In this document: piece by piece, positions 1-64,000 of the stretch | How the letters are laid out: each line of letters begins with the position of its first letter | How positions within the stretch are numbered: the first letter of the stretch is position 1 | Source: Apostichopus japonicus | Lineage: Eukaryota > Echinodermata > Holothuroidea > Aspidochirotida > Stichopodidae | Assembly: GCF_037975245.1 (NCBI RefSeq) | Contig: NC_092577.1 | Span: 21,388,898-21,452,897, forward strand | DNA: 64,000 nt | Reading direction: 5' to 3' | Position numbers and translations under genes: made by a program | Notes under the pieces: generated by a model | The model's input: only the letters and a program-made list of their open reading frames with translations | What the model was told of the DNA's origin: nothing | Databases searched by the model: none

Positions 1-1200
1 ACTCGAATAATACTCTTTATATACGCGGACAATGCCGTGAAGGCCACTAGCCACGGTCCCATCGGTAGCGCGCACAGACGGGACGCGTCTGTCACCCGCC
101 GATGAGCTAACGGACTGGTAAAACCTCAGTGAAGGGCGCTCCTCGGCTTCCACCGCTTCGACACGGGCCCTGACGCGGGCACCGTGGTACTTTTCATCGA
201 GATAAGTCTGCAAAGCGATGACTGCCGAAGGGTCGCCAAACTTCACCTCCGCGCACAGCTTGGAGAATTTTTCTCTTCGACGCCGTGCGCGGGTCACGCA
301 ATACTGAATTGCGTAGCGTTTGATGCGCAACTTGATATTATCCCACCACTGGGATGTAGAAGCAAAGGCCGGCTTCAATGTTTGCCATCCTTTGTACCTG
401 GTCTCGAAACCTTGGCGGAATTCTGCCTCGCCAAGAATCCGACAGTTAAGCTTCCATAGGCCCCGCCCGATCGGGAAAATGGAAGGCAAAACAAAACGTG
501 CTACCACAGTGTCATGGTCAGAGAGCGGACAGCTGAGCGTCTCGCAACCCGAAAATTTAAAACTTACGGGCGCATACACTCGATCTATCCTGGAGGCATC
601 TTCTCCGTTAGGCCTCACCCACGTATACACCGTACTACACGGGTGTATACGCCTCCAGACATCGGCTAAAAGGTGTGCGGAAGTGAATCTGTCCAATTCT
701 GTGATCCCAGCGTCGGGACTAGCAGACACAGAAGCCCCGAGTCTGTCAAGACCCGAGTCTGGGACACAGTTAAAGTCTCCGACCATGACACATGGAGCAC
801 TACCAGGAACAAAGGAAGGCAGTGTGTTAAAAAAATCTCGTCTAGCAGAAGGCCGATTGGGAGCATACACATTGCAAAGGGAGATGTTACCCTGTGGATA
901 CTTGAAAAGAATGCAAACCAATCGGCCCTCGTGATCCGTCTCCACCCTAGTGGCACAACCCGCCTGACGAGGTGACAGGAGGATGACAGTGCCACAGGAT
1001 GAAGACGAACCAAACGAAGCATGCAGCCCACCACCCCACTCATAGGCCCATAGAGGGACATCTTCTTCCAAAATATGTGTTTCTTGTAGGCAAACGCAGT
1101 CGACTACCATTGAAATACAATATTGGAAAATGCGACTGCGCTTGCGATGATCCCTCATGCCATTCACGTTCAAGGTGGCAACTGAAAATGTATGGGCCAT
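1..1200 (-). CDS. LINE ORF2, N-terminal part: endonuclease domain (partial)
   Basis: Starts at ATG 1200-1198 and stays open for 400 codons to the window edge, so an ATG-to-stop scan misses it. Translation by hand shows an exonuclease-endonuclease-phosphatase fold: LNVNG at residues 10-14, LQE ending at E40, NVYAPN at 110-115, GDFN at 141-144, SRID with D206, and SDHD at 227-230. All expected catalytic positions are present. Known role: nicking the target DNA to prime reverse transcription. Residues about 240-400 are the linker before the RT. The start lies 20 bp after the ORF1 stop in another frame, which suggests re-initiation or termination-coupled translation. No defect is visible, so copy A may come from a recently active element. 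Confidence 0.9.
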   Translation of the reverse strand, partial: MAHTFSVATLNVNGMRDHRKRSRIFQYCISMVVDCVCLQETHILEEDVPLWAYEWGGGLHASFGSSSSCGTVILLSPRQAGCATRVETDHEGRLVCILFKYPQGNISLCNVYAPNRPSARRDFFNTLPSFVPGSAPCVMVGDFNCVPDSGLDRLGASVSASPDAGITELDRFTSAHLLADVWRRIHPCSTVYTWVRPNGEDASRIDRVYAPVSFKFSGCETLSCPLSDHDTVVARFVLPSIFPIGRGLWKLNCRILGEAEFRQGFETRYKGWQTLKPAFASTSQWWDNIKLRIKRYAIQYCVTRARRRREKFSKLCAEVKFGDPSAVIALQTYLDEKYHGARVRARVEAVEAEERPSLRFYQSVSSSAGDRRVPSVRATDGTVASGLHGIVRVYKEYYSS

Positions 1201-1220
1201 GAGAGGGCAATGGGGCAAAA

Positions 1221-2396
1221 CTACGCCGACGTCGATTCTGTAAGCTTCAAGCGCGCTCTAGACGACATATCGTCGTCGGAGTCGTCACTTGAGGCCGACC
1301 TTTTCAGTGATGGTTCCCCCATCTCGTCGTACCAGCTCGTCCCAGTGGCACGTTTCGGCTCGACGATCACCGAGCCTCCGGAGTCGCTGTCAGACATAGC
1401 CTCCGGAGACCGGACGACCGAGTCGTCGTCAGACAGAGTCTCCGGATCTGGCGATACCGGCGGCGGACTGGGGACGGAACTGGACGGGTTGATGGGGGAA
1501 GCTGGTGGAGACCCCGTGTCCGCTTCGCTGTGTGGTGGAGACGATGTGGGCACGGGGTTGATGGGGGAAGCTGGTGGAGACTTTCTCGGTGCGGGCACGG
1601 GGTTGGGGTCTGCAACTACGGGGGAGGGTGAAGGAGGTGCGGAGAGTGAATCCGCACCCGTTTCCCCCTCCCTGCGTGGAGCTTCCTCCGGGGCAGTAGG
1701 TGCGCCAGAACTTGGCGCCTTTGCTTGACCCCCACTCTTTGTCATAAAGACATAAGAGGAGGGACAAGCGCGAAAGACATGTCCCTCCTTCCCACAGAGT
1801 GAGCACACGACTTCGCTTGGGCAAGCAGAGGTATCATGCCCAAGACGAAGGCAGCGCCCACACTTTTTGTTTGGGCAGCCCTTGGCTTCGTGCCCGGTCT
1901 CCCCACACCTGAAGCAGGTACGGGGCTGACCGGGGTAACGCACGTGAGCTTTATGCCCGGCAATAAAAAGGAAGGAGGGAATGTCCTGCTTGAGGTCGAT
2001 CCGAACCTGTCGGTGCCCGTTGAACACCCCAGGGGCCTGTGCGTAGGAGCACATTTTAATAGCCTTGACAGCCCCGAACCGACCTAAAACAGTTGCGACA
2101 AGTTCTTGACGCACCTCTAATCCTACGTGGATGACAGTTACCCATACGGAACGTTCGTATGGAGTAACTGTCAAACCTTCAACCCCACTCAGCAACGTGA
2201 CACCCTTCTGCCGGGTCACGTCACTGGTAAAACGTAGATCATACGTATTACGACCCTGGAGAGCTTGTAGAGCATCAACCTCTCCAGGCACAACAACACC
2301 CTTACTCTTTAAAATACTAAAAACTTGCACCGGTGGAACCGCTTGTTCACCGGTGAAGGTCAACTTAACAATTTTCGAATCACGGCGCGATGCCAT
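1221..2396 (-). CDS. LINE ORF1, Gag-like nucleic-acid-binding protein
   Basis: The reading frame opens at 2438, but the second Met (2396, sequence MASRRDSK) is the better start because the first 14 residues are hydrophobic and look like leader translated by chance. Counted from 2438, three CCHC knuckles lie at residues 175-188, 193-206 and 212-225. They follow a region of about 150 residues that could hold an RRM-like fold, and precede a Pro/Ser/Asp-rich acidic tail with a duplicated PPASPINP block. Such ORF1 proteins bind LINE RNA in cytoplasmic particles. The frame is intact. ORF2 follows after 20 bp. The product class is clear; exact family name is not. Confidence 0.85.
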   Translation of the reverse strand: MASRRDSKIVKLTFTGEQAVPPVQVFSILKSKGVVVPGEVDALQALQGRNTYDLRFTSDVTRQKGVTLLSGVEGLTVTPYERSVWVTVIHVGLEVRQELVATVLGRFGAVKAIKMCSYAQAPGVFNGHRQVRIDLKQDIPSFLFIAGHKAHVRYPGQPRTCFRCGETGHEAKGCPNKKCGRCLRLGHDTSACPSEVVCSLCGKEGHVFRACPSSYVFMTKSGGQAKAPSSGAPTAPEEAPRREGETGADSLSAPPSPSPVVADPNPVPAPRKSPPASPINPVPTSSPPHSEADTGSPPASPINPSSSVPSPPPVSPDPETLSDDDSVVRSPEAMSDSDSGGSVIVEPKRATGTSWYDEMGEPSLKRSASSDDSDDDMSSRARLKLTESTSA

Positions 2397-2615
2397 GATA
2401 CCGAAGGTGGCTAGGCCACAGAGGAGTAACAAAAACAAACTATAAAGACAGGTTTAAACTTAAAACGATATACGATAACTATATACGACAAACGCACACA
2501 CCCGCCTGGCGGGAAGTATAGCACAGTACAGTACAGTAAGGTAAGGTAAGAAAGTAGCTGTATCAGATGGAGAGCGAGAGCGAAACACGTCTGCACTCCA
2601 CGAAAGCCAACAGTA

Positions 2616-4034
2616 AACAGAGTATATTATATCTTCACTTGGGTGGATATCTGCTACTGAATACAAATGGTGAAAGTTGCATCCTATACACTCTTTTACC
2701 ATGGATGGGACAGGATGTTACTCTGTCCACATGTTTCCTTTACTACATAAACAGTGGTTAAGCTACTGAGGCAATGACCACAAATCCTGCTGGGGTTTTT
2801 GTTGTAATCAGTAAAAAATATATTGGAATTGTTCAGGCACAAGTTGTCAGGTAAAACCTCACACATGTATCCACACCAATCGAGGTGTATCAGCTGTCGC
2901 CTTAGTTGGGCATCCAATTCTTCGTATCTTTACTTTTCTACAGATTACGTATGCAAGCTCCTATGTTCATCCAAACAATGAGGATGCCATAAAACAACAC
3001 CGAAGCAGATTTCAAAAGCTTTGCTGAAGTGGTTGATGGCCTTCCAATTTCTAATTTTCTTTCATTGTAGTGGGGAGCAATCGACTCTGTGAATTGTCTG
3101 TTCACATGGTGTTTTGGCACAGCTGCAGAGCAGTGTTAATTAACGGGTCGCTACCAGCCTTTAGGGAAGTTGCTTAAGTCTTACATTAAAGTTTTACTTA
3201 CATCTGGTTTCCATTGTAACTAACTAAATGATAACATTTTTAAAGAAAAGTTCCAATGAGAAGTATTCCTCTCTAGAAGGCTTTAGACTTCATAAATATC
3301 AATTTCATGCTGACTTAATATTTGGTGTTTTCAAACATGTTGCCAATTTTTGTTTTTTCAAAATGAATTGACAGAAATTTGCTGTTTGTTTCCCCGCATG
3401 GGATCAAATGTGATTTTTTTGTCCCATTTACGAACAAGTAACTTTCATATTCCATGGATTAATGAACAATTTCAGATTGATTTTCATTACACTTTTATGA
3501 AAATGAAAGCCTAAGCTTTCCAGGTCCCATCCACATAGTGGTTTAGGGTACTTTATTCAAACTGTTCTTCTATTTCAACCTAGTATATTTGAGATTTCAA
3601 TCATCCAGATTTTGTTGGCAGGCTACTAGAAGTTACAGCTCTTGTTACAAGAGAGAATACATACAAAAAATTCACTTGACTTTTTATTATTTATTAGTTA
3701 TGTACTTCCCAAACTTGAAAATGTCAAATTTCATCCAAGATTGTAGTTAATATCATGAACCAGAAAAATGTATCCTGGAATTACAAAATGGTCACCAATC
3801 AGCCACAAAACAGACAGGAAACCTCCTTCCCTAAAAACTGCCAGCACATCCGTGCAAGTTGTCTGTATGCTGTGTGTCTGTATTTCCTGTAAAATAATCA
3901 TATGAAAACCACATATGAAAGATGAAGACACACAAAAGCTTGGAAGCCATCTGGGGACGTAAATTTTCAAATAAATGTCCATATGATTTCCCTAATTTTG
4001 ATTGGCCCCTAAATCTGCCTCCCCTAAAGTTTTA
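2616..4034. other. Stretch without a recognised gene
   Basis: AT-rich DNA between the LINE and the gypsy element. Short open stretches on the minus strand at 2696-2917 and 2938-3120 show no domain I recognise and no convincing splice-site pair. I see no repeat structure. Confidence 0.5.
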
Positions 4035-4039
4035 GGCAT

Positions 4040-4745
4040 TGTCACGGATTCTTTTCAAGAGAGCAGTCGACAACGGTGTAAAGACGGACAGAGAGAGTAT
4101 ATGAGTTTCACAAGTTCAATATAATTGTTAACAACAACAATAAAATTAATATTGGTTACATACAACAAAATAAATCATCATTTTCTATATATATATATAT
4201 CCTTTTAAACTTCCACTTCTATACTTCATATGGCTTTCTGTCTTATGGTCCTAGTTTTGTTCGTTGAGGGTTCTGTCAACGTTTATGGTTTCTACACAAA
4301 TGAATGTTCTTTCTTTCTATATACGAGCGTCGGCCTTTCCTTTTCGTAGTTTCACGTAACTCTCTTGCCTCTTTTGCCATCTATAAAAGTACAATAAACA
4401 CCGAATTTAATTCGTAAAGTAATGAGTCCATGTTATCTCAATGAAGGTGGAAATTGGTTTCTTTTGAACTAAAATTCTGAGCTAACATGTTATAATTAAA
4501 CAACAGCAACTTACGGTTTTGCTTTCGGTTCAAGACCGAGATTGAAAAGAGAGAGCACGTGGCTTTACTGTTCTATTTATACCCGATGCCGACGGAATTC
4601 CGATACTCGTTAACAAAGAAATGATTACGTAATGCTTAAGGATGCACAAAACCATGGCTAAATAAGTAGCATCCAATTAACTAAACACGTAAAGCAATCA
4701 ATAAAATACTTGAGGGGGTATTTTATCCCCGAACGGGTTGTGACA
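4040..4745 (-). repeat. 3' LTR of the Gmr1-like element (complete)
   Basis: 706 bp, read on the minus strand as TGTCACAACC...CCGTGACA, so it has the usual TG...CA ends. Its first 220 bp on the plus strand (4040-4262) match the right LTR at 9529-9744 almost base for base. It carries U3 with a TATA box. The left flank ends in the 5-bp duplication GGCAT. Confidence 0.88.
4573..4581 (-). promoter_or_regulatory. TATA box in LTR U3
   Basis: Reads TATAAATAG on the minus strand, inside the complete LTR. A CACGTG E-box lies just downstream at about 4556-4561. Likely core promoter of the element; activity is inferred. Confidence 0.55.
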
Positions 4746-4763
4746 TTTCACTCCCCTCCTCTT
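4746..4763 (-). other. Polypurine tract
   Basis: AAGAGGAGGGGAGTGAAA on the minus strand directly before the 3' LTR start TGTCACAA. This is the expected primer site for plus-strand DNA synthesis and fixes the LTR boundary. Confidence 0.8.
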
Positions 4764-4984
4764 GAAGAAAATGTTTCATTTTCTTAATACTTTTAAACAT
4801 TTACAACACAACTCTTTTCTTAACATTCTTTAACATTTGTAACTTTTTTTTCTTTATATTCTTAGAATTTGTAACTCAATTATTTCCTTATAGTAAACAA
4901 TACTATTACGATACACTGTTCAACACTTCAATTACTTTACACTCCTCTAAGTTCATACAATGATTCAGTTACCAGATCAAACGA

Positions 4985-6330
4985 CTTAGACAATCTGCAC
5001 CAACATTTGATGAACCCTTAATTGCTTCAATTCTCAATTGATAGGGTTGAATACTTAGAGACCATCTCATAATACGTGGATTTGCTAATCTAGCCTTTTC
5101 AAGAAATGCTAGAGGCTTTATGGTCTGTTTGTACGGCAAATTCCCTACCGTAAAGGTATCGTTGCAATTTCTTAATCCCCCAAACTAAAGCAAGGCATTC
5201 CTTCTCCACGACAGAATAAGCCTTCTCTCTTTGTAACAGTTTCCTACTTGCGTAAGCCACAGGAAATAACTCGTTATCATGCTCTTGTAAGAGTATGGCT
5301 CCTAATCCAAATCTGATCCATCTGTTCTTAGAATAAATTGTTCTGAAAGATCAGGCAGGTGGAAAATCGGAGAGCTTATTTCTCAAAGACTGTCTCCCCA
5401 AACTAGTTTGTTAGGTTCCCTATTTTTAGTTTTGTCAGTGAGAGGGGATGCTATCGCAGCATAATTAGGTATAAAACCCCTATAATATCCAGTCAGACCC
5501 AAGAAAGATCGGAGTTGCTTCTTGGTCTGTGGTTTTGGTGCAGCCTTAATCTTTTCAACTTTATCCAATTGGGGTTCTAATTTTCCTTTTTCTACAACAT
5601 GACCTACAAATTCTACCCTTTGCTTTGCAATGCAGCATTTGCTGGGCTTTGCTGTCAAATTTGCTTCTCTGAGTCTCTTAAATACTGCACTAAGTACGTT
5701 TAAGTGTTGTTCCCAAGATGGAGTATGGACAAGAATATCATCCAAATAGCAGTCTACATGACGTAATCCTTTGAGCAAAATTATCATATCCCTTACTAAG
5801 ATCTAGCTTCGAAAAGAAGTGATCTTGCGCAAGATGGGTTACTATTGCATCCATACTTGGCATAGGTTCAGCATCAAATACTGTTAGCTTATTTAGTTGT
5901 CGATAATCTATGCAGAAACGGTTACCCCCGTCTTTTTTTCTTAAAAATGCACTGTATGGTGAATCGGATCGTTCAATTATTTTCATTTGTAACATCTTAT
6001 CAATCTCTTCCTGAACAACTTCCTTCATAGCATGTGGAATAGGGTACTGTTTTACTCTTAAAGGTTCATCAGAAGTAAGTTTAATACTATGTGCTACAAG
6101 TTGGGTGTGACCTGGACGGTCAGTTAACACATCCTTGAAATTATACAAAATTATCTTAACTTTCTGAGTTTGCGCCCATGTTAAGTTTTGATTGACCTCT
6201 ACATTCTCATACGTTTCCTCTACCTCGGTTGGTGTCAATTCTAGGTAACCTAGATCTTTATTCTCCAAATTTTGGTTAATATGACCTTCCTGAGTTTCAC
6301 GATCTAATTGTGCATCGTGTTCTACAATTA
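4985..6330 (-). pseudogene. Gypsy reverse transcriptase and RNase H (Gmr1-like), broken
   Basis: RT blocks read in order: a primer-grip region with HAMKEVVQEEID, KKDGGNRFCIDYRQLN, KLDLSKGY (first catalytic Asp) and CYLDDILVH (YLDD, catalytic pair). Between LDLSKGY and the next block, at about 5785-5790, some 35-40 codons that normally hold the AFxT and FGxxNAPxTFQ motifs are missing, so the enzyme is dead. After YLDD come FVGHVV and LRSFLGLTGYYRGFI (connection). RNase H follows after a frameshift near 5383, with [32 protein letters not shown] and a GADCLSR end at about 4985. It is the last pol domain before the polypurine tract, which sets the unusual order. Confidence 0.88.
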
Positions 6331-6379
6331 CAGCACTGCACACCACATCTACCAAACCACCATCATCAATTCCCTTGAA

Positions 6380-7830
6380 CTCTGTGGTCATACTTTTGTC
6401 CTCTGCTTCTCGATTAATATACCGTTTTAACAGATTTGCATGAAACATTTTGATTTTACCATTAACATCGATACTATAGTCTAATGAACCAGACTTTTGT
6501 ACTACTTTGTAGGGCCCTCGCCATTGTGACACTAATTTGTTGGTATCACTGGGGGAGTAGAAGCACAGAGTCCCCGACATTAAATGATCTATGTTTTGTC
6601 TTCTTGTCATAGTTACGTTTATACCTAGTCGACGCTTTTGCTAACTCCTGACTAGCCATTTTACATGTTTGCTGAAGGCGTTCTTTCAACTGAACAACAT
6701 ACTCATACGTTCCTCGAACAGTGGGATCGTCTTCCTCGTCAGCCCATAATTCTCTGAGTATTGTCAATTGGTCCACAAATTTTACGACCGTACAATAGTT
6801 CGAATGGGGCAAAGCCCGTACTTTCTTGAGGGGTTTCTCTATATGCGAATAGGAGGGGGTCTATGTATCTGTCCCAGTCACGTGGGCGTTCGGTACACAT
6901 TCTCCTTAACATGAGCTTTAGGGTGCCATTAACCCGTTCTACCAACCCATTGCAAGCAGGATGGTAGGGGGTAGTCGTAAGTTGACGCACAGATAAAAGT
7001 CGACGACTTCCCTCATCAAGTCGGACGTCAACTGGGTGCCCTGATCAGTTAAAACTTCTCTCGGAACACCTACCCTAGAGAACACAGTTATTAGAGCTTC
7101 GGCAACTCTTGTTGTCTCGATACTGGGAAGGGCTACTGCCTCAGGATAACGTGTAGCATAGTCTACAATTGTAAGTATGTATCGGTTATTTCGATCAGTT
7201 TTGGGCTGGATTGGTCCGACTATATCTATAGCGACTCTCTGGAAGGGGGTCTCGATTATAGGCATGGTACCCAGGGGTAATTACCGACACGACCCTTAGG
7301 TACAGTTCGTTGACATACGTCACAACTTCTGCAGAATCTAGTTATATCTGCTTGGCAACCTGGCCAATAAAAATCAGATAATATCTTATGTTTAGTCTTT
7401 CTAGCACCCTGATGTCCTCCGAGTATCGACTCATGAGCCATCTTCATGACAAACTGCCTGTATGCTTTGGGAACTACAAGTTGTAAAGTAGTATCCTCAA
7501 CTTCGCCATTAATCACTTTAAAGTTGCGATACAAAAATCCATTTCGCCAAACATAACTATGAGTGCGCCCAAACCTATTGAGGGGTGCCTCCTCATGAGA
7601 ATCCGCTAATCTTCTACATTTCGACAAAGTTACGTCACCCATTTGTGCTTTCTTAAAATCCCCCGTTTTAACTTTTGGTAATGCCTTTGGAACATTAAGT
7701 TTTGGTAACGGTTTTCCAATGGCAGCTTTCTGAGCCCTAGTTTGAACTGCTCCAACTTTTTCTCTACATTTCCCATCCGTTGTTTTTCACCAATTAGGGT
7801 CTGGATCACCAGGTCCCCTAACACCATCTA
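6380..7830 (-). pseudogene. Gypsy integrase (upstream of RT), frameshifted
   Basis: The N-terminal HHCC zinc finger lies around 7300-7440 (HESILGGHQGA, then FCRSCDVCQR). The DDE core follows: AIDIVGPI at about 7225 with the first Asp, LTDQGTQLTSD near 7045, and PYHPACNGLVERVNG near 6940-6975 with the Glu. The C-terminal GPY/F module (WRGPYKV, FHANLLKRY) is at 6430-6520. Single-base frameshifts break it near 7263, 6985 and 6560. Catalytic residues survive in sequence. It sits between protease and RT, as in Gmr1 elements and unlike most gypsy elements. Confidence 0.86.
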
Positions 7831-7839
7831 TATTTCCCA

Positions 7840-8260
7840 GGAGAATATCATACAATGGATTACGGAAACAAGAAGCTTCTACAATTCCCGAAAAAAATGG
7901 TGTATCAATCCGTAGTCTTGCTACGGGGATTGTTCTTATAGTACCGTCTGCTAATGCCAATGTTTCAGCTGCCCAGTAAATTGTTCGGGTAAAACCAATT
8001 CTCGACGTATAATCACACCATCACAACCACACTATCCCTAAGCACACTAACTACCCTTCCATTTACACGACCTTGTTCTACAGGAGCTTTCCGACAAAAC
8101 TTTACATCACATGCCGCACTCATCAATGGCAACGTATTTCCACACTTAAGGGTTACTTTTCCTTCATTTACGCAACAACTACCTAACTGACTATTTGGTG
8201 TAGATACCATCACACATGCAACTGTACCAATATGATCAGTAGGTTCATATTCGAGTTCAT
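7840..8260 (-). pseudogene. Retropepsin-type protease region, frameshifted at the active site
   Basis: The minus strand reads RVNGRVVSVLRDS and then loses the frame. Removing a duplicated TG dinucleotide at about 8033-8036 would restore the active-site triplet Asp-Ser-Gly with downstream GVIIRRELV. This is the expected place and motif for a retropepsin between gag and integrase. The frameshift lies within the active site. In the same region the sequence LYDILLGNIDGV (about 7825-7860) fits the protease-integrase junction. Confidence 0.65.
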
Positions 8261-9305
8261 GATTTGGCCATGTTCTTTCATGCGACACATGAGGAACATC
8301 TTTCTCAGTTACTGCGGCTGCTCTACTCTGTGGAGTGGTTCGAAACCAACATTCAGTTGCGGTGTGACCCAATTTGTGGCATATGTCACACTGACGTTGC
8401 CTGCTAGGTCGCCTTACGAAAGGAGGTTGGGCCCAGGCTTCAGGACCTACTCTACGTCTGTCAGGACGTTGGTTAAAACTATTACCTTGCGACGGTTTAT
8501 TTTGCTGGGAATGGGAGGGGTGCCCTTGAGAGGGTCTTCTTTCAGCGGCAGAATAGTTTTGAAATTCTCCCCCATGTGCATCTAAGTATTGTTCCGCCAT
8601 TTTAGTCAAACCGTTATTGATTTCGGAGCTCTTTGGAACATGCGTTAAGGAATTGTTCTCGTAACAGCAAATCGACCAATTTGGTATATTCTTTTGCCAC
8701 TTTAGCCATTTCAACCCAACGCGTTAAGAGGTTTTCAAGTCGTACTGCAAACTGGACGGCACCCTCCCCATTTTCTGGTCTAGCCCATCTGAATTTTTGA
8801 CGGAAACCATGTTCCGTTAGTTGATATTTCCTTAAGAGGGCATCTTTCAATTCGTCGTAATCAGTAGCCTTTGCTACGGGCAAGCGAGAATAAACTTCCA
8901 ATGCCTTTCCCTGTAGTAATGCACCAAGATTTATAGCCCACTCGCTACTACGAACCCAATTTTGTGCAGTGGCAAAACGCTGAAATCGTTCAATGTACGC
9001 ATCTAAATCATCAGTGTTATCATTGAACGGTGGAAGCTTGGGTGCAGGAGCCCTATTCAATAAATTCGGCCTACTGTCAAACTGTCTGTTACTCTTTCAA
9101 TCTTCTAAATTTGTCTTAAAAGTTCAAGTATTTCCTTTTCTTGTCTTTTCATTTCTATTTCATGGGCCCTCAAATCACGTGCAATTGCATCAGCGTCTTT
9201 CCTAGCCCTATCAGCTCATTCTCCCTCTTCCTTTACAAACTTATGTAAATCAGCTCCACTAAGCCCAAACGACGCGCTGAAGTCCGCCAGTATTTGAGTA
9301 TCCAT
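8260..9305 (-). pseudogene. Gypsy gag with one CCHC knuckle, broken
   Basis: A Met at 9305-9303 opens a frame rich in charged residues (coiled-coil-like, MKRQEKEILELLRQI) with two in-frame stops. The capsid-like region follows at 9060-8614 (FNDNTDDLDAYIERFQRFA, LLQGKALEVYSRLP, DALLRKYQLTEHGFRQKF), typical of gypsy Gag. After a frameshift at about 8650-8710 comes a basic tail with one zinc knuckle, CDICHKLGHTATEC, near 8350-8390. It would package element RNA. At least two stops and one frameshift disable it. Confidence 0.82.
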
Positions 9306-9508
9306 TACAGCAACTACAAGTTTAAATGCTCGGTCAGGTACAAACACAGTTGGCCTTCAATAGGTACTGATTACTGGTTAGGTACTGATCTTAAATACTA
9401 CAACATATAATATATTACGAAACACATATAAACTCTCTTCTCTAAACCCGATGTCAGTTGTCTGCTCTCACCTTTAAAAAGCTTTCATAAATTTCGTTTT
9501 AATAAATT

Positions 9509-9524
9509 CCCGGACAGGCCACCA
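9509..9524 (-). other. Primer-binding-site candidate
   Basis: TGGTGGCCTGTCCGGG on the minus strand starts four bases after the end of the right LTR. The leading TGG pairs with a tRNA CCA end. The tRNA species was not identified. Confidence 0.6.
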
Positions 9525-9528
9525 TAAA

Positions 9529-9870
9529 TGTCACGGATTCTTTTCAAGAGAGCAGTCGACAACGATGTAAAGACGGACAGAGAGAGTATATGAGTTTCAC
9601 AAGTTCAATATAATTGTTAACAACAACAATAAAAATTAATATTGGTTACATAGAACAAAATAAATCATCATTTTCTATATATATCCTTTTAAACTTCCAC
9701 TTCTATACTTCATATGGCTTTCTTTCTTATGGTCCTAGTTTTGTTCTATGTAACCAATATTAATTTTTATTGTTGTTGTTAACAATTATATTGAACTTGT
9801 GAAACTCATATACTCTCTCTGTCCGTCTTTACATCGTTGTCGACTGCTCTCTTGAAAAGAATCCGTCACA
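9529..9870. repeat. Snap-back right LTR: direct 216 bp plus inverted copy of its own end
   Basis: 9529-9744 matches the first 220 bp of the complete LTR. From 9737 the sequence reverses into the complement of 9529-9662, ending at 9870. Arms 9529-9662 and 9737-9870 (134 bp each, nearly identical) enclose a 74-bp loop. The switch point is TTTTGTTC (9737-9744), whose complement occurs at the end of the first arm. The rest of U3, with its promoter, is missing. The 5-bp target duplication follows immediately at 9871. Confidence 0.85.
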
Positions 9871-9875
9871 GGCAT

Positions 9876-11398
9876 AGCTATGCAATTTACACAAACTGAT
9901 GATTGAATCTCGGTAATTTGTAAATGGATCATGCCCAAGCATGGTGGACATTTTTTGTGTGGCATTTGGTTCCGTGGCTCAGCGTAAATGACTACTACGT
10001 CAGTCAGCATGGTAAGGGTTAATCTCGAGGACATTGCACTAGATTTTGTTTTTGCACAAAATGTCCTAATCAGAAGCAGGTTTTGAACATGGTGCACACA
10101 TTTTCTTGATCTAATCTATATCTTAATGTAATTCCCTTCGCAACAAAACTAAACTATGAATACAAGCACACCCTCTGTATTGTTACATCATTCAAGTCAG
10201 AGCAATGAAGCAATGAGCAATTCGGGTCAGAGCAATGAATAAAGGTATACAACAAATATCATGTATTCTCTACTTACTCGTGGATGCTATTTTCCTGTGC
10301 ACGGCCACCATACTGTTGACGGTACACGTAGTCTGTTGCACCCATGGGTGCAGCATCTACACTCACTTGCTGTAGGCATCACAGCTGCACAATGGCCACA
10401 ATGACACCTGTAAACAATGCAAACCAGTTCAAACGCTAAAGAGCTAATTTCAATGACTTCATACCGGCCTCAATTATTAGGGCATACTAACATGTCAAAA
10501 TAGAAAAAAAAACACGCCGATGCTGCCTCGTTTCCAACTCTTTTTCCCACTTCTGAATCCATTCCCTAGATTGAGAAAATCTGGTTATGAAATTAGCTCA
10601 AGCGGAAATGACGAAAAGCTGGTGTGAGGTGCCACGTTCTCCCTCCCCCCACCCTTTCCGTGATTTGTGGTAACTTCACTAATTTGCCACTACAAATGCT
10701 AGGAAATTACTAATAGACCACCCCTGAATTTCTTGTGCACTCTTACAGTTGGCTCCTTCAATCTGCTAACCAAATGAAATATGTGTAGGGCAAGTAAAGT
10801 ACTCAATAACTGTGGAGGTGAAATAGCGCCCCCTTTTTTGTTTCTTTGCCATGGGTTGAGATGTTATACATGTAGCACCTATGCTTTCATATCAAGCCAT
10901 TGTATATACCATGAACAAGAACTCTTGTGTACTTTTTTTCTGCCCATATCTACTCAATCAGATATGTTTATGTTGTTTTTAGTTCAGGAGTAATATTAAG
11001 AAAGATGTAGGGACTTGCTAGGGAATAAATCAACACTCGTAATGTATTTAGGGTTGGGTATTTATTGATTATTGTTGAACGTTATTTCTAGTCCGAAGAG
11101 TAATTGGGCTTACATAGACTCAACAGGGGAAGGGGTTTTGCGAGTGTTTAACGGTATGTAAATGCACTCATAGTTAATTTAACCTAACTTGTAACAAGTT
11201 CCACGCTCTGTAAAACGAGGGTTTCAGACCCAGAGTGACAGGTTGAATAAATCGCCGATGCTTTCATATCAAGCCATTGTTATATACCATGAACAAGAAG
11301 TCTTGTGTACTTTTTTCTGCCCATATCTACTCAATCAGCTGGCTCATTAGCACCACCATCTGCTGTAATAAATAAGAGGAAGGCTAAGCCGAGGAGCA
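9876..11398. repeat. Non-coding stretch with an 80-bp direct repeat
   Basis: No supported gene. A segment of about 80 bp at 10,881-10,961 (gctttcatatcaagccattg...ctactcaatcag) recurs at 11,259-11,338 with a few changes, about 378 bp apart. This could be the remnant of a tandem duplication or flanks of an inserted piece. Confidence 0.6.
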
Positions 11399-11498
11399 GG
11401 AACCTGTGATGGCTATAAGCGAGACCTGTGACCTCTAGACGCAAAACCTGTGACGGCTAGACGTAGAACCTGTGACGGCTAGATGCGGAAACCTGTGG
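11399..11498. repeat. 22-bp tandem repeat, about 4.5 copies
   Basis: The motif acctgtgacggctagac recurs at 11,402, 11,424, 11,446, 11,468 and 11,491 (period 22-23 bp) with point changes. Confidence 0.75.
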
Positions 11499-11712
11499 AA
11501 CACCCCAGGGCAACATATGTCTGTGTGAAATGTTCCTAGGGCATGTGCTGCCACGACTTTTAAGGAAAATAGTAACTTCTTTAACTTAACTCCACCGCAC
11601 ATTCATGTTAATTTTGCTGCCCCATCAACAAATTGGCTAGCTAAGTGTATGAGCAAAGTTAGGAAACATTTATCGGTTCTAGGCCTAACTAGTGACACAA
11701 CTATCCTATATA

Positions 11713-12294
11713 CAGTAGCATGGTGGGCTCATAATTGACGCACTTAAGGATTTGATGAACGATATCTATGAAGGAAAAAATCAAAATTACTCAACTGTAT
11801 GTGTTTTTCATATGTGTAGTTACTCATAACTGTTCTGATCTCAAAATATTTAAGGTTCTGTGCTTATGCACCGTACAATTGAAGAGAATTTGACCACAAA
11901 ATGTCTGCCGTGTCAAGTTCTTTCATACCCCTAAATTGACACATTCGTCGATAAGCTAACTGTAGTGTAGGCCTTAGTATACATCCATTGACTTTATGAT
12001 GCTGTTTGCTATGCTCTGAGCCTCTAAGCTCAGACAGGTCAGGTCCCAGAGAGAAGTGTTATGAAATTGAGGTAATGTTGGGTATTTTTAGGGTGTAACA
12101 TTTTCAAATGGCCAAAAAACGTGCAAAACTGGGGGAGGGTAAAAGCTGAAAAAATAGCACAATTTGGTCAGCCAACTTATGAAATATGCAATTCTGCTTG
12201 ACTGCAAAAAGTTTAGGTGGCCTGCTGTATCGTTGCTAGTAATAATTGGAGGTGCGTCAATTACGGGGGTGCGTCAATTATGAAGCCTTCACTA
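11713..12294. mobile_element. Short TIR element (MITE-like), possibly Tc1/mariner/pogo type
   Basis: The left end starts CAGTAGCATGGTGGGC and continues CTCATAATTGACGCAC. The right end read in reverse is TAGTGAAGGCTTCATAATTGACGCAC, so the inverted ends share TCATAATTGACGCAC. Both ends are flanked by TA (11,711-11,712 and 12,295-12,296). The GTGCGTCAATTA motif occurs twice at the right end. About 580 bp with no transposase. TA duplications and a CAGT start suggest the mariner superfamily, but this is a pattern judgement. Confidence 0.55.
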
Positions 12295-12296
12295 TA

Positions 12297-13280
12297 TAGT
12301 ACGCTAGGCGTAACGTTACCATTGTGTTCCGTGAAGATCAATTTCGACATCGCTGTCCGATCCCGCTTCCTCTTCGCTGGTCTCTGGTTCGAACATGTAG
12401 GGAAAAACTTCCCCACGATCGTCGACCATGTCCTCCATTTCCCTGCCTTCTTCGCTATCAATTGCTATCTGAATACTGTGTGTCAATGCCACAGGCAGCC
12501 ATTTCGCGATATGTATAAGTTATGCTGTGTATGCTGTGCTGTGTATATATGCGTACTACAGTGCGTGTATAGAAACTGTATGTGGTAGCAATAAGCAGTT
12601 CCATGCGACGATATCATGCACTTTCGTCTTCGTAAACAAATGACGTCATTTGTTTTCGACTTTCCCTGAACGAGTCAATGTAGCCGATTTTTTCGGAGTT
12701 TGTCGCTTGATAGGAAGAAAATGCAAAGAATTTATGAAAAAAAGATGTCATTAGATGTTTTCTTCGATCTCTTATGTATCAATTTGTGATTTTTCATGTT
12801 AATCCAAATCTTAACTTTCTTGTAACAGACTGGTGAAAAAGGTAATATTTTCGAGAAGTTGGAGATTTCTACATACCCAATGCACTGCGCAGAACATATA
12901 GAGTTTGCACTCCTCTGCGCTCCCCCGTGACGTCACTGAATCTATTACGTAATAGTACCTTTTTTTATACCCCTTTGGAGACGGAAAAAAATCGCGGTGT
13001 TGGGTTTTTCTTAATGTAAGAATTGTTAAGTTTAATATTATGTAAAGTCAAGTCTACGTCTCACTTGACCTTTAAACACTATGGTTTTGATATAACTGTT
13101 GCACGACGTATTTGTTACATCTGGAAAGAAATATGAAATTCCTAATTGTTTCACTGAACCTCTCTCTCATGTGAAATGGTTTCCTAGAGAAGACTTTGTG
13201 CTATGAAGAAATCTCATTTATGTACTCTTATAAAATATTTGATGTCAGTACCTGTTGTATAATATCCAGACAGAATTTTG
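12297..13280. other. Stretch without a recognised gene
   Basis: Unique-looking AT-rich DNA. Short open stretches at 12,217-12,588 overlap the end of the preceding TIR element and show no domain. Nothing else seen. Confidence 0.5.
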
Positions 13281-13868
13281 TGCTTTTTACGTGACCCGCC
13301 ATGCGGGATATAAAACGTCACGGCCAAACGGCACTACCGAACCATCCCATTCTGAAAAACGAAACTCAGGTCAAGCGAGCCAATAAAACATACGCCCGCC
13401 GACCTGCAGAGACAAAACGCCCAACCCCCCCCCCCTGAAACATTCAAAAAAACACAAAAGGACGACCAGCACGGAGCGAAACGAAAAACCCCTCCCCAGC
13501 ACACCACCGTCCAAAAAAGGCAGCCCCAGATAAACGGCGAAAATCACCTTCAATCTGAAGGCGAATGTCAGACTTCACCGCCTCCAGGACCGCCCGCCAA
13601 GTGGCAAATTTCCCCCTAAAAACCACATCACATCTATTCCGCCAAACATGTTTTTTCACAATAGAGCAAACAAAAATAATGCGATGCAAAACAGCAACCG
13701 AACAAACTGGAGGGTCTACCCCATATAAAATAAAGCCCTGCCCTACCGACCATGAACGGTCTCCCGTAACACGGTCGGTCCAGGTCTGGAACCACTCCCA
13801 TAAGTTAACTACAAAGCAACAATGCCAAAAAACATGAGCGGTACTCTCTAAGCTGTCACAGCCGGTCC
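13281..13868 (-). mobile_element. LINE copy D, 5'-truncated 3' end
   Basis: On the minus strand it matches copies B and C: the end of ORF2 (VFRGKFATWRAVLEAVKSDI at 13,560-13,630), then the 3' UTR and the terminal hairpin CCCGCATGGCGGG followed by TCACGTAAAAAGCA. About 588 bp. Homology with copy B stops at ccggtcc (13,868). A poly-C run at 13,427-13,436 lies in the 3' UTR. No clear target duplication was found. Confidence 0.85.
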
Positions 13869-14152
13869 ATAGTTAATACTACTTTGCATCTCATTTGGCA
13901 AGTGCAATGGGTATGTTGTCTCTATGCTTTTTATACAGTAACTGAACATACATGTCATATTAATCACTCACATATACAGGACACATTTAATAATACTATT
14001 CAATGAATTTCCACATTCCTCTTGAAGGTAAATTTTGCAGATAGGGAACTTTAAGTGATAAACAGATTGTTCACATTATTACAGTCTTTTCATACAATGT
14101 TTGGAAGTTCTTTTCAGTAAACTCTCACTGGAAGTACATATCAGTTATCTTA

Positions 14153-14198
14153 CCCAGTAAACATTTTGACGTCGGATCGACGTTGGGTTTGGGTCGCG
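14153..14198. repeat. Left terminal inverted repeat
   Basis: Starts CCCAGTAAACATTTTGACGT. Pairs with 31,165-31,210 in reverse complement; differences are TTGGG versus TCGGG and GGGT versus AGGT. Preceded by TA. Confidence 0.9.
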
Positions 14199-14204
14199 TG
14201 AAAT

Positions 14205-15605
14205 GGTCGGACCGACGTCTCCCACGTTTCCGTTTGCAAAGTGGGGCAACGTCGATTCGACGTCGATTCAGACGTCCAATATTCGTTGGTCCGACGTTTG
14301 GCCGACTCTTCGGTATACCGTTGAAACGACGTTCATTGGACGTCTTTCCAACAATTAATGTCGACGTCAATTCGACGTCGATGAAACCGTCCAATATTCG
14401 TTGATCCGACGTTTGGCCGACTCTTCGGTATACGTTGAAACGACGTTAACTGGACGTCTTCCCAACATTCAATGTCGACGTCGAAACGACGTCGATAAAA
14501 CCGTCCAATAATCGTCGGTCCGACGTTTGGCCGACTCTACGTTATACCGTTCAAACGACGTTCATTGCACGTCTTTCCAACATTTAATGTCGACGTCGAA
14601 TCGACGTCGATGAAACCGTCCAAAATTCGTTGGTCCGACCTTTGGCCGACTCTTTGGTATACCTTTCAAACGACGTTCATTTGACGTCTTTCCAACATTT
14701 AATGTCGACGTCGAATCGACGTCGATGAAACCGTCCAATATTCGTTGGTCCGACGTTTGGCCGACTCTTCGGTATACCGTTCAAACGACGTTTTTCCAAC
14801 ATTTAATGTCGACGTTGATTTGACGTCGATGAAACCGTCCAAAATTCGTTGGTCCGACGTTTGGCCGACTCTTCGGTATACCGTTCAAACGACGTTTTTC
14901 CAACATTTAATGTCGACGTTGATTTGACGTCGATGAAACCGTCCAAAATTCGTTGGTCCGACGTTTGGCCGACTCTTCGGTATACAGTTAAAACGACGTT
15001 CATTGGACGTCTTTCCAACAATTAATGTCGACGTCGATGAAACCGTCCAATAATCGTTGGTCCGACGTTTGGTCGACTCTTCGGTATAACGTTGAAACGA
15101 CGTTAACTGGACGTCTTCCCAACATTCAATGTCGACGTCGAAACGACGTCGATAAAACCGTCCAATAATCGTCGGTCCGACGTTTGGCCGACTCTACGTT
15201 ATACCGTTCAAACGACGTTCATTGCACGTCTTTCCAATATTTAATGTCGACGTCGAATCGACGTCGATGAAACCGTCCAAAATTCGTTGGTCCGACCTTT
15301 GGCCGACTCTTTGGTATACCTTTCAAACGACGTTCATTTGACGTCTTTCCAACATTTAATGTCGACGTCGAATCGACGTCGATGAAACCGTCCAATATTC
15401 GTTGGTCCGACGTTTGGCCGACTCTTCGGTATACCGTTGAAACGACGTTCATTTGACGTTTTTCCAACATTTAATGTCGACGTTGATTTCACGTCGATGA
15501 AACCGTCCATTATTCGTTGGTCCGACGTTTGGCCGACTCTTCGATATACCAAACGACGTTAAGTGGACGTCTTTGTAACACATCATTTTAACGTCGGATT
15601 GACTC
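14205..15605. repeat. Left subterminal tandem array, about 12 units of ~115 bp
   Basis: Units begin with cgttggtccgacgtttggcc at 14,284, 14,399, 14,513, 14,628, 14,743, 14,847, 14,951, 15,054, 15,170, 15,285, 15,400 and 15,515. Spacing is 114-116 bp except three 103-104 bp units that lack about 11 bp. The block 14,399-14,790 recurs at a distance of 657 bp, a higher-order duplication. Open frames here are by-products of the repeat. Confidence 0.95.
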
Positions 15606-18317
15606 TGGCTTGGTTTATAGTTTACTAACAAATTACACAATGTATGGTAAGTTTGTTTTAAATCGAAAAATGAAAAACATGAGTTGATTGAAATATTTCG
15701 TTTTAAAAGAAAACGGCCCTTTTATATTTGATTACAATAATATGATAAAGTCACAAGAAAAGTCTACTATAAATTTAATAGAGGTGAAATGCGCTACATA
15801 GCACAGACTATATGTTACTACAGCTGCATGTTTATTAGTTTCCAGTTAAAATGCAATAGAAGTTGTTGACTGTTGTTCCAAACTTGTCAACATAAACCGT
15901 TGTGGTAAAAAGGAGCGCTCTACATGTACATTGTCGTACGAGTTACACCCCACCGCCGATGAAATGCCATATGTTAAAGTCCCATTCAGAGTTTCCTCAT
16001 GAATTTCAGAAAACAAACTTCCGAATTAGATTCCAACGTTTCTTAACCTAAATACACTCTGACCAGGTGGGTTTTATGGAGAAAAGCTGTCGCAATCGAA
16101 AGAAAGAAAAAAAAAATTTTTCTGTCGTCCTTATGGCGGTAACGATTTACCGTAATATCACTGCAACCGCCTACGGTTCATTACACAAATGTAAAGAAAA
16201 TAGTCCATGCAGTCCTATTGGTATCGCATTTTACAAGTAGAATATGTTTGACACCGCTAGGTCACGGTACTAATCTCCCACCAAAATATGCCTTCTCGCA
16301 TTCACTACACTAGAGGTAGGGAAAATCCCGAAAACACTCGAGAAGTACAAAAAGGAAAATTACCAACAAAATAAAACAATGTAAAATATAAATATTGAAA
16401 GCCACGAGCATTTTCCCATAACAGCAATCCAAAACAAGTAGTGATTGCCTAGTCTGTAATACAACTGAAATTTCGAAATATATAATCTACAAGATGTAAG
16501 GTCATTAATCTCGTTGCACTTTTGACCTTCCCTTGGTTCCCACGATCCCTTAAAAAGAAAAACATAAGAAATTGCTTGACCCGCTATTTCAGACGTCTAG
16601 TCAATTCAGAAAAAAACAATAAAAAGATAAACAGCACGTGACGTTTCTTTCTCACTCTTGGTTGGTCCTTTCAATGACAGATTTGATGAATTAGGTAACA
16701 TTGAACCAATCAGTGACCAGATGCCCGAACATGAGTGAGCCCAATTGCGGAGTTGTTATTTCAGAGGCATGTCAGTAGGGAAAAGTTAGTCGAAACAATC
16801 GCTCTTAGCTAGTGATCGTTGTTTGCGGACGTACAGGCTATTTAAGTAAACATGGTTTCTTATCAGTATCTTGAAGTAACTTAACAACGCTAATTGGACT
16901 TTAATTTAGAGACGGGAGAGGTAATCTTATAATCAACGGAATATTTGACTCATTTACTTGAGCAAGGGCGAGAAATCGAGATACCAGTTACACCGAGCTC
17001 ACAAGGCGTCGTCACACTCGCAGCAGTAAACCACCTCATAACACTTGTTACGGATCGCCATTCCAGCCTAATAACTTTTTTTCCAATTAATACGAGAATA
17101 AACGCAATAATATAGATATCGTGCTACCAAAAACACGGAATGAGCAGTATCGATAGAGTTGATAGGTAAGTACATATTTATCCCATCAGTTGTTTAATCA
17201 TCATGTTACTCGTTCTCAGTTGCTTAGTCAATAACTGCAGAGTAGAAATAAGATACCGAATTGATCATGCCCTGGATAACACTACAGTCTGTACAGGAAG
17301 GGCATATGCCGTGGACCTATCAAGTATCAACCGATGTTTTCAATAGCAGTTGGTATATAGTTGCAGTACAATATTTGTATATACTATTTTTATTTGTAGC
17401 TTATTTGGCTAATGCTTGAATCCCAACACCCTCTAACTTAGATTAAAGTTCAGGCCAGGATTTCCTTTGTAAGAATTTTTTTTTTGTAAAGTCGGCCTGC
17501 GTATCGACCAGCATGTAGCAGTGCTAATTTTAAAGGTATGCAGTATTTCCGCGAAATATGCCAGAAAATTAAATATGGTCACCTTTGGTCATAATTCTTA
17601 AATTGTTTTTATTACCGCCTTCGAAGAAATTTACCCCACTGAGAAATTCTTTCATCTTGGGTGTTCATTAAGAAAATGTCCGAGAACAATTTGGAGAATA
17701 ACGACCTCCAGGAAAATACTTTTTGAAAATGTCTAGCAATTATAAAGTGCTATAATTTGGGGCCTATGCAGACTACTTTTAAACTGGGGGTGGTAACTTG
17801 ATAATAGTCACCAAAAATATGGTGGGATAAGAAAATTGCCAGAATGGCTTCTGGTCACTACCAATCTTATATAATAACTCACCATTTTGTATTTAAGCAC
17901 TCTTAATTTGTAAGAAAAAAGTAGCACCATCCTCTGGGAAAGGCACTGGAGGAGCCAGGAAGCAAACAGAATACCACCAGCATGTAGTTTATAGGTCATG
18001 CAGGCACTTTGGGCTGATATGAGGCTAAGGACTACTTTGAATTGTAATAAAAAATCTTTCACTAGGAGAATGGAATTGCATTTGATGCAAGGATGTAGAC
18101 CCTGCAAGATTTTTTACTGATTACTTTTACTGCATAGTCTTCAAAATGTGTTAGAAGACTATAATATAGCCATTACTATTTACAAGGCATGTTTAGTGAA
18201 AGGAACAGTTTAATGACAGTTCAAAAGTGTCACACTAAAGTTAAACAATGTGAAAGCAGTCTTGATATTGATAATGGAAAGATGATCTAGGCTTATGTTG
18301 AAGTTAAAGTATCGACT
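15606..18317. other. Transposon interior, left, no gene recognised
   Basis: 2.7 kb between the left array and the last exon of the DUF4806 gene. AT-rich, with no domain-bearing frame on either strand. It may hold the 3' UTR of the minus-strand genes. Confidence 0.5.
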
Positions 18318-21300
18318 TTAATCAAGCTGACAATCTGGCTGTTGTGCCTGCCTGTCCTTGCGGGCACCAGTCCGGTCTGCAGCATGTTTTAGCCATAATT
18401 TAATGACTGCTTCCACCTGTGACTGGGTTGCTGTTTTTGTCAAAGGGTTTCTTGAGATGGCCCCTAGGGACAATAGGAAAAAACGAAGAGCAATTATAAG
18501 TATAATCACATGAATAAACCAAGAGAAAATGTAATCTAATGACTGACCGCATGACTTTATTGATATTATGTTGTTTATTTCAGGCAAGTCTCATCCCAAA
18601 TGATTGGAGGGCATTGATGATACTTATCAACTTGGTCCAATTTTACTGCTCTGCTCAGCGCTTTGCAAAGATGAGTACATTATCTTATATGAATTACAGT
18701 CACACATTGCAGTCTGACAAAACCATTAAATCTACACAAAGTTGCTTGATGGTTAAAATATGGGCCTTGGCCTTTTGGGAAGATGTATACAGTGCATAAT
18801 GTTTGTGTGATGCATCATTGGAGCACTGTTAGTTTGTCACAGTATATATACCATTTGAACAACTGGGACGATTTTGTAATTATAGGCATTTGTATACTTA
18901 CTAAAAATCAAATCTTTCAGAAGAAGGGTAGAAAAGGCTTTCTTTTCGGCACTCCCCCTGCCTAACCAGTTGAATTCTGTGGCCAAGGCACTGCTCATTA
19001 GGAAGGATAAAATCCTTCTTACACTACTATCCAAGTTAGTCCCACCTATCATAGACAGCTTCTGGACCTATATAAGGAGGTGATGGCGAAAAAAGATGAA
19101 ATTTATTAAGGAACAAAGTTTATGTTATCCAGTTGTAATAAGTTATGAATTGTTTACTTGTTATTTACCACCACACTACTATTAGTATTACATTAGTTGT
19201 AATTAATTTATTTGCTAAAAATATGTATTTGGTAAACATTACTACAAGAAGTATAATTAAAAAGTAATATATTTCAGAATGTATGTAGTTAACAGAGATA
19301 CAATTTTTTCAAAAACATAATGCAAATATATCTCAGATAGAGGTATGACTTATGACAGGAGTGGGGTCACTGGGTGCATAAGTATCTAAGAGTTTGGCAA
19401 GATTGTTTAAAACTGTACGACTCCTACCACTCCCAGTTGAAGAAAAAAAAGTAGTGCAATTTTTAAAGCAATATGAAATTATAAGGCTCAAAGAGCAAAT
19501 TTTAAACTGTGCCATCTACACTTATAACTTGGGTTGAAATATGAGACTTATAGACCACATAGCATCATATGTCTATTTAATATGGCTGTGAAAAGGTTTT
19601 CATTAACTTTATATTACAAATTGATGGAGCACGAAATTACAGCAAGTTACATTTAGTCTAAAACTCAATCATAGAACGCTTACACTACTGGTTTCTTTAA
19701 AAACTTGCAATCAAAAACACACAAAAAACATTTCTTACCAGTTTTTTCCTTGATCCTGTGTCATTTTTAAGTTTTTCCTCCAAAGAAGTTATACCTTCAA
19801 GGGACTTTAGAGGAAATTCATTTAGCCAATCGTCTTCTTCACTCTCTGGTAGGACGTTTGCCTCAGTCAGTGTTTTTAGCAACTCCTTGTTGTGCTGAAC
19901 CTCCGCCTTAATCTCCGTCAGCATCGAGATTACCCTTTTTTCAAAATCTAATAAAAGTTGACAACAACAAAATAAACTTAGTTACATTCCTATAAACTCC
20001 ATGTGTCATAGTAAAACTGTGTTCCCTTAAAAATTATACTGTACATTAGGTCTTTCATTTTTTGTTGTTGCATATTTAGCATCAATTTAATAATAAATAA
20101 CAATTCACAAGAATATAAATAATATTAAATAGTAACAAATATTACTTCGTCTTCATACCTTAGCATTTTTTGTTTCGATGATAATCATAACATTTGCAAT
20201 CATGCGTGTGTGTGTGTGTGTGCGTGCGTTTGTGACGCCCAGCTTGTAAACACGATATCTCAAGAAGGGAAGCTTGGACAGTTCTCATATGTGGTACATA
20301 GGAGTACCTTATTGAGTACAAGAAGCCTATTGTTTTTGGTGTAGGTCAGAGGTCATTTAAGGTCACCAGGGGTCAAATAGTGATAAGCTTGTAAACATGA
20401 TATCTCAAGAAGCAAAGCTTGGATTGATTTCATATTTGGTATGTAGGTTGACCACATTAAGTACAAAAAGCCTATCGTTTTTGGTGGATGTCGAAGGTCA
20501 TTTAGGGTCACCAGGGGTCAACTTGTAAAAACCTTTTCATAATATATAGGTATCTCCCATCGTCCAGCCTATAAGTAGATGACATGGGCGATTCGCCTCA
20601 TAAGAATAGGAGAGCCTATTGACAATTGCAAATGATCTTACGGGCATCCGTAGATTTGAATCTGAACTCGCGACAATATCCCCATTGACGTAAGTGTGTC
20701 GCTAAAAGTCCTGAATTGCTATGTACATAGCTACATACCTGTGTGTGTGTAACAGTGTCTTCCAAGGCTTGCTTGCAGACCATAGATATATATAAAAGTG
20801 CTAGAGCTACTGCAACACTTGTCACTCATCCGTATGGATATTTTCCTAAAGTGTTCATGGATTTCGATGGAATAGTGCATTTGAATGGCGAAGCATGCCT
20901 TCTCTAGAAAATATTTGTAGATCATTGGTAGTTCTGGTTGGATGTAAGTTGCACAGGTACCACGAATTTCAAAACATTTCTTGGCCAGCTGCCAATGAGA
21001 AACTGGGTCACGCACCTGTGAACTTGAGATTTGTTTTCACTTCATGGAGTTGGCTGTAATGTTGGCCTAGTTTTTCTCAACTTGTGAAACTACCATTGAC
21101 AGGTTCCAACAAGGTTGATATTTTGGGACTAGTTGTGAATGGGGGTAAGGGATTGTTTCAAAACATAACAGTCATGTGATCCAATGTCAACAAAGGTCAA
21201 TCAGGGGTCAAAAACTAGTATTTTTGCAATAACTTGAGAACCAAATGTCCATCAAGGTTGGGAGTTACGCTATTGTAATATAATAGTCGACCTGCATTTG

Positions 21301-22899
21301 GGTGACCTTTGACCTCAGGTTCACCTCCAGTGACCTGTGTTAGCTTCTTTCAAGTTGATTCTTTGAAGTTTCGTGGGCATATTCCAATCTAAATTGTCCA
21401 TAAGTGGACTCCTCTGCAACCTTAATGTGCGAAGTTATTAGCGATTTGGTTTGGTTTGTAATACTTGGTGTGCGGATTCATAACATTGAGTACAAGAACC
21501 GTACTGTTTTTGATGGAGGTGTGTATAACCACGTACAGACTGACCTGTGTTAGCATGCCATAGTGTTATTGTAACAGCTAGTTCTGGTTATATACTAACA
21601 AGCAGAAGTCTAGTGCATTGAAGTCATCGAAACCTCAATGCATTTTGCATTCTGGTTTTAATTGAAACAATTCAAACATGTGTCAATTGCTTTAATGAAG
21701 CTGAATGTTCTGTAAACCAATAGAGCTAATGTACAATGCTTTATAAATAATTGAAAAGAGTTAAAAGAAAATTACCAGGGAAATGGAAAGAAGAGGCTGC
21801 ACTATTGTCCAAAGTTTGGTTGGGGAAGCAAGGTGGGGTTGGAGAGCGTGGTGGGGCAGGAGATAGAGCAAGCGGAGTTACTGGTGTTGAAGTTAATGGA
21901 AATGATGGTGGTCTGGGTCGCTTTGGTGAGGCAGGAAACTCCTCATCACTCGAGCTTTCAACCATATAACGTTGATTAGGTCTGCAATAAAAAAAAAATA
22001 AAAAAATTACCATAATACAATAATGATAACCGAAAATCTATCTTACTTTGACCACTTTTACGCTAACAAATCACCCTCCCACCCCAGTTGAAAAGAGAAA
22101 CTTGGTGATAATTATACTTTGGTGCTTCACTGCTTTGTATATATGTGTGACTCTATCAGTCTTTTTGCTGTGTTGGGACTTACTTTCGTTTTCTTCCTAT
22201 GGTTACTTCCTCATCTCCTGTCTGTAGGTCTGACTCATCTTCAGCCTGCCTTAGTTTGGAAACTGCCTTGTCATATGAATCTGTATGGAATAATATAAAA
22301 TATGCCCCATGTATTTGAATACCTTTACTTTGAATTTGTGAAGTTACATTTTTATTTTATTCCTTGGTAAATTGAAAAATATCAGGAAACAGTTGGATAA
22401 CCCAGCCAAAATGAGAAGGATAAACAAAGGGCATGAGACAGGGTGGGGGGGGGTCCTTATAGATTAGGTAACCACTGGACAGAGCACTTGTGAGTTCATA
22501 GCCCATCGTGGTGAAACAGTGCGTTCAATGGTAGTTACTGCATTAATTTATTTACTGTTCTCCAACATTTCATCTCAAACTTCTGGGCTGGGCTGTGTAG
22601 CATATTAGCAACAAGTATTAAAACCAGTACTTAGAAATGGGGGCAAATAGAGAGTATGAAGACACACCCTTCAATTATATTTAACATAATTTTTACTTAC
22701 TTGTTGCATAGAGTTTTCTTATTTTAAAAGCCTTCCAACTTGTCTCGGGCTCTGTGGTAGTCTTCAGAGCCTTTGCCAAACTTGCTGAAGATTTGAAGGG
22801 GGGCCACAAACAAGTACCCTCAGAAACCATCCATTTCTCATTGATGATGGCTATCTCCTTAGAGTCCGTAAACTCCACAATGTGATACAATGGGTCCAT
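18318..22899 (-). CDS. DUF4806-type protein, six exons, 338 aa, accessory gene of the transposon
   Basis: Exons (minus strand): 22,899-22,701; 22,280-22,184; 21,981-21,776; 19,947-19,739; 19,061-18,902; 18,463-18,318. Every intron has GT-AG ends (five donors read GTAAG or GTAAT) and all phases match, giving 1017 nt with one stop at the end. Exon 1 (residues 1-66) carries the YHIVEFTDS...W...LWPPF start typical of these proteins. Exon 3 is Ser/Pro-rich. Exon 4 begins with a predicted helix (FEKRVISMLTEIKAEVQ) and FPLKSLEGITSLEEKL. Exons 5-6 carry KLSMIGGTNLDSSVRRIL, NWLGRGSAEKKAF and VEAVIKLWLKHAADR, the DUF4806 core (about residues 212-318). The molecular function of DUF4806 is unknown to me. 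Its place inside the transposon, 143 bp after the transposase stop, suggests a DNA-binding partner. Exon calls are mine; family assignment is from memory. Confidence 0.85.
20241..20525. repeat. Two-copy 145-bp tandem repeat with GGTCA motifs
   Basis: gcttgtaaaca(c/t)gatatctcaagaag begins at 20,242 and again at 20,387; each copy ends in ggtcaccaggggtcaa. It lies in intron 3 of the DUF4806 gene, after a (TG)n run at 20,206-20,222. Related GGTCA-rich sequence is at 21,180-21,340. Confidence 0.8.
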
Positions 22900-23042
22900 G
22901 CTAAGATTGAGTAATATAATTTTTCTAATTTATGTTAAAGTGATGATCATATATGTAAGTAAATGAAGTGTTAAAATGTATTTAACATTAAACTTAAACT
23001 AACAGTAACTGGCCTCAAGTCTCCTTAATATAAACTTCCTCT

Positions 23043-25124
23043 TTAATGTAGGATAGGCATAGCAATAAACCAATTTCTATGCGGTAAAAGTGCATATTTT
23101 TTGAAAATTTCCCTTGAATGTGATACCTGTAGATTTTCACTTATACTGTCAACTTGTAAAATTCCTATACACATTGATTCACAAGGATAGCTAAAATAAT
23201 TTTCCTTGTGAGTGAATGATCGATAAACCACATACAAATCATCATTGGTAACAAAAAAGTTTTGCACTAGGCACACATCATTCCCTATTTGAACACAATT
23301 GTCCCCAGTGCAAAGAGTTATATGGACATTCAAATCTTTGTCATAAAAGTAGGCATACTGTGACATAGCTAAATGTCCTTCTGGCACTGGCCCATTTGAA
23401 TGTTCTTGTTTGAGGATAGTGCACTCATTGTTCTTCATGCTTTTCTGAATTTCCCCCTTTCTCAACAGATGCCCAACTACTTGCCGCAGTGGCAGTGATG
23501 GCTTTTTCACCATTTTCTTCAATGTGCCCAAATAACTTTCAAATGGAAATGCAGAAACATTATCTAGTGGACCATATTTACGTGCATCATCAGCAAGATG
23601 AAGCAAACAATGTACATTGTACACTACCATTTCCTTGCCATACAATTTGGAGAAATGTGCAACAAACAGTTTTAATAATTCTTCAGAATAATCAATCAAT
23701 GATGATTGGTTACAAAGCCTTGGTGACAACAGAATTTGAACTGCAACGGAAAGCAGCATGAAGTTGTGGTAAAGGTTCACTGGTATTTGGCTAGAAAGGA
23801 CTAATGGACCAGTGTAGACTAAGAATTGACGGAACTCCGTAGCCTTCCATCTATCAACTTCTCGGAGTGATCTAGGTTTTCTTGAAAACTCTCTTGGCAT
23901 GAACTCTCTAAGTGAAATCATCTTCTCAGAAATTGCATTGATCACTCTGGTTGGCATTCTAGTTTTGAGCGGACCTTTCATCCACAAACCCAGCAGTTTA
24001 CGCGTAACACCCAAACACACCAGATGCATATAATCTAATGGAAATTGGGAAACTAATCCTATAGAAGTAGATGAAAATGGAGATTGTTCAAGGTGGTGAT
24101 CTTCGTCAAGCATTTGTTGGAAACTTTCGTCAGTTCTTAAACTATCTGCACTTTCTTTGTACACCATTTTTCCCATCCAAGTTCCAGTTTGTATGCACCG
24201 ATCACAGCCTTTGTAGGAGGAATGCCCTTTTACACGCTTTATTAAGGCACGAGCCGGGGCATCACAAATAACAGCAGATATTGAAAATTGGTATTTTGCC
24301 CCACAATGCTCAATACCATGTTCTTCGAGACTTTTAACCTCGTCAATTAATGGTTTTAAGAATTCATTAACTGGAGATGGTTTCGACATTCCAGAAAATA
24401 TTCCAATTGGAAATGGTGTACTGTCAAAAATTTGATCAGTGATCCCCAAAATTGGCCAGAACTGCATATTTGAACTGCGAAACAGGGGTAGACCATCAAT
24501 GTTAATTTTAATTGAGATAGATTCTTTACATGGCTGTGATAACTGCATTTTTGATTTAATGTAGTTAGCAATGCCAAAGTGATAGTACTTGCCCCCTGCT
24601 ATGTTTTCAAAAGAAATGTCTTTAATGGGCTTCAGAAGTGATCTTGGATCCTTTGGCAAATCTATGTGGTATGGTTTTAAAATGTTTAACAAACTAGATA
24701 CTGCTGTTTGTGATATGTTGTTTGATGTAGCCCATTCCCCCAACTGATCAGAGAGGCTCATTTCATCAACATCTGACTGGCTACTACAACATGGTGAAAG
24801 CTCTTCAAATTCACTTTCAGAATTACTGCTAGGCCTGTGGGTAACTCCAGGATTGTTTAATGTATTGTTGAAGAGGTGTTTGCTTTCAGAAGGCCTAGTG
24901 CTAAGCCTAACATTGTCATGGCCTGTTTGTGATACTGTGGGGCTAGAAGTAAAATTTAGTGCAGTATTTGTGACTGGAATGTCTAAGTTGCTGGGCTCTT
25001 GAACCAGTTTAGGAACTTTACTCTTATCTATTTTGAGATAGGGGTGGTGCTTTAGTTGAAATTGTACATTACGTCTTGTTTTCCAATACGATATTGGTTT
25101 TACATAAGCCATAGCAAAGAACAA
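23043..25124 (-). CDS. Tnp2-like (CMC/EnSpm-type) transposase, 693 aa
   Basis: Single open frame. The first Met may not be used; MAYVKPISYW (Met 5) is equally likely, and a further upstream exon cannot be excluded. Residues 1-130 are Ser-rich and low in structure. From about 200 the tnp2 core: SIKINIDGLPLFRSSN with Asp210, ICDAPAR with Asp288, a CDRC pair at 307-310, LDYMHLVCLGV with Asp364 and His367, VYNVHCLLHLADDARKYGPL with His505, His509 and Asp512, and FPFESYLG with Glu529. These are the blocks conserved in tnp2 transposases; which acids form the catalytic DDE triad is inferred. No stop or frameshift. It lies just upstream of the DUF4806 gene on the same strand. Expected role: binding the ends and cutting the element in the nucleus. 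Confidence 0.87.
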   Translation of the reverse strand: MFFAMAYVKPISYWKTRRNVQFQLKHHPYLKIDKSKVPKLVQEPSNLDIPVTNTALNFTSSPTVSQTGHDNVRLSTRPSESKHLFNNTLNNPGVTHRPSSNSESEFEELSPCCSSQSDVDEMSLSDQLGEWATSNNISQTAVSSLLNILKPYHIDLPKDPRSLLKPIKDISFENIAGGKYYHFGIANYIKSKMQLSQPCKESISIKINIDGLPLFRSSNMQFWPILGITDQIFDSTPFPIGIFSGMSKPSPVNEFLKPLIDEVKSLEEHGIEHCGAKYQFSISAVICDAPARALIKRVKGHSSYKGCDRCIQTGTWMGKMVYKESADSLRTDESFQQMLDEDHHLEQSPFSSTSIGLVSQFPLDYMHLVCLGVTRKLLGLWMKGPLKTRMPTRVINAISEKMISLREFMPREFSRKPRSLREVDRWKATEFRQFLVYTGPLVLSSQIPVNLYHNFMLLSVAVQILLSPRLCNQSSLIDYSEELLKLFVAHFSKLYGKEMVVYNVHCLLHLADDARKYGPLDNVSAFPFESYLGTLKKMVKKPSLPLRQVVGHLLRKGEIQKSMKNNECTILKQEHSNGPVPEGHLAMSQYAYFYDKDLNVHITLCTGDNCVQIGNDVCLVQNFFVTNDDLYVVYRSFTHKENYFSYPCESMCIGILQVDSISENLQVSHSREIFKKYALLPHRNWFIAMPILH

Positions 25125-28100
25125 ATGTTGAAAATTCGAGACTTAAGCTAGCTACGGGCAGTTGTGCTCAACTGGCCTAAAATATCCTCTTAGTCTCAGA
25201 GGGAACTATATTGAGTATTCAAGACAGGTGTGGGGATTTTGTCTTTCCTAAACTGTTATTGTTAAATTAATATCCCAGTGTCCCTGGGCATTCTCTTCTT
25301 TGGGATTGTGAACTAGCCTTTGGTCTAGGATAGTATCGAATATGGTAAAAAACACTTTTGCTGCCGTTTTTGGTAATGTTTAAGAATACGATATAGGAGG
25401 GGGGGGGATCCTAGCTTGGGGCAGTTTGAAACTGGGAGTGGGACGAAAATTGTAGCAACCCCTGGGCCTAAGCTCAATTATTTACCTTTATTGTTATACC
25501 GTTCGAAGAATAGACCTAGCCTTTGTTTGAAAAAATAAAATTGACCCCCTACGTCTAGGCCTTGTCCGACTTCATAAAGAGGAACAAAATGAGGACGTTA
25601 TCATTTCAGTTTCTGCTATACTCCAGTATAGGGTATAACTTAATTCGAGGAATCAACAAAAAACAGACAAGGCCTAGGCTATAACATCCTACCGCCTGTG
25701 CAGTATATACAACAGCATACACTAGGTTGGCCCATAAATAAATCTGAGCCTATAGGCTATACATAGTATAGTATAACAATATAAGTATACAGAGCAATGT
25801 CCTTATTTCCACAAATTATATCGAATCCTTGGCAGTTTTGTTTTTTTGAGACCGCTGCCACTAGTTTTGCATTTATTATATAAAAACCTTGTACTCCGAA
25901 AAATCTCGTAACCGCAAATCCCTGTTTGATGCTGATCAATTTGTTATAGCTATAACGGCCGGTTAATGTATGTTAGACGTGGAATGTTTGTCATATATAC
26001 AATGTATAATCCATGCCTCGCAAGCTGCGAGATCAAACACGTGCATGTAAAACGTGTATGAGTACAGCAACCAGCCGGTCATTGTGTAGGAGAGTGATTA
26101 TTTATGTTAATATTTACGCGGGAAACCTTCAATGTGAGGGCGTGTGTTTGCACTAAAGGGAATATATGACTTATCTAACGTGTGGGATTCATATCAGTTA
26201 TACGAGCAAGGGATGATACACGTAGCATATTTGGTCCCCGTTTCCGGAAACTGAATAAATTAAGAATTAACTAAAGATCTGATACTGTAGTCTATTGTAA
26301 TATGGAAAGTTGCACTTGTGAAATATTGTCGAATGAAACCTTTTGTTTGACTTTTTGCTTGCACACATTTTGCAAGTCGAAGAGGCACTCCCCCCATGTA
26401 ATCGCAATACTCCCCCCCCCCCCGTCAAGGAAAATTTAATTTGCCTCAAGTAATCAACAGTAACAGCTCTACAGAATCGTGCTATTAAGGCTTAGATCTT
26501 TATCAAATTTTAGTGTGATGTAGCTCACACTATTTGCACAAGAAATATTTGGAAGTAATTTATTCTAAATTAGTTTGGATCCTTTTGTCAACAGCCTTTA
26601 ATTCACCGAATGTCCGAACGTTATATGTAGGCTTTATTTTGCATGTTTACAGTTTTGTAATGACGTACTTTGTGCTAAGAAAATGTAATCTTTTGTATTT
26701 TCAATTGTCCGAATGGTTGACTCATTAAAAGACCGTTTTGAACGAGAAGTCAATTTTGTTTCTATTTCTTAAGCCAGGTTCGGCATTTGCACGATCGTAT
26801 TTAAGAATAAAATACGGTAGTGTTTTATAACCGCGAAAATAGATCGCATTCTGGCGCAGGAGCTATGTTTGATCTACCTAAGTTAGCAAATAACCAGTAG
26901 CTATAAAGGAGGTCCCACACTAGAAGTTTCAGCCTCGGCAACACTTAAAAGATGGGCCTGACCTATACTAAAGCATTAAAAACTTGACCCTTTGTTTATT
27001 TGCACGTGATTATTGGGCCTATATGACCAATTATCATGGGTCATGGCCAATCATACATTACATGACCCAGCCTATACATGAGATTTAATGCAGAGTTTTG
27101 GGGAGGGTGGGGGTAGTCTGCTGTGCTGTGAAAATATAAAACGGTATGAAAGAGTCGTACTGTTTTTATGTTGTTTACATTAATTCCAATTTAAAATTGA
27201 GTTGCCGTGGCAACAGCCCTAGCGCCCACACCAAATTAACAAACAGATTGTGACCGGAAATGGCGGATGAAACTCCCTATAAATGAGTGTTTCTGTGTGT
27301 GTGTTGGGGGGGGGCACCACATGGCTAAACCATGGCCCAGAGTCTACCTAGAATTAAACCAATGGTATAAGCTTTTTGACAGACATGTCAAGAAAGCGTC
27401 GGTACCCGACAGAACCACGATTTTTGGCAAGAAGTTGAGTTATTCTATAATGTGTGAGACATGTCCCCTTATGACCACCGTTAAAGTGTCGTGTTGCACA
27501 ATTACAACTCGTAAATATTAAAAAACTGAACAAGCAACAACACTGAATTCCACTAAGGAGCAACCAAAATTCAACGCAATTATATAATGCTATGTTCGCG
27601 AGATTAGTATAGTGCAATTCGTCAAATCATTGAAGAGTAATTTTCTTTTTAATTTCCCGACTTTCTTTGAAAAAGTTTGGCACTCTTCAAATTACAGAAA
27701 ATTAATCCGTTGACGAGATCCGTCGGTTGTACGGTCAAAACGGCAATTTCTAGAATCACGTTACCATCTCAACATTTTTCAGATATTTGTAGTTTTGCCA
27801 AAGTTGGTAACCTGCCAATTTGCAGAAACTTGAAGGAGATACTTTATCTCGTCAACATTTTCCGATTTCTGTCATTTTTGAGATAGTAGCAACTCAGTGT
27901 GCGACTCAGCAAATTACAGAAAATTAATAAATTAACAACATTCAATACCAAGTTTGTGAATTTTATGACGTTATCGTCTCGTCAACTCGACAATTTACCG
28001 TTGTTTGTGGTTTAGAAAAGTCGGTAACTGTTCAATGCAATGTCCCTTCTGCGCTACCATAGTCTTGGACAGCGCATAGAAAGAAACTGACATTCCTCTT

Positions 28101-28790
28101 TCACGTTCGCTCAGCAGAAGATGAAAGCGCTGCCGACGCACATTTGTCTACGGAAGTGTTATAAAAGCGTAGTCGGGGATGTGTTTGTGAGGATATGGGA
28201 TGGGGTATAACGAGGTATGCTCTAGTGCATCAAACGATTACTTGATTCATTGTTATATGGAGATGCCATGACCGAATCAATTAGTTAAGTTAAACGTTAC
28301 CTCAATATTACTGCACCAGATATGGTTCTTTCTTTCACTCGCAGTGCAAGTGTTATGGAAGAAAACGAGTGTAGATTTGCAATATACTTGTTAACATGTT
28401 TAACATTGCTCTATAGCTTCATTTTACTGAATATATGTCTCCTTTTATTGGATTCATTTAAGTTTTACTTACCTTAATAATGGCATGATAAGCGAGAAGT
28501 TGTTGTATATACTGACGGTACTTTCACAGCTTTCGTCTGAGTCGCATGATTGCCAGTGTTAAGTTGGATGTCACGGATACACGTATTTCGAAATGTTTAT
28601 TTTACGTTATATTAATAAACTTATTAAACGTCGAAGGTATACGTATTCACGTAAGCGCCCGCTGTGGCAAAATTGATTCGACACCGATCCAACGAACTGT
28701 TTATGATATAGTATATTTCTAGATAGTCATTGGAGCGTATAAAGAGGGAAGCTTATATATTTCTACCGCCAATGCCGTTCCAACACCGAA
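25125..28790. other. Transposon interior, right, no gene recognised
   Basis: 3.6 kb upstream of the transposase on its strand, so it should hold the promoter. No protein domain seen. At 27,670-28,040 a degenerate repeat of about 110 bp occurs some three times (attacagaaaattaat at 27,691 and 27,912, a weaker copy between). A poly-C run lies at 26,411-26,420 and a poly-G run at 27,304-27,313. Confidence 0.5.
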
Positions 28791-28799
28791 CTAGTTCAG

Positions 28800-30990
28800 C
28801 CGACGTCGATCCAACGAATCGTTTATGATTAGTCTATTTTGAATTGTTGTTTTAACGTCGTTTAATATGGCGTCTCTTCTCGACACTTCATTCGACGTCG
28901 ATCCAACCAACTATATCAATGATTAAGTCGGAGAGACATTTACCGTGCGACGTCACCTGTCCGTAGTTGAACGGACGTCGATCCAACGAACCGCTTATGA
29001 TTAGTCTGTTCTTTCTGGTCGTTTGAGCGTCGATGGGACGTCCTCAGTGCGACGTCGCCTGTCCGTTGTTGAACGAACGTCATTCTAACGAACCGTTTAT
29101 GATTAGTCTATTCTTTGTGGTCGTTTGAGCGTCGATGGGACGTTCTCAGTGCGACGTCGCCTGTCCGTAGTTGAGCGGACGTAGATCTAACGAACCGTTT
29201 ATGATTAGTCTATTCTTTCTGGTCGTTTGAGCGTCGATGGGACGTTCTCAGTGCGACGTCGCCTGTCCGTAGTTGAGCGGACGTGGATCCAGCGAACCGT
29301 TTATGATTAATCTATTCTGACTGGTCGTTTGAGCGTCGGAGGGACGTTTTCAGTGCGACGTCGCCTGTCCGTAGTTAAACCGACGTCGATACAACGAACC
29401 GTTTATGATTAGTCTATTCTGACTGGTCGTTTGAGCGTCGGAGGGACGTTTTCAGTGCGACGTCGCCTGTCCGTAGTTAAACCGACGTCGATCCAACGAA
29501 CCGTTTATGATTAGTCTATTCTTTCTGGTCGTTTGAGCGTCGGAGGGACGTTTTCATTGCGACGTCGCCTGTCCGTAGTTAAACCGACGTCGATCCAACG
29601 AACCGTTTATGATTAGTCTATTCTGACTGGTCGTTTGAGCGTCGGAGGGACGTTTTCAGTGCGACGTCGCCTGTCCGTAGTTAAACCGACGTCGATACAA
29701 CGAACCGTTTATGATTAGTCTATTCTGTCTGGTCGTTTGAGCGTCGATGGGACGTTCTCAATGCGACGTCGCCTGTCCGTAGTTAAACCGACGTCGATCC
29801 AACGAACCGTTTATGGCTAATCTATTCTTTCTGGTCGCTTGAGCGTCGGAGGGACGTTTTCAGTGCGACGTCGCCTGTCCGTAGTTAAACCGACGTCGAT
29901 CCAACGAACCGTTTATGATTAGTCTATTCTGACTGGTCGTTTGAGCGTCGGAGGGACGTTTTCAGTGCGACGTCGCCTGTCCGTAGTTAAACCGACGTCG
30001 ATCCAACGAACCGTTTATGATTAGTCTATTCTGACTGGTCGTTTGAGCGTCGGAGGGACGTTTTCAGTGCGACGTCGCCTGTCCGTAGTTAAACCGACGT
30101 CGATCCAACGAACCGTTTATGATTAGTCTTTTCTTTCTGGTCGTTTGAGCGTCGGAGGGACGTTTTCATTGCGACGTCGCCTGTCCGTTGTTAAACCGAC
30201 GTCGATCCAACGAACCGTTTATGATTAGTCTATTCTTTCTGGTCGTTTGAGCGTCGGAGGGACGTTTTCAGTGCGACGTCGCCTGTCCGTAGTTGAACCG
30301 ACGTCGATCCAACGAACCGTTTATGATTAGTCTATTCTTTCTGGTCGTTTGAGCGTCGATGGGACGTTCTCAATGCGACGTCGCCTGTCCGTAGTTGAGC
30401 GGACGTCGATCCAACGAACCGTTTATGACTAATCTATTCTGACTGGTCGTTTGAGCGTCGGAGGGACGTTTTCAGTGCGACGTCGCCTGTCCGTAGTTAA
30501 ACCGACGTCGATCCAACGAACCGTTTATGATTAATCTATTCTGACTGGTCGTTTGAGCGTCGGAGGGACGTTTTCAGTGCGACGTCGCCTGTCCGTAGTT
30601 AAACCGACGTCGATACAACGAACCGTTTATGATTAGTCTATTCTGACTGGTCGTTTGAGCGTCGGAGGGACGTTTTCAGTGCGACGTCGCCTGTCCGTAG
30701 TTAAACCGACGTCGATACAACGAACCGTTTATGATTAGTCTATTCTGACTGGTCGTTTGAGCGTCGGAGGGACGTTTTCATTGCGACGTCTCCTGTCCGT
30801 AGTTGAACCGACGTCGATACAACGAACCGTTTATGATTAGTCTATTCTGACTGGTCGTTTGAGCGTCGGAGGGACGTTCTCATTGCGACGTCGCCTGTCC
30901 GTAGTTCATCCGACGTCGATCCAACGAACCTTTTATTATAGGTCTATTATAATAGGTCATTTCGGCGTCGGATGGACCATTGAAACGCGA
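28800..30990. repeat. Right subterminal tandem array, 20 units of exactly 102 bp
   Basis: The anchor cgtcgcctgtccgtag occurs at 28,951 and then every 102 bp to 30,889 (19 intervals, no length change). A diverged outer unit lies at 28,800-28,930 and the unit decays after 30,910. Each unit holds ccgacgtcgatccaacgaacc, ggtcgtttgagcgtcg and gggacgtt blocks. Two main unit types (cggagggacgttttca and cgatgggacgttctca) are interspersed. Confidence 0.96.
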
Positions 30991-31164
30991 CGTATATTAA
31001 AGGGCTGTCATCCGACGTCGGAAAGACTACCTTTATATAACTACGATATTAACAAACGTCCATCCGCCGTCGTTAGGACGTCTAAAATTGAAAGGATTTA
31101 TTTGTGACGTCAATCCGACGTCTGAACTACTACTTATGTTGGACACCGACGTTTAACCGACCAT

Positions 31165-31210
31165 CTGGACCTAAACCCGACGTCGATCCGACGTCAAAAT
31201 GTTTACTGGG
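31165..31210. repeat. Right terminal inverted repeat
   Basis: Ends ...ACGTCAAAATGTTTACTGGG followed by TA. Reverse complement of the left end at 14,153-14,198. Confidence 0.9.
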
Positions 31211-31212
31211 TA

Positions 31213-31700
31213 CAGACCTTTCTTTGTTTCCTTTTTACATATCAGGATATCTCATGTCACCCACTTCACCTCGGGATAGAAAACTTTATTCCCTAAAGGA
31301 GATGCACCAACAACATCGTTTTCCAATTTGAGGCATAGATGTTAATTAAAAAGTATCTGCAATCAACACCAGGAGGAGAATTCAATCAAAGAAGAAGAAA
31401 AATCCACACTTGTAATGCTAAAGTAGCTCATAGATGTAGCACCATACACTAACTTTGAAAATTTTCAATTCAACTAATCCGAGTAGAGCAAATATGACAA
31501 TTTTAATTTATATATATGCTCTGAACATTATTACAGCAGTTAAACACAAACTTTTGAAACATATTGTTATAATTGTAATCACCTTTCACAATTCGTTCAT
31601 AGAACATGTTTATACGAAATTTCAACAACGGAGCAACTCTGGGCATTCAGAGAATGCAGGTTGTAATTGAATATAACTTGCTTTATCTTTCTTACACTTA
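31213..31700. other. Short stretch without a gene
   Basis: AT-rich flank between the transposon and the next LINE. Nothing recognised. Confidence 0.5.
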
Positions 31701-33860
31701 CTGGTCTTTGAATGAATATAACGTTGAACATCAATCGCAAATATTAGGTAAGTTCGTATTTCGCTTACAATCATAAATATAATACTTCATGTGAAGTATA
31801 AGAAAATGATATGGGTGACTATATCCATTTCCGAACCCGAATACAAAAATCGTTTTGAAAAGAAGAACTTGGTTTAAAAACCGATTCTCTACGTGTAATA
31901 TGAAAGACCCAGTAAAATGACAGTCCCAGTAAAATGAGTCCCAAAATAGATGCTCGATGTTCTCAGTTTCTCTGTTGCAGAAGGAACAAACCTCTATCAT
32001 TTCTACCCATCAACGCTAAAGTTTATTTCAGCAACTCCACTTCTCTCTAGCAGTCGGAACTTTTCATAAACGATGGAAATACGCTTTAAAGATATACTGA
32101 GAGATATACGGCTAGCTCTATCTTGTGCTGTTCATAACATCAGTGCTATGGCAACCTGACCTTTTCCACAACTGGGGAATTGCAAGTATTAAACCCCAGT
32201 AAAAGGTATATCAGCATTAAAAACCTATTTCAACCTTACAAAAGTTAACGGCTTATTATGCTCATGAAACAGGTTACTAAGATAAATAATATTTCTATCC
32301 ATTAAAATGTCATTCATAACAAGTTTGTTGTCGATACGAATATGAGAATTGTTCCAAATGACTTGGTTACCTAAATTCTGTTGGAGTAGAGAATGAAATA
32401 TCACATCAAGCATAGATTATCTTACGAATGAAAGAATTTCTAATACTATATAGATATCATTCTTAGAACAGTTACAATGAAAAATAAACTGTTTCCCAAA
32501 CGGCTTCAAATACATATCCAAAACCTTTTCCAAGTAACGTTTATATCATATGTATACCGCACAATCCAGGTACACTTTAAACTATTTATAACACTGTGTG
32601 GTTGGGAGAGTGTGATGCATTACTAAGTTTCTCGGCCTTTTGGTTAAGATCATGTGAAGTATCTGATCCTTTTCGAGGGAATGGTGATGCACACCGGACG
32701 ATGATCACACAGTGACAGTCCCGATGCAAGGGGACTGGGGCTGAGAGCGGATCAGTCGTTTAATAGTTTGGTTTTCGTGCCCAGGTTCTTTCCTGTGCGA
32801 GTTTTCCTTAACAAATTTTTTTGTATAAAGCTCATGATTTGTGTAACTTTTAGTCCTCCGTTGCCAATAGTATTAATCATGACCAGCCTTTACTTTATCG
32901 GGGTCTACCACCCATATAAAGTCCAAAATAATTCTTTCTAAATCCTTTACGAAACTATTCGGTCGTTTTGACAATGATATTACGCCCTATTGGGGTCGAA
33001 TCTCTAGATGACCATATTCTCAAAGTATTCTTAAGTCTAGAAAGTTTTATTTCATAATTCAGCCGGAAAACAGATCATTGCCATCACCCGTAAAGAGATC
33101 CCAAGCATCTGAACTGGTCCATGCGTAATAGTAAAGTCATATACTGCAGCTGGATTATGATTGCTATATGGGCCCTGCGGAAAAAGACTATACTTGGACA
33201 TATTCATAGACAAGGCGGAAGCTTCTTTTAACTGCTTAATAAAACGAATCATATCCGTAATCGTGGTAACACTGCCATAAAGAAAATGTGTTACTTCTGT
33301 GTTACTTATTCTAATACCCTTAATTATTTCATTATTCTGTACTTGTATGGCAAATACCTCGGCCGCCAAGATAATTAAATATGGGCTTAATGGGGATCCC
33401 TGACGGACCTCTCGTTGAAGTGGAGAGAAACCCGTCCAATAACCAGTATTAAAAATACAACTATGACAATTACTATAAAAAAAATCAATCCACTTGTTAA
33501 AACTACTACCAAAGTTGAAATATTAAAGAGTTGTTTCAACGAACGACCATTGTAACTTATCAAAGGCCTTTTTAAAATCTACAAGAAACAAAAACCCTGG
33601 AATTTCATGATAAGAGCAATACTCTATTCAGTTTTAGACAAATGTAATGCTTTCCCCAATAAATATATTTCCCCCCCCCCCAAAAAAACGGTATGCTCAG
33701 GGCCAATGGTATTATGGAGAACGGATTTTAATCTAGAAGCTATCGCTCTCGAGCCAATTTTATAGTCAATGCTCAGGATGGAAAAAGGCAGGACCCTTAT
33801 CAGATTTCAAAACTAATGTCACAATGCTCTTGAATGCTTCGCCGCCAAACTCCCATTATC
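31700..33860 (-). pseudogene. Degenerate L1/Tx1-like LINE, RT and C-terminal part
   Basis: Minus strand, many stops and frameshifts. RT blocks are visible in order: ASRLKSVLHNTIGPEH near 33,720 (RT motif 1-2), LVDFKKAFDKLQWSF near 33,565, VRQGSPLSPYLIILAAEVFA near 33,360-33,410, and SNTEVTHFLY near 33,280, where the catalytic YxDD is lost. WNNSHIRIDNK at about 32,340 and a zinc-binding CSFCNRETENIEHLFW tail at 31,945-31,990 match the C-terminal region of L1/Tx1 ORF2. It is a different family from copies A-G. The 5' half is absent; the gypsy LTR starts 28 bp after its last recognisable block. An insert with a U2 snRNA head splits it at about 32,628. Confidence 0.8.
32628..32830 (+). ncRNA. U2 snRNA 5'-end-like sequence (SINE head or chimeric pseudogene)
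   Basis: TTCTCGGCCTTTTGG (32,629 on), then TAAGATCATGTGAAGTATCTG, matches the first ~40 nt of U2 snRNA apart from about five changes. One of these alters the branch-site pairing segment GTAGTA to GAAGTA, so it cannot be an ordinary functional U2. After position 32,665 the similarity stops and an unrelated body of about 160 bp follows, with a possible stem AGTCCC/GGGACT at 32,715-32,735. It lies inside a LINE on the opposite strand. End at 32,830 is approximate. Confidence 0.6.
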
Positions 33861-33887
33861 ATACCCATAATTTAACGAATCTAGTAC

Positions 33888-35282
33888 TGTCACGGCTGTA
33901 TTACTGGGACATGTGGGTTCGCAGATTTCCTTACAAATACTGGGGTGTTTACACTATCACAATCAACAAAATACAACAAGACGCTGTCAAAGTTAGTGAA
34001 CAACTATTATTAGACGTCTTATTGCACTAATTTTAACATCAAAGTACTTAACACCAAAAGAAATCAATTAACTTATAATTAAATATTGAATATTATTCGC
34101 CCGTTAAGTTATATTGCATCCTCTATTATATTGCCCCTCTTGTTTCAGCTTACTATCCCTATGCAACGTGTAAACCATAATGTTCATACTATCCGTAGTT
34201 CAAAGTGGGTAAAAACGTCGCGTGTATACTCCAGGGTTCACCAGTATATATATGGGGCCACGTTCAGGTCTGTTCCTGGTACTTCGTTGGGCCAGACAGG
34301 AATCCCGGATTAGCTGGAGAAGATGCTAAAGTGCCCGTGGCACAGTGGTACCTTTTATTCAGACCTCCGACTTAGGTTCATTAAATATCCTTACACTAGC
34401 ACTTAGCCTTACATTACGCGTCCAACGCGGCGCCACACGCAACGTACAACGCGGCGCCAAACGAAGGCGCAGGACGCAACGTGTAACGCGGCGATAAACG
34501 GAACGCCAAACACAGGGTCTAAATATGAAAACAGATACACAGCTACAGAGTCAACTTAACGGTGTCTACAATGCCGTTAACCGATGCAAATATACTAAGA
34601 ACCAATCGATGTACCAAACGGCAGCAACGTATCTTTCTGAGAGCTGACCTAGGCGATTTCCTAATGCTCCTAATTACGGACTAACCGAAATATATACAGT
34701 CACAGCAGAATAATCTCTACTAAAGTACACACATTGCACGCAATTCAGAGCGCTACTAAATAACGTCAAATGATAACAATCGGTCAATAACGTTACTCAT
34801 AAATAACTGGGCGTAATCTCCTCAGTGCAATAGTGCAGTTTGCTAACAATTTATACAACTCACAAATGTATCCAATAATATTCTAAACGCGTACAATATC
34901 TACTAACAATTATACACGGTGCTGTGGTATTAGAAACCTACCAACTTGGATAATAGTAAACTATATGATAACGTACCGTACGTCGACGTCTAGCGAGATT
35001 TTGTCAAAGAGTCCCCGCTGCACGTACCAACAGCTCCTTTTATACTAACCTGAACAATAGCTTAAGTTTACGCGCGTGAGAAAGTTACTACTTCAAAGAA
35101 CACCGCCTCAGAGTTGCAGTCACCACACTTCCAGAGACCGAGAGGCCAGGTGCACGATTACTTACGTCATAGTAAACAACATAACGGGGATTTCCCGACA
35201 TGGAAATATTACATTACTTCAACATTTAATACAGCATAAAGGATAGCCCTCAAAGTTTAAATACTACCCAAGTTCTGTTACA
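33888..35282 (-). repeat. 3' LTR of the second gypsy element (left boundary tentative)
   Basis: Right boundary is well supported: on the minus strand the tract AAGGTGGGAGGTG is followed by TGTAACAGAACTTGGG. A TATAAAAG box lies 236 bp further in. The left boundary at TGTCACGG (33,888) is chosen because LTR ends are TG...CA; no second LTR is present to confirm it. It holds a small imperfect repeat (aacgcggcgcca) at 34,425-34,500. Confidence 0.5.
35037..35044 (-). promoter_or_regulatory. TATA box in the second LTR
   Basis: TATAAAAG on the minus strand, in the U3 position of the presumed LTR. Function inferred. Confidence 0.5.
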
Positions 35283-35295
35283 CACCTCCCACCTT
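35283..35295 (-). other. Polypurine tract of the second gypsy element
   Basis: AAGGTGGGAGGTG directly before the LTR start on the minus strand. Confidence 0.6.
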
Positions 35296-35418
35296 AGCTC
35301 CTAATGCGTCCTCGCATTAACTTACTTGAAACTAACTATTACTTTAAACAAATTCTTCTACGTTGGAAGAACACGGCTACCACTCACGTTATCTTACAAA
35401 ATTATATAAAGAACTGGT

Positions 35419-35838
35419 TCAGTTCCACGCGTCGTTCCTCTGGAATCTTTCAACCACGACCTTGGTTAGTCCATCTGGGAATACGTTAGTGGTCACCCTT
35501 TGTTCCAACTTGCTGTCGTCTTCCAGGTCAACTTTATCCTCTCCTATAATGGACAGAGCCGATCGAGGGGATTGACGGTTTGACTGTTTGGCCAAGTGGG
35601 TTGTGGTGAGAACGGTGGAAGTTTTCTGGCAGTTCTTTTTCCTCGCCGGTGTCGTTTGTGGTGTAGGCGGAGGGGACGGGCGATCTTTGCCATCCCTCTT
35701 GTCCTTCCCGTCATTCGGTCCACCAATGTCCTTGATCGGAGATCCAAGTAGGGAATCCAGTGATGGCCATACATTTTTCCCTCCTCTTGACCTTCGGAGG
35801 TGTCTTAACGCCGTTACTTTGCCGTTTTCTTGATCCAT
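35419..35838 (-). CDS. Extra 3' ORF of the gypsy element, basic, unknown function
   Basis: 139 aa, intact. Starts five bases after the stop of the zinc-finger ORF, in the +1 frame, so the two may once have been one protein or may be translated by re-initiation. The N-terminal half is basic with a Pro/Thr-rich middle (PSPPPTPQTTPARKK); the C-terminal half is acidic (GEDKVDLEDDSK) and ends with FPDGLTKVVVERFQ. No domain recognised. Its position between integrase and LTR, where gypsy elements carry optional third ORFs, suggests an accessory function. Confidence 0.55.
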   Translation of the reverse strand: MDQENGKVTALRHLRRSRGGKNVWPSLDSLLGSPIKDIGGPNDGKDKRDGKDRPSPPPTPQTTPARKKNCQKTSTVLTTTHLAKQSNRQSPRSALSIIGEDKVDLEDDSKLEQRVTTNVFPDGLTKVVVERFQRNDAWN

Positions 35839-35842
35839 GTCC

Positions 35843-36094
35843 TTATTCTAATTCGTAAGTTTCGGTGGAAACGGTGCAAAGATCTTTCGGTTTAGCATTC
35901 TCGATGTGTCGGCTGGCAGTGTGACATGTGATGTCGAATCTCCTGTCAGAAGAATAATCACAATGCTGGCAAGTGAACTGTCGTCGAGGTCTCTCGTGTT
36001 TCTCCTTGTAGTGGTTTTCAAGATCGCCCCTCTTTGAGAACTTCTTACTGCAACTTGTACAACAGTACTGAACCTCGAAGTTATCTTTCTCCAT
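35843..36094 (-). CDS. C2H2 zinc-finger ORF in the 3' region of the gypsy element
   Basis: About 83 aa from the second Met (36,094, MEKDNFEVQ); the frame is open from 36,154. Two C2H2 fingers are plain: C-x2-C-x12-H-x4-H in CTSCSKKFSKRGDLENHYKEKH and again in the CQHCDYSSDRR...H segment, joined by a short linker. The second lacks the usual hydrophobic pattern of a classical finger (Cys before the first His). It follows the integrase and precedes the basic ORF. A nucleic-acid-binding accessory protein is likely; target and role are unknown. Intact, unlike the pol genes beside it. Confidence 0.65.
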   Translation of the reverse strand: MEKDNFEVQYCCTSCSKKFSKRGDLENHYKEKHERPRRQFTCQHCDYSSDRRFDITCHTASRHIENAKPKDLCTVSTETYELE

Positions 36095-36166
36095 TTTCGG
36101 AAAAATAAAAAGAGATAGAAGAACATTAGGATAGCTTTGACATTTAGTATCCATAGAGGGTGATCG

Positions 36167-37530
36167 TCACCCGTGTACGTCAGTCAGTTTCTGGAGTACT
36201 TTTCCTGGTCCTACCCAGGGTCCCTGCAGTTTAGGGGAGATGCCTTTCTTCCTGGTAGTAATCAGGAGCCATATCAGATCTCCATCCTGATAGGTCTGAC
36301 AACAGGCTCTCCTGTCATGTAATCTCTTCTGTTTGTTACTCGCCATCTTGAGATGTTTCCTTGCATTTTCATGTACTGTCATCAATCGCCGTTCGAGCTC
36401 CTCGACGTACTGGTTAAGCGATTTAGTCGTCTCATCAGGTGTCTTCTGGAGGTGAAATTGTAACGGTAGTATCACTTGTCGCCCTAGCAAAAGTTCAGCG
36501 GGGAAAACCCAGTACTCTCGTGCTTATAACAAAGGGAAGCCAGGAATCCCGAGTCTTTTTGATTCTCGCTTACGACCGTAGACAGCATCGCCTCCAGCGT
36601 CCTGTTAAATCTTTCCACCATCCCGTCTGATTGCGGATGAAATGGTGTAGTCCTGGTCTTTTTGACGTCAAGAAGTTTGCACATCTGTTGAAACAATTGG
36701 GACTCGAACTGTCTGTGTGAATTTCCCCTGGTATTCCGAAGCGACAGAAAAACTTTTCTACCAATATATTCGCAATTGTTCCTGCCTCCATATCCGGCAT
36801 AGCATAAGCTTCCGTCCATTTGCTGAAATAATCTGCTATCACCAGCACATACTTATTGCCCCTGTCTGACACTGGAAGTGGACCCATTATGTCCATAGCG
36901 CATTTTTTAAGAGGCTCACCGGAGATATACTGCTTCATTTTCCCCTTCGGTCCCTTCATAGGTCCCTTTCGTGACGCACAGGTATCACAATTCTTGCACC
37001 ACCTCTCCACAGCTCGACGGTACCCGCTCCAGTAGAAATGATCACGTATTCTACCTAGTGTTTTCCTTCCCATGAGGTGACCAGACAAACGATGGTTGTG
37101 AGCATTTTCCAGTATTTCTTCTTGCAGTTCCTGTGGTACTACAAGTTGCCATAACTGCGTTGCGCCTGTTCCAGACCTGAAACACCGGTGGAGGACTCCG
37201 TCTCGCAGCTGGAGCCGATCCCATTGTGTCCAGTAGTTTCTCAAAGTGGGACTCTCAGATGCGACTTGTTCCCACGTCGGCCTTGATTTCTGAAGTCCAA
37301 CATCTTTATCACGAACTTGTATGTCCCTCCATTCTTCCTTCGTTCTGGTCCGAATCCATGAGTTTGTCTTCTTCTCGGGCGGTGTACCTAGTTCACTCTT
37401 AGTCTCTTGGTTTTCGATAACATTGTCCTCTTCCTTTCCCGTTAACTTGTATAGTCGTAGTGCTGTAGTATCAGATAGTTGTTCATTAATGTAAAATAGC
37501 TCTATTTCTGTTTCTTCTTCTCCCCCATCC
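36167..37530 (-). pseudogene. Gypsy integrase, frameshifted
   Basis: The zinc finger HNHRLSGHLMGRKTLGRIRD and CKNCDTCASRK lies at 36,960-37,110. The DDE core begins CAMDIMGPLPVSDRGNKYVL (about 36,840-36,905) and continues FCRFGIPGEIHTD (near 36,700), then breaks. A second frame carries HPQSDGMVERFNRTLEAML (36,570-36,640) with the Glu. The C-terminal part ends GPWVGPGKVLQKLTD at about 36,180-36,230. At least two frameshifts occur near 36,690 and 36,490. The open upstream sequence up to 37,530 belongs to the RNase H-integrase linker and stops at the foreign insertion. Confidence 0.85.
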
Positions 37531-38299
37531 TATTGGTTATGTAATGGCTATGCCTTTTACTCTTCCACAACCTGTGCTCATATTCCCCTGTATAAGTACT
37601 AGTGAGCCAGTGGCAACAGTACTTTCTTTGTTCTGCCAAAGTTGCTGGTTGCAGTAAACATCTTCTCTTCTTCCTTTCTTTTCTTAGATAAGGGATGCTT
37701 TTTTCTTACTTGTTTCAGTTATAGGATAGACACTTGTATGCAGATTAGTCTGTGTAATTAGCTCTGATTGGTTCTCAGTATTACTCTTGGTATCTAAGGA
37801 GTGTATAGCCAATCAGAGGTGTTAAGAGGGTCACATGTTGTACCCTGTGGTTTAGGAGCTGCCTCCAAGGTGTCTTAGAGAGGCAGTTTAGTTGTCAGCC
37901 AGTCCACAGGGCATGTTTGTATATTAGTTACCCTTGACATCATGTAGTCTGTACACTACAGTATACATATAGAAAAATAGAGAAGTTGTCTATCTCGTGC
38001 TTAAAGAATACATATATATCTACATAAATATAACTTTACTGGAGGATGTAATTGTTAATTATTGATTTGCTGTACGTTTGTGAACATTATTCCATCGTTT
38101 ATTTAATGGATTCTATGGAACTGAGAGCTGTGTTCTGCTAGTTGCCATTTTGTATTTACATATCTTGTACCTGGACTTTATACCTACTCTCCTTGGGAAG
38201 AACGTTTCTCTGAACATATATATTATTTATTGGAGTATTCCTGGAACTCTCACTCATCTATTTTCACTGGAGTATATTCACAGAACTCTTACTACTCAG

Positions 38300-40008
38300 T
38301 TTCAGTTCTGTTATCGTAAATGGGTTTTGTTCGGAGGTTTTTAACGTAGAGAGGGGGGTGCGCCAGGGGTGCCCTCTGTCTCCATTACTTTATGTTTTGT
38401 TTAGCGAGTCCCTCTCTCGTCTTTTGGAAAGGGACTCCAGGCTTGTTTCATTCGTTGTGCCAGGGGGTGCCAAAGTGAAATGCGCTCAATATGCAGATGA
38501 CGTGACATGTGTTGTTTCGAGTCTGGGATCCTTTCGCGCACTCTCGGAGGATTTATCTATTTTTGAGAGAGCTACCGGGGCGAAGTTGAATCCAGAAAAG
38601 ACAAAGGGCCTTCGTCTTGGTAGCTGGAGATACAGAGACTTACCATTCGGTGCGTCGTGGTCGGATCAGAATATCAAAATTAATGGTATATGGTTCGGCT
38701 ACGATGCACCTGGTGATGTCACCTGGAGCGAGAGGGCTGAGGTATTTGAGAGCAGGCTCGAAACCTTTGGCACCCGCTGGCTTTCGATCCTAGGGAAAGT
38801 CACCGTAGTTAATCGTTTTGTTTCGCCCATCTTGTGGTACCCGGGCGCGGTGTATCCAATTCCGCGTCGCGTCCTGGTGCGGTTGGAGAGAGCGATATTT
38901 TCATTTATTTGGTCGGGTGGTACAGAGCTTGTCAAAAGGGCGGTAATGTACCAAAAACTGGAGAAGGGTGGGTTAGGGGTGGTTCATCTGGGAAGTAAGT
39001 TAACTTGCTTGTTATTTAAGCAGTTGTTTGTAGCGGTAACTGACCCAGGGTTGCCTTGTTCATATTTTGTACGTTTTTGGGGCGGTTTGCACCTGCGTCG
39101 ATGGGTCCCGGCGCTGTTTAGCAACAGAGAACCGCATAGTAGTACTCCAAACAGGGCGGTGCGTGTCATTTGCTCCGCTCTGATTGAGTTGCCCCCTGTT
39201 GACCTGTGACGGCCGGCCCTCGTTCACAGTTCTTTGCGGGATAGGGCCTTGAATGCAATTTTTGTACAGGGACGTCATCCTGTCGAAGTATGGCGTTCGG
39301 TGCATTCAAGGCTGAATGGTTGCAGGCTCCGTGACCTTGCATGGAGAATTGCACACGGTGCCTTGGTGACCAATCTGAAAAGGTATCACTGGCGATTGGG
39401 TGATGGACTGTGCCCGAGGACCGGCTGTGACAGCTTAGAGAGTACTGCCCATGGTTTTTGGCATTGCCCCTTTGTTTTGAACTTGTGGGAGTGGTTTCAG
39501 TCCTGGACCGACCGTTTAACGGGAGACCGTTCCTGGTCGGTAGGACGGGGTTTTGTTTTGTATGGATTAGATCCTCCAGTTTGTTCCGTTGCTGTGTTGC
39601 AGCGTATTATTTATGTTTGTTCTGTTGTAAAAAACTTATTTGGAGGAATAGATGTGATGTTGTTTTTAGGGGGAAATTTGCCAGTTGGCAGGCAGGCAGT
39701 CCTGGAGGCGGTGAAGTCTGACATTCGCCTTCAGGTTGAAGGCGATTTTCGCCGTCTATCTAGGGCTGCCTCTTTTGGACGGTGGTGTGCTGGGGAAGGG
39801 TGTTTTGTTTCGCTGCGTGCTGGTCGTCCTTTTGTAGTTTTTTAATATTTCAGTGGGGGGTTGGGCGTTTTGTCTCTGCAGGTCGGTGAGCGTATGTACT
39901 TTTTTTGGCTCGCTTGACCTGAGGTTCGTTTTTCAGAATGGGATGGTTTGGTAGTGCCGTTTGGCCGTGACGTTTTGTATCCCGTATGACGGGTCACGTA
40001 AAAAGCAC
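38300..40008 (+). mobile_element. LINE copy C, 5'-truncated, plus strand
   Basis: 1.7 kb 3' end of the same family as copies A and B. Homology begins inside the RT (tttcagttctg) and ends with the hairpin CCCGTATGACGGG and TCACGTAAAAAGC. A 5-bp candidate duplication ACTCA occurs at 38,294-38,298 and 40,008-40,012, too short to be decisive. Confidence 0.85.
38310..39845 (+). pseudogene. LINE ORF2 C-terminal half with intact YADD and one nonsense codon
   Basis: The frame reads VNGFCSEVFNVERGVRQGCPLSP from 38,310 with RT motif 4, YADD at 38,490-38,501 (catalytic pair), then the thumb region LSILGKVTVVNRFVSPILWY and RLERAIFSFIWSGG, and the C-terminal zinc motif CPRTGCDSLESTAHGFWHCPF near 39,410-39,475. 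A single TGA at 39,207-39,209 interrupts it; copy B has TCA there. The rest is in one frame to the stop at 39,845. Truncation removed the endonuclease and the first RT blocks. Confidence 0.87.
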
Positions 40009-40344
40009 TCACCTTCTATTTCGTACTATCGGACATTTACTGTATTAAACCTTTCAACACCGTGCCTACCAGTCCTTCAACTACATTGCTGTGCCGTGCT
40101 GCAATGTGCACATACATGTATTAGTCTTGTGGCCACTTGACACCCCTAGTTGTTTTTATCAATATCTCTAGTTTTCATTGTTGATACAAGTGTAATTGTG
40201 TTCTTTACGAAGATTCTTTAGGTTGCATACTTTCATGTGTGTGACCGAGCAAATATAGCTACTTATACTGTATACCTAACAGCCAGTCTTATTCTTGTTT
40301 TTAGCCTCTTGTATTTGTAATACAGTGGTCAGCTGTCTTCACTA

Positions 40345-41540
40345 GGGGGATTCCCAATAATCTTGTTGTACAGCTAGCTGCTGTCAAGAACCCCATATCC
40401 ACTTGTTCTCTGGCTTCGACTCTATCGCAGTAGATACAGTCTTGACAAGGTCTTCGTGATCAGCCATCAGCATTTCCATGTTGTTTTCCGGGTCTATGTT
40501 GTATTTCACAGTCATACGTCATGAACGTATCCAGCCAACTCGCCACTTGTCCTTCAGGATTTGGAACGTTCGTCAGCTAGCTGAGTGCTGCATGGTCCGT
40601 TCTCAACACAGGAGCGTCTTTGTGTCTTCGAAAGAGACCTGCTAAAATATGCAATCACCCTCTCGCACTGTTTGCCTGGCTGCCTCTAAGAAAGTACAGC
40701 GCCGATTCCTACGTCACAAGCATCAGTATCCAAGATGAACGTTTCATCGCGAATAGGTATGCTAACACAGGTGCTGACGTCAGGGCTCTTTCGCAGTTTT
40801 CTGTCCATCTGAACTTTACATTTTTCTCTGTCAACTTATGCAAAGGAGAACATATTTCGGCAAATCCTTGGATGAACCTTCGGTAATAAGAGCAGAGTCC
40901 TACAAAGCTACGAACCTGCGTCGTGGAAGATGGGAGTTGGCGAATCTGTTACAGCTTGTGTTTTGTCCATATCTGGTAAAATGCCATCTTGGGAAACGAT
41001 GCGGCCCAAGTAGGTTACTTGGTTCTGAAACAGGTTACCCTCCTTGGGAGAAAGTTTTAGTCCGGCGTCCCGTAGCTTTCTCAAATGTGTCTCCATAGAC
41101 TCCATAGACTATTACGTCGTCCAAGTACAAAAGACACGTCTGCCACTGTAGCCCTTTCGACACTCTCTCCATCAATCTCTCAAACGTAGCGGGAGCGTTG
41201 CATAACCAAAAGGTAATACTTTGAATTGATAAAAGCCACTGTAGGTCACGAATGCCGTCTTCGGTCGGTCTCCTTCCTCCATCTCTACCTGCCAGTAACC
41301 ACTGGCCAATGTGGAAAACCACCTCGAACCTGCCAGTGTATCCAGAGAGTCATCAATACGGGGTAGCGGATAACAATCCTTCGTAGTGACGGCGTTCAGC
41401 TTCCGGTAATCTACGCAGAATCTAGTAGAGCCATCTTTCTTCTTAACCAATACCACCGGAGATGACCAAGAAGTAGATGAAGGCTCAACAATGTCTTCAC
41501 GTAACATCCTGTTAATTTCCCAAGGTCTGCAGCCTCTTCG
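40345..41540 (-). pseudogene. Gypsy reverse transcriptase and RNase H, frameshifted
   Basis: RT reads DIVEPSSTSWSSPVVLVKKKDGSTRFCVDYRKLN (41,400-41,500), FYQFKVLPFGYA, NAPATFERLM and YLDDVIV (about 41,120), then GRIVSQDGILPD (near 40,990). The aspartate of the LDL block is altered to LASGYWQ, so the active site is damaged. RNase H follows with DTDACDVGIGAVLS in a shifted frame near 40,700-40,745, then RTDHAAL and a HRPGKQHGNADGLSR-like end near 40,470. A Cys-rich stretch lies at 40,400-40,440. At least three frameshifts. Confidence 0.82.
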
Positions 41541-41599
41541 CCTGAGAAATGGACATTACGGTCCCTTAAGAACGGAAAACTCAGCCTGATAATTTATTG

Positions 41600-43329
41600 C
41601 AGCTATGGCAGTCTTCAGGATTCTCTTGTGCCGAATGATGATTGTGATGATTGCCGAATGATGATGATGTGCCGAATGATGATTGTTATCCGCCATGTAG
41701 TGACCAGTTGTTGCATCTTTGCATGCAGTGTCGTTTGATCACTGAAAGAGAGCAAGTATATTGGCAGTTGAAAATACCTACATAGCAATTAGTAGTGCTG
41801 TGACATTATCATTCTAGTAGTGTGATGTAAATAATATTACACATTCTATTAAATGTGTCGTTGTGTGATGTAAATAATATCACATTTTCATTTTATTATA
41901 ATTGTGTAGTTGTTTGATGTAAACAATATTCCTGAACATGTCTCTTTGTGAATTATTTGTCAATTATTCTGACCAATTTTTCTAATCACCCATGAGTTCT
42001 TCATATTTCCATGAAATGTCTGAAAATGGCCTTGATCAATGAACTCTATCCACATGATTGCATAATAGGGCCTAATAGTGATAACCAAAAAATACCATTG
42101 GACAATATTTATTTGAACTAATTTAGAAGTGCAGAAAAAAACCCTATCATTTTTGTTTTTAAACATTCAAAACAGCTACAATGAAGCGTTTTAGGCAGAA
42201 AATTGACGCTAGATGACCTTTTACTTTGGTCAATGAGATTGTTGACAACATTATGGTCGTTCAATTCAGTCTGTAAGAAGGAGCATTTTCTGTGTCCTTT
42301 TCCAAAATATGAAAATGGCCAAAAAATTACCCCTACATGAATTTGATTTTCAATTCCTGAACAGCCTGTATGGACCACTGATCAATGATAATTCTAACCA
42401 ACCTTCATGACCATCCAATATCATAAGTGGCACTTGTTTTAACCCAATGGCTAAAAAAAAAACATGTCAATTGCATAAACACTCACTTCACGTGAACACT
42501 GGTCAAAGATAATGGTGACCAACACTAACTTGAGTCTGTATGAGACACATTTTACATGGTCTATCCCAAATTATGCAACGTGTCTAAAAATGACTGTTAT
42601 ATGACATTTGACCTTAACACCCTATATGGATCACTGTCAGTGTTAATTGTTACCAGCAGCCATAATCTTCAAGATTGCCACAATTTCACAAATGACCCCT
42701 ATATAGATTACCTCCACTTCCAAAATACTACAGATGCATACATGTATACTTACTTTGTCATTGTGACCTACCGGACCTATGACCGTTGTGTGCGTGATGC
42801 TCCGTAGATATGAGCAACGGAGTAGGGAAAACAATCCAGTGCCCCACAACTGGAAAAGGGCTGTGGGCGCCGCTAGTTAAACCAGAAGGTTACACGAATT
42901 GAGGCGTTAAACTCCATCTAAAATCTAAAGCCTTTTGTCACTGTCACTCTTATTCATCAAAATTGGTCCATGTATGCACTTTGAAACTAATTGTTAGCAA
43001 AGATAGTGATATAGACAGTCGGACATGCAGAGTGATAGATGCCCCATGATAAAAATAGCTGCCACCATACTGGCATGAGCAAAAAATTTAGCTGCACCGT
43101 TCAGAATATGGGAATGACAAGATGTCTTCTAAAAATTACTAAATGTGTGCATATAGTATTTTCAGGTTTTCTGGGCAAAATCCAATGAATGTAGCAATGA
43201 ACTAGAAAAGAAGAAACATTGTGGAGAATAAAAATTACTGCCCAACTGTACATGGGTTGCAGATCACCGAAGGTTGTGTGTGCTTTCACACCTTTCAGCA
43301 GGTGCACCAATACACCCAAATATTATTAC
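41600..43329. other. Non-coding stretch with degenerate TGACC-rich repeats
   Basis: No gene seen. A short (atgatgatgtgccga)n patch lies at 41,630-41,690. From 41,990 to 42,700 a diverged motif (tatggaccactg...tcaatgataat, atgacctttgacc) recurs irregularly; the same motif appears at 47.9-48.4, 49.4-49.7 and 50.7 kb. Confidence 0.45.
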
Positions 43330-44158
43330 CTGTCGTCAACTAAGCTCAACAGGCTCTCCTTGAGGATATAAGTGGTGACTTCATCATTGCTGATGGCGTC
43401 CTCAATGAGGTTCACATAATCAGCTGTATACCTGCAAGGGGAAGTAGCAGTTCAACATTAACATGTACATTGTGTCTCAATATTCCAATCAAGTACGATG
43501 ACGTCTAATGGAATCTGTCTACACAAAAATGACCTTAACGTCATGTATATGTTGTTTTAGTTTTCATGCTAGGATATAAACCTATAGCACTAACACAAAG
43601 CCAGCAACCAACAGCACTGACACCTGATTTATATGGATTGATCGTTTTTGTCATGGGTTATTTGAGTAGTCTGTATGTTATACCGTTATAAAACTGACAA
43701 GGGTTGCTTGGGATATAGTAATTTTGATCAACTTTCAGAATATGGCTGTTCTAACTTTTAATTGTTGGAAACTGCTGTTGGGTGTTGTCTGGGAAAGCAG
43801 GAAAAATAAGATATTAGGTATGCATTTATTGACTGGCAATGAATTGCCTGTGTGGGCGAGGTATGTTGGGGGAACACAATTTTAGGTCTGATAGGATATG
43901 ATTGATTGAATAATTTATAATGAATGACACACAAAGAAGAACATGCTGAGCATTGTCTTTGAGTTGTGAAACAATTAACACAAGTCATACCATTTAGTGG
44001 CCTCCTACAACCCTTTAGTTGCCCATGACTTGTCCTTGCTGTATATCAACCAACACACCTAGGAAGCTGTAACAACCAAGTGAAGTGAAGGTGGTAGTAA
44101 TTAAGAAACAAACTATCACCATATCATTATGCAGCCAAAATTGGACCATTAGCTTGTG

Positions 44159-44265
44159 CTTTTTACGTGACCCGCAATGCGGGATAGAAAACGTCACGGC
44201 CAAACCGCACTACCGAACCATCCCATTCTGACAAACGAAACTCAGGTCTAGCGAGCCAAAAAAAC
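44159..44265 (-). mobile_element. LINE copy E, 107-bp 3' tail with 19-bp target duplication
   Basis: Contains only the end of the 3' UTR and the hairpin CCCGCATTGCGGG. Flanked by perfect copies of attggaccattagcttgtg at 44,140-44,158 and 44,266-44,284. Shows that extreme 5' truncation still yields a proper insertion. Confidence 0.93.
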
Positions 44266-46984
44266 ATTGGACCATTAGCTTGTGTATCATGTGAACATGT
44301 ATAAAGTTATTGATTGACCTTTTACAGAGAAATCTGGTGATTGTCATGATATGACAACATTTCACAGCTTTTTATTTTTAAACAAGAGCCGAGGGTTACG
44401 TGATTCCTTGCCTTTGGTATTAAAATCATCAGATAAATGAAAGGTCAATTAATTATTCCTCAAAATAATAGGGACCATATACTCATTAGGACTTACATAT
44501 ATGCCTATATCTGTGTTGCACATATGGCCAAATGCACTGTATATCCCAACTGTACAATTTGTGATAAAAGGCCACAGGTAGTGATAATCACTTTTATATT
44601 TTTCACTCCATTTCTTTAGTGGCTTCTTAATTGGTTTCGCCATCTTAGATTGATTCCCCCCCCCCCACCCCCAAAGAAAAATTGAAATATGGTGGAAAAA
44701 TGTAGGCCTAATAAAATGTTTAAATTTTGTCTTAACCCTATGCTACTGTCAGAGCTATAGTTTTTTCTCTTAATGTGATGTTTTAATCATTCAGTCCATA
44801 CTCATAACACTCATTAGTTTTTGGCTAGGACTACACACATTCGAGATTTGGACGCAATTTCCTGATATTCTGATATCTGTGATGACGCAAAACAAGTTTG
44901 GAATAGACCTAGACTAGGCCTAACGTTAGTAATATTAGCCTAGGCTAGTATTTATATCACCCACATCGGAATTGTACAGAAAGTAACAGACAGATAGACA
45001 TACATGCACGATCACAATAGCTAACACCAGTACACAAATATGATCTAAACAACCAGGGAGGCTTCCTTACCTGTCAGATTAAGAAGACGTGTGTACGGTT
45101 GTTTCTGGCAGAAAGGATTGTGTGGTAGATGGTCCTGATGTAGAAGACTGTCTCGGATGTGTGGTACATGCTGGTCCTGGCTGATCAATCACTTCATTTC
45201 TGGTTTGTGGAAACAACAAAACCAATATAGAATATTCAAAAAAATAATGTTTGTGTGGGCATTTGCATGAGTGTATGTAAACAAGCTAAAGCTAAGACAG
45301 TATTGCATAGATTCCTCTCACTTCTTCAAGGAAACAAAAATATGTGTCCTACAAAAGCCTGTCAAAATCTAACCCCGCCCACTTGATCAAGCTAGGGCCA
45401 TATGCAGACTAAAATTCAGGCCGCCTCATACCTGAGATGTAATGTAAATTAAGGAAACCAAGCCATATATATGGGTACTTTGATGGACAGGTCACGTTGT
45501 GAGAGTTACTGGTGGGCAAATTTAATATACATACAGAATTTTTTTCAAAATTTACATTCACCCTCGGTGTGAGAATGAGGCAAACTTACTATGATGTAAC
45601 AGATAATGACCAGTCAACTAATACAAAGAAGTAATATTACACAGTGGCTAAGTACCACATGATATAAGTCGACTGTCAAAATAAATTTTGATTTAAATGA
45701 AGAGTTATAAGGTTGTGTAGGAACTGTCAGTCTCAGAAATTCATCAAATAGTCTACAAAAACATTTTCTACCTCCTTCAGGAACTAGCCAACACAATTGT
45801 TGCTATCTAAAGCATATGAGATAAGATGTCTCAGAGCTGACAATTAAGCTGCAAAACCACCAGGAAGGGGGGGGGGGTGGGTTCTTGCTTACATCTAGCC
45901 CTGAATATATGTGTGCATTCATGTTCAGCTTTCTATGATCCAAGAGACCTGCACAGAATGTCTTCTTTGCAGGTTGCATCTGCTACCACTTCACCTACAA
46001 CAGGCTCTTACAAGTTTTTCTTCTCCATGAAACTAAATGCAGTAGTCTGTTCTAAACTAGGCTAAACACCATGGCCTACTATTGTTTTGATTAATAACCA
46101 TTGATAGTTCTCAAAAGAATGTAAATTTTTAGCCCATTGTTTTTCTATCAACCTATGGTTTGTATGAGGTTTACAAATGAGCAATATTAAAAATATCTGA
46201 TCAATTATTAGCTAAATTACCTTATACCAGAGCAGCTTTGTCGATGTTCATCAGCCTTGTCTCGGGTATGTCGACCCCACAGCCAAAGCACTCCTGCATA
46301 GTGTCATCTACTATGGGCTGCTCACCAGCGTCATCCTAAATGGCCAAATCAATATAAGTACATCAATGTAAAAAAAAAAAATAAAACAGAAGCTATTTAA
46401 TTAAGAAGTGAAAGCATGAAAATTAAGAAATCTGAAATTTGTGATCCCTTGTCTTTACAATTATTTTCTACTGACTTTCATTGAGCTCCTCTAAAATATA
46501 ACTGCTAACACACGTGTGTGTATTTGAATGACAGTGTTAAGTACAAGCCCTCTCGCAAGTGACCTCCTCAGTGAACTTCACATCAGACACCAGGTATCAG
46601 ACATGTATCATTGAAAACATCTACAATCTATCAGCTTATTTAAAGTTTACAAGTTTTAAGTTGTGCTCCTGCTTACACAATTATTAGTCTTAGACTTTAT
46701 TATAGTATAGTATCCTGAAGGCACTGTATAACAAGTATCTAGTAACCTTCAGTACTGGACTAATGTAATTTGATCTCCACAAATGCAATAGCAAATATGT
46801 AAAAATCATCACTATAAAAGACCTATCCCAGTGTGAACTTGAAGGTTGTTTAATTCATTCAGTTGAAAGTACAGTTTTAGTTTATATATTCTGCTTTCTA
46901 CTTCTTTTAAGCGCAGATGACATTTAATCTTCAACATAAAGTAATAGGGATCATAATCACTACATGCATATCCTGCCAACTATC

Positions 46985-47061
46985 AAGATCTCCATTAACA
47001 TTTCTACATTGAGCATTTCCACAAGATCTCCCTTAACGTTTCGGCATTGAACTTTTCCACC
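46985..47061. repeat. Two-copy 38-bp tandem repeat
   Basis: agatctcc(a/c)ttaac begins at 46,986 and 47,024, each followed by a similar ...ttgagcatttccac-like end, in an intron of the host-like gene. Confidence 0.6.
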
Positions 47062-48478
47062 ATGAAGTTCCTGCTTGAGGACAGTAGGATAGATCCAAGG
47101 TATTCCCTGCATATAGCAAGAGGTGACTAAAAGGGAGGACTTGTTATACTGTTTCAACATGAAGAAACCATTTATTTATGTGTTGATGTGTCATTAAACT
47201 GTCTACCTACCTGTCTACCTACCTGCCTACATACACAGTTAATGCACACAGGTTTTGCTCAGTTGTACTATATTGACCACATGCCATAATCATCCAATTC
47301 TAGCTGTTGAAGAACCATTTTGACTATATGACCCCAACAAGACACAAATGTGTGTCATGATTCATCGCATTTTATATTATTTCAATTCTTCTTAAAAATA
47401 ATCTTCACAATTTTGAATTGTCAAGGATGCAAAATTCATAAACAACTATGTAATATTTTAAGTAATATAACATTACAATTGTAAATGATAGCACTACTTG
47501 GCATCTAAATCATTTGATGTAAAATATCAACACATCCTCCCGTTCTCGCAAATTAAACAAACACCAAATTTACACCTTAGAAAATTCAAATGCTTTTTCC
47601 ACTGGCACACAATGCATTTTGTTCCAGTCAGTCGCTAATCCAATAATAAAACCACAAAAAACCATAAATACCATGACATAAACATCTCTTCATTCCACTC
47701 TAGATAGCATCCCAATGCCCTAGCTAATTAGTGTAAATTCGGATTCCTGGGAATTAGGGGTTGGCATATTTTTGGGGTCTAAAGTTATTGGAAGGAGATT
47801 GTGATAGGAGAATAATAAAATGAGAAAATCCACTGATACGATGACAATATTCAGCACCAAAAACATCAGGATTCTTGTATGGGCAACATACAAGTCACAT
47901 ATGACCTCTGCAGACACTTGCGTTAGAAACGCCAGTTGTTGCGATTACAAGGTTTTCGTTTTTTGACCTCTGTTGACCTCAAACAACCTTGGGACACCAC
48001 CAAAAATAATACGCTTCTTGTCCTTTGACCTAAAATCCCTGGTCAACAATATTACAGACTTACTATTAAGAAAATTCAACTTGTATAGGAGAACAAGCAT
48101 TTTGCATATTTTTAAAATGATTAGTGTGTATTTTCACAAAATGGTAACGAGAACACCGATGGTGCTTTAGCTCGATCATACTACTGTATGTATCGGCCAA
48201 GAAGCACTAGCCAAAGGCTAAAACTGACCCCTAGATGACTTTTTGGCCTGAATTCCGAAATGTAACCATTCATTGGCCAATTATGGTTCTGGCAATATAC
48301 CATGGCTATCCATTTCAATCTGCTGAAGGAACATTTTGTAGTTGTCACCCCACAAGTAGCGGATTTGGGCCGAAATGACCAGTTATATGACCTTTCACCA
48401 GAAATTCTTGACAGATTGATATATACCTACACATAGACATAGATAGTGCACCACGATATCACAATAGCTCACACCAGT

Positions 48479-48662
48479 GCTTTTTACGTGACCCGTCGAA
48501 CGGGATACAAAACGTCACGGCCAAACGGCACTACCAAACCACCCCATTCTTACAAACGAAACGCCCAACCACCCACTGAAACATTCAAAAAACCACAAAA
48601 GGACGACCAGCACGCAGCGAAACAAAACAGCCTTCCCCAGCACACCACCGTCCAAAAAATAT
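48479..48662 (-). mobile_element. LINE copy F, 184-bp tail with 11-bp target duplication
   Basis: 3' UTR fragment with hairpin CCCGTTCGACGGG. Flanked by ctcacaccagt at 48,468-48,478 and 48,663-48,673. About 55 bp present in copy D between the aaacgaaac and gcccaacc blocks is missing. Confidence 0.9.
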
Positions 48663-49164
48663 CTCACACCAGTATATTGGTAGTATATGACAGTCACTGA
48701 GAAAACTGCTATAATACCACCAGATTTAAGTATCTACCAAGGCCAGTATACGTTGCAACATAAACCAGTAACAAGTCAATAACACAAGCAATCAAACAAA
48801 GCAATCCAATTAAACAAAGCAGCTCTTTAGTATGATTCAAAGAAATGAGATTGCATCTTTCACTTTTCCTACATGTCACCATACTAGGATAAGAATTATT
48901 GCAAATACTACTAACCAGCTCTGAGATGTCCAATTCTCTCTGGATCGGCCGTAAAAAGATAAATGTCTGATTGGCAACAGCCTTCAAGTTGGCCACGCTG
49001 TATCCTCCACCGGGGGGCAATGGAATCACTTCTATCTCCTTTGTCCTTGCAAACTGAAACCCTCCGGCATCCCGCAGTTTGGGAAACTCATTGAACAGGG
49101 TCTCCCGCAGCCATGGCAGCATCAAGACTAAGCTTCTTGTGGCCAAGGCCCGCAGCCTTCAAGA

Positions 49165-50991
49165 CTTTTTTTTATGTCAGGGATTCTCTATTTCTTTAAA
49201 AAAGAATGAACATATTGGGAACTAGAGCACCAATGGTGCAGAGCTCATACCAAATATGTAACCTGTACAATTACAATGATGAATAACAATGCCTATTTTA
49301 CTTTTGACTATTACTAAACTAACAGTTATTATATGCCAAAACCTGATATTTCCACAATACAAAATGACAGATTTCTTGTGATTTCTCATAATGATTTCAA
49401 ATGCCTCAGAGGGGAATGAATGATGACTGTGGGAAAAGAAGCATTTTTAGTGTTTTCATAATATGACCACTCGATGACCAATGACGAAAAATCCCTGGAA
49501 ACCACTCAGTGATTAACACTACAATAGTATCTATATGACAAACAATGAAGATTGCCATAAACACTGTAGGAAGAATAATGTTCGGTGTTTTCATGAAATT
49601 ACCAAAAATGACCACTTAGATGACAACTGACCCTAAATCCCTGAATGAAGACCAACCCAACCATCATGACAAACACACGGGATTCTGCACTTAAATCTGT
49701 ACAAGCATTTTGGGTATTTCCATACAATGACCCAAAGTTTCCTGAATCACAGGTCACAAAATTGAAGCAAAGATATGAAAGAAGACATTCATTAACTTCT
49801 TTTTTTAAAATATCAACTTCCATTTTCAAATACAGAGGTATGAAAAATCAACAAATGCCCCCCCCCCCCCTGACGTCGGCGGGTGTGGACAGATTAACTG
49901 AATGTAGTTAATCAGGTTAACAGAAAAACACAGGGCGTTAAAGACTCAAAATTTGGGATGTAGGGTTTTCACATACGCTCTTTTCATCTGTACAGGTTTA
50001 AACCTTTGCCTGTATTGGTTTCCACATGCAAAAAGTATATTTTATAGAAAGCTGAGACATAAAGCAGTCCAAAAATTTTATTTTTACATAGTGGGTGACA
50101 ACCGGTTTATGTTTTTGCCATGGAATCTTAGTTTTATGTTCCAGTCGTTTCTTTTGTAGAGGAGGAATATTAAGTATTGTACACAATCGGGACTTTCTTG
50201 ACGTAAGGAATATTAGGTATTGTACAGGCAAAGGGTTAAATGCAATCCGCTGCAGGTCTATTGTCCATATGATAACAAGGAAGTCTATAGACCAACTTGG
50301 GGGAGGGGGTGAAAGTCACTAAGAGTATGAAAATAAATTGTCATCATAAGCAGCATCTACATGCAGATACTATAGTAGGTGAAGCCAAACAGACAAAGTT
50401 TAGGGTGGTTGACGACCTGTTCTTTTTTTTTGGCATATGGTGCAAACAGATTGGAGACATGCCTATCTGTGTGGAGATTAGAAAAAAAAACCCACTAAAG
50501 CCAATATAGTCACAGTGTCACATTAAATGGAGCTTTACAGGTCACTTTTCAAGTTACTAGGTCAGAAACAGGCGAAGTACCCTCACTCGACCACTTTTTG
50601 TCCGTAATTATATACCACCAGGCACCACCTTACGGCTTGACGTTTCCTTGAATGGATTGATATTATTGCATATTTCCACAGAATTGTCAAAATTGACAAT
50701 ATCGCAAAATAATCCAATTAAATTCACTGTTTGACCCAAATATGACCATTTAGGATCATAACAACCCCTAGATGACCTTGGCCTAAAATACCTGAGAAAA
50801 ACTTTTTTTTTGGTGTATTCACAAGAGAAGTTAATGAAATTCCTCTTCCATATCTTTGCATGATTTGTCAGTTAGTATTCAGATCCAGGTCTTAATTTGT
50901 TACAGATTGTTAAAATAAAAGTATATGTTTTGGACTTCTTTTGTATTAGACAGGTTCTCGTGGACCCCCCACCCCCACATGTGACAACATG
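49165..50991. other. Non-coding stretch with one dispersed repeat
   Basis: No supported gene. TGACC-rich degenerate repeat at 49,430-49,720, the poly-C repeat at 49,807-49,936, and otherwise unique DNA. Confidence 0.45.
49807..49936. repeat. Dispersed repeat with poly-C core, copy 1
   Basis: aaatatcaacttccattttc...gaggtatg, then C13, then tgacgtcggcgggtgtggac and a near-palindromic gtagttaatcaggttaac. Same arrangement as 58,289-58,445, which has about 40 extra bases before the poly-C. Confidence 0.85.
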
Positions 50992-51065
50992 TGCTATTTA
51001 CGTGATCCGCCATGCGGGATACAAAACGTCACGGCCAAACGGCACTACCGAACCATCCCATTCTG
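50992..51065 (-). mobile_element. LINE copy G, 74-bp 3' tail
   Basis: Matches the last ~74 bp of copy D with hairpin CCCGCATGGCGGA (last pair lost). No target duplication seen. It is followed by aacaagagcccaaggg, which also occurs in related form at 44,384 (aacaagagccgaggg). Confidence 0.75.
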
Positions 51066-51179
51066 AACAAGAGCCCAAGGGCACTGTGGTTCCTTGCGTA
51101 GGGGTATATGACAATACACATAATATTATCAAGCAAGATTGGGTTAAAATAGTCAAGTAATTGTGGTCCTACATGTACC

Positions 51180-53690
51180 CATAAAGTAACCAACACTAAT
51201 CACTATAGCCAACACTTTTGTGATCACAAATTGTGATCGGATTATGATGAAAATGCACTTTTGAGATCTCAACATGGCGTCGAAAATGTAAGAGATATAA
51301 GGTCACCTATAAGCAGGTCTTTGAACTTGTATACATAACTGCACACACAAAGGTCACCCGGAGGTCAACCAATTGACCTTTTTGATCGGTGACACCTAAA
51401 TAGAGCATCAAAACTGTAAAAATTCAAACATTTTTCTTTGCCCATTTTTCCCCCCAAAATACTACCTTTTTAACATTAATAACTTTGCACACGAAGGTCC
51501 CACGGGGGTCAACCCATTGACATTAATGATCAGAAGGTACCTTTGACATCTTTAAATAGCATGGAAACTGTAAAAATCCCCAAAACAAGTAAAGGTCACC
51601 AGAGGTCAAATTGAGGTCAAAGGTCACCCAGATGCGGGTTGACAATTGGATTACATTGAAGCAATTTCCAACCCTAACGGACAATTCGTTCTCAAGTTAT
51701 CGCCAAAAAACTAGTTTTTTATCATTAATTGACCTTTGGTGACCTCGGATCACATGACCGTAAAGTTTTAAAATATTCCCCTATACCATTTGCAACTTCT
51801 CCCAAAATATGAACCGTGACACACCTTGGCACTGGGAGTTATTGCACTAAATGTCTGAAAATTAACTTTGACCTCATATAACTGAGTCCACAAAGGGTCA
51901 CCTTGGGTCAACTCATTGACATTTTAGATCGGTGTGACGTGAATATAGCATCAAACTATAAAAATTCAAACATTTTTGTCTTTGCCCATTTTCTCCCCCC
52001 AAAATACTATTTTTTAAACATTAATTGACCTTTGGTGACCTCGGATCACAACTTGTCCAAAATATCAACCATGTCACACCTTGGCAATGGGGGTTATTGC
52101 ATTAAATATCTGAAATTTAACTTTGACCTTGTATAACTTCGCACTCGATGGTCACACGGGGGTCAACCTATTGACATTTATGATCAGAAGGTACCTTTGA
52201 CATCTGAAAATAGCATCGAAACTGTGAAAATCCCCAAAACAAGTAAAGGTCACCAGAGGTCAAATTGAGGTCAAAGGTCACCCAGATGCGGGTCGACAAT
52301 TGGATTACATTGGAGCAACTCACAACCCTAACGGACAATTTGTTCTCAAGTTATCACAAAAATACGTTTTTTATCATTAATTGACCTTTGGTGATTTCGG
52401 ATCACATGACCGTTAAGTATGAAAATATTCCCCTATACCATTTGCAACTTGTCCAAAAATATCAACCATGTCACACCTTGGCAATGGCGGTTATTGCATT
52501 AAATATCTGAAATTTAACTTTGACCTTGTATAACTTCGCACTCGAAGGTCACACGGGTCAACCCATTGACATTTATGATCAGAAGGTACCTTTGACATCT
52601 GAAAATAGCATCGAAACTAAAATTCCCCAAAACAAGTAAAGGTCACCAGAGGTCAAGGTCACCCAGATGCGGGTTGACAATTGGATTACATTGAAGCAAT
52701 TTCCAACCCTAACTGACAATTCGTTCTCAAGATATCGCCAAAAAACTAGTTTTTCATCATTAATTGACCTTTGGTGACCTCGGATCACATGTCTGGGAGT
52801 TTTTTTCTTTGCCCATTTTCTCCCACAAAATTCTACTCGTTAAGTTTGAAAATATTACCCTATACCATTTGCAACTTGTCAAAAAATATCAACCGTGTCA
52901 CACCTTGGAACTGGGAGTTATTGCATTAAATGTCTGAAAATGAACTTTGACCTTGTATAACTTCGCACACGAAGGTCACAGGGGTGTTAACCCATTGACA
53001 TTTTTGATCGGAAGGTACCTTTGATATCCAAATCTACCATCGAAACCAAACATTTTCTTTTCGTTCGTTTCCTCCCTAAATAAGCACATTTTTTCTAATG
53101 TGACCTTTGACCTTGGTTTCAGATGTAGTTTTATCTTCTGATTACAAAAAACAAAACGACAAGTCTGTACAGCCATTCTAACTCCCACCGAAAAACTTTG
53201 CACAAAAAGGTCACACGGGGTCAACCCATTGACATTTATGATCAGAAGGTACCTTTGACATCTGAAAATAGCTTCAAAACTGTCAAAATCCCCAAAACAC
53301 GTAAAGGTCACTTGAGGTCAAGGGTCACCAAGATGCGGGTCCACAATTGGATGACATTGAGGCAACTCCCAACCCAAACGGACAATTCGTTCTCAAGTTA
53401 TCGCAAAAATACTACTTTTTTTATCATTAATTGACCTTTGGTGACCTCGGATCACATGACCGTTAAGTTTGAAAATGTTCCCCTAACCAGTTCACAACTT
53501 GTCCCAAAATATCAACCTTGTCGCACATTGGCACTGGGAGTTATTGCAGTTTTAATATTTTATGTTTTTGGACCATAACTGACCTTTGGTGACCTTTGTG
53601 GGCACCAAAAACAATAGGGCACACCTTCTCCATATGGCGGATCTATAGTCCAAATTTAGCCTCAATCCAACATTCCCTTATTGAGCAAGT
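51180..53690. repeat. Irregular repeat array rich in AGGTCA half-sites
   Basis: Modules recur in the same order: ttgacctttggtgacctcgg at 51,729, 52,025, 52,381, 52,765 and about 53,430; agatgcgggt(t/c)gacaattgg at about 51,630, 52,286, 52,666 (a variant near 53,332). Spacing is about 300-665 bp, so units of roughly 380 and 660 bp alternate. AGGTCAAAGGTCA (direct repeat spaced by one) is exact at 51,614-51,626 and 52,268-52,280. No open frame of interest. Confidence 0.85.
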
Positions 53691-53755
53691 GTCACAGACA
53701 CACACACACGCCAACCTGACTGCATAGGTTCCTTTTGCTAAAGCAAGGAACCAAA

Positions 53756-56502
53756 AACGAAACCCAGGTCAAGCGAGCCAAAAAAACATCATACGCCCGC
53801 CGACCTGCAGCGACAAAAAACCACCAACACCCCCCCCCCCCCACAGAAACATTCGAAAAACTACAAAAGGACGACCCGCACGCAGCGAAACGAAAAACCC
53901 CTCCAACACACCACCGTCCAAAAAAGGCAGCCAGAGACAAACGGCGAAAATCGCCTTCAACTTCAAGGCGAATGTCAGACTTCACCGCCTCCAGGACTGC
54001 CTGCCAACCGGCAACCTTCCCACTAAAAACCACATCACATCTATTCCGCCAAACATGTTTTTTCAAAATAGAGCAAACAAAAATACTGCGATGCAACACA
54101 GCAATCGAACAAACTGGAGGGTGTACCCCATATAATATAAATCCCTCTCCTACCGACCATGAACGGTCTCCCGTTACACGGTCGGTCCAGATCTGGAACC
54201 ACTCCCATAAGTTTAAAACAAAGCAACAATGCCAAAAAACATGAGCGGTACTCTCTAAGCTGTCACAGCCGGTCCTTGGGCACAGTCCATCACCCAATCG
54301 CCAATGATACCTTTTAAGGTTGGTCACCAAGGCACCGTGTGCAATTCTCCATGCAAGATCACGGAGCCTGCAACCATTCAGCCTCGAATGCACCGAACGC
54401 CATACTTCGGCAGAATGACGTCCCCGTACAAAGATTGCATTCAAGGCCGTATCCCGCAAGGAACTGTGAACGAGGGCCGGCTGTGACAGGTCAACAGGGG
54501 GCAACTCAATCAGAGCGGAGGAAATGACACGCACCACCCTGTATGGAGTACTACTATGCGGTTTTCTGTTGCTAAACAGCGCCGGGACCCATCGACGCAG
54601 GTGCAATCCGCCCCAAAAACGTACAAAATATGAACAAGGCAACCCTGGGTCAGTCACCGCTACAAACAATTGCTTAAATAACAAAGAGGTTAATTTACTT
54701 CGCAGATGAACCACCCGTAGTCCCCCTTCTCCAGTTTTTGGTACAATACCGCCCTCTTGACCAGCTCTGTACCACCCGACCAAATGAATGAAAATATCGC
54801 TCTCTCCAACCGCACTAGGACGCGGTGCGGAATTGGGTACACCGCCCCCGGGACAAGATGGGCGAAACAAAACGATTAATGACGGTGACTTTCCCCAAGA
54901 TCGAAAGCCAGCGGGTGCCAAATGTTTCGAGCCTGCTCTCAAATACCTCAGCCCTCTCCGTTCCAGGTGACACCACAAGGTGCATCGTAGCCGAACCATA
55001 TAGCATTAATTTTGATATTCTGATCCGACCACACCGCACCGAATGGTAAATCTCTGTATCTCCAGCTACCAAGATGAAGGCCCTTTGTCTTTCCCGGATT
55101 CAACTTCGCCCCGGTAGCTCTCTCAAAGATAGATAAATCCTGCGAGAGGGCACGAAAGGAGCCCAGACTCGAACACACGTGACGTCATGGTTATATTGAA
55201 TGCATTTAACTTTGGCACCCCTTGGCACAACGAATGGGGCAAGTCTGGAATCCGTTTCCAGAAGACGAGAGAGCGACTCGCTAAACAAAACATAAAGTTA
55301 TGGAGACAGAGGGCACCCCTGGCGCACCCCCTCTCTACGTCAAAAACCTCCGAACAAAACCCATTTACGATTACAGAACTGAAAGTTTCCTGATACAAAA
55401 CAGAAATCCATTCACGAAAATTTTGATGCATCTGAAACGTCTCCAAAACCTTCATTACAAAAACGCGATCCACCATGCCAAATGCCTTCTGCTGGTCAAG
55501 AGACACCAATGCACATGGCAGATCACGCTCAATAACAAATTCGGTCAAGTTCAGCTGGATGCAATGACCCTTCACTGCACAAGTCTGGAGATCACCCACA
55601 AGATGTGGCATAGCCAGTGCAAGGCGGTTGCACAAAGCCTTAGCCAGCAACTTGTAGTCCACATTCAACAAGGTGATCGGACTCTTGTTATGAGGATCCA
55701 AGACTTGGGCAGCAAAGTAATCATGCCCAGACGTTGACTTTGGTTTAACAGTCCGTTTTGGAAGGCGTCTTCGAAGACGGCTGTGATGTCGGGTCCTATT
55801 ATTGCCCAGACGGCCCGGTAGAACTCCCTCGGAAGCCCGTCCGAACCCGGGGAATTGCCATTCTTCATCCTCGAAAGCGCCTTCCAAAGCTCAACAGTGG
55901 TTATTCCGCCCCCAAAATATCATTGACATCGTGGGGAACGGTTTCTAACATTCCCATCAACAAATCGGCCTGTGCCGACAAGTCGACATTGCCACGCGTA
56001 AACAATTTCCAATAATCTTTATATACACGGACAATGCCGTGAAGGCCACTAGCCACGGTCCCATCAGTAGCGCGCACAGATGGGACGCGTCGGTCACCCG
56101 CCAATGAGCTTTACGGACTGATAAAACCTCAGTGATGGGCGCTCCTCGGCTTCCACCGCTTCGACGCGGGCCCTGACGCGGGCACCGTGGTACTTTTCAT
56201 CTACATATGTCTGCAAAGCGATGACAGCCGAAGGGTCGCCAAACCTGACCTCCGCGCACAGCTTCGATAATTTTTCTCTTCGACGCCGTGCGCGGGTCAC
56301 GCAATACTGACTTGCGTAGCGTTTCATGCGCAACTTCACATCATCCCACCATTGGGATGTAGAGGCAAAGGCCGGCGTCAATGTTTGTCATCCTTTGTAC
56401 CTGGTCTCGAAACCTTGGCGGAACTGTGCCTCACCAAGAATCCGACAGTTAAGCATCCATAGGCCCCGCCCGATCGGGAAAAAAAGGCCGATTGGGAGCA
56501 TA
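53756..56502 (-). mobile_element. LINE copy B, large defective copy
   Basis: Minus strand ORF2 from the end of the endonuclease region to the C-terminus, broken into at least five frames. At the upper end the sequence homologous to copy A jumps at about 56,480 from A-position 480 to 849, a deletion of about 369 bp, and stops at 56,502. The 3' UTR end with the hairpin is missing; homology starts at aaacgaaacccaggtc (53,756). A poly-C run lies at 53,829-53,841. Confidence 0.88.
53862..56450 (-). pseudogene. LINE ORF2 pseudogene (RT and C-terminal domain)
   Basis: Frames in 5' to 3' order: 56,381-56,094 (linker after the endonuclease), 56,104-55,901, 55,887-55,123 (RT: NGNSPGSDGLPREFY in a shifted frame, DYKLLAKALCNRLA, LVSLDQQKAFGMVD), 55,288-54,948 and 54,999 to about 53,862. 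The catalytic box reads YNHD instead of YADD (about 55,190), and the first catalytic Asp block survives as SLDQQKAF. The C-terminal zinc motif CPRTGCDSLESTAHVFWHC is at about 54,215-54,280. Clearly dead, but useful for aligning copies A and C. Confidence 0.85.
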
Positions 56503-58288
56503 GCAGATGTGTCTTATCTTTATAAAGACATGGGCTGAAAATCGGTCTGGAGTTTGGATTTCATCAATATACTTAATATAAGGTGTAACTGCTCTTGGGC
56601 TCGGAGCCAGTTTGGTGTAGAGGGCGCTCTACGGTCTCTACGGTCACGTCACACAAACACGAAGAATGACAATTGCTTAGACGACCATCAGTTTAACTCT
56701 TTATTTGGTTCTAACTGTGTCTTACTTTCTTCAAGTTGTACATTCGTTGTTCGGTGACTACATAAGAATCAAGGAAATAACAAAAAACATGCTTAATTGA
56801 TAAATCTACACCGTAACACGATATCAAACATAATATATGATGACACTGAAATTGGGTTGATGAAGAGAAACACGATACGAATTTGGGAATATGTCACTAC
56901 CATCTTCTGACCACAATATTTCAACCTGCCGGTTGTGACCATTAGCATGAATGCAAATATAAGACTTTCCAATAGACTGATTCACAGCGATACACAAATA
57001 CAGTGCTACGTTATAAGAAACCTATATAAAATACAACAGTGCTCACGTGAATATGACCGCTCTAGGCCTCACAAATCGTACATTCTCTTAAGACATCAAC
57101 TTTCCCGACTTCAACCCTGTAATATAAACATGACAATAATTACATCTTTTCATTAGTACATCTTGCGATACAACTTGCAGTAAAACACAATAATAAACAA
57201 AGTGAACAAATCTGCGTTGTTTATAACACAATAAAGGCTATCACAAAGTCTCCACAAGGTCACTGAACCTCTACAACAACTGAATCTACATAGCTCATGA
57301 ATATTCATATCACCATTACAACCAGCGTTACCCCTGTCTTAGCAAAGACCATGTGTATAAATATCCTATAATAATTAACCGCAGCTCTCACGGTGCATAA
57401 GCCATCGATAAAACACACAATTTCTACTGAAATATTCCCACTCATAAAACCCTGAAATATCGTGAACACAATATGAACGATCGTGTGTGTGTTTGATAGA
57501 ATTAAAGGACATATATGACTTTGGTAACAGTTTAGATGATAATCTTCTAAGTCATATATGTCCTTTAATTCTACTTTCCAACGCTACTTTCCAACAACAT
57601 AACGCTAGGCTAATTTACAATGGCCGCACTGGCGGTAACGCTACATTGGGATCACTAAATAATACATAAAATTTGGTCATCTTGGATACCAAGACTTAGA
57701 CTTATGATACAAGCTTATAATTACAAAATACATCTTACCCATTATCGACTGTTTCTGATGACAATGTCCACGTAAACACAACAAAGATTAATTTCAGTGG
57801 CTTAGCATAAATTTGTTAGGTTACGCAGCCAGTGTGAAAACGTGCAGTGCACGACAGTCCGACGAACCTGCTGAGTACTGATATTTTTGGCAGGCCGATT
57901 GGGCAAAAATGGGAGCGCACTAACAAAGCAGGGAAATACCTAACATAAGGTACAAGAATAAGTGAAGCCAAGCTTATACATGTCACTTGCATTTCGTCTT
58001 GAAATGCTATTATCCGTGTACGCTAACTTTTAAGATGTGTATCTATGTATGTGTGTGTGTGTGTATATATATATACGTATATATATATATAGCTTCATGT
58101 ATACTTTGGTCGACATTCCATAGGAAATCGAGCCATTTCCTGGACTTCTACATTACGTCGACAATTTCGTGTCCACGTATTGTTTGAGCAATATTTGCGA
58201 CCACTTGTAGGTACATATCACACGATGTGAATACTGTTCCTCATTCCGGAGAGCGCCATCAACTTTTGTGTTTGATTCCCGCTTTTGA
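56503..58288. other. Stretch without a recognised gene
   Basis: AT-rich DNA. Holds a perfect inverted repeat at 57,497-57,573 and a (TG)n-(TA)n patch at 58,044-58,092. No domain-bearing frame. Confidence 0.5.
57497..57573. repeat. Perfect 25-bp inverted repeat with 27-bp loop
   Basis: Arms 57,497-57,521 (starts TAGAATTAAAGGACATATAT) and 57,549-57,573 are exact reverse complements. Could form a 25-bp hairpin in RNA, or be a tiny TIR element. Confidence 0.9.
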
Positions 58289-58445
58289 ATATCAACTTCC
58301 ATTTTCAAATACAGAGGTATGGAAACCAGCAAATACTTGTCTAGACTCCATAAATCAGCCTTTATTGCCCCCCCCCCCCTGACGTCGGCGGGTGTGGACA
58401 GATTAATTGATTGTAGTTAATCAGATTAACAGAAAAACACAGGGA
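58289..58445. repeat. Dispersed repeat with poly-C core, copy 2
   Basis: Same segments as 49,807-49,936 at high identity, with about 40 additional bases (acttgtctagactccataaa...) before C11. Confidence 0.85.
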
Positions 58446-58904
58446 GTTACGCCCATTAAAAGCCCCATTGACTTACACACTAAATCACAAAGGTAATGTG
58501 GTCTCTAAGTCTAGATAGAAGTATTCACTAGCTTAACGCTACCCATCACCGGATAGCTGACAAGTTGGCCTTTCATGGCACCATAAATTTTCCGTACCAT
58601 GACCGTGAAATTTTTTGGCTATCCGAGCCGGAAAGTTTTCGTCACTTGTAAACAAACCTCTTCACTCAGTGGTAAACAAATTTCCTACGCTGCTCCTGGG
58701 AAGCCTAAAGGGGTCTAAAATTGCCTCAATTTTTTCACGACATGTACTTCTATTCATGCTCTTCAACATGAAAGCCACAAAAAAATAGATTATGATTGAT
58801 AACAGGTCACAAAAGATGTTCTCCTGCTGCTTTTTGGCACTTTTCCTGAAGGAGAACAATCGAGCGGATTGATATGGACTCTAATAGGAGTATTGCCACC
58901 TAAA

Positions 58905-59556
<652 letters not shown>

Positions 59557-62500
59557 ACTCTAAATGGTCACTTCAGTCGACAGTAAATAAATTGGTCACT
59601 TTGGTCGACAAAATTGAAATATAGATATATGCCACCACTGAGATGCTTTGGAGAGCCAGTCGGTCTTGCAGAATACAACTGGGCAACTCGTTGTATGATT
59701 CTGAGACTTAGTTTTCGGGTTGCATGCGATCGCTAAGATATACGATTTTTTGCCCTGATATCGTGTCTACTTAGGAGTACACGTTTCGTGTACACTTAAT
59801 ACCTTTCTAATACATGTCTACACCTTGTTTTACCTTGGGTAGACATAATGGTCAATATATAGGCCTAATTTCGACGTCATGGAACGAGTGAGGGAAAAGG
59901 TGCACCCTGATATGATTGACATTAAAAGGTATGCCTGTCATATTTTATTTATAATAGAACATTATTTAAATGGGGATGGGGGAATTGTCACCAGTCATTC
60001 TAGCAGTGAAGTACTGTCACACACATTAGCTATTTATAGCTGTCGTAGTGTACCACATGATTGTAGGTTAACTTGATAGTGCAGCCGTCGAGTCTTCCGT
60101 ATAAGTAATTCAAAGACTAAATTCACACTTCGCATGCGGCTAGTAACACTTCATAAAGGTTTCCCCTTGAAGACTTATTGTACCATTTCACATCTTGACG
60201 ACTTATAACACATGAACACTTATGTGTTGATGTGTTGTTAAACATAATCGAGGTCCAAAAAGGTAATATGCACTCGTGTCTACATAGGATCTCGAGTCTT
60301 AACGCGATTGTTCAATTCAGTAATATGTGGCAACAAATGTACATCACGTGGTACTTTATGCCAGCCTCAAAACAAGCGTAAATTGCTAATCAGTGGTAGA
60401 GTGCCCATATAGTCAGGGGCGGTAGCCCCCCCCCCCCTGACGGATTCAAACTGACTACTGGTGCCCTTTTCACGCACCGTACCTATGATGGCGCTCTGCT
60501 TAGTAGATTGCGCCTTACAGACCATTCTCACCCCCCTGACCACTAACCCTAGCTCCGCCACTGTTGCTAACTGATATAGTCATTCCTGATACAGAGATGG
60601 GTAGATGGGACACAAACACATGTGTGGTACAGAAACAGGCAACAGGTAAGTCCATTGGTATGAATCAAGTTACAAAAGCAACAAGTCTTCCCTACTAGTC
60701 CTGATATATAGAGATCACTAAATCCTAAAAAGTCATACTTCCGATATCTGCGGGGTGGAGTTGATAAGAAAATGCCTGCAGAATTCCGCTGTCTTAAGAA
60801 GCAACTATATTATGCCTCATGACATGTATGGGTGGAAGTGGCAGTTTAGTATGTAGAGCTAAGCAAAATCTTTAGGTGTCATAGCAGGTCCCTAGTGTTC
60901 TGGTCGATGTTCCCCGAAGCTTTTCTCAGCTTCAAGCAAACAGGCAACAGGTAAGTCCATTGGTATGAATCAACTGAAATTCAAACCACTGCCTCTCTGG
61001 AGGAAAGCCAAGCCTTCAATGATCCAAGCTAACTGCTTCAGTTAACCAGTACTCTTGCACCTTATGAGAAATGAAATTCCATGACAAATTGGGAAATTCC
61101 AAATTTTCTTCCCAACTTAAGTTTATTACAGTATTTGATGGGCCTTTTTCAAGTTACCTCCTATCTTTAGTGTTTTTGATCAAGTCTGGTGAGGACATTG
61201 ATCAGACAGCTTTGTGTATATTTTTGGCAGCACAGCTGTTTTCTCAGCATGGCTTGAGTGGCTTCTCATTGTATGCCTATTGTATTGTATATGCCTATAT
61301 TGTATTATGCCTATATTGTATGCCTATATTGTATTGGCATGAAATATTTGCTTCGTTGAAAACTGGAAAGAGTGACAATTGCTATTTTGCATTACAGTGT
61401 AGCTTTTGCAGTATCTCTGATGTGTTCAAATAATAAATTTCAAGTATTTAAGAGCAAACAAACAAGGCAAAAGAGCAAACAAACATCTTAAATTTATTTC
61501 ATGGAAGTTGTTTTATTGGAGAATGAGTGAGAGGTGTAGCGTTAACAGACCTCACTCTTCCACTGCAAACTTTGCTGATGGAATCTAGTCTGGGGTAAAT
61601 TTGGAACAGCAGTCTTGAGCCTTTCTTATGCAATTGAAAATATAGCACAATGCAACTGACTTCATGTGAAGCAGTCTCCCACACTTTCATAACTTTGGTG
61701 ACGTTTAGTCTCTGCTCATCTCTGTCGGAGCTCCTTCAAAACAGGAATATGATCTATGTTTGGATTTGTCTGATTAGGGCTTCATGCCTCAATCTCTTAC
61801 ATCCTGGGTTAGACAGCAGTGCCAATGGCATTTTTGTAGTTGTAGGTCACTGAATTGTTTGGTAACCCTACTGCAGAACATCCCTCAGTATACAGTTAAG
61901 TGAAAAAACATAAATACCAAAACAACCTGAGCAAAACGGCTCATCCTGCTAACATGAAATTAACACATATTAAGTTGGTTTAGTTTCCAAAGAGTGGTAA
62001 CAAATTAAATAAAAGCCGTAATGAAAGCTCTATGGGGGATCGTCGCATTTGTCGTTGTGAATATGCACACTTGAAATCGTTCCAAAGGCCCACACTACAG
62101 TAACAGTAGGCTCACATCATCCTCATTACTTTGCCAACATTCAATGTTGTTTAAAATTTCTACATGGTTAATTTTTCTGGTAAATGGATAGTTTTCAACA
62201 TTTATAACATTTGAACAACATTTGTAAAATTTGGAAAACTCTGAAGTAATTAACCCGGTCTTAGCCATCATGCGGCCAAAATGTGAAAAAAAATTCTCCG
62301 ATTATAGCCATTTTCAAGTGTTTTACCCGAACATTTCCCCCTCCTAGCTGAAATTTCACTGGCGACAGCATGGAAAATTGCAACTTAAATGCACCCAATT
62401 TGGTATACCATTTAATGAAGGCCTGTTGTAGTCATTTGTGAATGCCTGTAGTGTCGACCCTAACTACTGTACAAAAAAATCATGAGTGGTTTTCAAATAT

Positions 62501-64000
62501 TTCTCATTTTGATGGGTTGTAATACTGTAGAAGCCTAGGAGGAAGATTACAGCTTTCCACATATGCACTTTAAAAAGCTGTCCTGCTGAGTACCAATTCA
62601 ATTTAGAAGACAAAGCTGCAACCTGCACTAATACCTTTGGGCAGGCTCTTATGCCCTGACCCCCCCTCCTCCCCACCCACAAACCAGTCTTTTTTAGCAT
62701 TATGATACTTCACAACTTACATGCAGGGTTTATCTTTCCAAGCAATGATCTGGCCCAGTTTTTCAAATGATTTTAAATGTGTATGTTCATGCAATGTATG
62801 ATTATTTATTTGAAAGTATCATATGTTACCTTTCCTTCCTTCTTAAGGATATTGTGCCCATGCATGGGATCACTTACACAAACCTATATATGTACCGCCT
62901 TTGGCCATGTACTAAATTAATATTGAATTGCATATAGTGCTCATGCTCATAGTGAAGTCCATAATGGCAGAGCAAATACTGTACGGGCCTTTCTCTGTTC
63001 TCTAAACAGCAACTACAGTGGTCTAGTGTAAGCAGAAAATTTAGGTCAATGCAAGATTTTTGTAACCTAATATTAACATTGCAAACAAAAGCTTACGAGT
63101 AGCAACTGAACTGTAAATTTACCTTTGACATAGTTAAGGACTATGATGTGTCTCAAAATGTATTGGAACATAATTCTTCTTGTGTCCCAAAACAATGTGT
63201 TCTAATTGCAATCACAATGCAAATAACTGCCCAGTGTTATTGTTATAACTGCGCAAACAAGTAAAAGTTACTGTTTTTATTCCGGTTTAATATATATGCA
63301 GTCAACATGCAGACCTTAGCAAGTATGGAGAAGCTTTTACCAAAGATGTATGGTGCACATGTAACAGATCACTGAATAACCAAGCTAAATTTACAGTGTT
63401 ACACATGATTTTGGTTAATGTTAATTTCACCAGATCTTTGTGTCATCTTCTTTTTCAGTTTCGCTCTCTCATTAAAGACCTTTGTCTTCATGGTCAGCCA
63501 GACATGTTCAATCTTTGTATGGATAATGAATGCTTCAATGTCTTGACGGTCTGAAATAATCAAACAGCCAGAAATAACTTGTCTGTAAGAGGTGTATGAC
63601 ATAAATTACATACAATAAAGACACATATATATTCATGTACACATTAATATATGTACATACCAGTCGAGTAGCCAAGGGCCCTTTTGGGTGTTCAACACCC
63701 CCCCCCCCCCCCACGACCCAAGTGACAAGAAAATGATTTTGTTCGGTCTTTAAAGAGGTTATGAAATGGGAAAAATATTCTTTCTCATCGTATTCTGTAT
63801 ACTCGTAGCTTTCCAATGATACCCAATTTGTGTCAAACGAAGCTTGCATCCTCGAGGAATAAACGATCAAAAATTCGAGGGTAATAAAAACTGTCGAAAA
63901 ATTGTTGTATTTATGGTAATGCGGCGTGACGTCAGTCGAGGAACTCAGCTCACTTCCGAGACGTCTGAGAACACACAACATTGCACTGTTGCATGCAGCG
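59557..64000. other. Stretch without a recognised gene, several small repeats
   Basis: A 36-bp segment with aacaggcaacaggtaagtcc occurs at 60,633-60,668 and 60,936-60,971. A poly-C-containing repeat piece lies at 60,400-60,570. An 18-20-bp (atgcctatattgtatt)n patch spans 61,260-61,340. gagcaaacaaaca is doubled at 61,452-61,485. A GGGTGTTCAACACCC motif with C14 lies at 63,685-63,712. No domain-bearing frame; weak open stretches at 61,071-61,433 and 63,535-63,981 show nothing recognisable. Confidence 0.5.

Follow-up and report, generated by a model that had tools for sequence, protein, structure and literature searches.

A candidate TRC-type CACTA transposon of Apostichopus japonicus with a predicted DUF4806 gene wrapped around its transposase

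We describe an element of about 17 kb in the genome of Apostichopus japonicus that pairs a transposase ORF with a spliced DUF4806 gene, both on the minus strand. The element is best read as an autonomous-type, cut-and-paste TRC/CACTA transposon whose two genes would form one transcription unit, and we give this reading, including the splice switch and the binding of element ends by the DUF4806 protein that we propose for it, a probability of about 0.7. Features of the element and of its short derivatives are collected in Table 1; positions are those of the window, by which we mean the whole 64,000-base stretch of DNA analysed, unless a contig is named.

Table 1. Features of the window element and its short derivatives across the genome
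Feature	Position	Strand	Basis
Left copy of 2-bp target-site duplication, TA	14151..14152	.	flank comparison
Left terminal inverted repeat, starts CCCAGTAAACATTTTGACGTCGGATCGACGT	14153..14195	+	end comparison, genome end search
Left subterminal array, 115-bp unit x 11.9, rich in GACGTC palindromes	14249..15574	+	Tandem Repeats Finder
DUF4806 gene exon 7, with stop codon	18318..18463	-	gene model, copies
DUF4806 gene exon 6, core of DUF4806 domain	18902..19067	-	gene model, copies
DUF4806 gene exon 5, long helix and start of DUF4806 domain	19739..19947	-	gene model, predicted structure
DUF4806 gene exon 4, low-confidence linker in model	21776..21981	-	gene model, predicted structure
DUF4806 gene exon 3	22184..22280	-	gene model, copies
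DUF4806 gene exon 2, conserved N-terminal module VEFTD...	22701..22900	-	gene model, copies
DUF4806 gene intron 1, 5,572 bases, holds whole transposase ORF	22901..28472	-	public gene model
Transposase ORF, 689 aa, D206 D284 E525, C(2)C, H(3)H	23043..25112	-	ORF, alignment, motifs
Transposase ORF: RAG1/Transib-like core, possible BAH-like C-terminal domain	23043..25112	-	predicted fold
DUF4806 gene exon 1, ATGCCATTATTAAG then GTAAGT, 14 bases	28473..28486	-	public protein P0121, copies
Right subterminal array, 102-bp unit x 20.1, GACGTC-rich, just upstream of exon 1	28927..30977	+	Tandem Repeats Finder
Right terminal inverted repeat	31168..31210	-	end comparison, genome end search
Right copy of 2-bp target-site duplication, TA	31211..31212	.	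flank comparison
Short gene-less copy	C7:18589102-18590981		end-pair search
Short gene-less copy	C17:20058554-20060331		end-pair search
Short gene-less copy	C17:23862651-23864435		end-pair search
Short gene-less copy	C16:21479724-21481505		end-pair search
Short gene-less copy	C17:16300307-16302071		end-pair search
Short gene-less copy	C16:43420398-43422206		end-pair search

The ends of the element read CCCAGTAAAC, beginning with CCC, and 41 of the first 43 bases of the two terminal inverted repeats are identical. Subterminal arrays lie inside both ends, as originally predicted, and are dense in the palindrome GACGTC: 28 copies lie at the left end and 46 at the right, compared with one in the 13-kb interior and 17 in the 47 kb of the window beyond the element. 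The array units hold 3 and 2 copies of it, against 0.31 and 0.21 in shuffles, and the CpG observed/expected ratio, 0.61 and 0.72 elsewhere in the window, rises to 2.35 and 1.99 in the ends. The longest word common to both array units is CGACGTCGAT, a length also reached by 27 of 300 shuffled pairs. This concentration at the ends recurs over the 12 long copies described below, with 12-61 and 6-32 GACGTC in the outer quarters and 0-3 in the middle half. The surroundings are repetitive too. By eye, pieces of retroelements lie on both sides of the element (1221-2453, 5738-8723, 33052-33522, 36570-39845 and 53692-55890), with ORFs that we take to be zinc-knuckle gag-like, reverse transcriptase and integrase sequences, and a 650-base AT-rich tandem repeat at 58904-59556 contains long spurious reading frames on both strands.

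The original prediction of a single transposon unit is confirmed by a family of copies. We searched the assembly containing the window (671.6 Mb, 35 contigs) with the first 31 bases of the terminal repeat, allowing up to 3 mismatches, and found 47 ends against none for a reversed-pattern control. By position these make up 12 long pairs of 16.0-22.7 kb (window included), 6 short pairs of 1.77-1.88 kb and 11 single ends. In every long copy, transposase sequence is accompanied by DUF4806 exons 2-7, with order and strand unchanged, and exon 1 is present too. The transposase is full length in 11 of the 12, with copy C4b matching only from base 546 of 2070; the transposase frame is intact in eight long copies, the DUF4806 gene in nine, and both in six. 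Perfect 2-bp duplications flank 11 of the 12 (AT, TA, TC, TA, AC, TA, AC, AA, TT, TC and TA), and the flanks of copy C8 differ (GC and AT). The TA duplication first proposed for the element thus holds for the window copy and is no rule, since the duplicated sequence varies over the family; TA-specific insertion was rejected on the same ground. Among intact copies, pN/pS comes to 0.29 over 8 transposases and 0.27 over 9 DUF4806 genes, so that the two proteins vary less than their silent sites do; this is supportive only, given that related copies were compared and that they were selected for being intact.

The six short copies are derivatives of one make-up: each combines 315-317 bases from the start of the element and 383-485 from its end with element positions 12983-14060, the same 1.08-kb stretch of intron 1, and all lack the genes. 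Five keep one or two array units per side, and the copy s7 somewhat more. A 2-bp duplication flanks four of the six pairs; three of these four have common flanks and may therefore be one insertion duplicated, and the two pairs without a duplication likewise have common flanks, so that larger repeats carry five short copies in two shared-flank groups. Empty sites, a check named with the original prediction, turned up for s7. When its flanks were joined with a single AG, all 40 places scored (of 1,544 first-look candidates) matched at 97-98% identity along the full 240 bases or nearly so, which makes them empty sites within a common repeat. The long copy C4a is inserted in an 18-bp tandem repeat whose pattern continues across the joined flanks, which is weaker evidence for an empty site because tandem repeat units look alike.

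The second gene of the element is an intact spliced gene, as predicted, with all introns GT-AG and a product matching Pfam DUF4806 (PF16064; E 4.6e-11, 43.3 bits, cut-off 25). The six exons first assigned to it become seven coding exons, the additional one being a 14-base first exon that sits 3.4 kb upstream of the transposase. This exon was placed with the help of the public A. japonicus protein P0121 (named ‘isoform X1’, with P0123 as ‘isoform X2’), which starts MPLLSMDPLY. A gene starting at the exon-2 ATG only was ruled out, as P0121 adds MPLLS from an upstream exon. On the window's whole minus strand, MPLL with AG and then a GT donor after it can be read at a single place, namely ATGCCATTATTAAG before GTAAGT at 28486-28473. 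Spliced to exon 2 at 22900, it reproduces MPLLSMDPLY without change, and P0121 is fully identical to the product of the seven exons of copy C2. By this gene model, then, the entire transposase ORF lies within intron 1 of the DUF4806 gene; we propose two splice forms, one for each protein. All 12 long copies retain the exon-1 ATG and GT, and the sole variable coding site of the exon is a silent third position. The best four fold matches of the DUF4806 model, itself of low confidence, are BEN DNA-binding domains (ranks 1-4), and on this prediction the product is a probable DNA-binding protein of BEN-like type. A PF16064 profile search of the whole genome gave no match and also recovered none of 14 controls, because the domain is split over exons.

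The transposase ORF is uninterrupted, in agreement with the original prediction. Its ‘Tnp2’ label finds no sufficient footing in Pfam alone, where Transposase_21/tnp2 falls below its cut-off (E 0.073, 12.7 bits, cut-off 28.6) and DUF4218 is the domain found (E 1.1e-6, 29 bits, cut-off 27); the label stands on motifs, relatives and fold. Among 84 aligned sequences, window included, D206, D284, C303-C306 and H501-H505 are invariant and E525 is kept in at least 90%. By eye, LDYMHLVCLG in the window transposase fits the animal-element motif [LVI]-D-x-[LM]-H-x3-L-G given in the available text of an earlier description (PMC1636069). In fold searches (Foldseek and the VIA list) the predicted core aligns structurally with RAG1 and Transib. 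A BAH match for the C-terminus appears in the VIA list and is absent among the best 50 Foldseek rows. A profile search of PDB sequences found neither RAG1 nor Transib, and a RAG2-like partner was not seen; PDB sequence searches returned 1 and 3 matches with no transposase or BEN domain among them. Viral contigs searched with the transposase and then with its alignment gave 7 and 112 pattern stretches and no relatives, and a search of genome contigs gave 130 pattern stretches and no relatives. The Transib/RAG-type class that the fold suggests was set aside for CACTA/TRC on account of motifs and ends. The CCC ends, the 2-bp duplication and the motifs together assign the element, on sequence grounds, to the animal TRC type of the CACTA (EnSpm) superfamily.

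The association of DUF4806 with tnp2 extends beyond this family. Genome searches gave at least 75 transposase matches merging into at least 54 loci, and at least 118 matches to P0121 at at least 42 loci, both locus counts being lower bounds because scoring was limited to the best candidates. Among the matches listed, 38 of the 42 DUF4806-like loci lie within 6 kb downstream of a tnp2 match on the same strand, in most cases at 50-400 bases, where about 0.0003 per locus would be expected by chance; conversely, a DUF4806 match is found at 38 of the 54 tnp2 loci listed. DUF4806 genes are therefore not randomly placed relative to tnp2 in this genome, the random arrangement that had been named as evidence against the pairing. 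Sixteen of the paired loci belong to the window element's family or its decayed relatives, and the other 22 have a tnp2 that is only 39-55% identical; two of these 22 were fetched, and both carry the DUF4806 exons in the same order through the last exon. Pairing is no perfect rule, since four DUF4806-like and 16 tnp2 loci, among the matches listed, have no partner. The four (C12:21035057, C19:1317382, C3:8860458 and C17:19197323) may be copies in decay or genes that the host has co-opted, and the 16 include some short pieces and several at 33-36% identity. Among the matches listed, C17 has more tnp2 matches than any other contig, most of them at about 15-25 Mb; the window lies at 21.4 Mb on this contig.

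These locus statistics come from one genome, and the evidence from a second species consists of protein records of Holothuria leucospilota. There, the gene model HOLleu_13728 is a transposase running into the N-terminal exons of DUF4806, and it shares a 60,200,511-bp contig with HOLleu_13730, a DUF4806 protein; a further one, HOLleu_37882, is on another contig. The model of HOLleu_13730 (P0122) starts with a stretch that by eye looks like the end of a LINE and resembles an ORF at 13444-13872 of the window, probably reflecting a retroelement in an intron.

In the mechanism we propose, transcription would start between the right array and exon 1. Splicing of exon 1 to exon 2 would give the DUF4806 protein, with a role like that of Spm TnpA, and a form keeping the intron-1 region would give the transposase, with a role like that of Spm TnpD. 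Through its coiled coil and BEN-like domain, the DUF4806 protein might bind the CpG-rich GACGTC/CGACGTCG palindromes of both arrays, perhaps with a preference for unmethylated CpG, and bring the two element ends together. It may also control the promoter of the element, possibly in response to CpG methylation, as is the case for BANP and BEND3. The transposase would then cut at the CCC/GGG ends with its RAG1/Transib-like DDE site, and insertion with a 2-bp stagger would follow. We infer the place of the promoter, the splice switch, the binding, the pairing of ends and the sensing of methylation.

Other roles for the second gene are conceivable. DUF4806 could be a passenger, cargo that acts on the host or on silencing (for instance as a chromatin regulator keeping the element active, in the manner of the VANC proteins of Arabidopsis VANDAL elements) and is not needed at end synapsis, though we hold this to be unlikely given how closely the two genes are paired at 22 loci with other tnp2 families, the shared exon order at the two loci fetched from among them, and the position of the transposase inside intron 1, which fits a core partner better than cargo. 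It is similarly improbable, in our estimate, that the DUF4806 protein serves to repress or activate the promoter in the manner of the Spm Suppressor while the transposase alone pairs the ends: the right array does adjoin the presumed promoter region upstream of exon 1, but the palindrome also occurs in the left array, far from that region, and one or two units of each array survive in the short copies that lack the genes.

Two host genes, a domesticated transposase and a DUF4806 gene, that happen to sit between two short, unrelated elements would be in keeping with the annotation of DUF4806 genes as ordinary genes in several animals, in the sources available. This reading, which the original prediction had named as its alternative, is refuted by 12 copies with both ends and both genes in one order at 12 places, 11 of them with 2-bp duplications, and the empty sites (those of s7, and C4a in its tandem repeat) also speak against it; we see next to no chance that it is right.

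As to novelty, the original prediction of an undescribed animal system must be narrowed to the DUF4806/BEN-like partner and the arrangement, which look new, since the TRC class has been known since 2006 (PMC1636069, in the text available). The available literature passages on DUF4806 mention no link to transposons, and no pairing of a CACTA/EnSpm transposase with DUF4806/BEN was among the literature matches listed, in a collection without Repbase and most subscription papers; the DUF4806-tnp2 pairing is likely, though not proven, to be new. A wider reading is that DUF4806 is fundamentally the TnpA-like partner of CACTA elements in animals, that most animal DUF4806 genes (in Hydra, molluscs, arthropods and fish) are transposon-borne or transposon-derived, and that BEN-like binding pairs ends and senses CpG methylation. 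We offer this tentatively and put it at slightly under even odds. Animal CACTA elements would gain a named second protein with a putative DNA-binding role in a plan like that of maize Spm, and a widely distributed domain of unknown function would gain a likely source. Genomes with enriched DUF4806 ‘gene families’ may be counting transposons. With a RAG1/Transib-like transposase core and a possible BAH-like end, recognition of ends, CpG density and the reading of chromatin may come together in a single element.

Among known systems, Transib and RAG1-RAG2 resemble the element in the predicted transposase core, which superposes on theirs, and differ from it in that here no RAG2-like partner was seen, the duplication is 2 bp and profile-based searching of PDB sequences recovered neither of them. 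In maize Spm, it is the intron-1 region of the second gene's transcript that supplies the transposase ORF, and by gene model the transposase ORF here is likewise inside intron 1 of the second gene, making the parallel to the two-gene, subterminal-repeat layout of En/Spm closer than originally claimed. Subterminal repeats, a second DNA-binding protein and gene-less derivatives are known from maize En/Spm and other plant CACTA elements (Tam1, Tgmt*; PMC2613891, in the text available), and all have counterparts here, with DNA binding putative. Unlike plant CACTA elements, the element has CCC rather than CACTA ends, a 2-bp rather than a 3-bp duplication, and a DUF4806/BEN-like second protein in place of TnpA or TNP1. 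Among animals, Spongebob_HMa (EnSpm-4N1_HM) of Hydra shares CCCAGCCAACATTGAC ends and a 2-bp duplication, and differs as a 5.8-kb consensus without a readable transposase and with no DUF4806 gene reported in the text available (PMC4298943); DUF4806 domain counts in two Hydra species are 69 and 54 (PMC7642931). The class to which we assign the element is that of the TRC elements, which DeMarco et al. 2006 (PMC1636069) described as beginning in CCC, duplicating 2 bp at the target, carrying a tnp2 domain and making several splice forms, with a second ORF in tandem; examples are SmTRC1 of Schistosoma mansoni and TRCs of Aedes and Tribolium. The ends, the duplication, the tnp2-type transposase and its [LVI]-D-x-[LM]-H-x3-L-G motif are shared, and the Aedes end CCCAGTCAAC differs from CCCAGTAAAC in the window by one base in ten. 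SmTRC1, in contrast, is about 4.5 kb long, and its protein is reported to show no detectable conservation outside the transposase domain, whereas the copies here reach 16-23 kb with long subterminal arrays and carry a DUF4806/BEN-like second protein.
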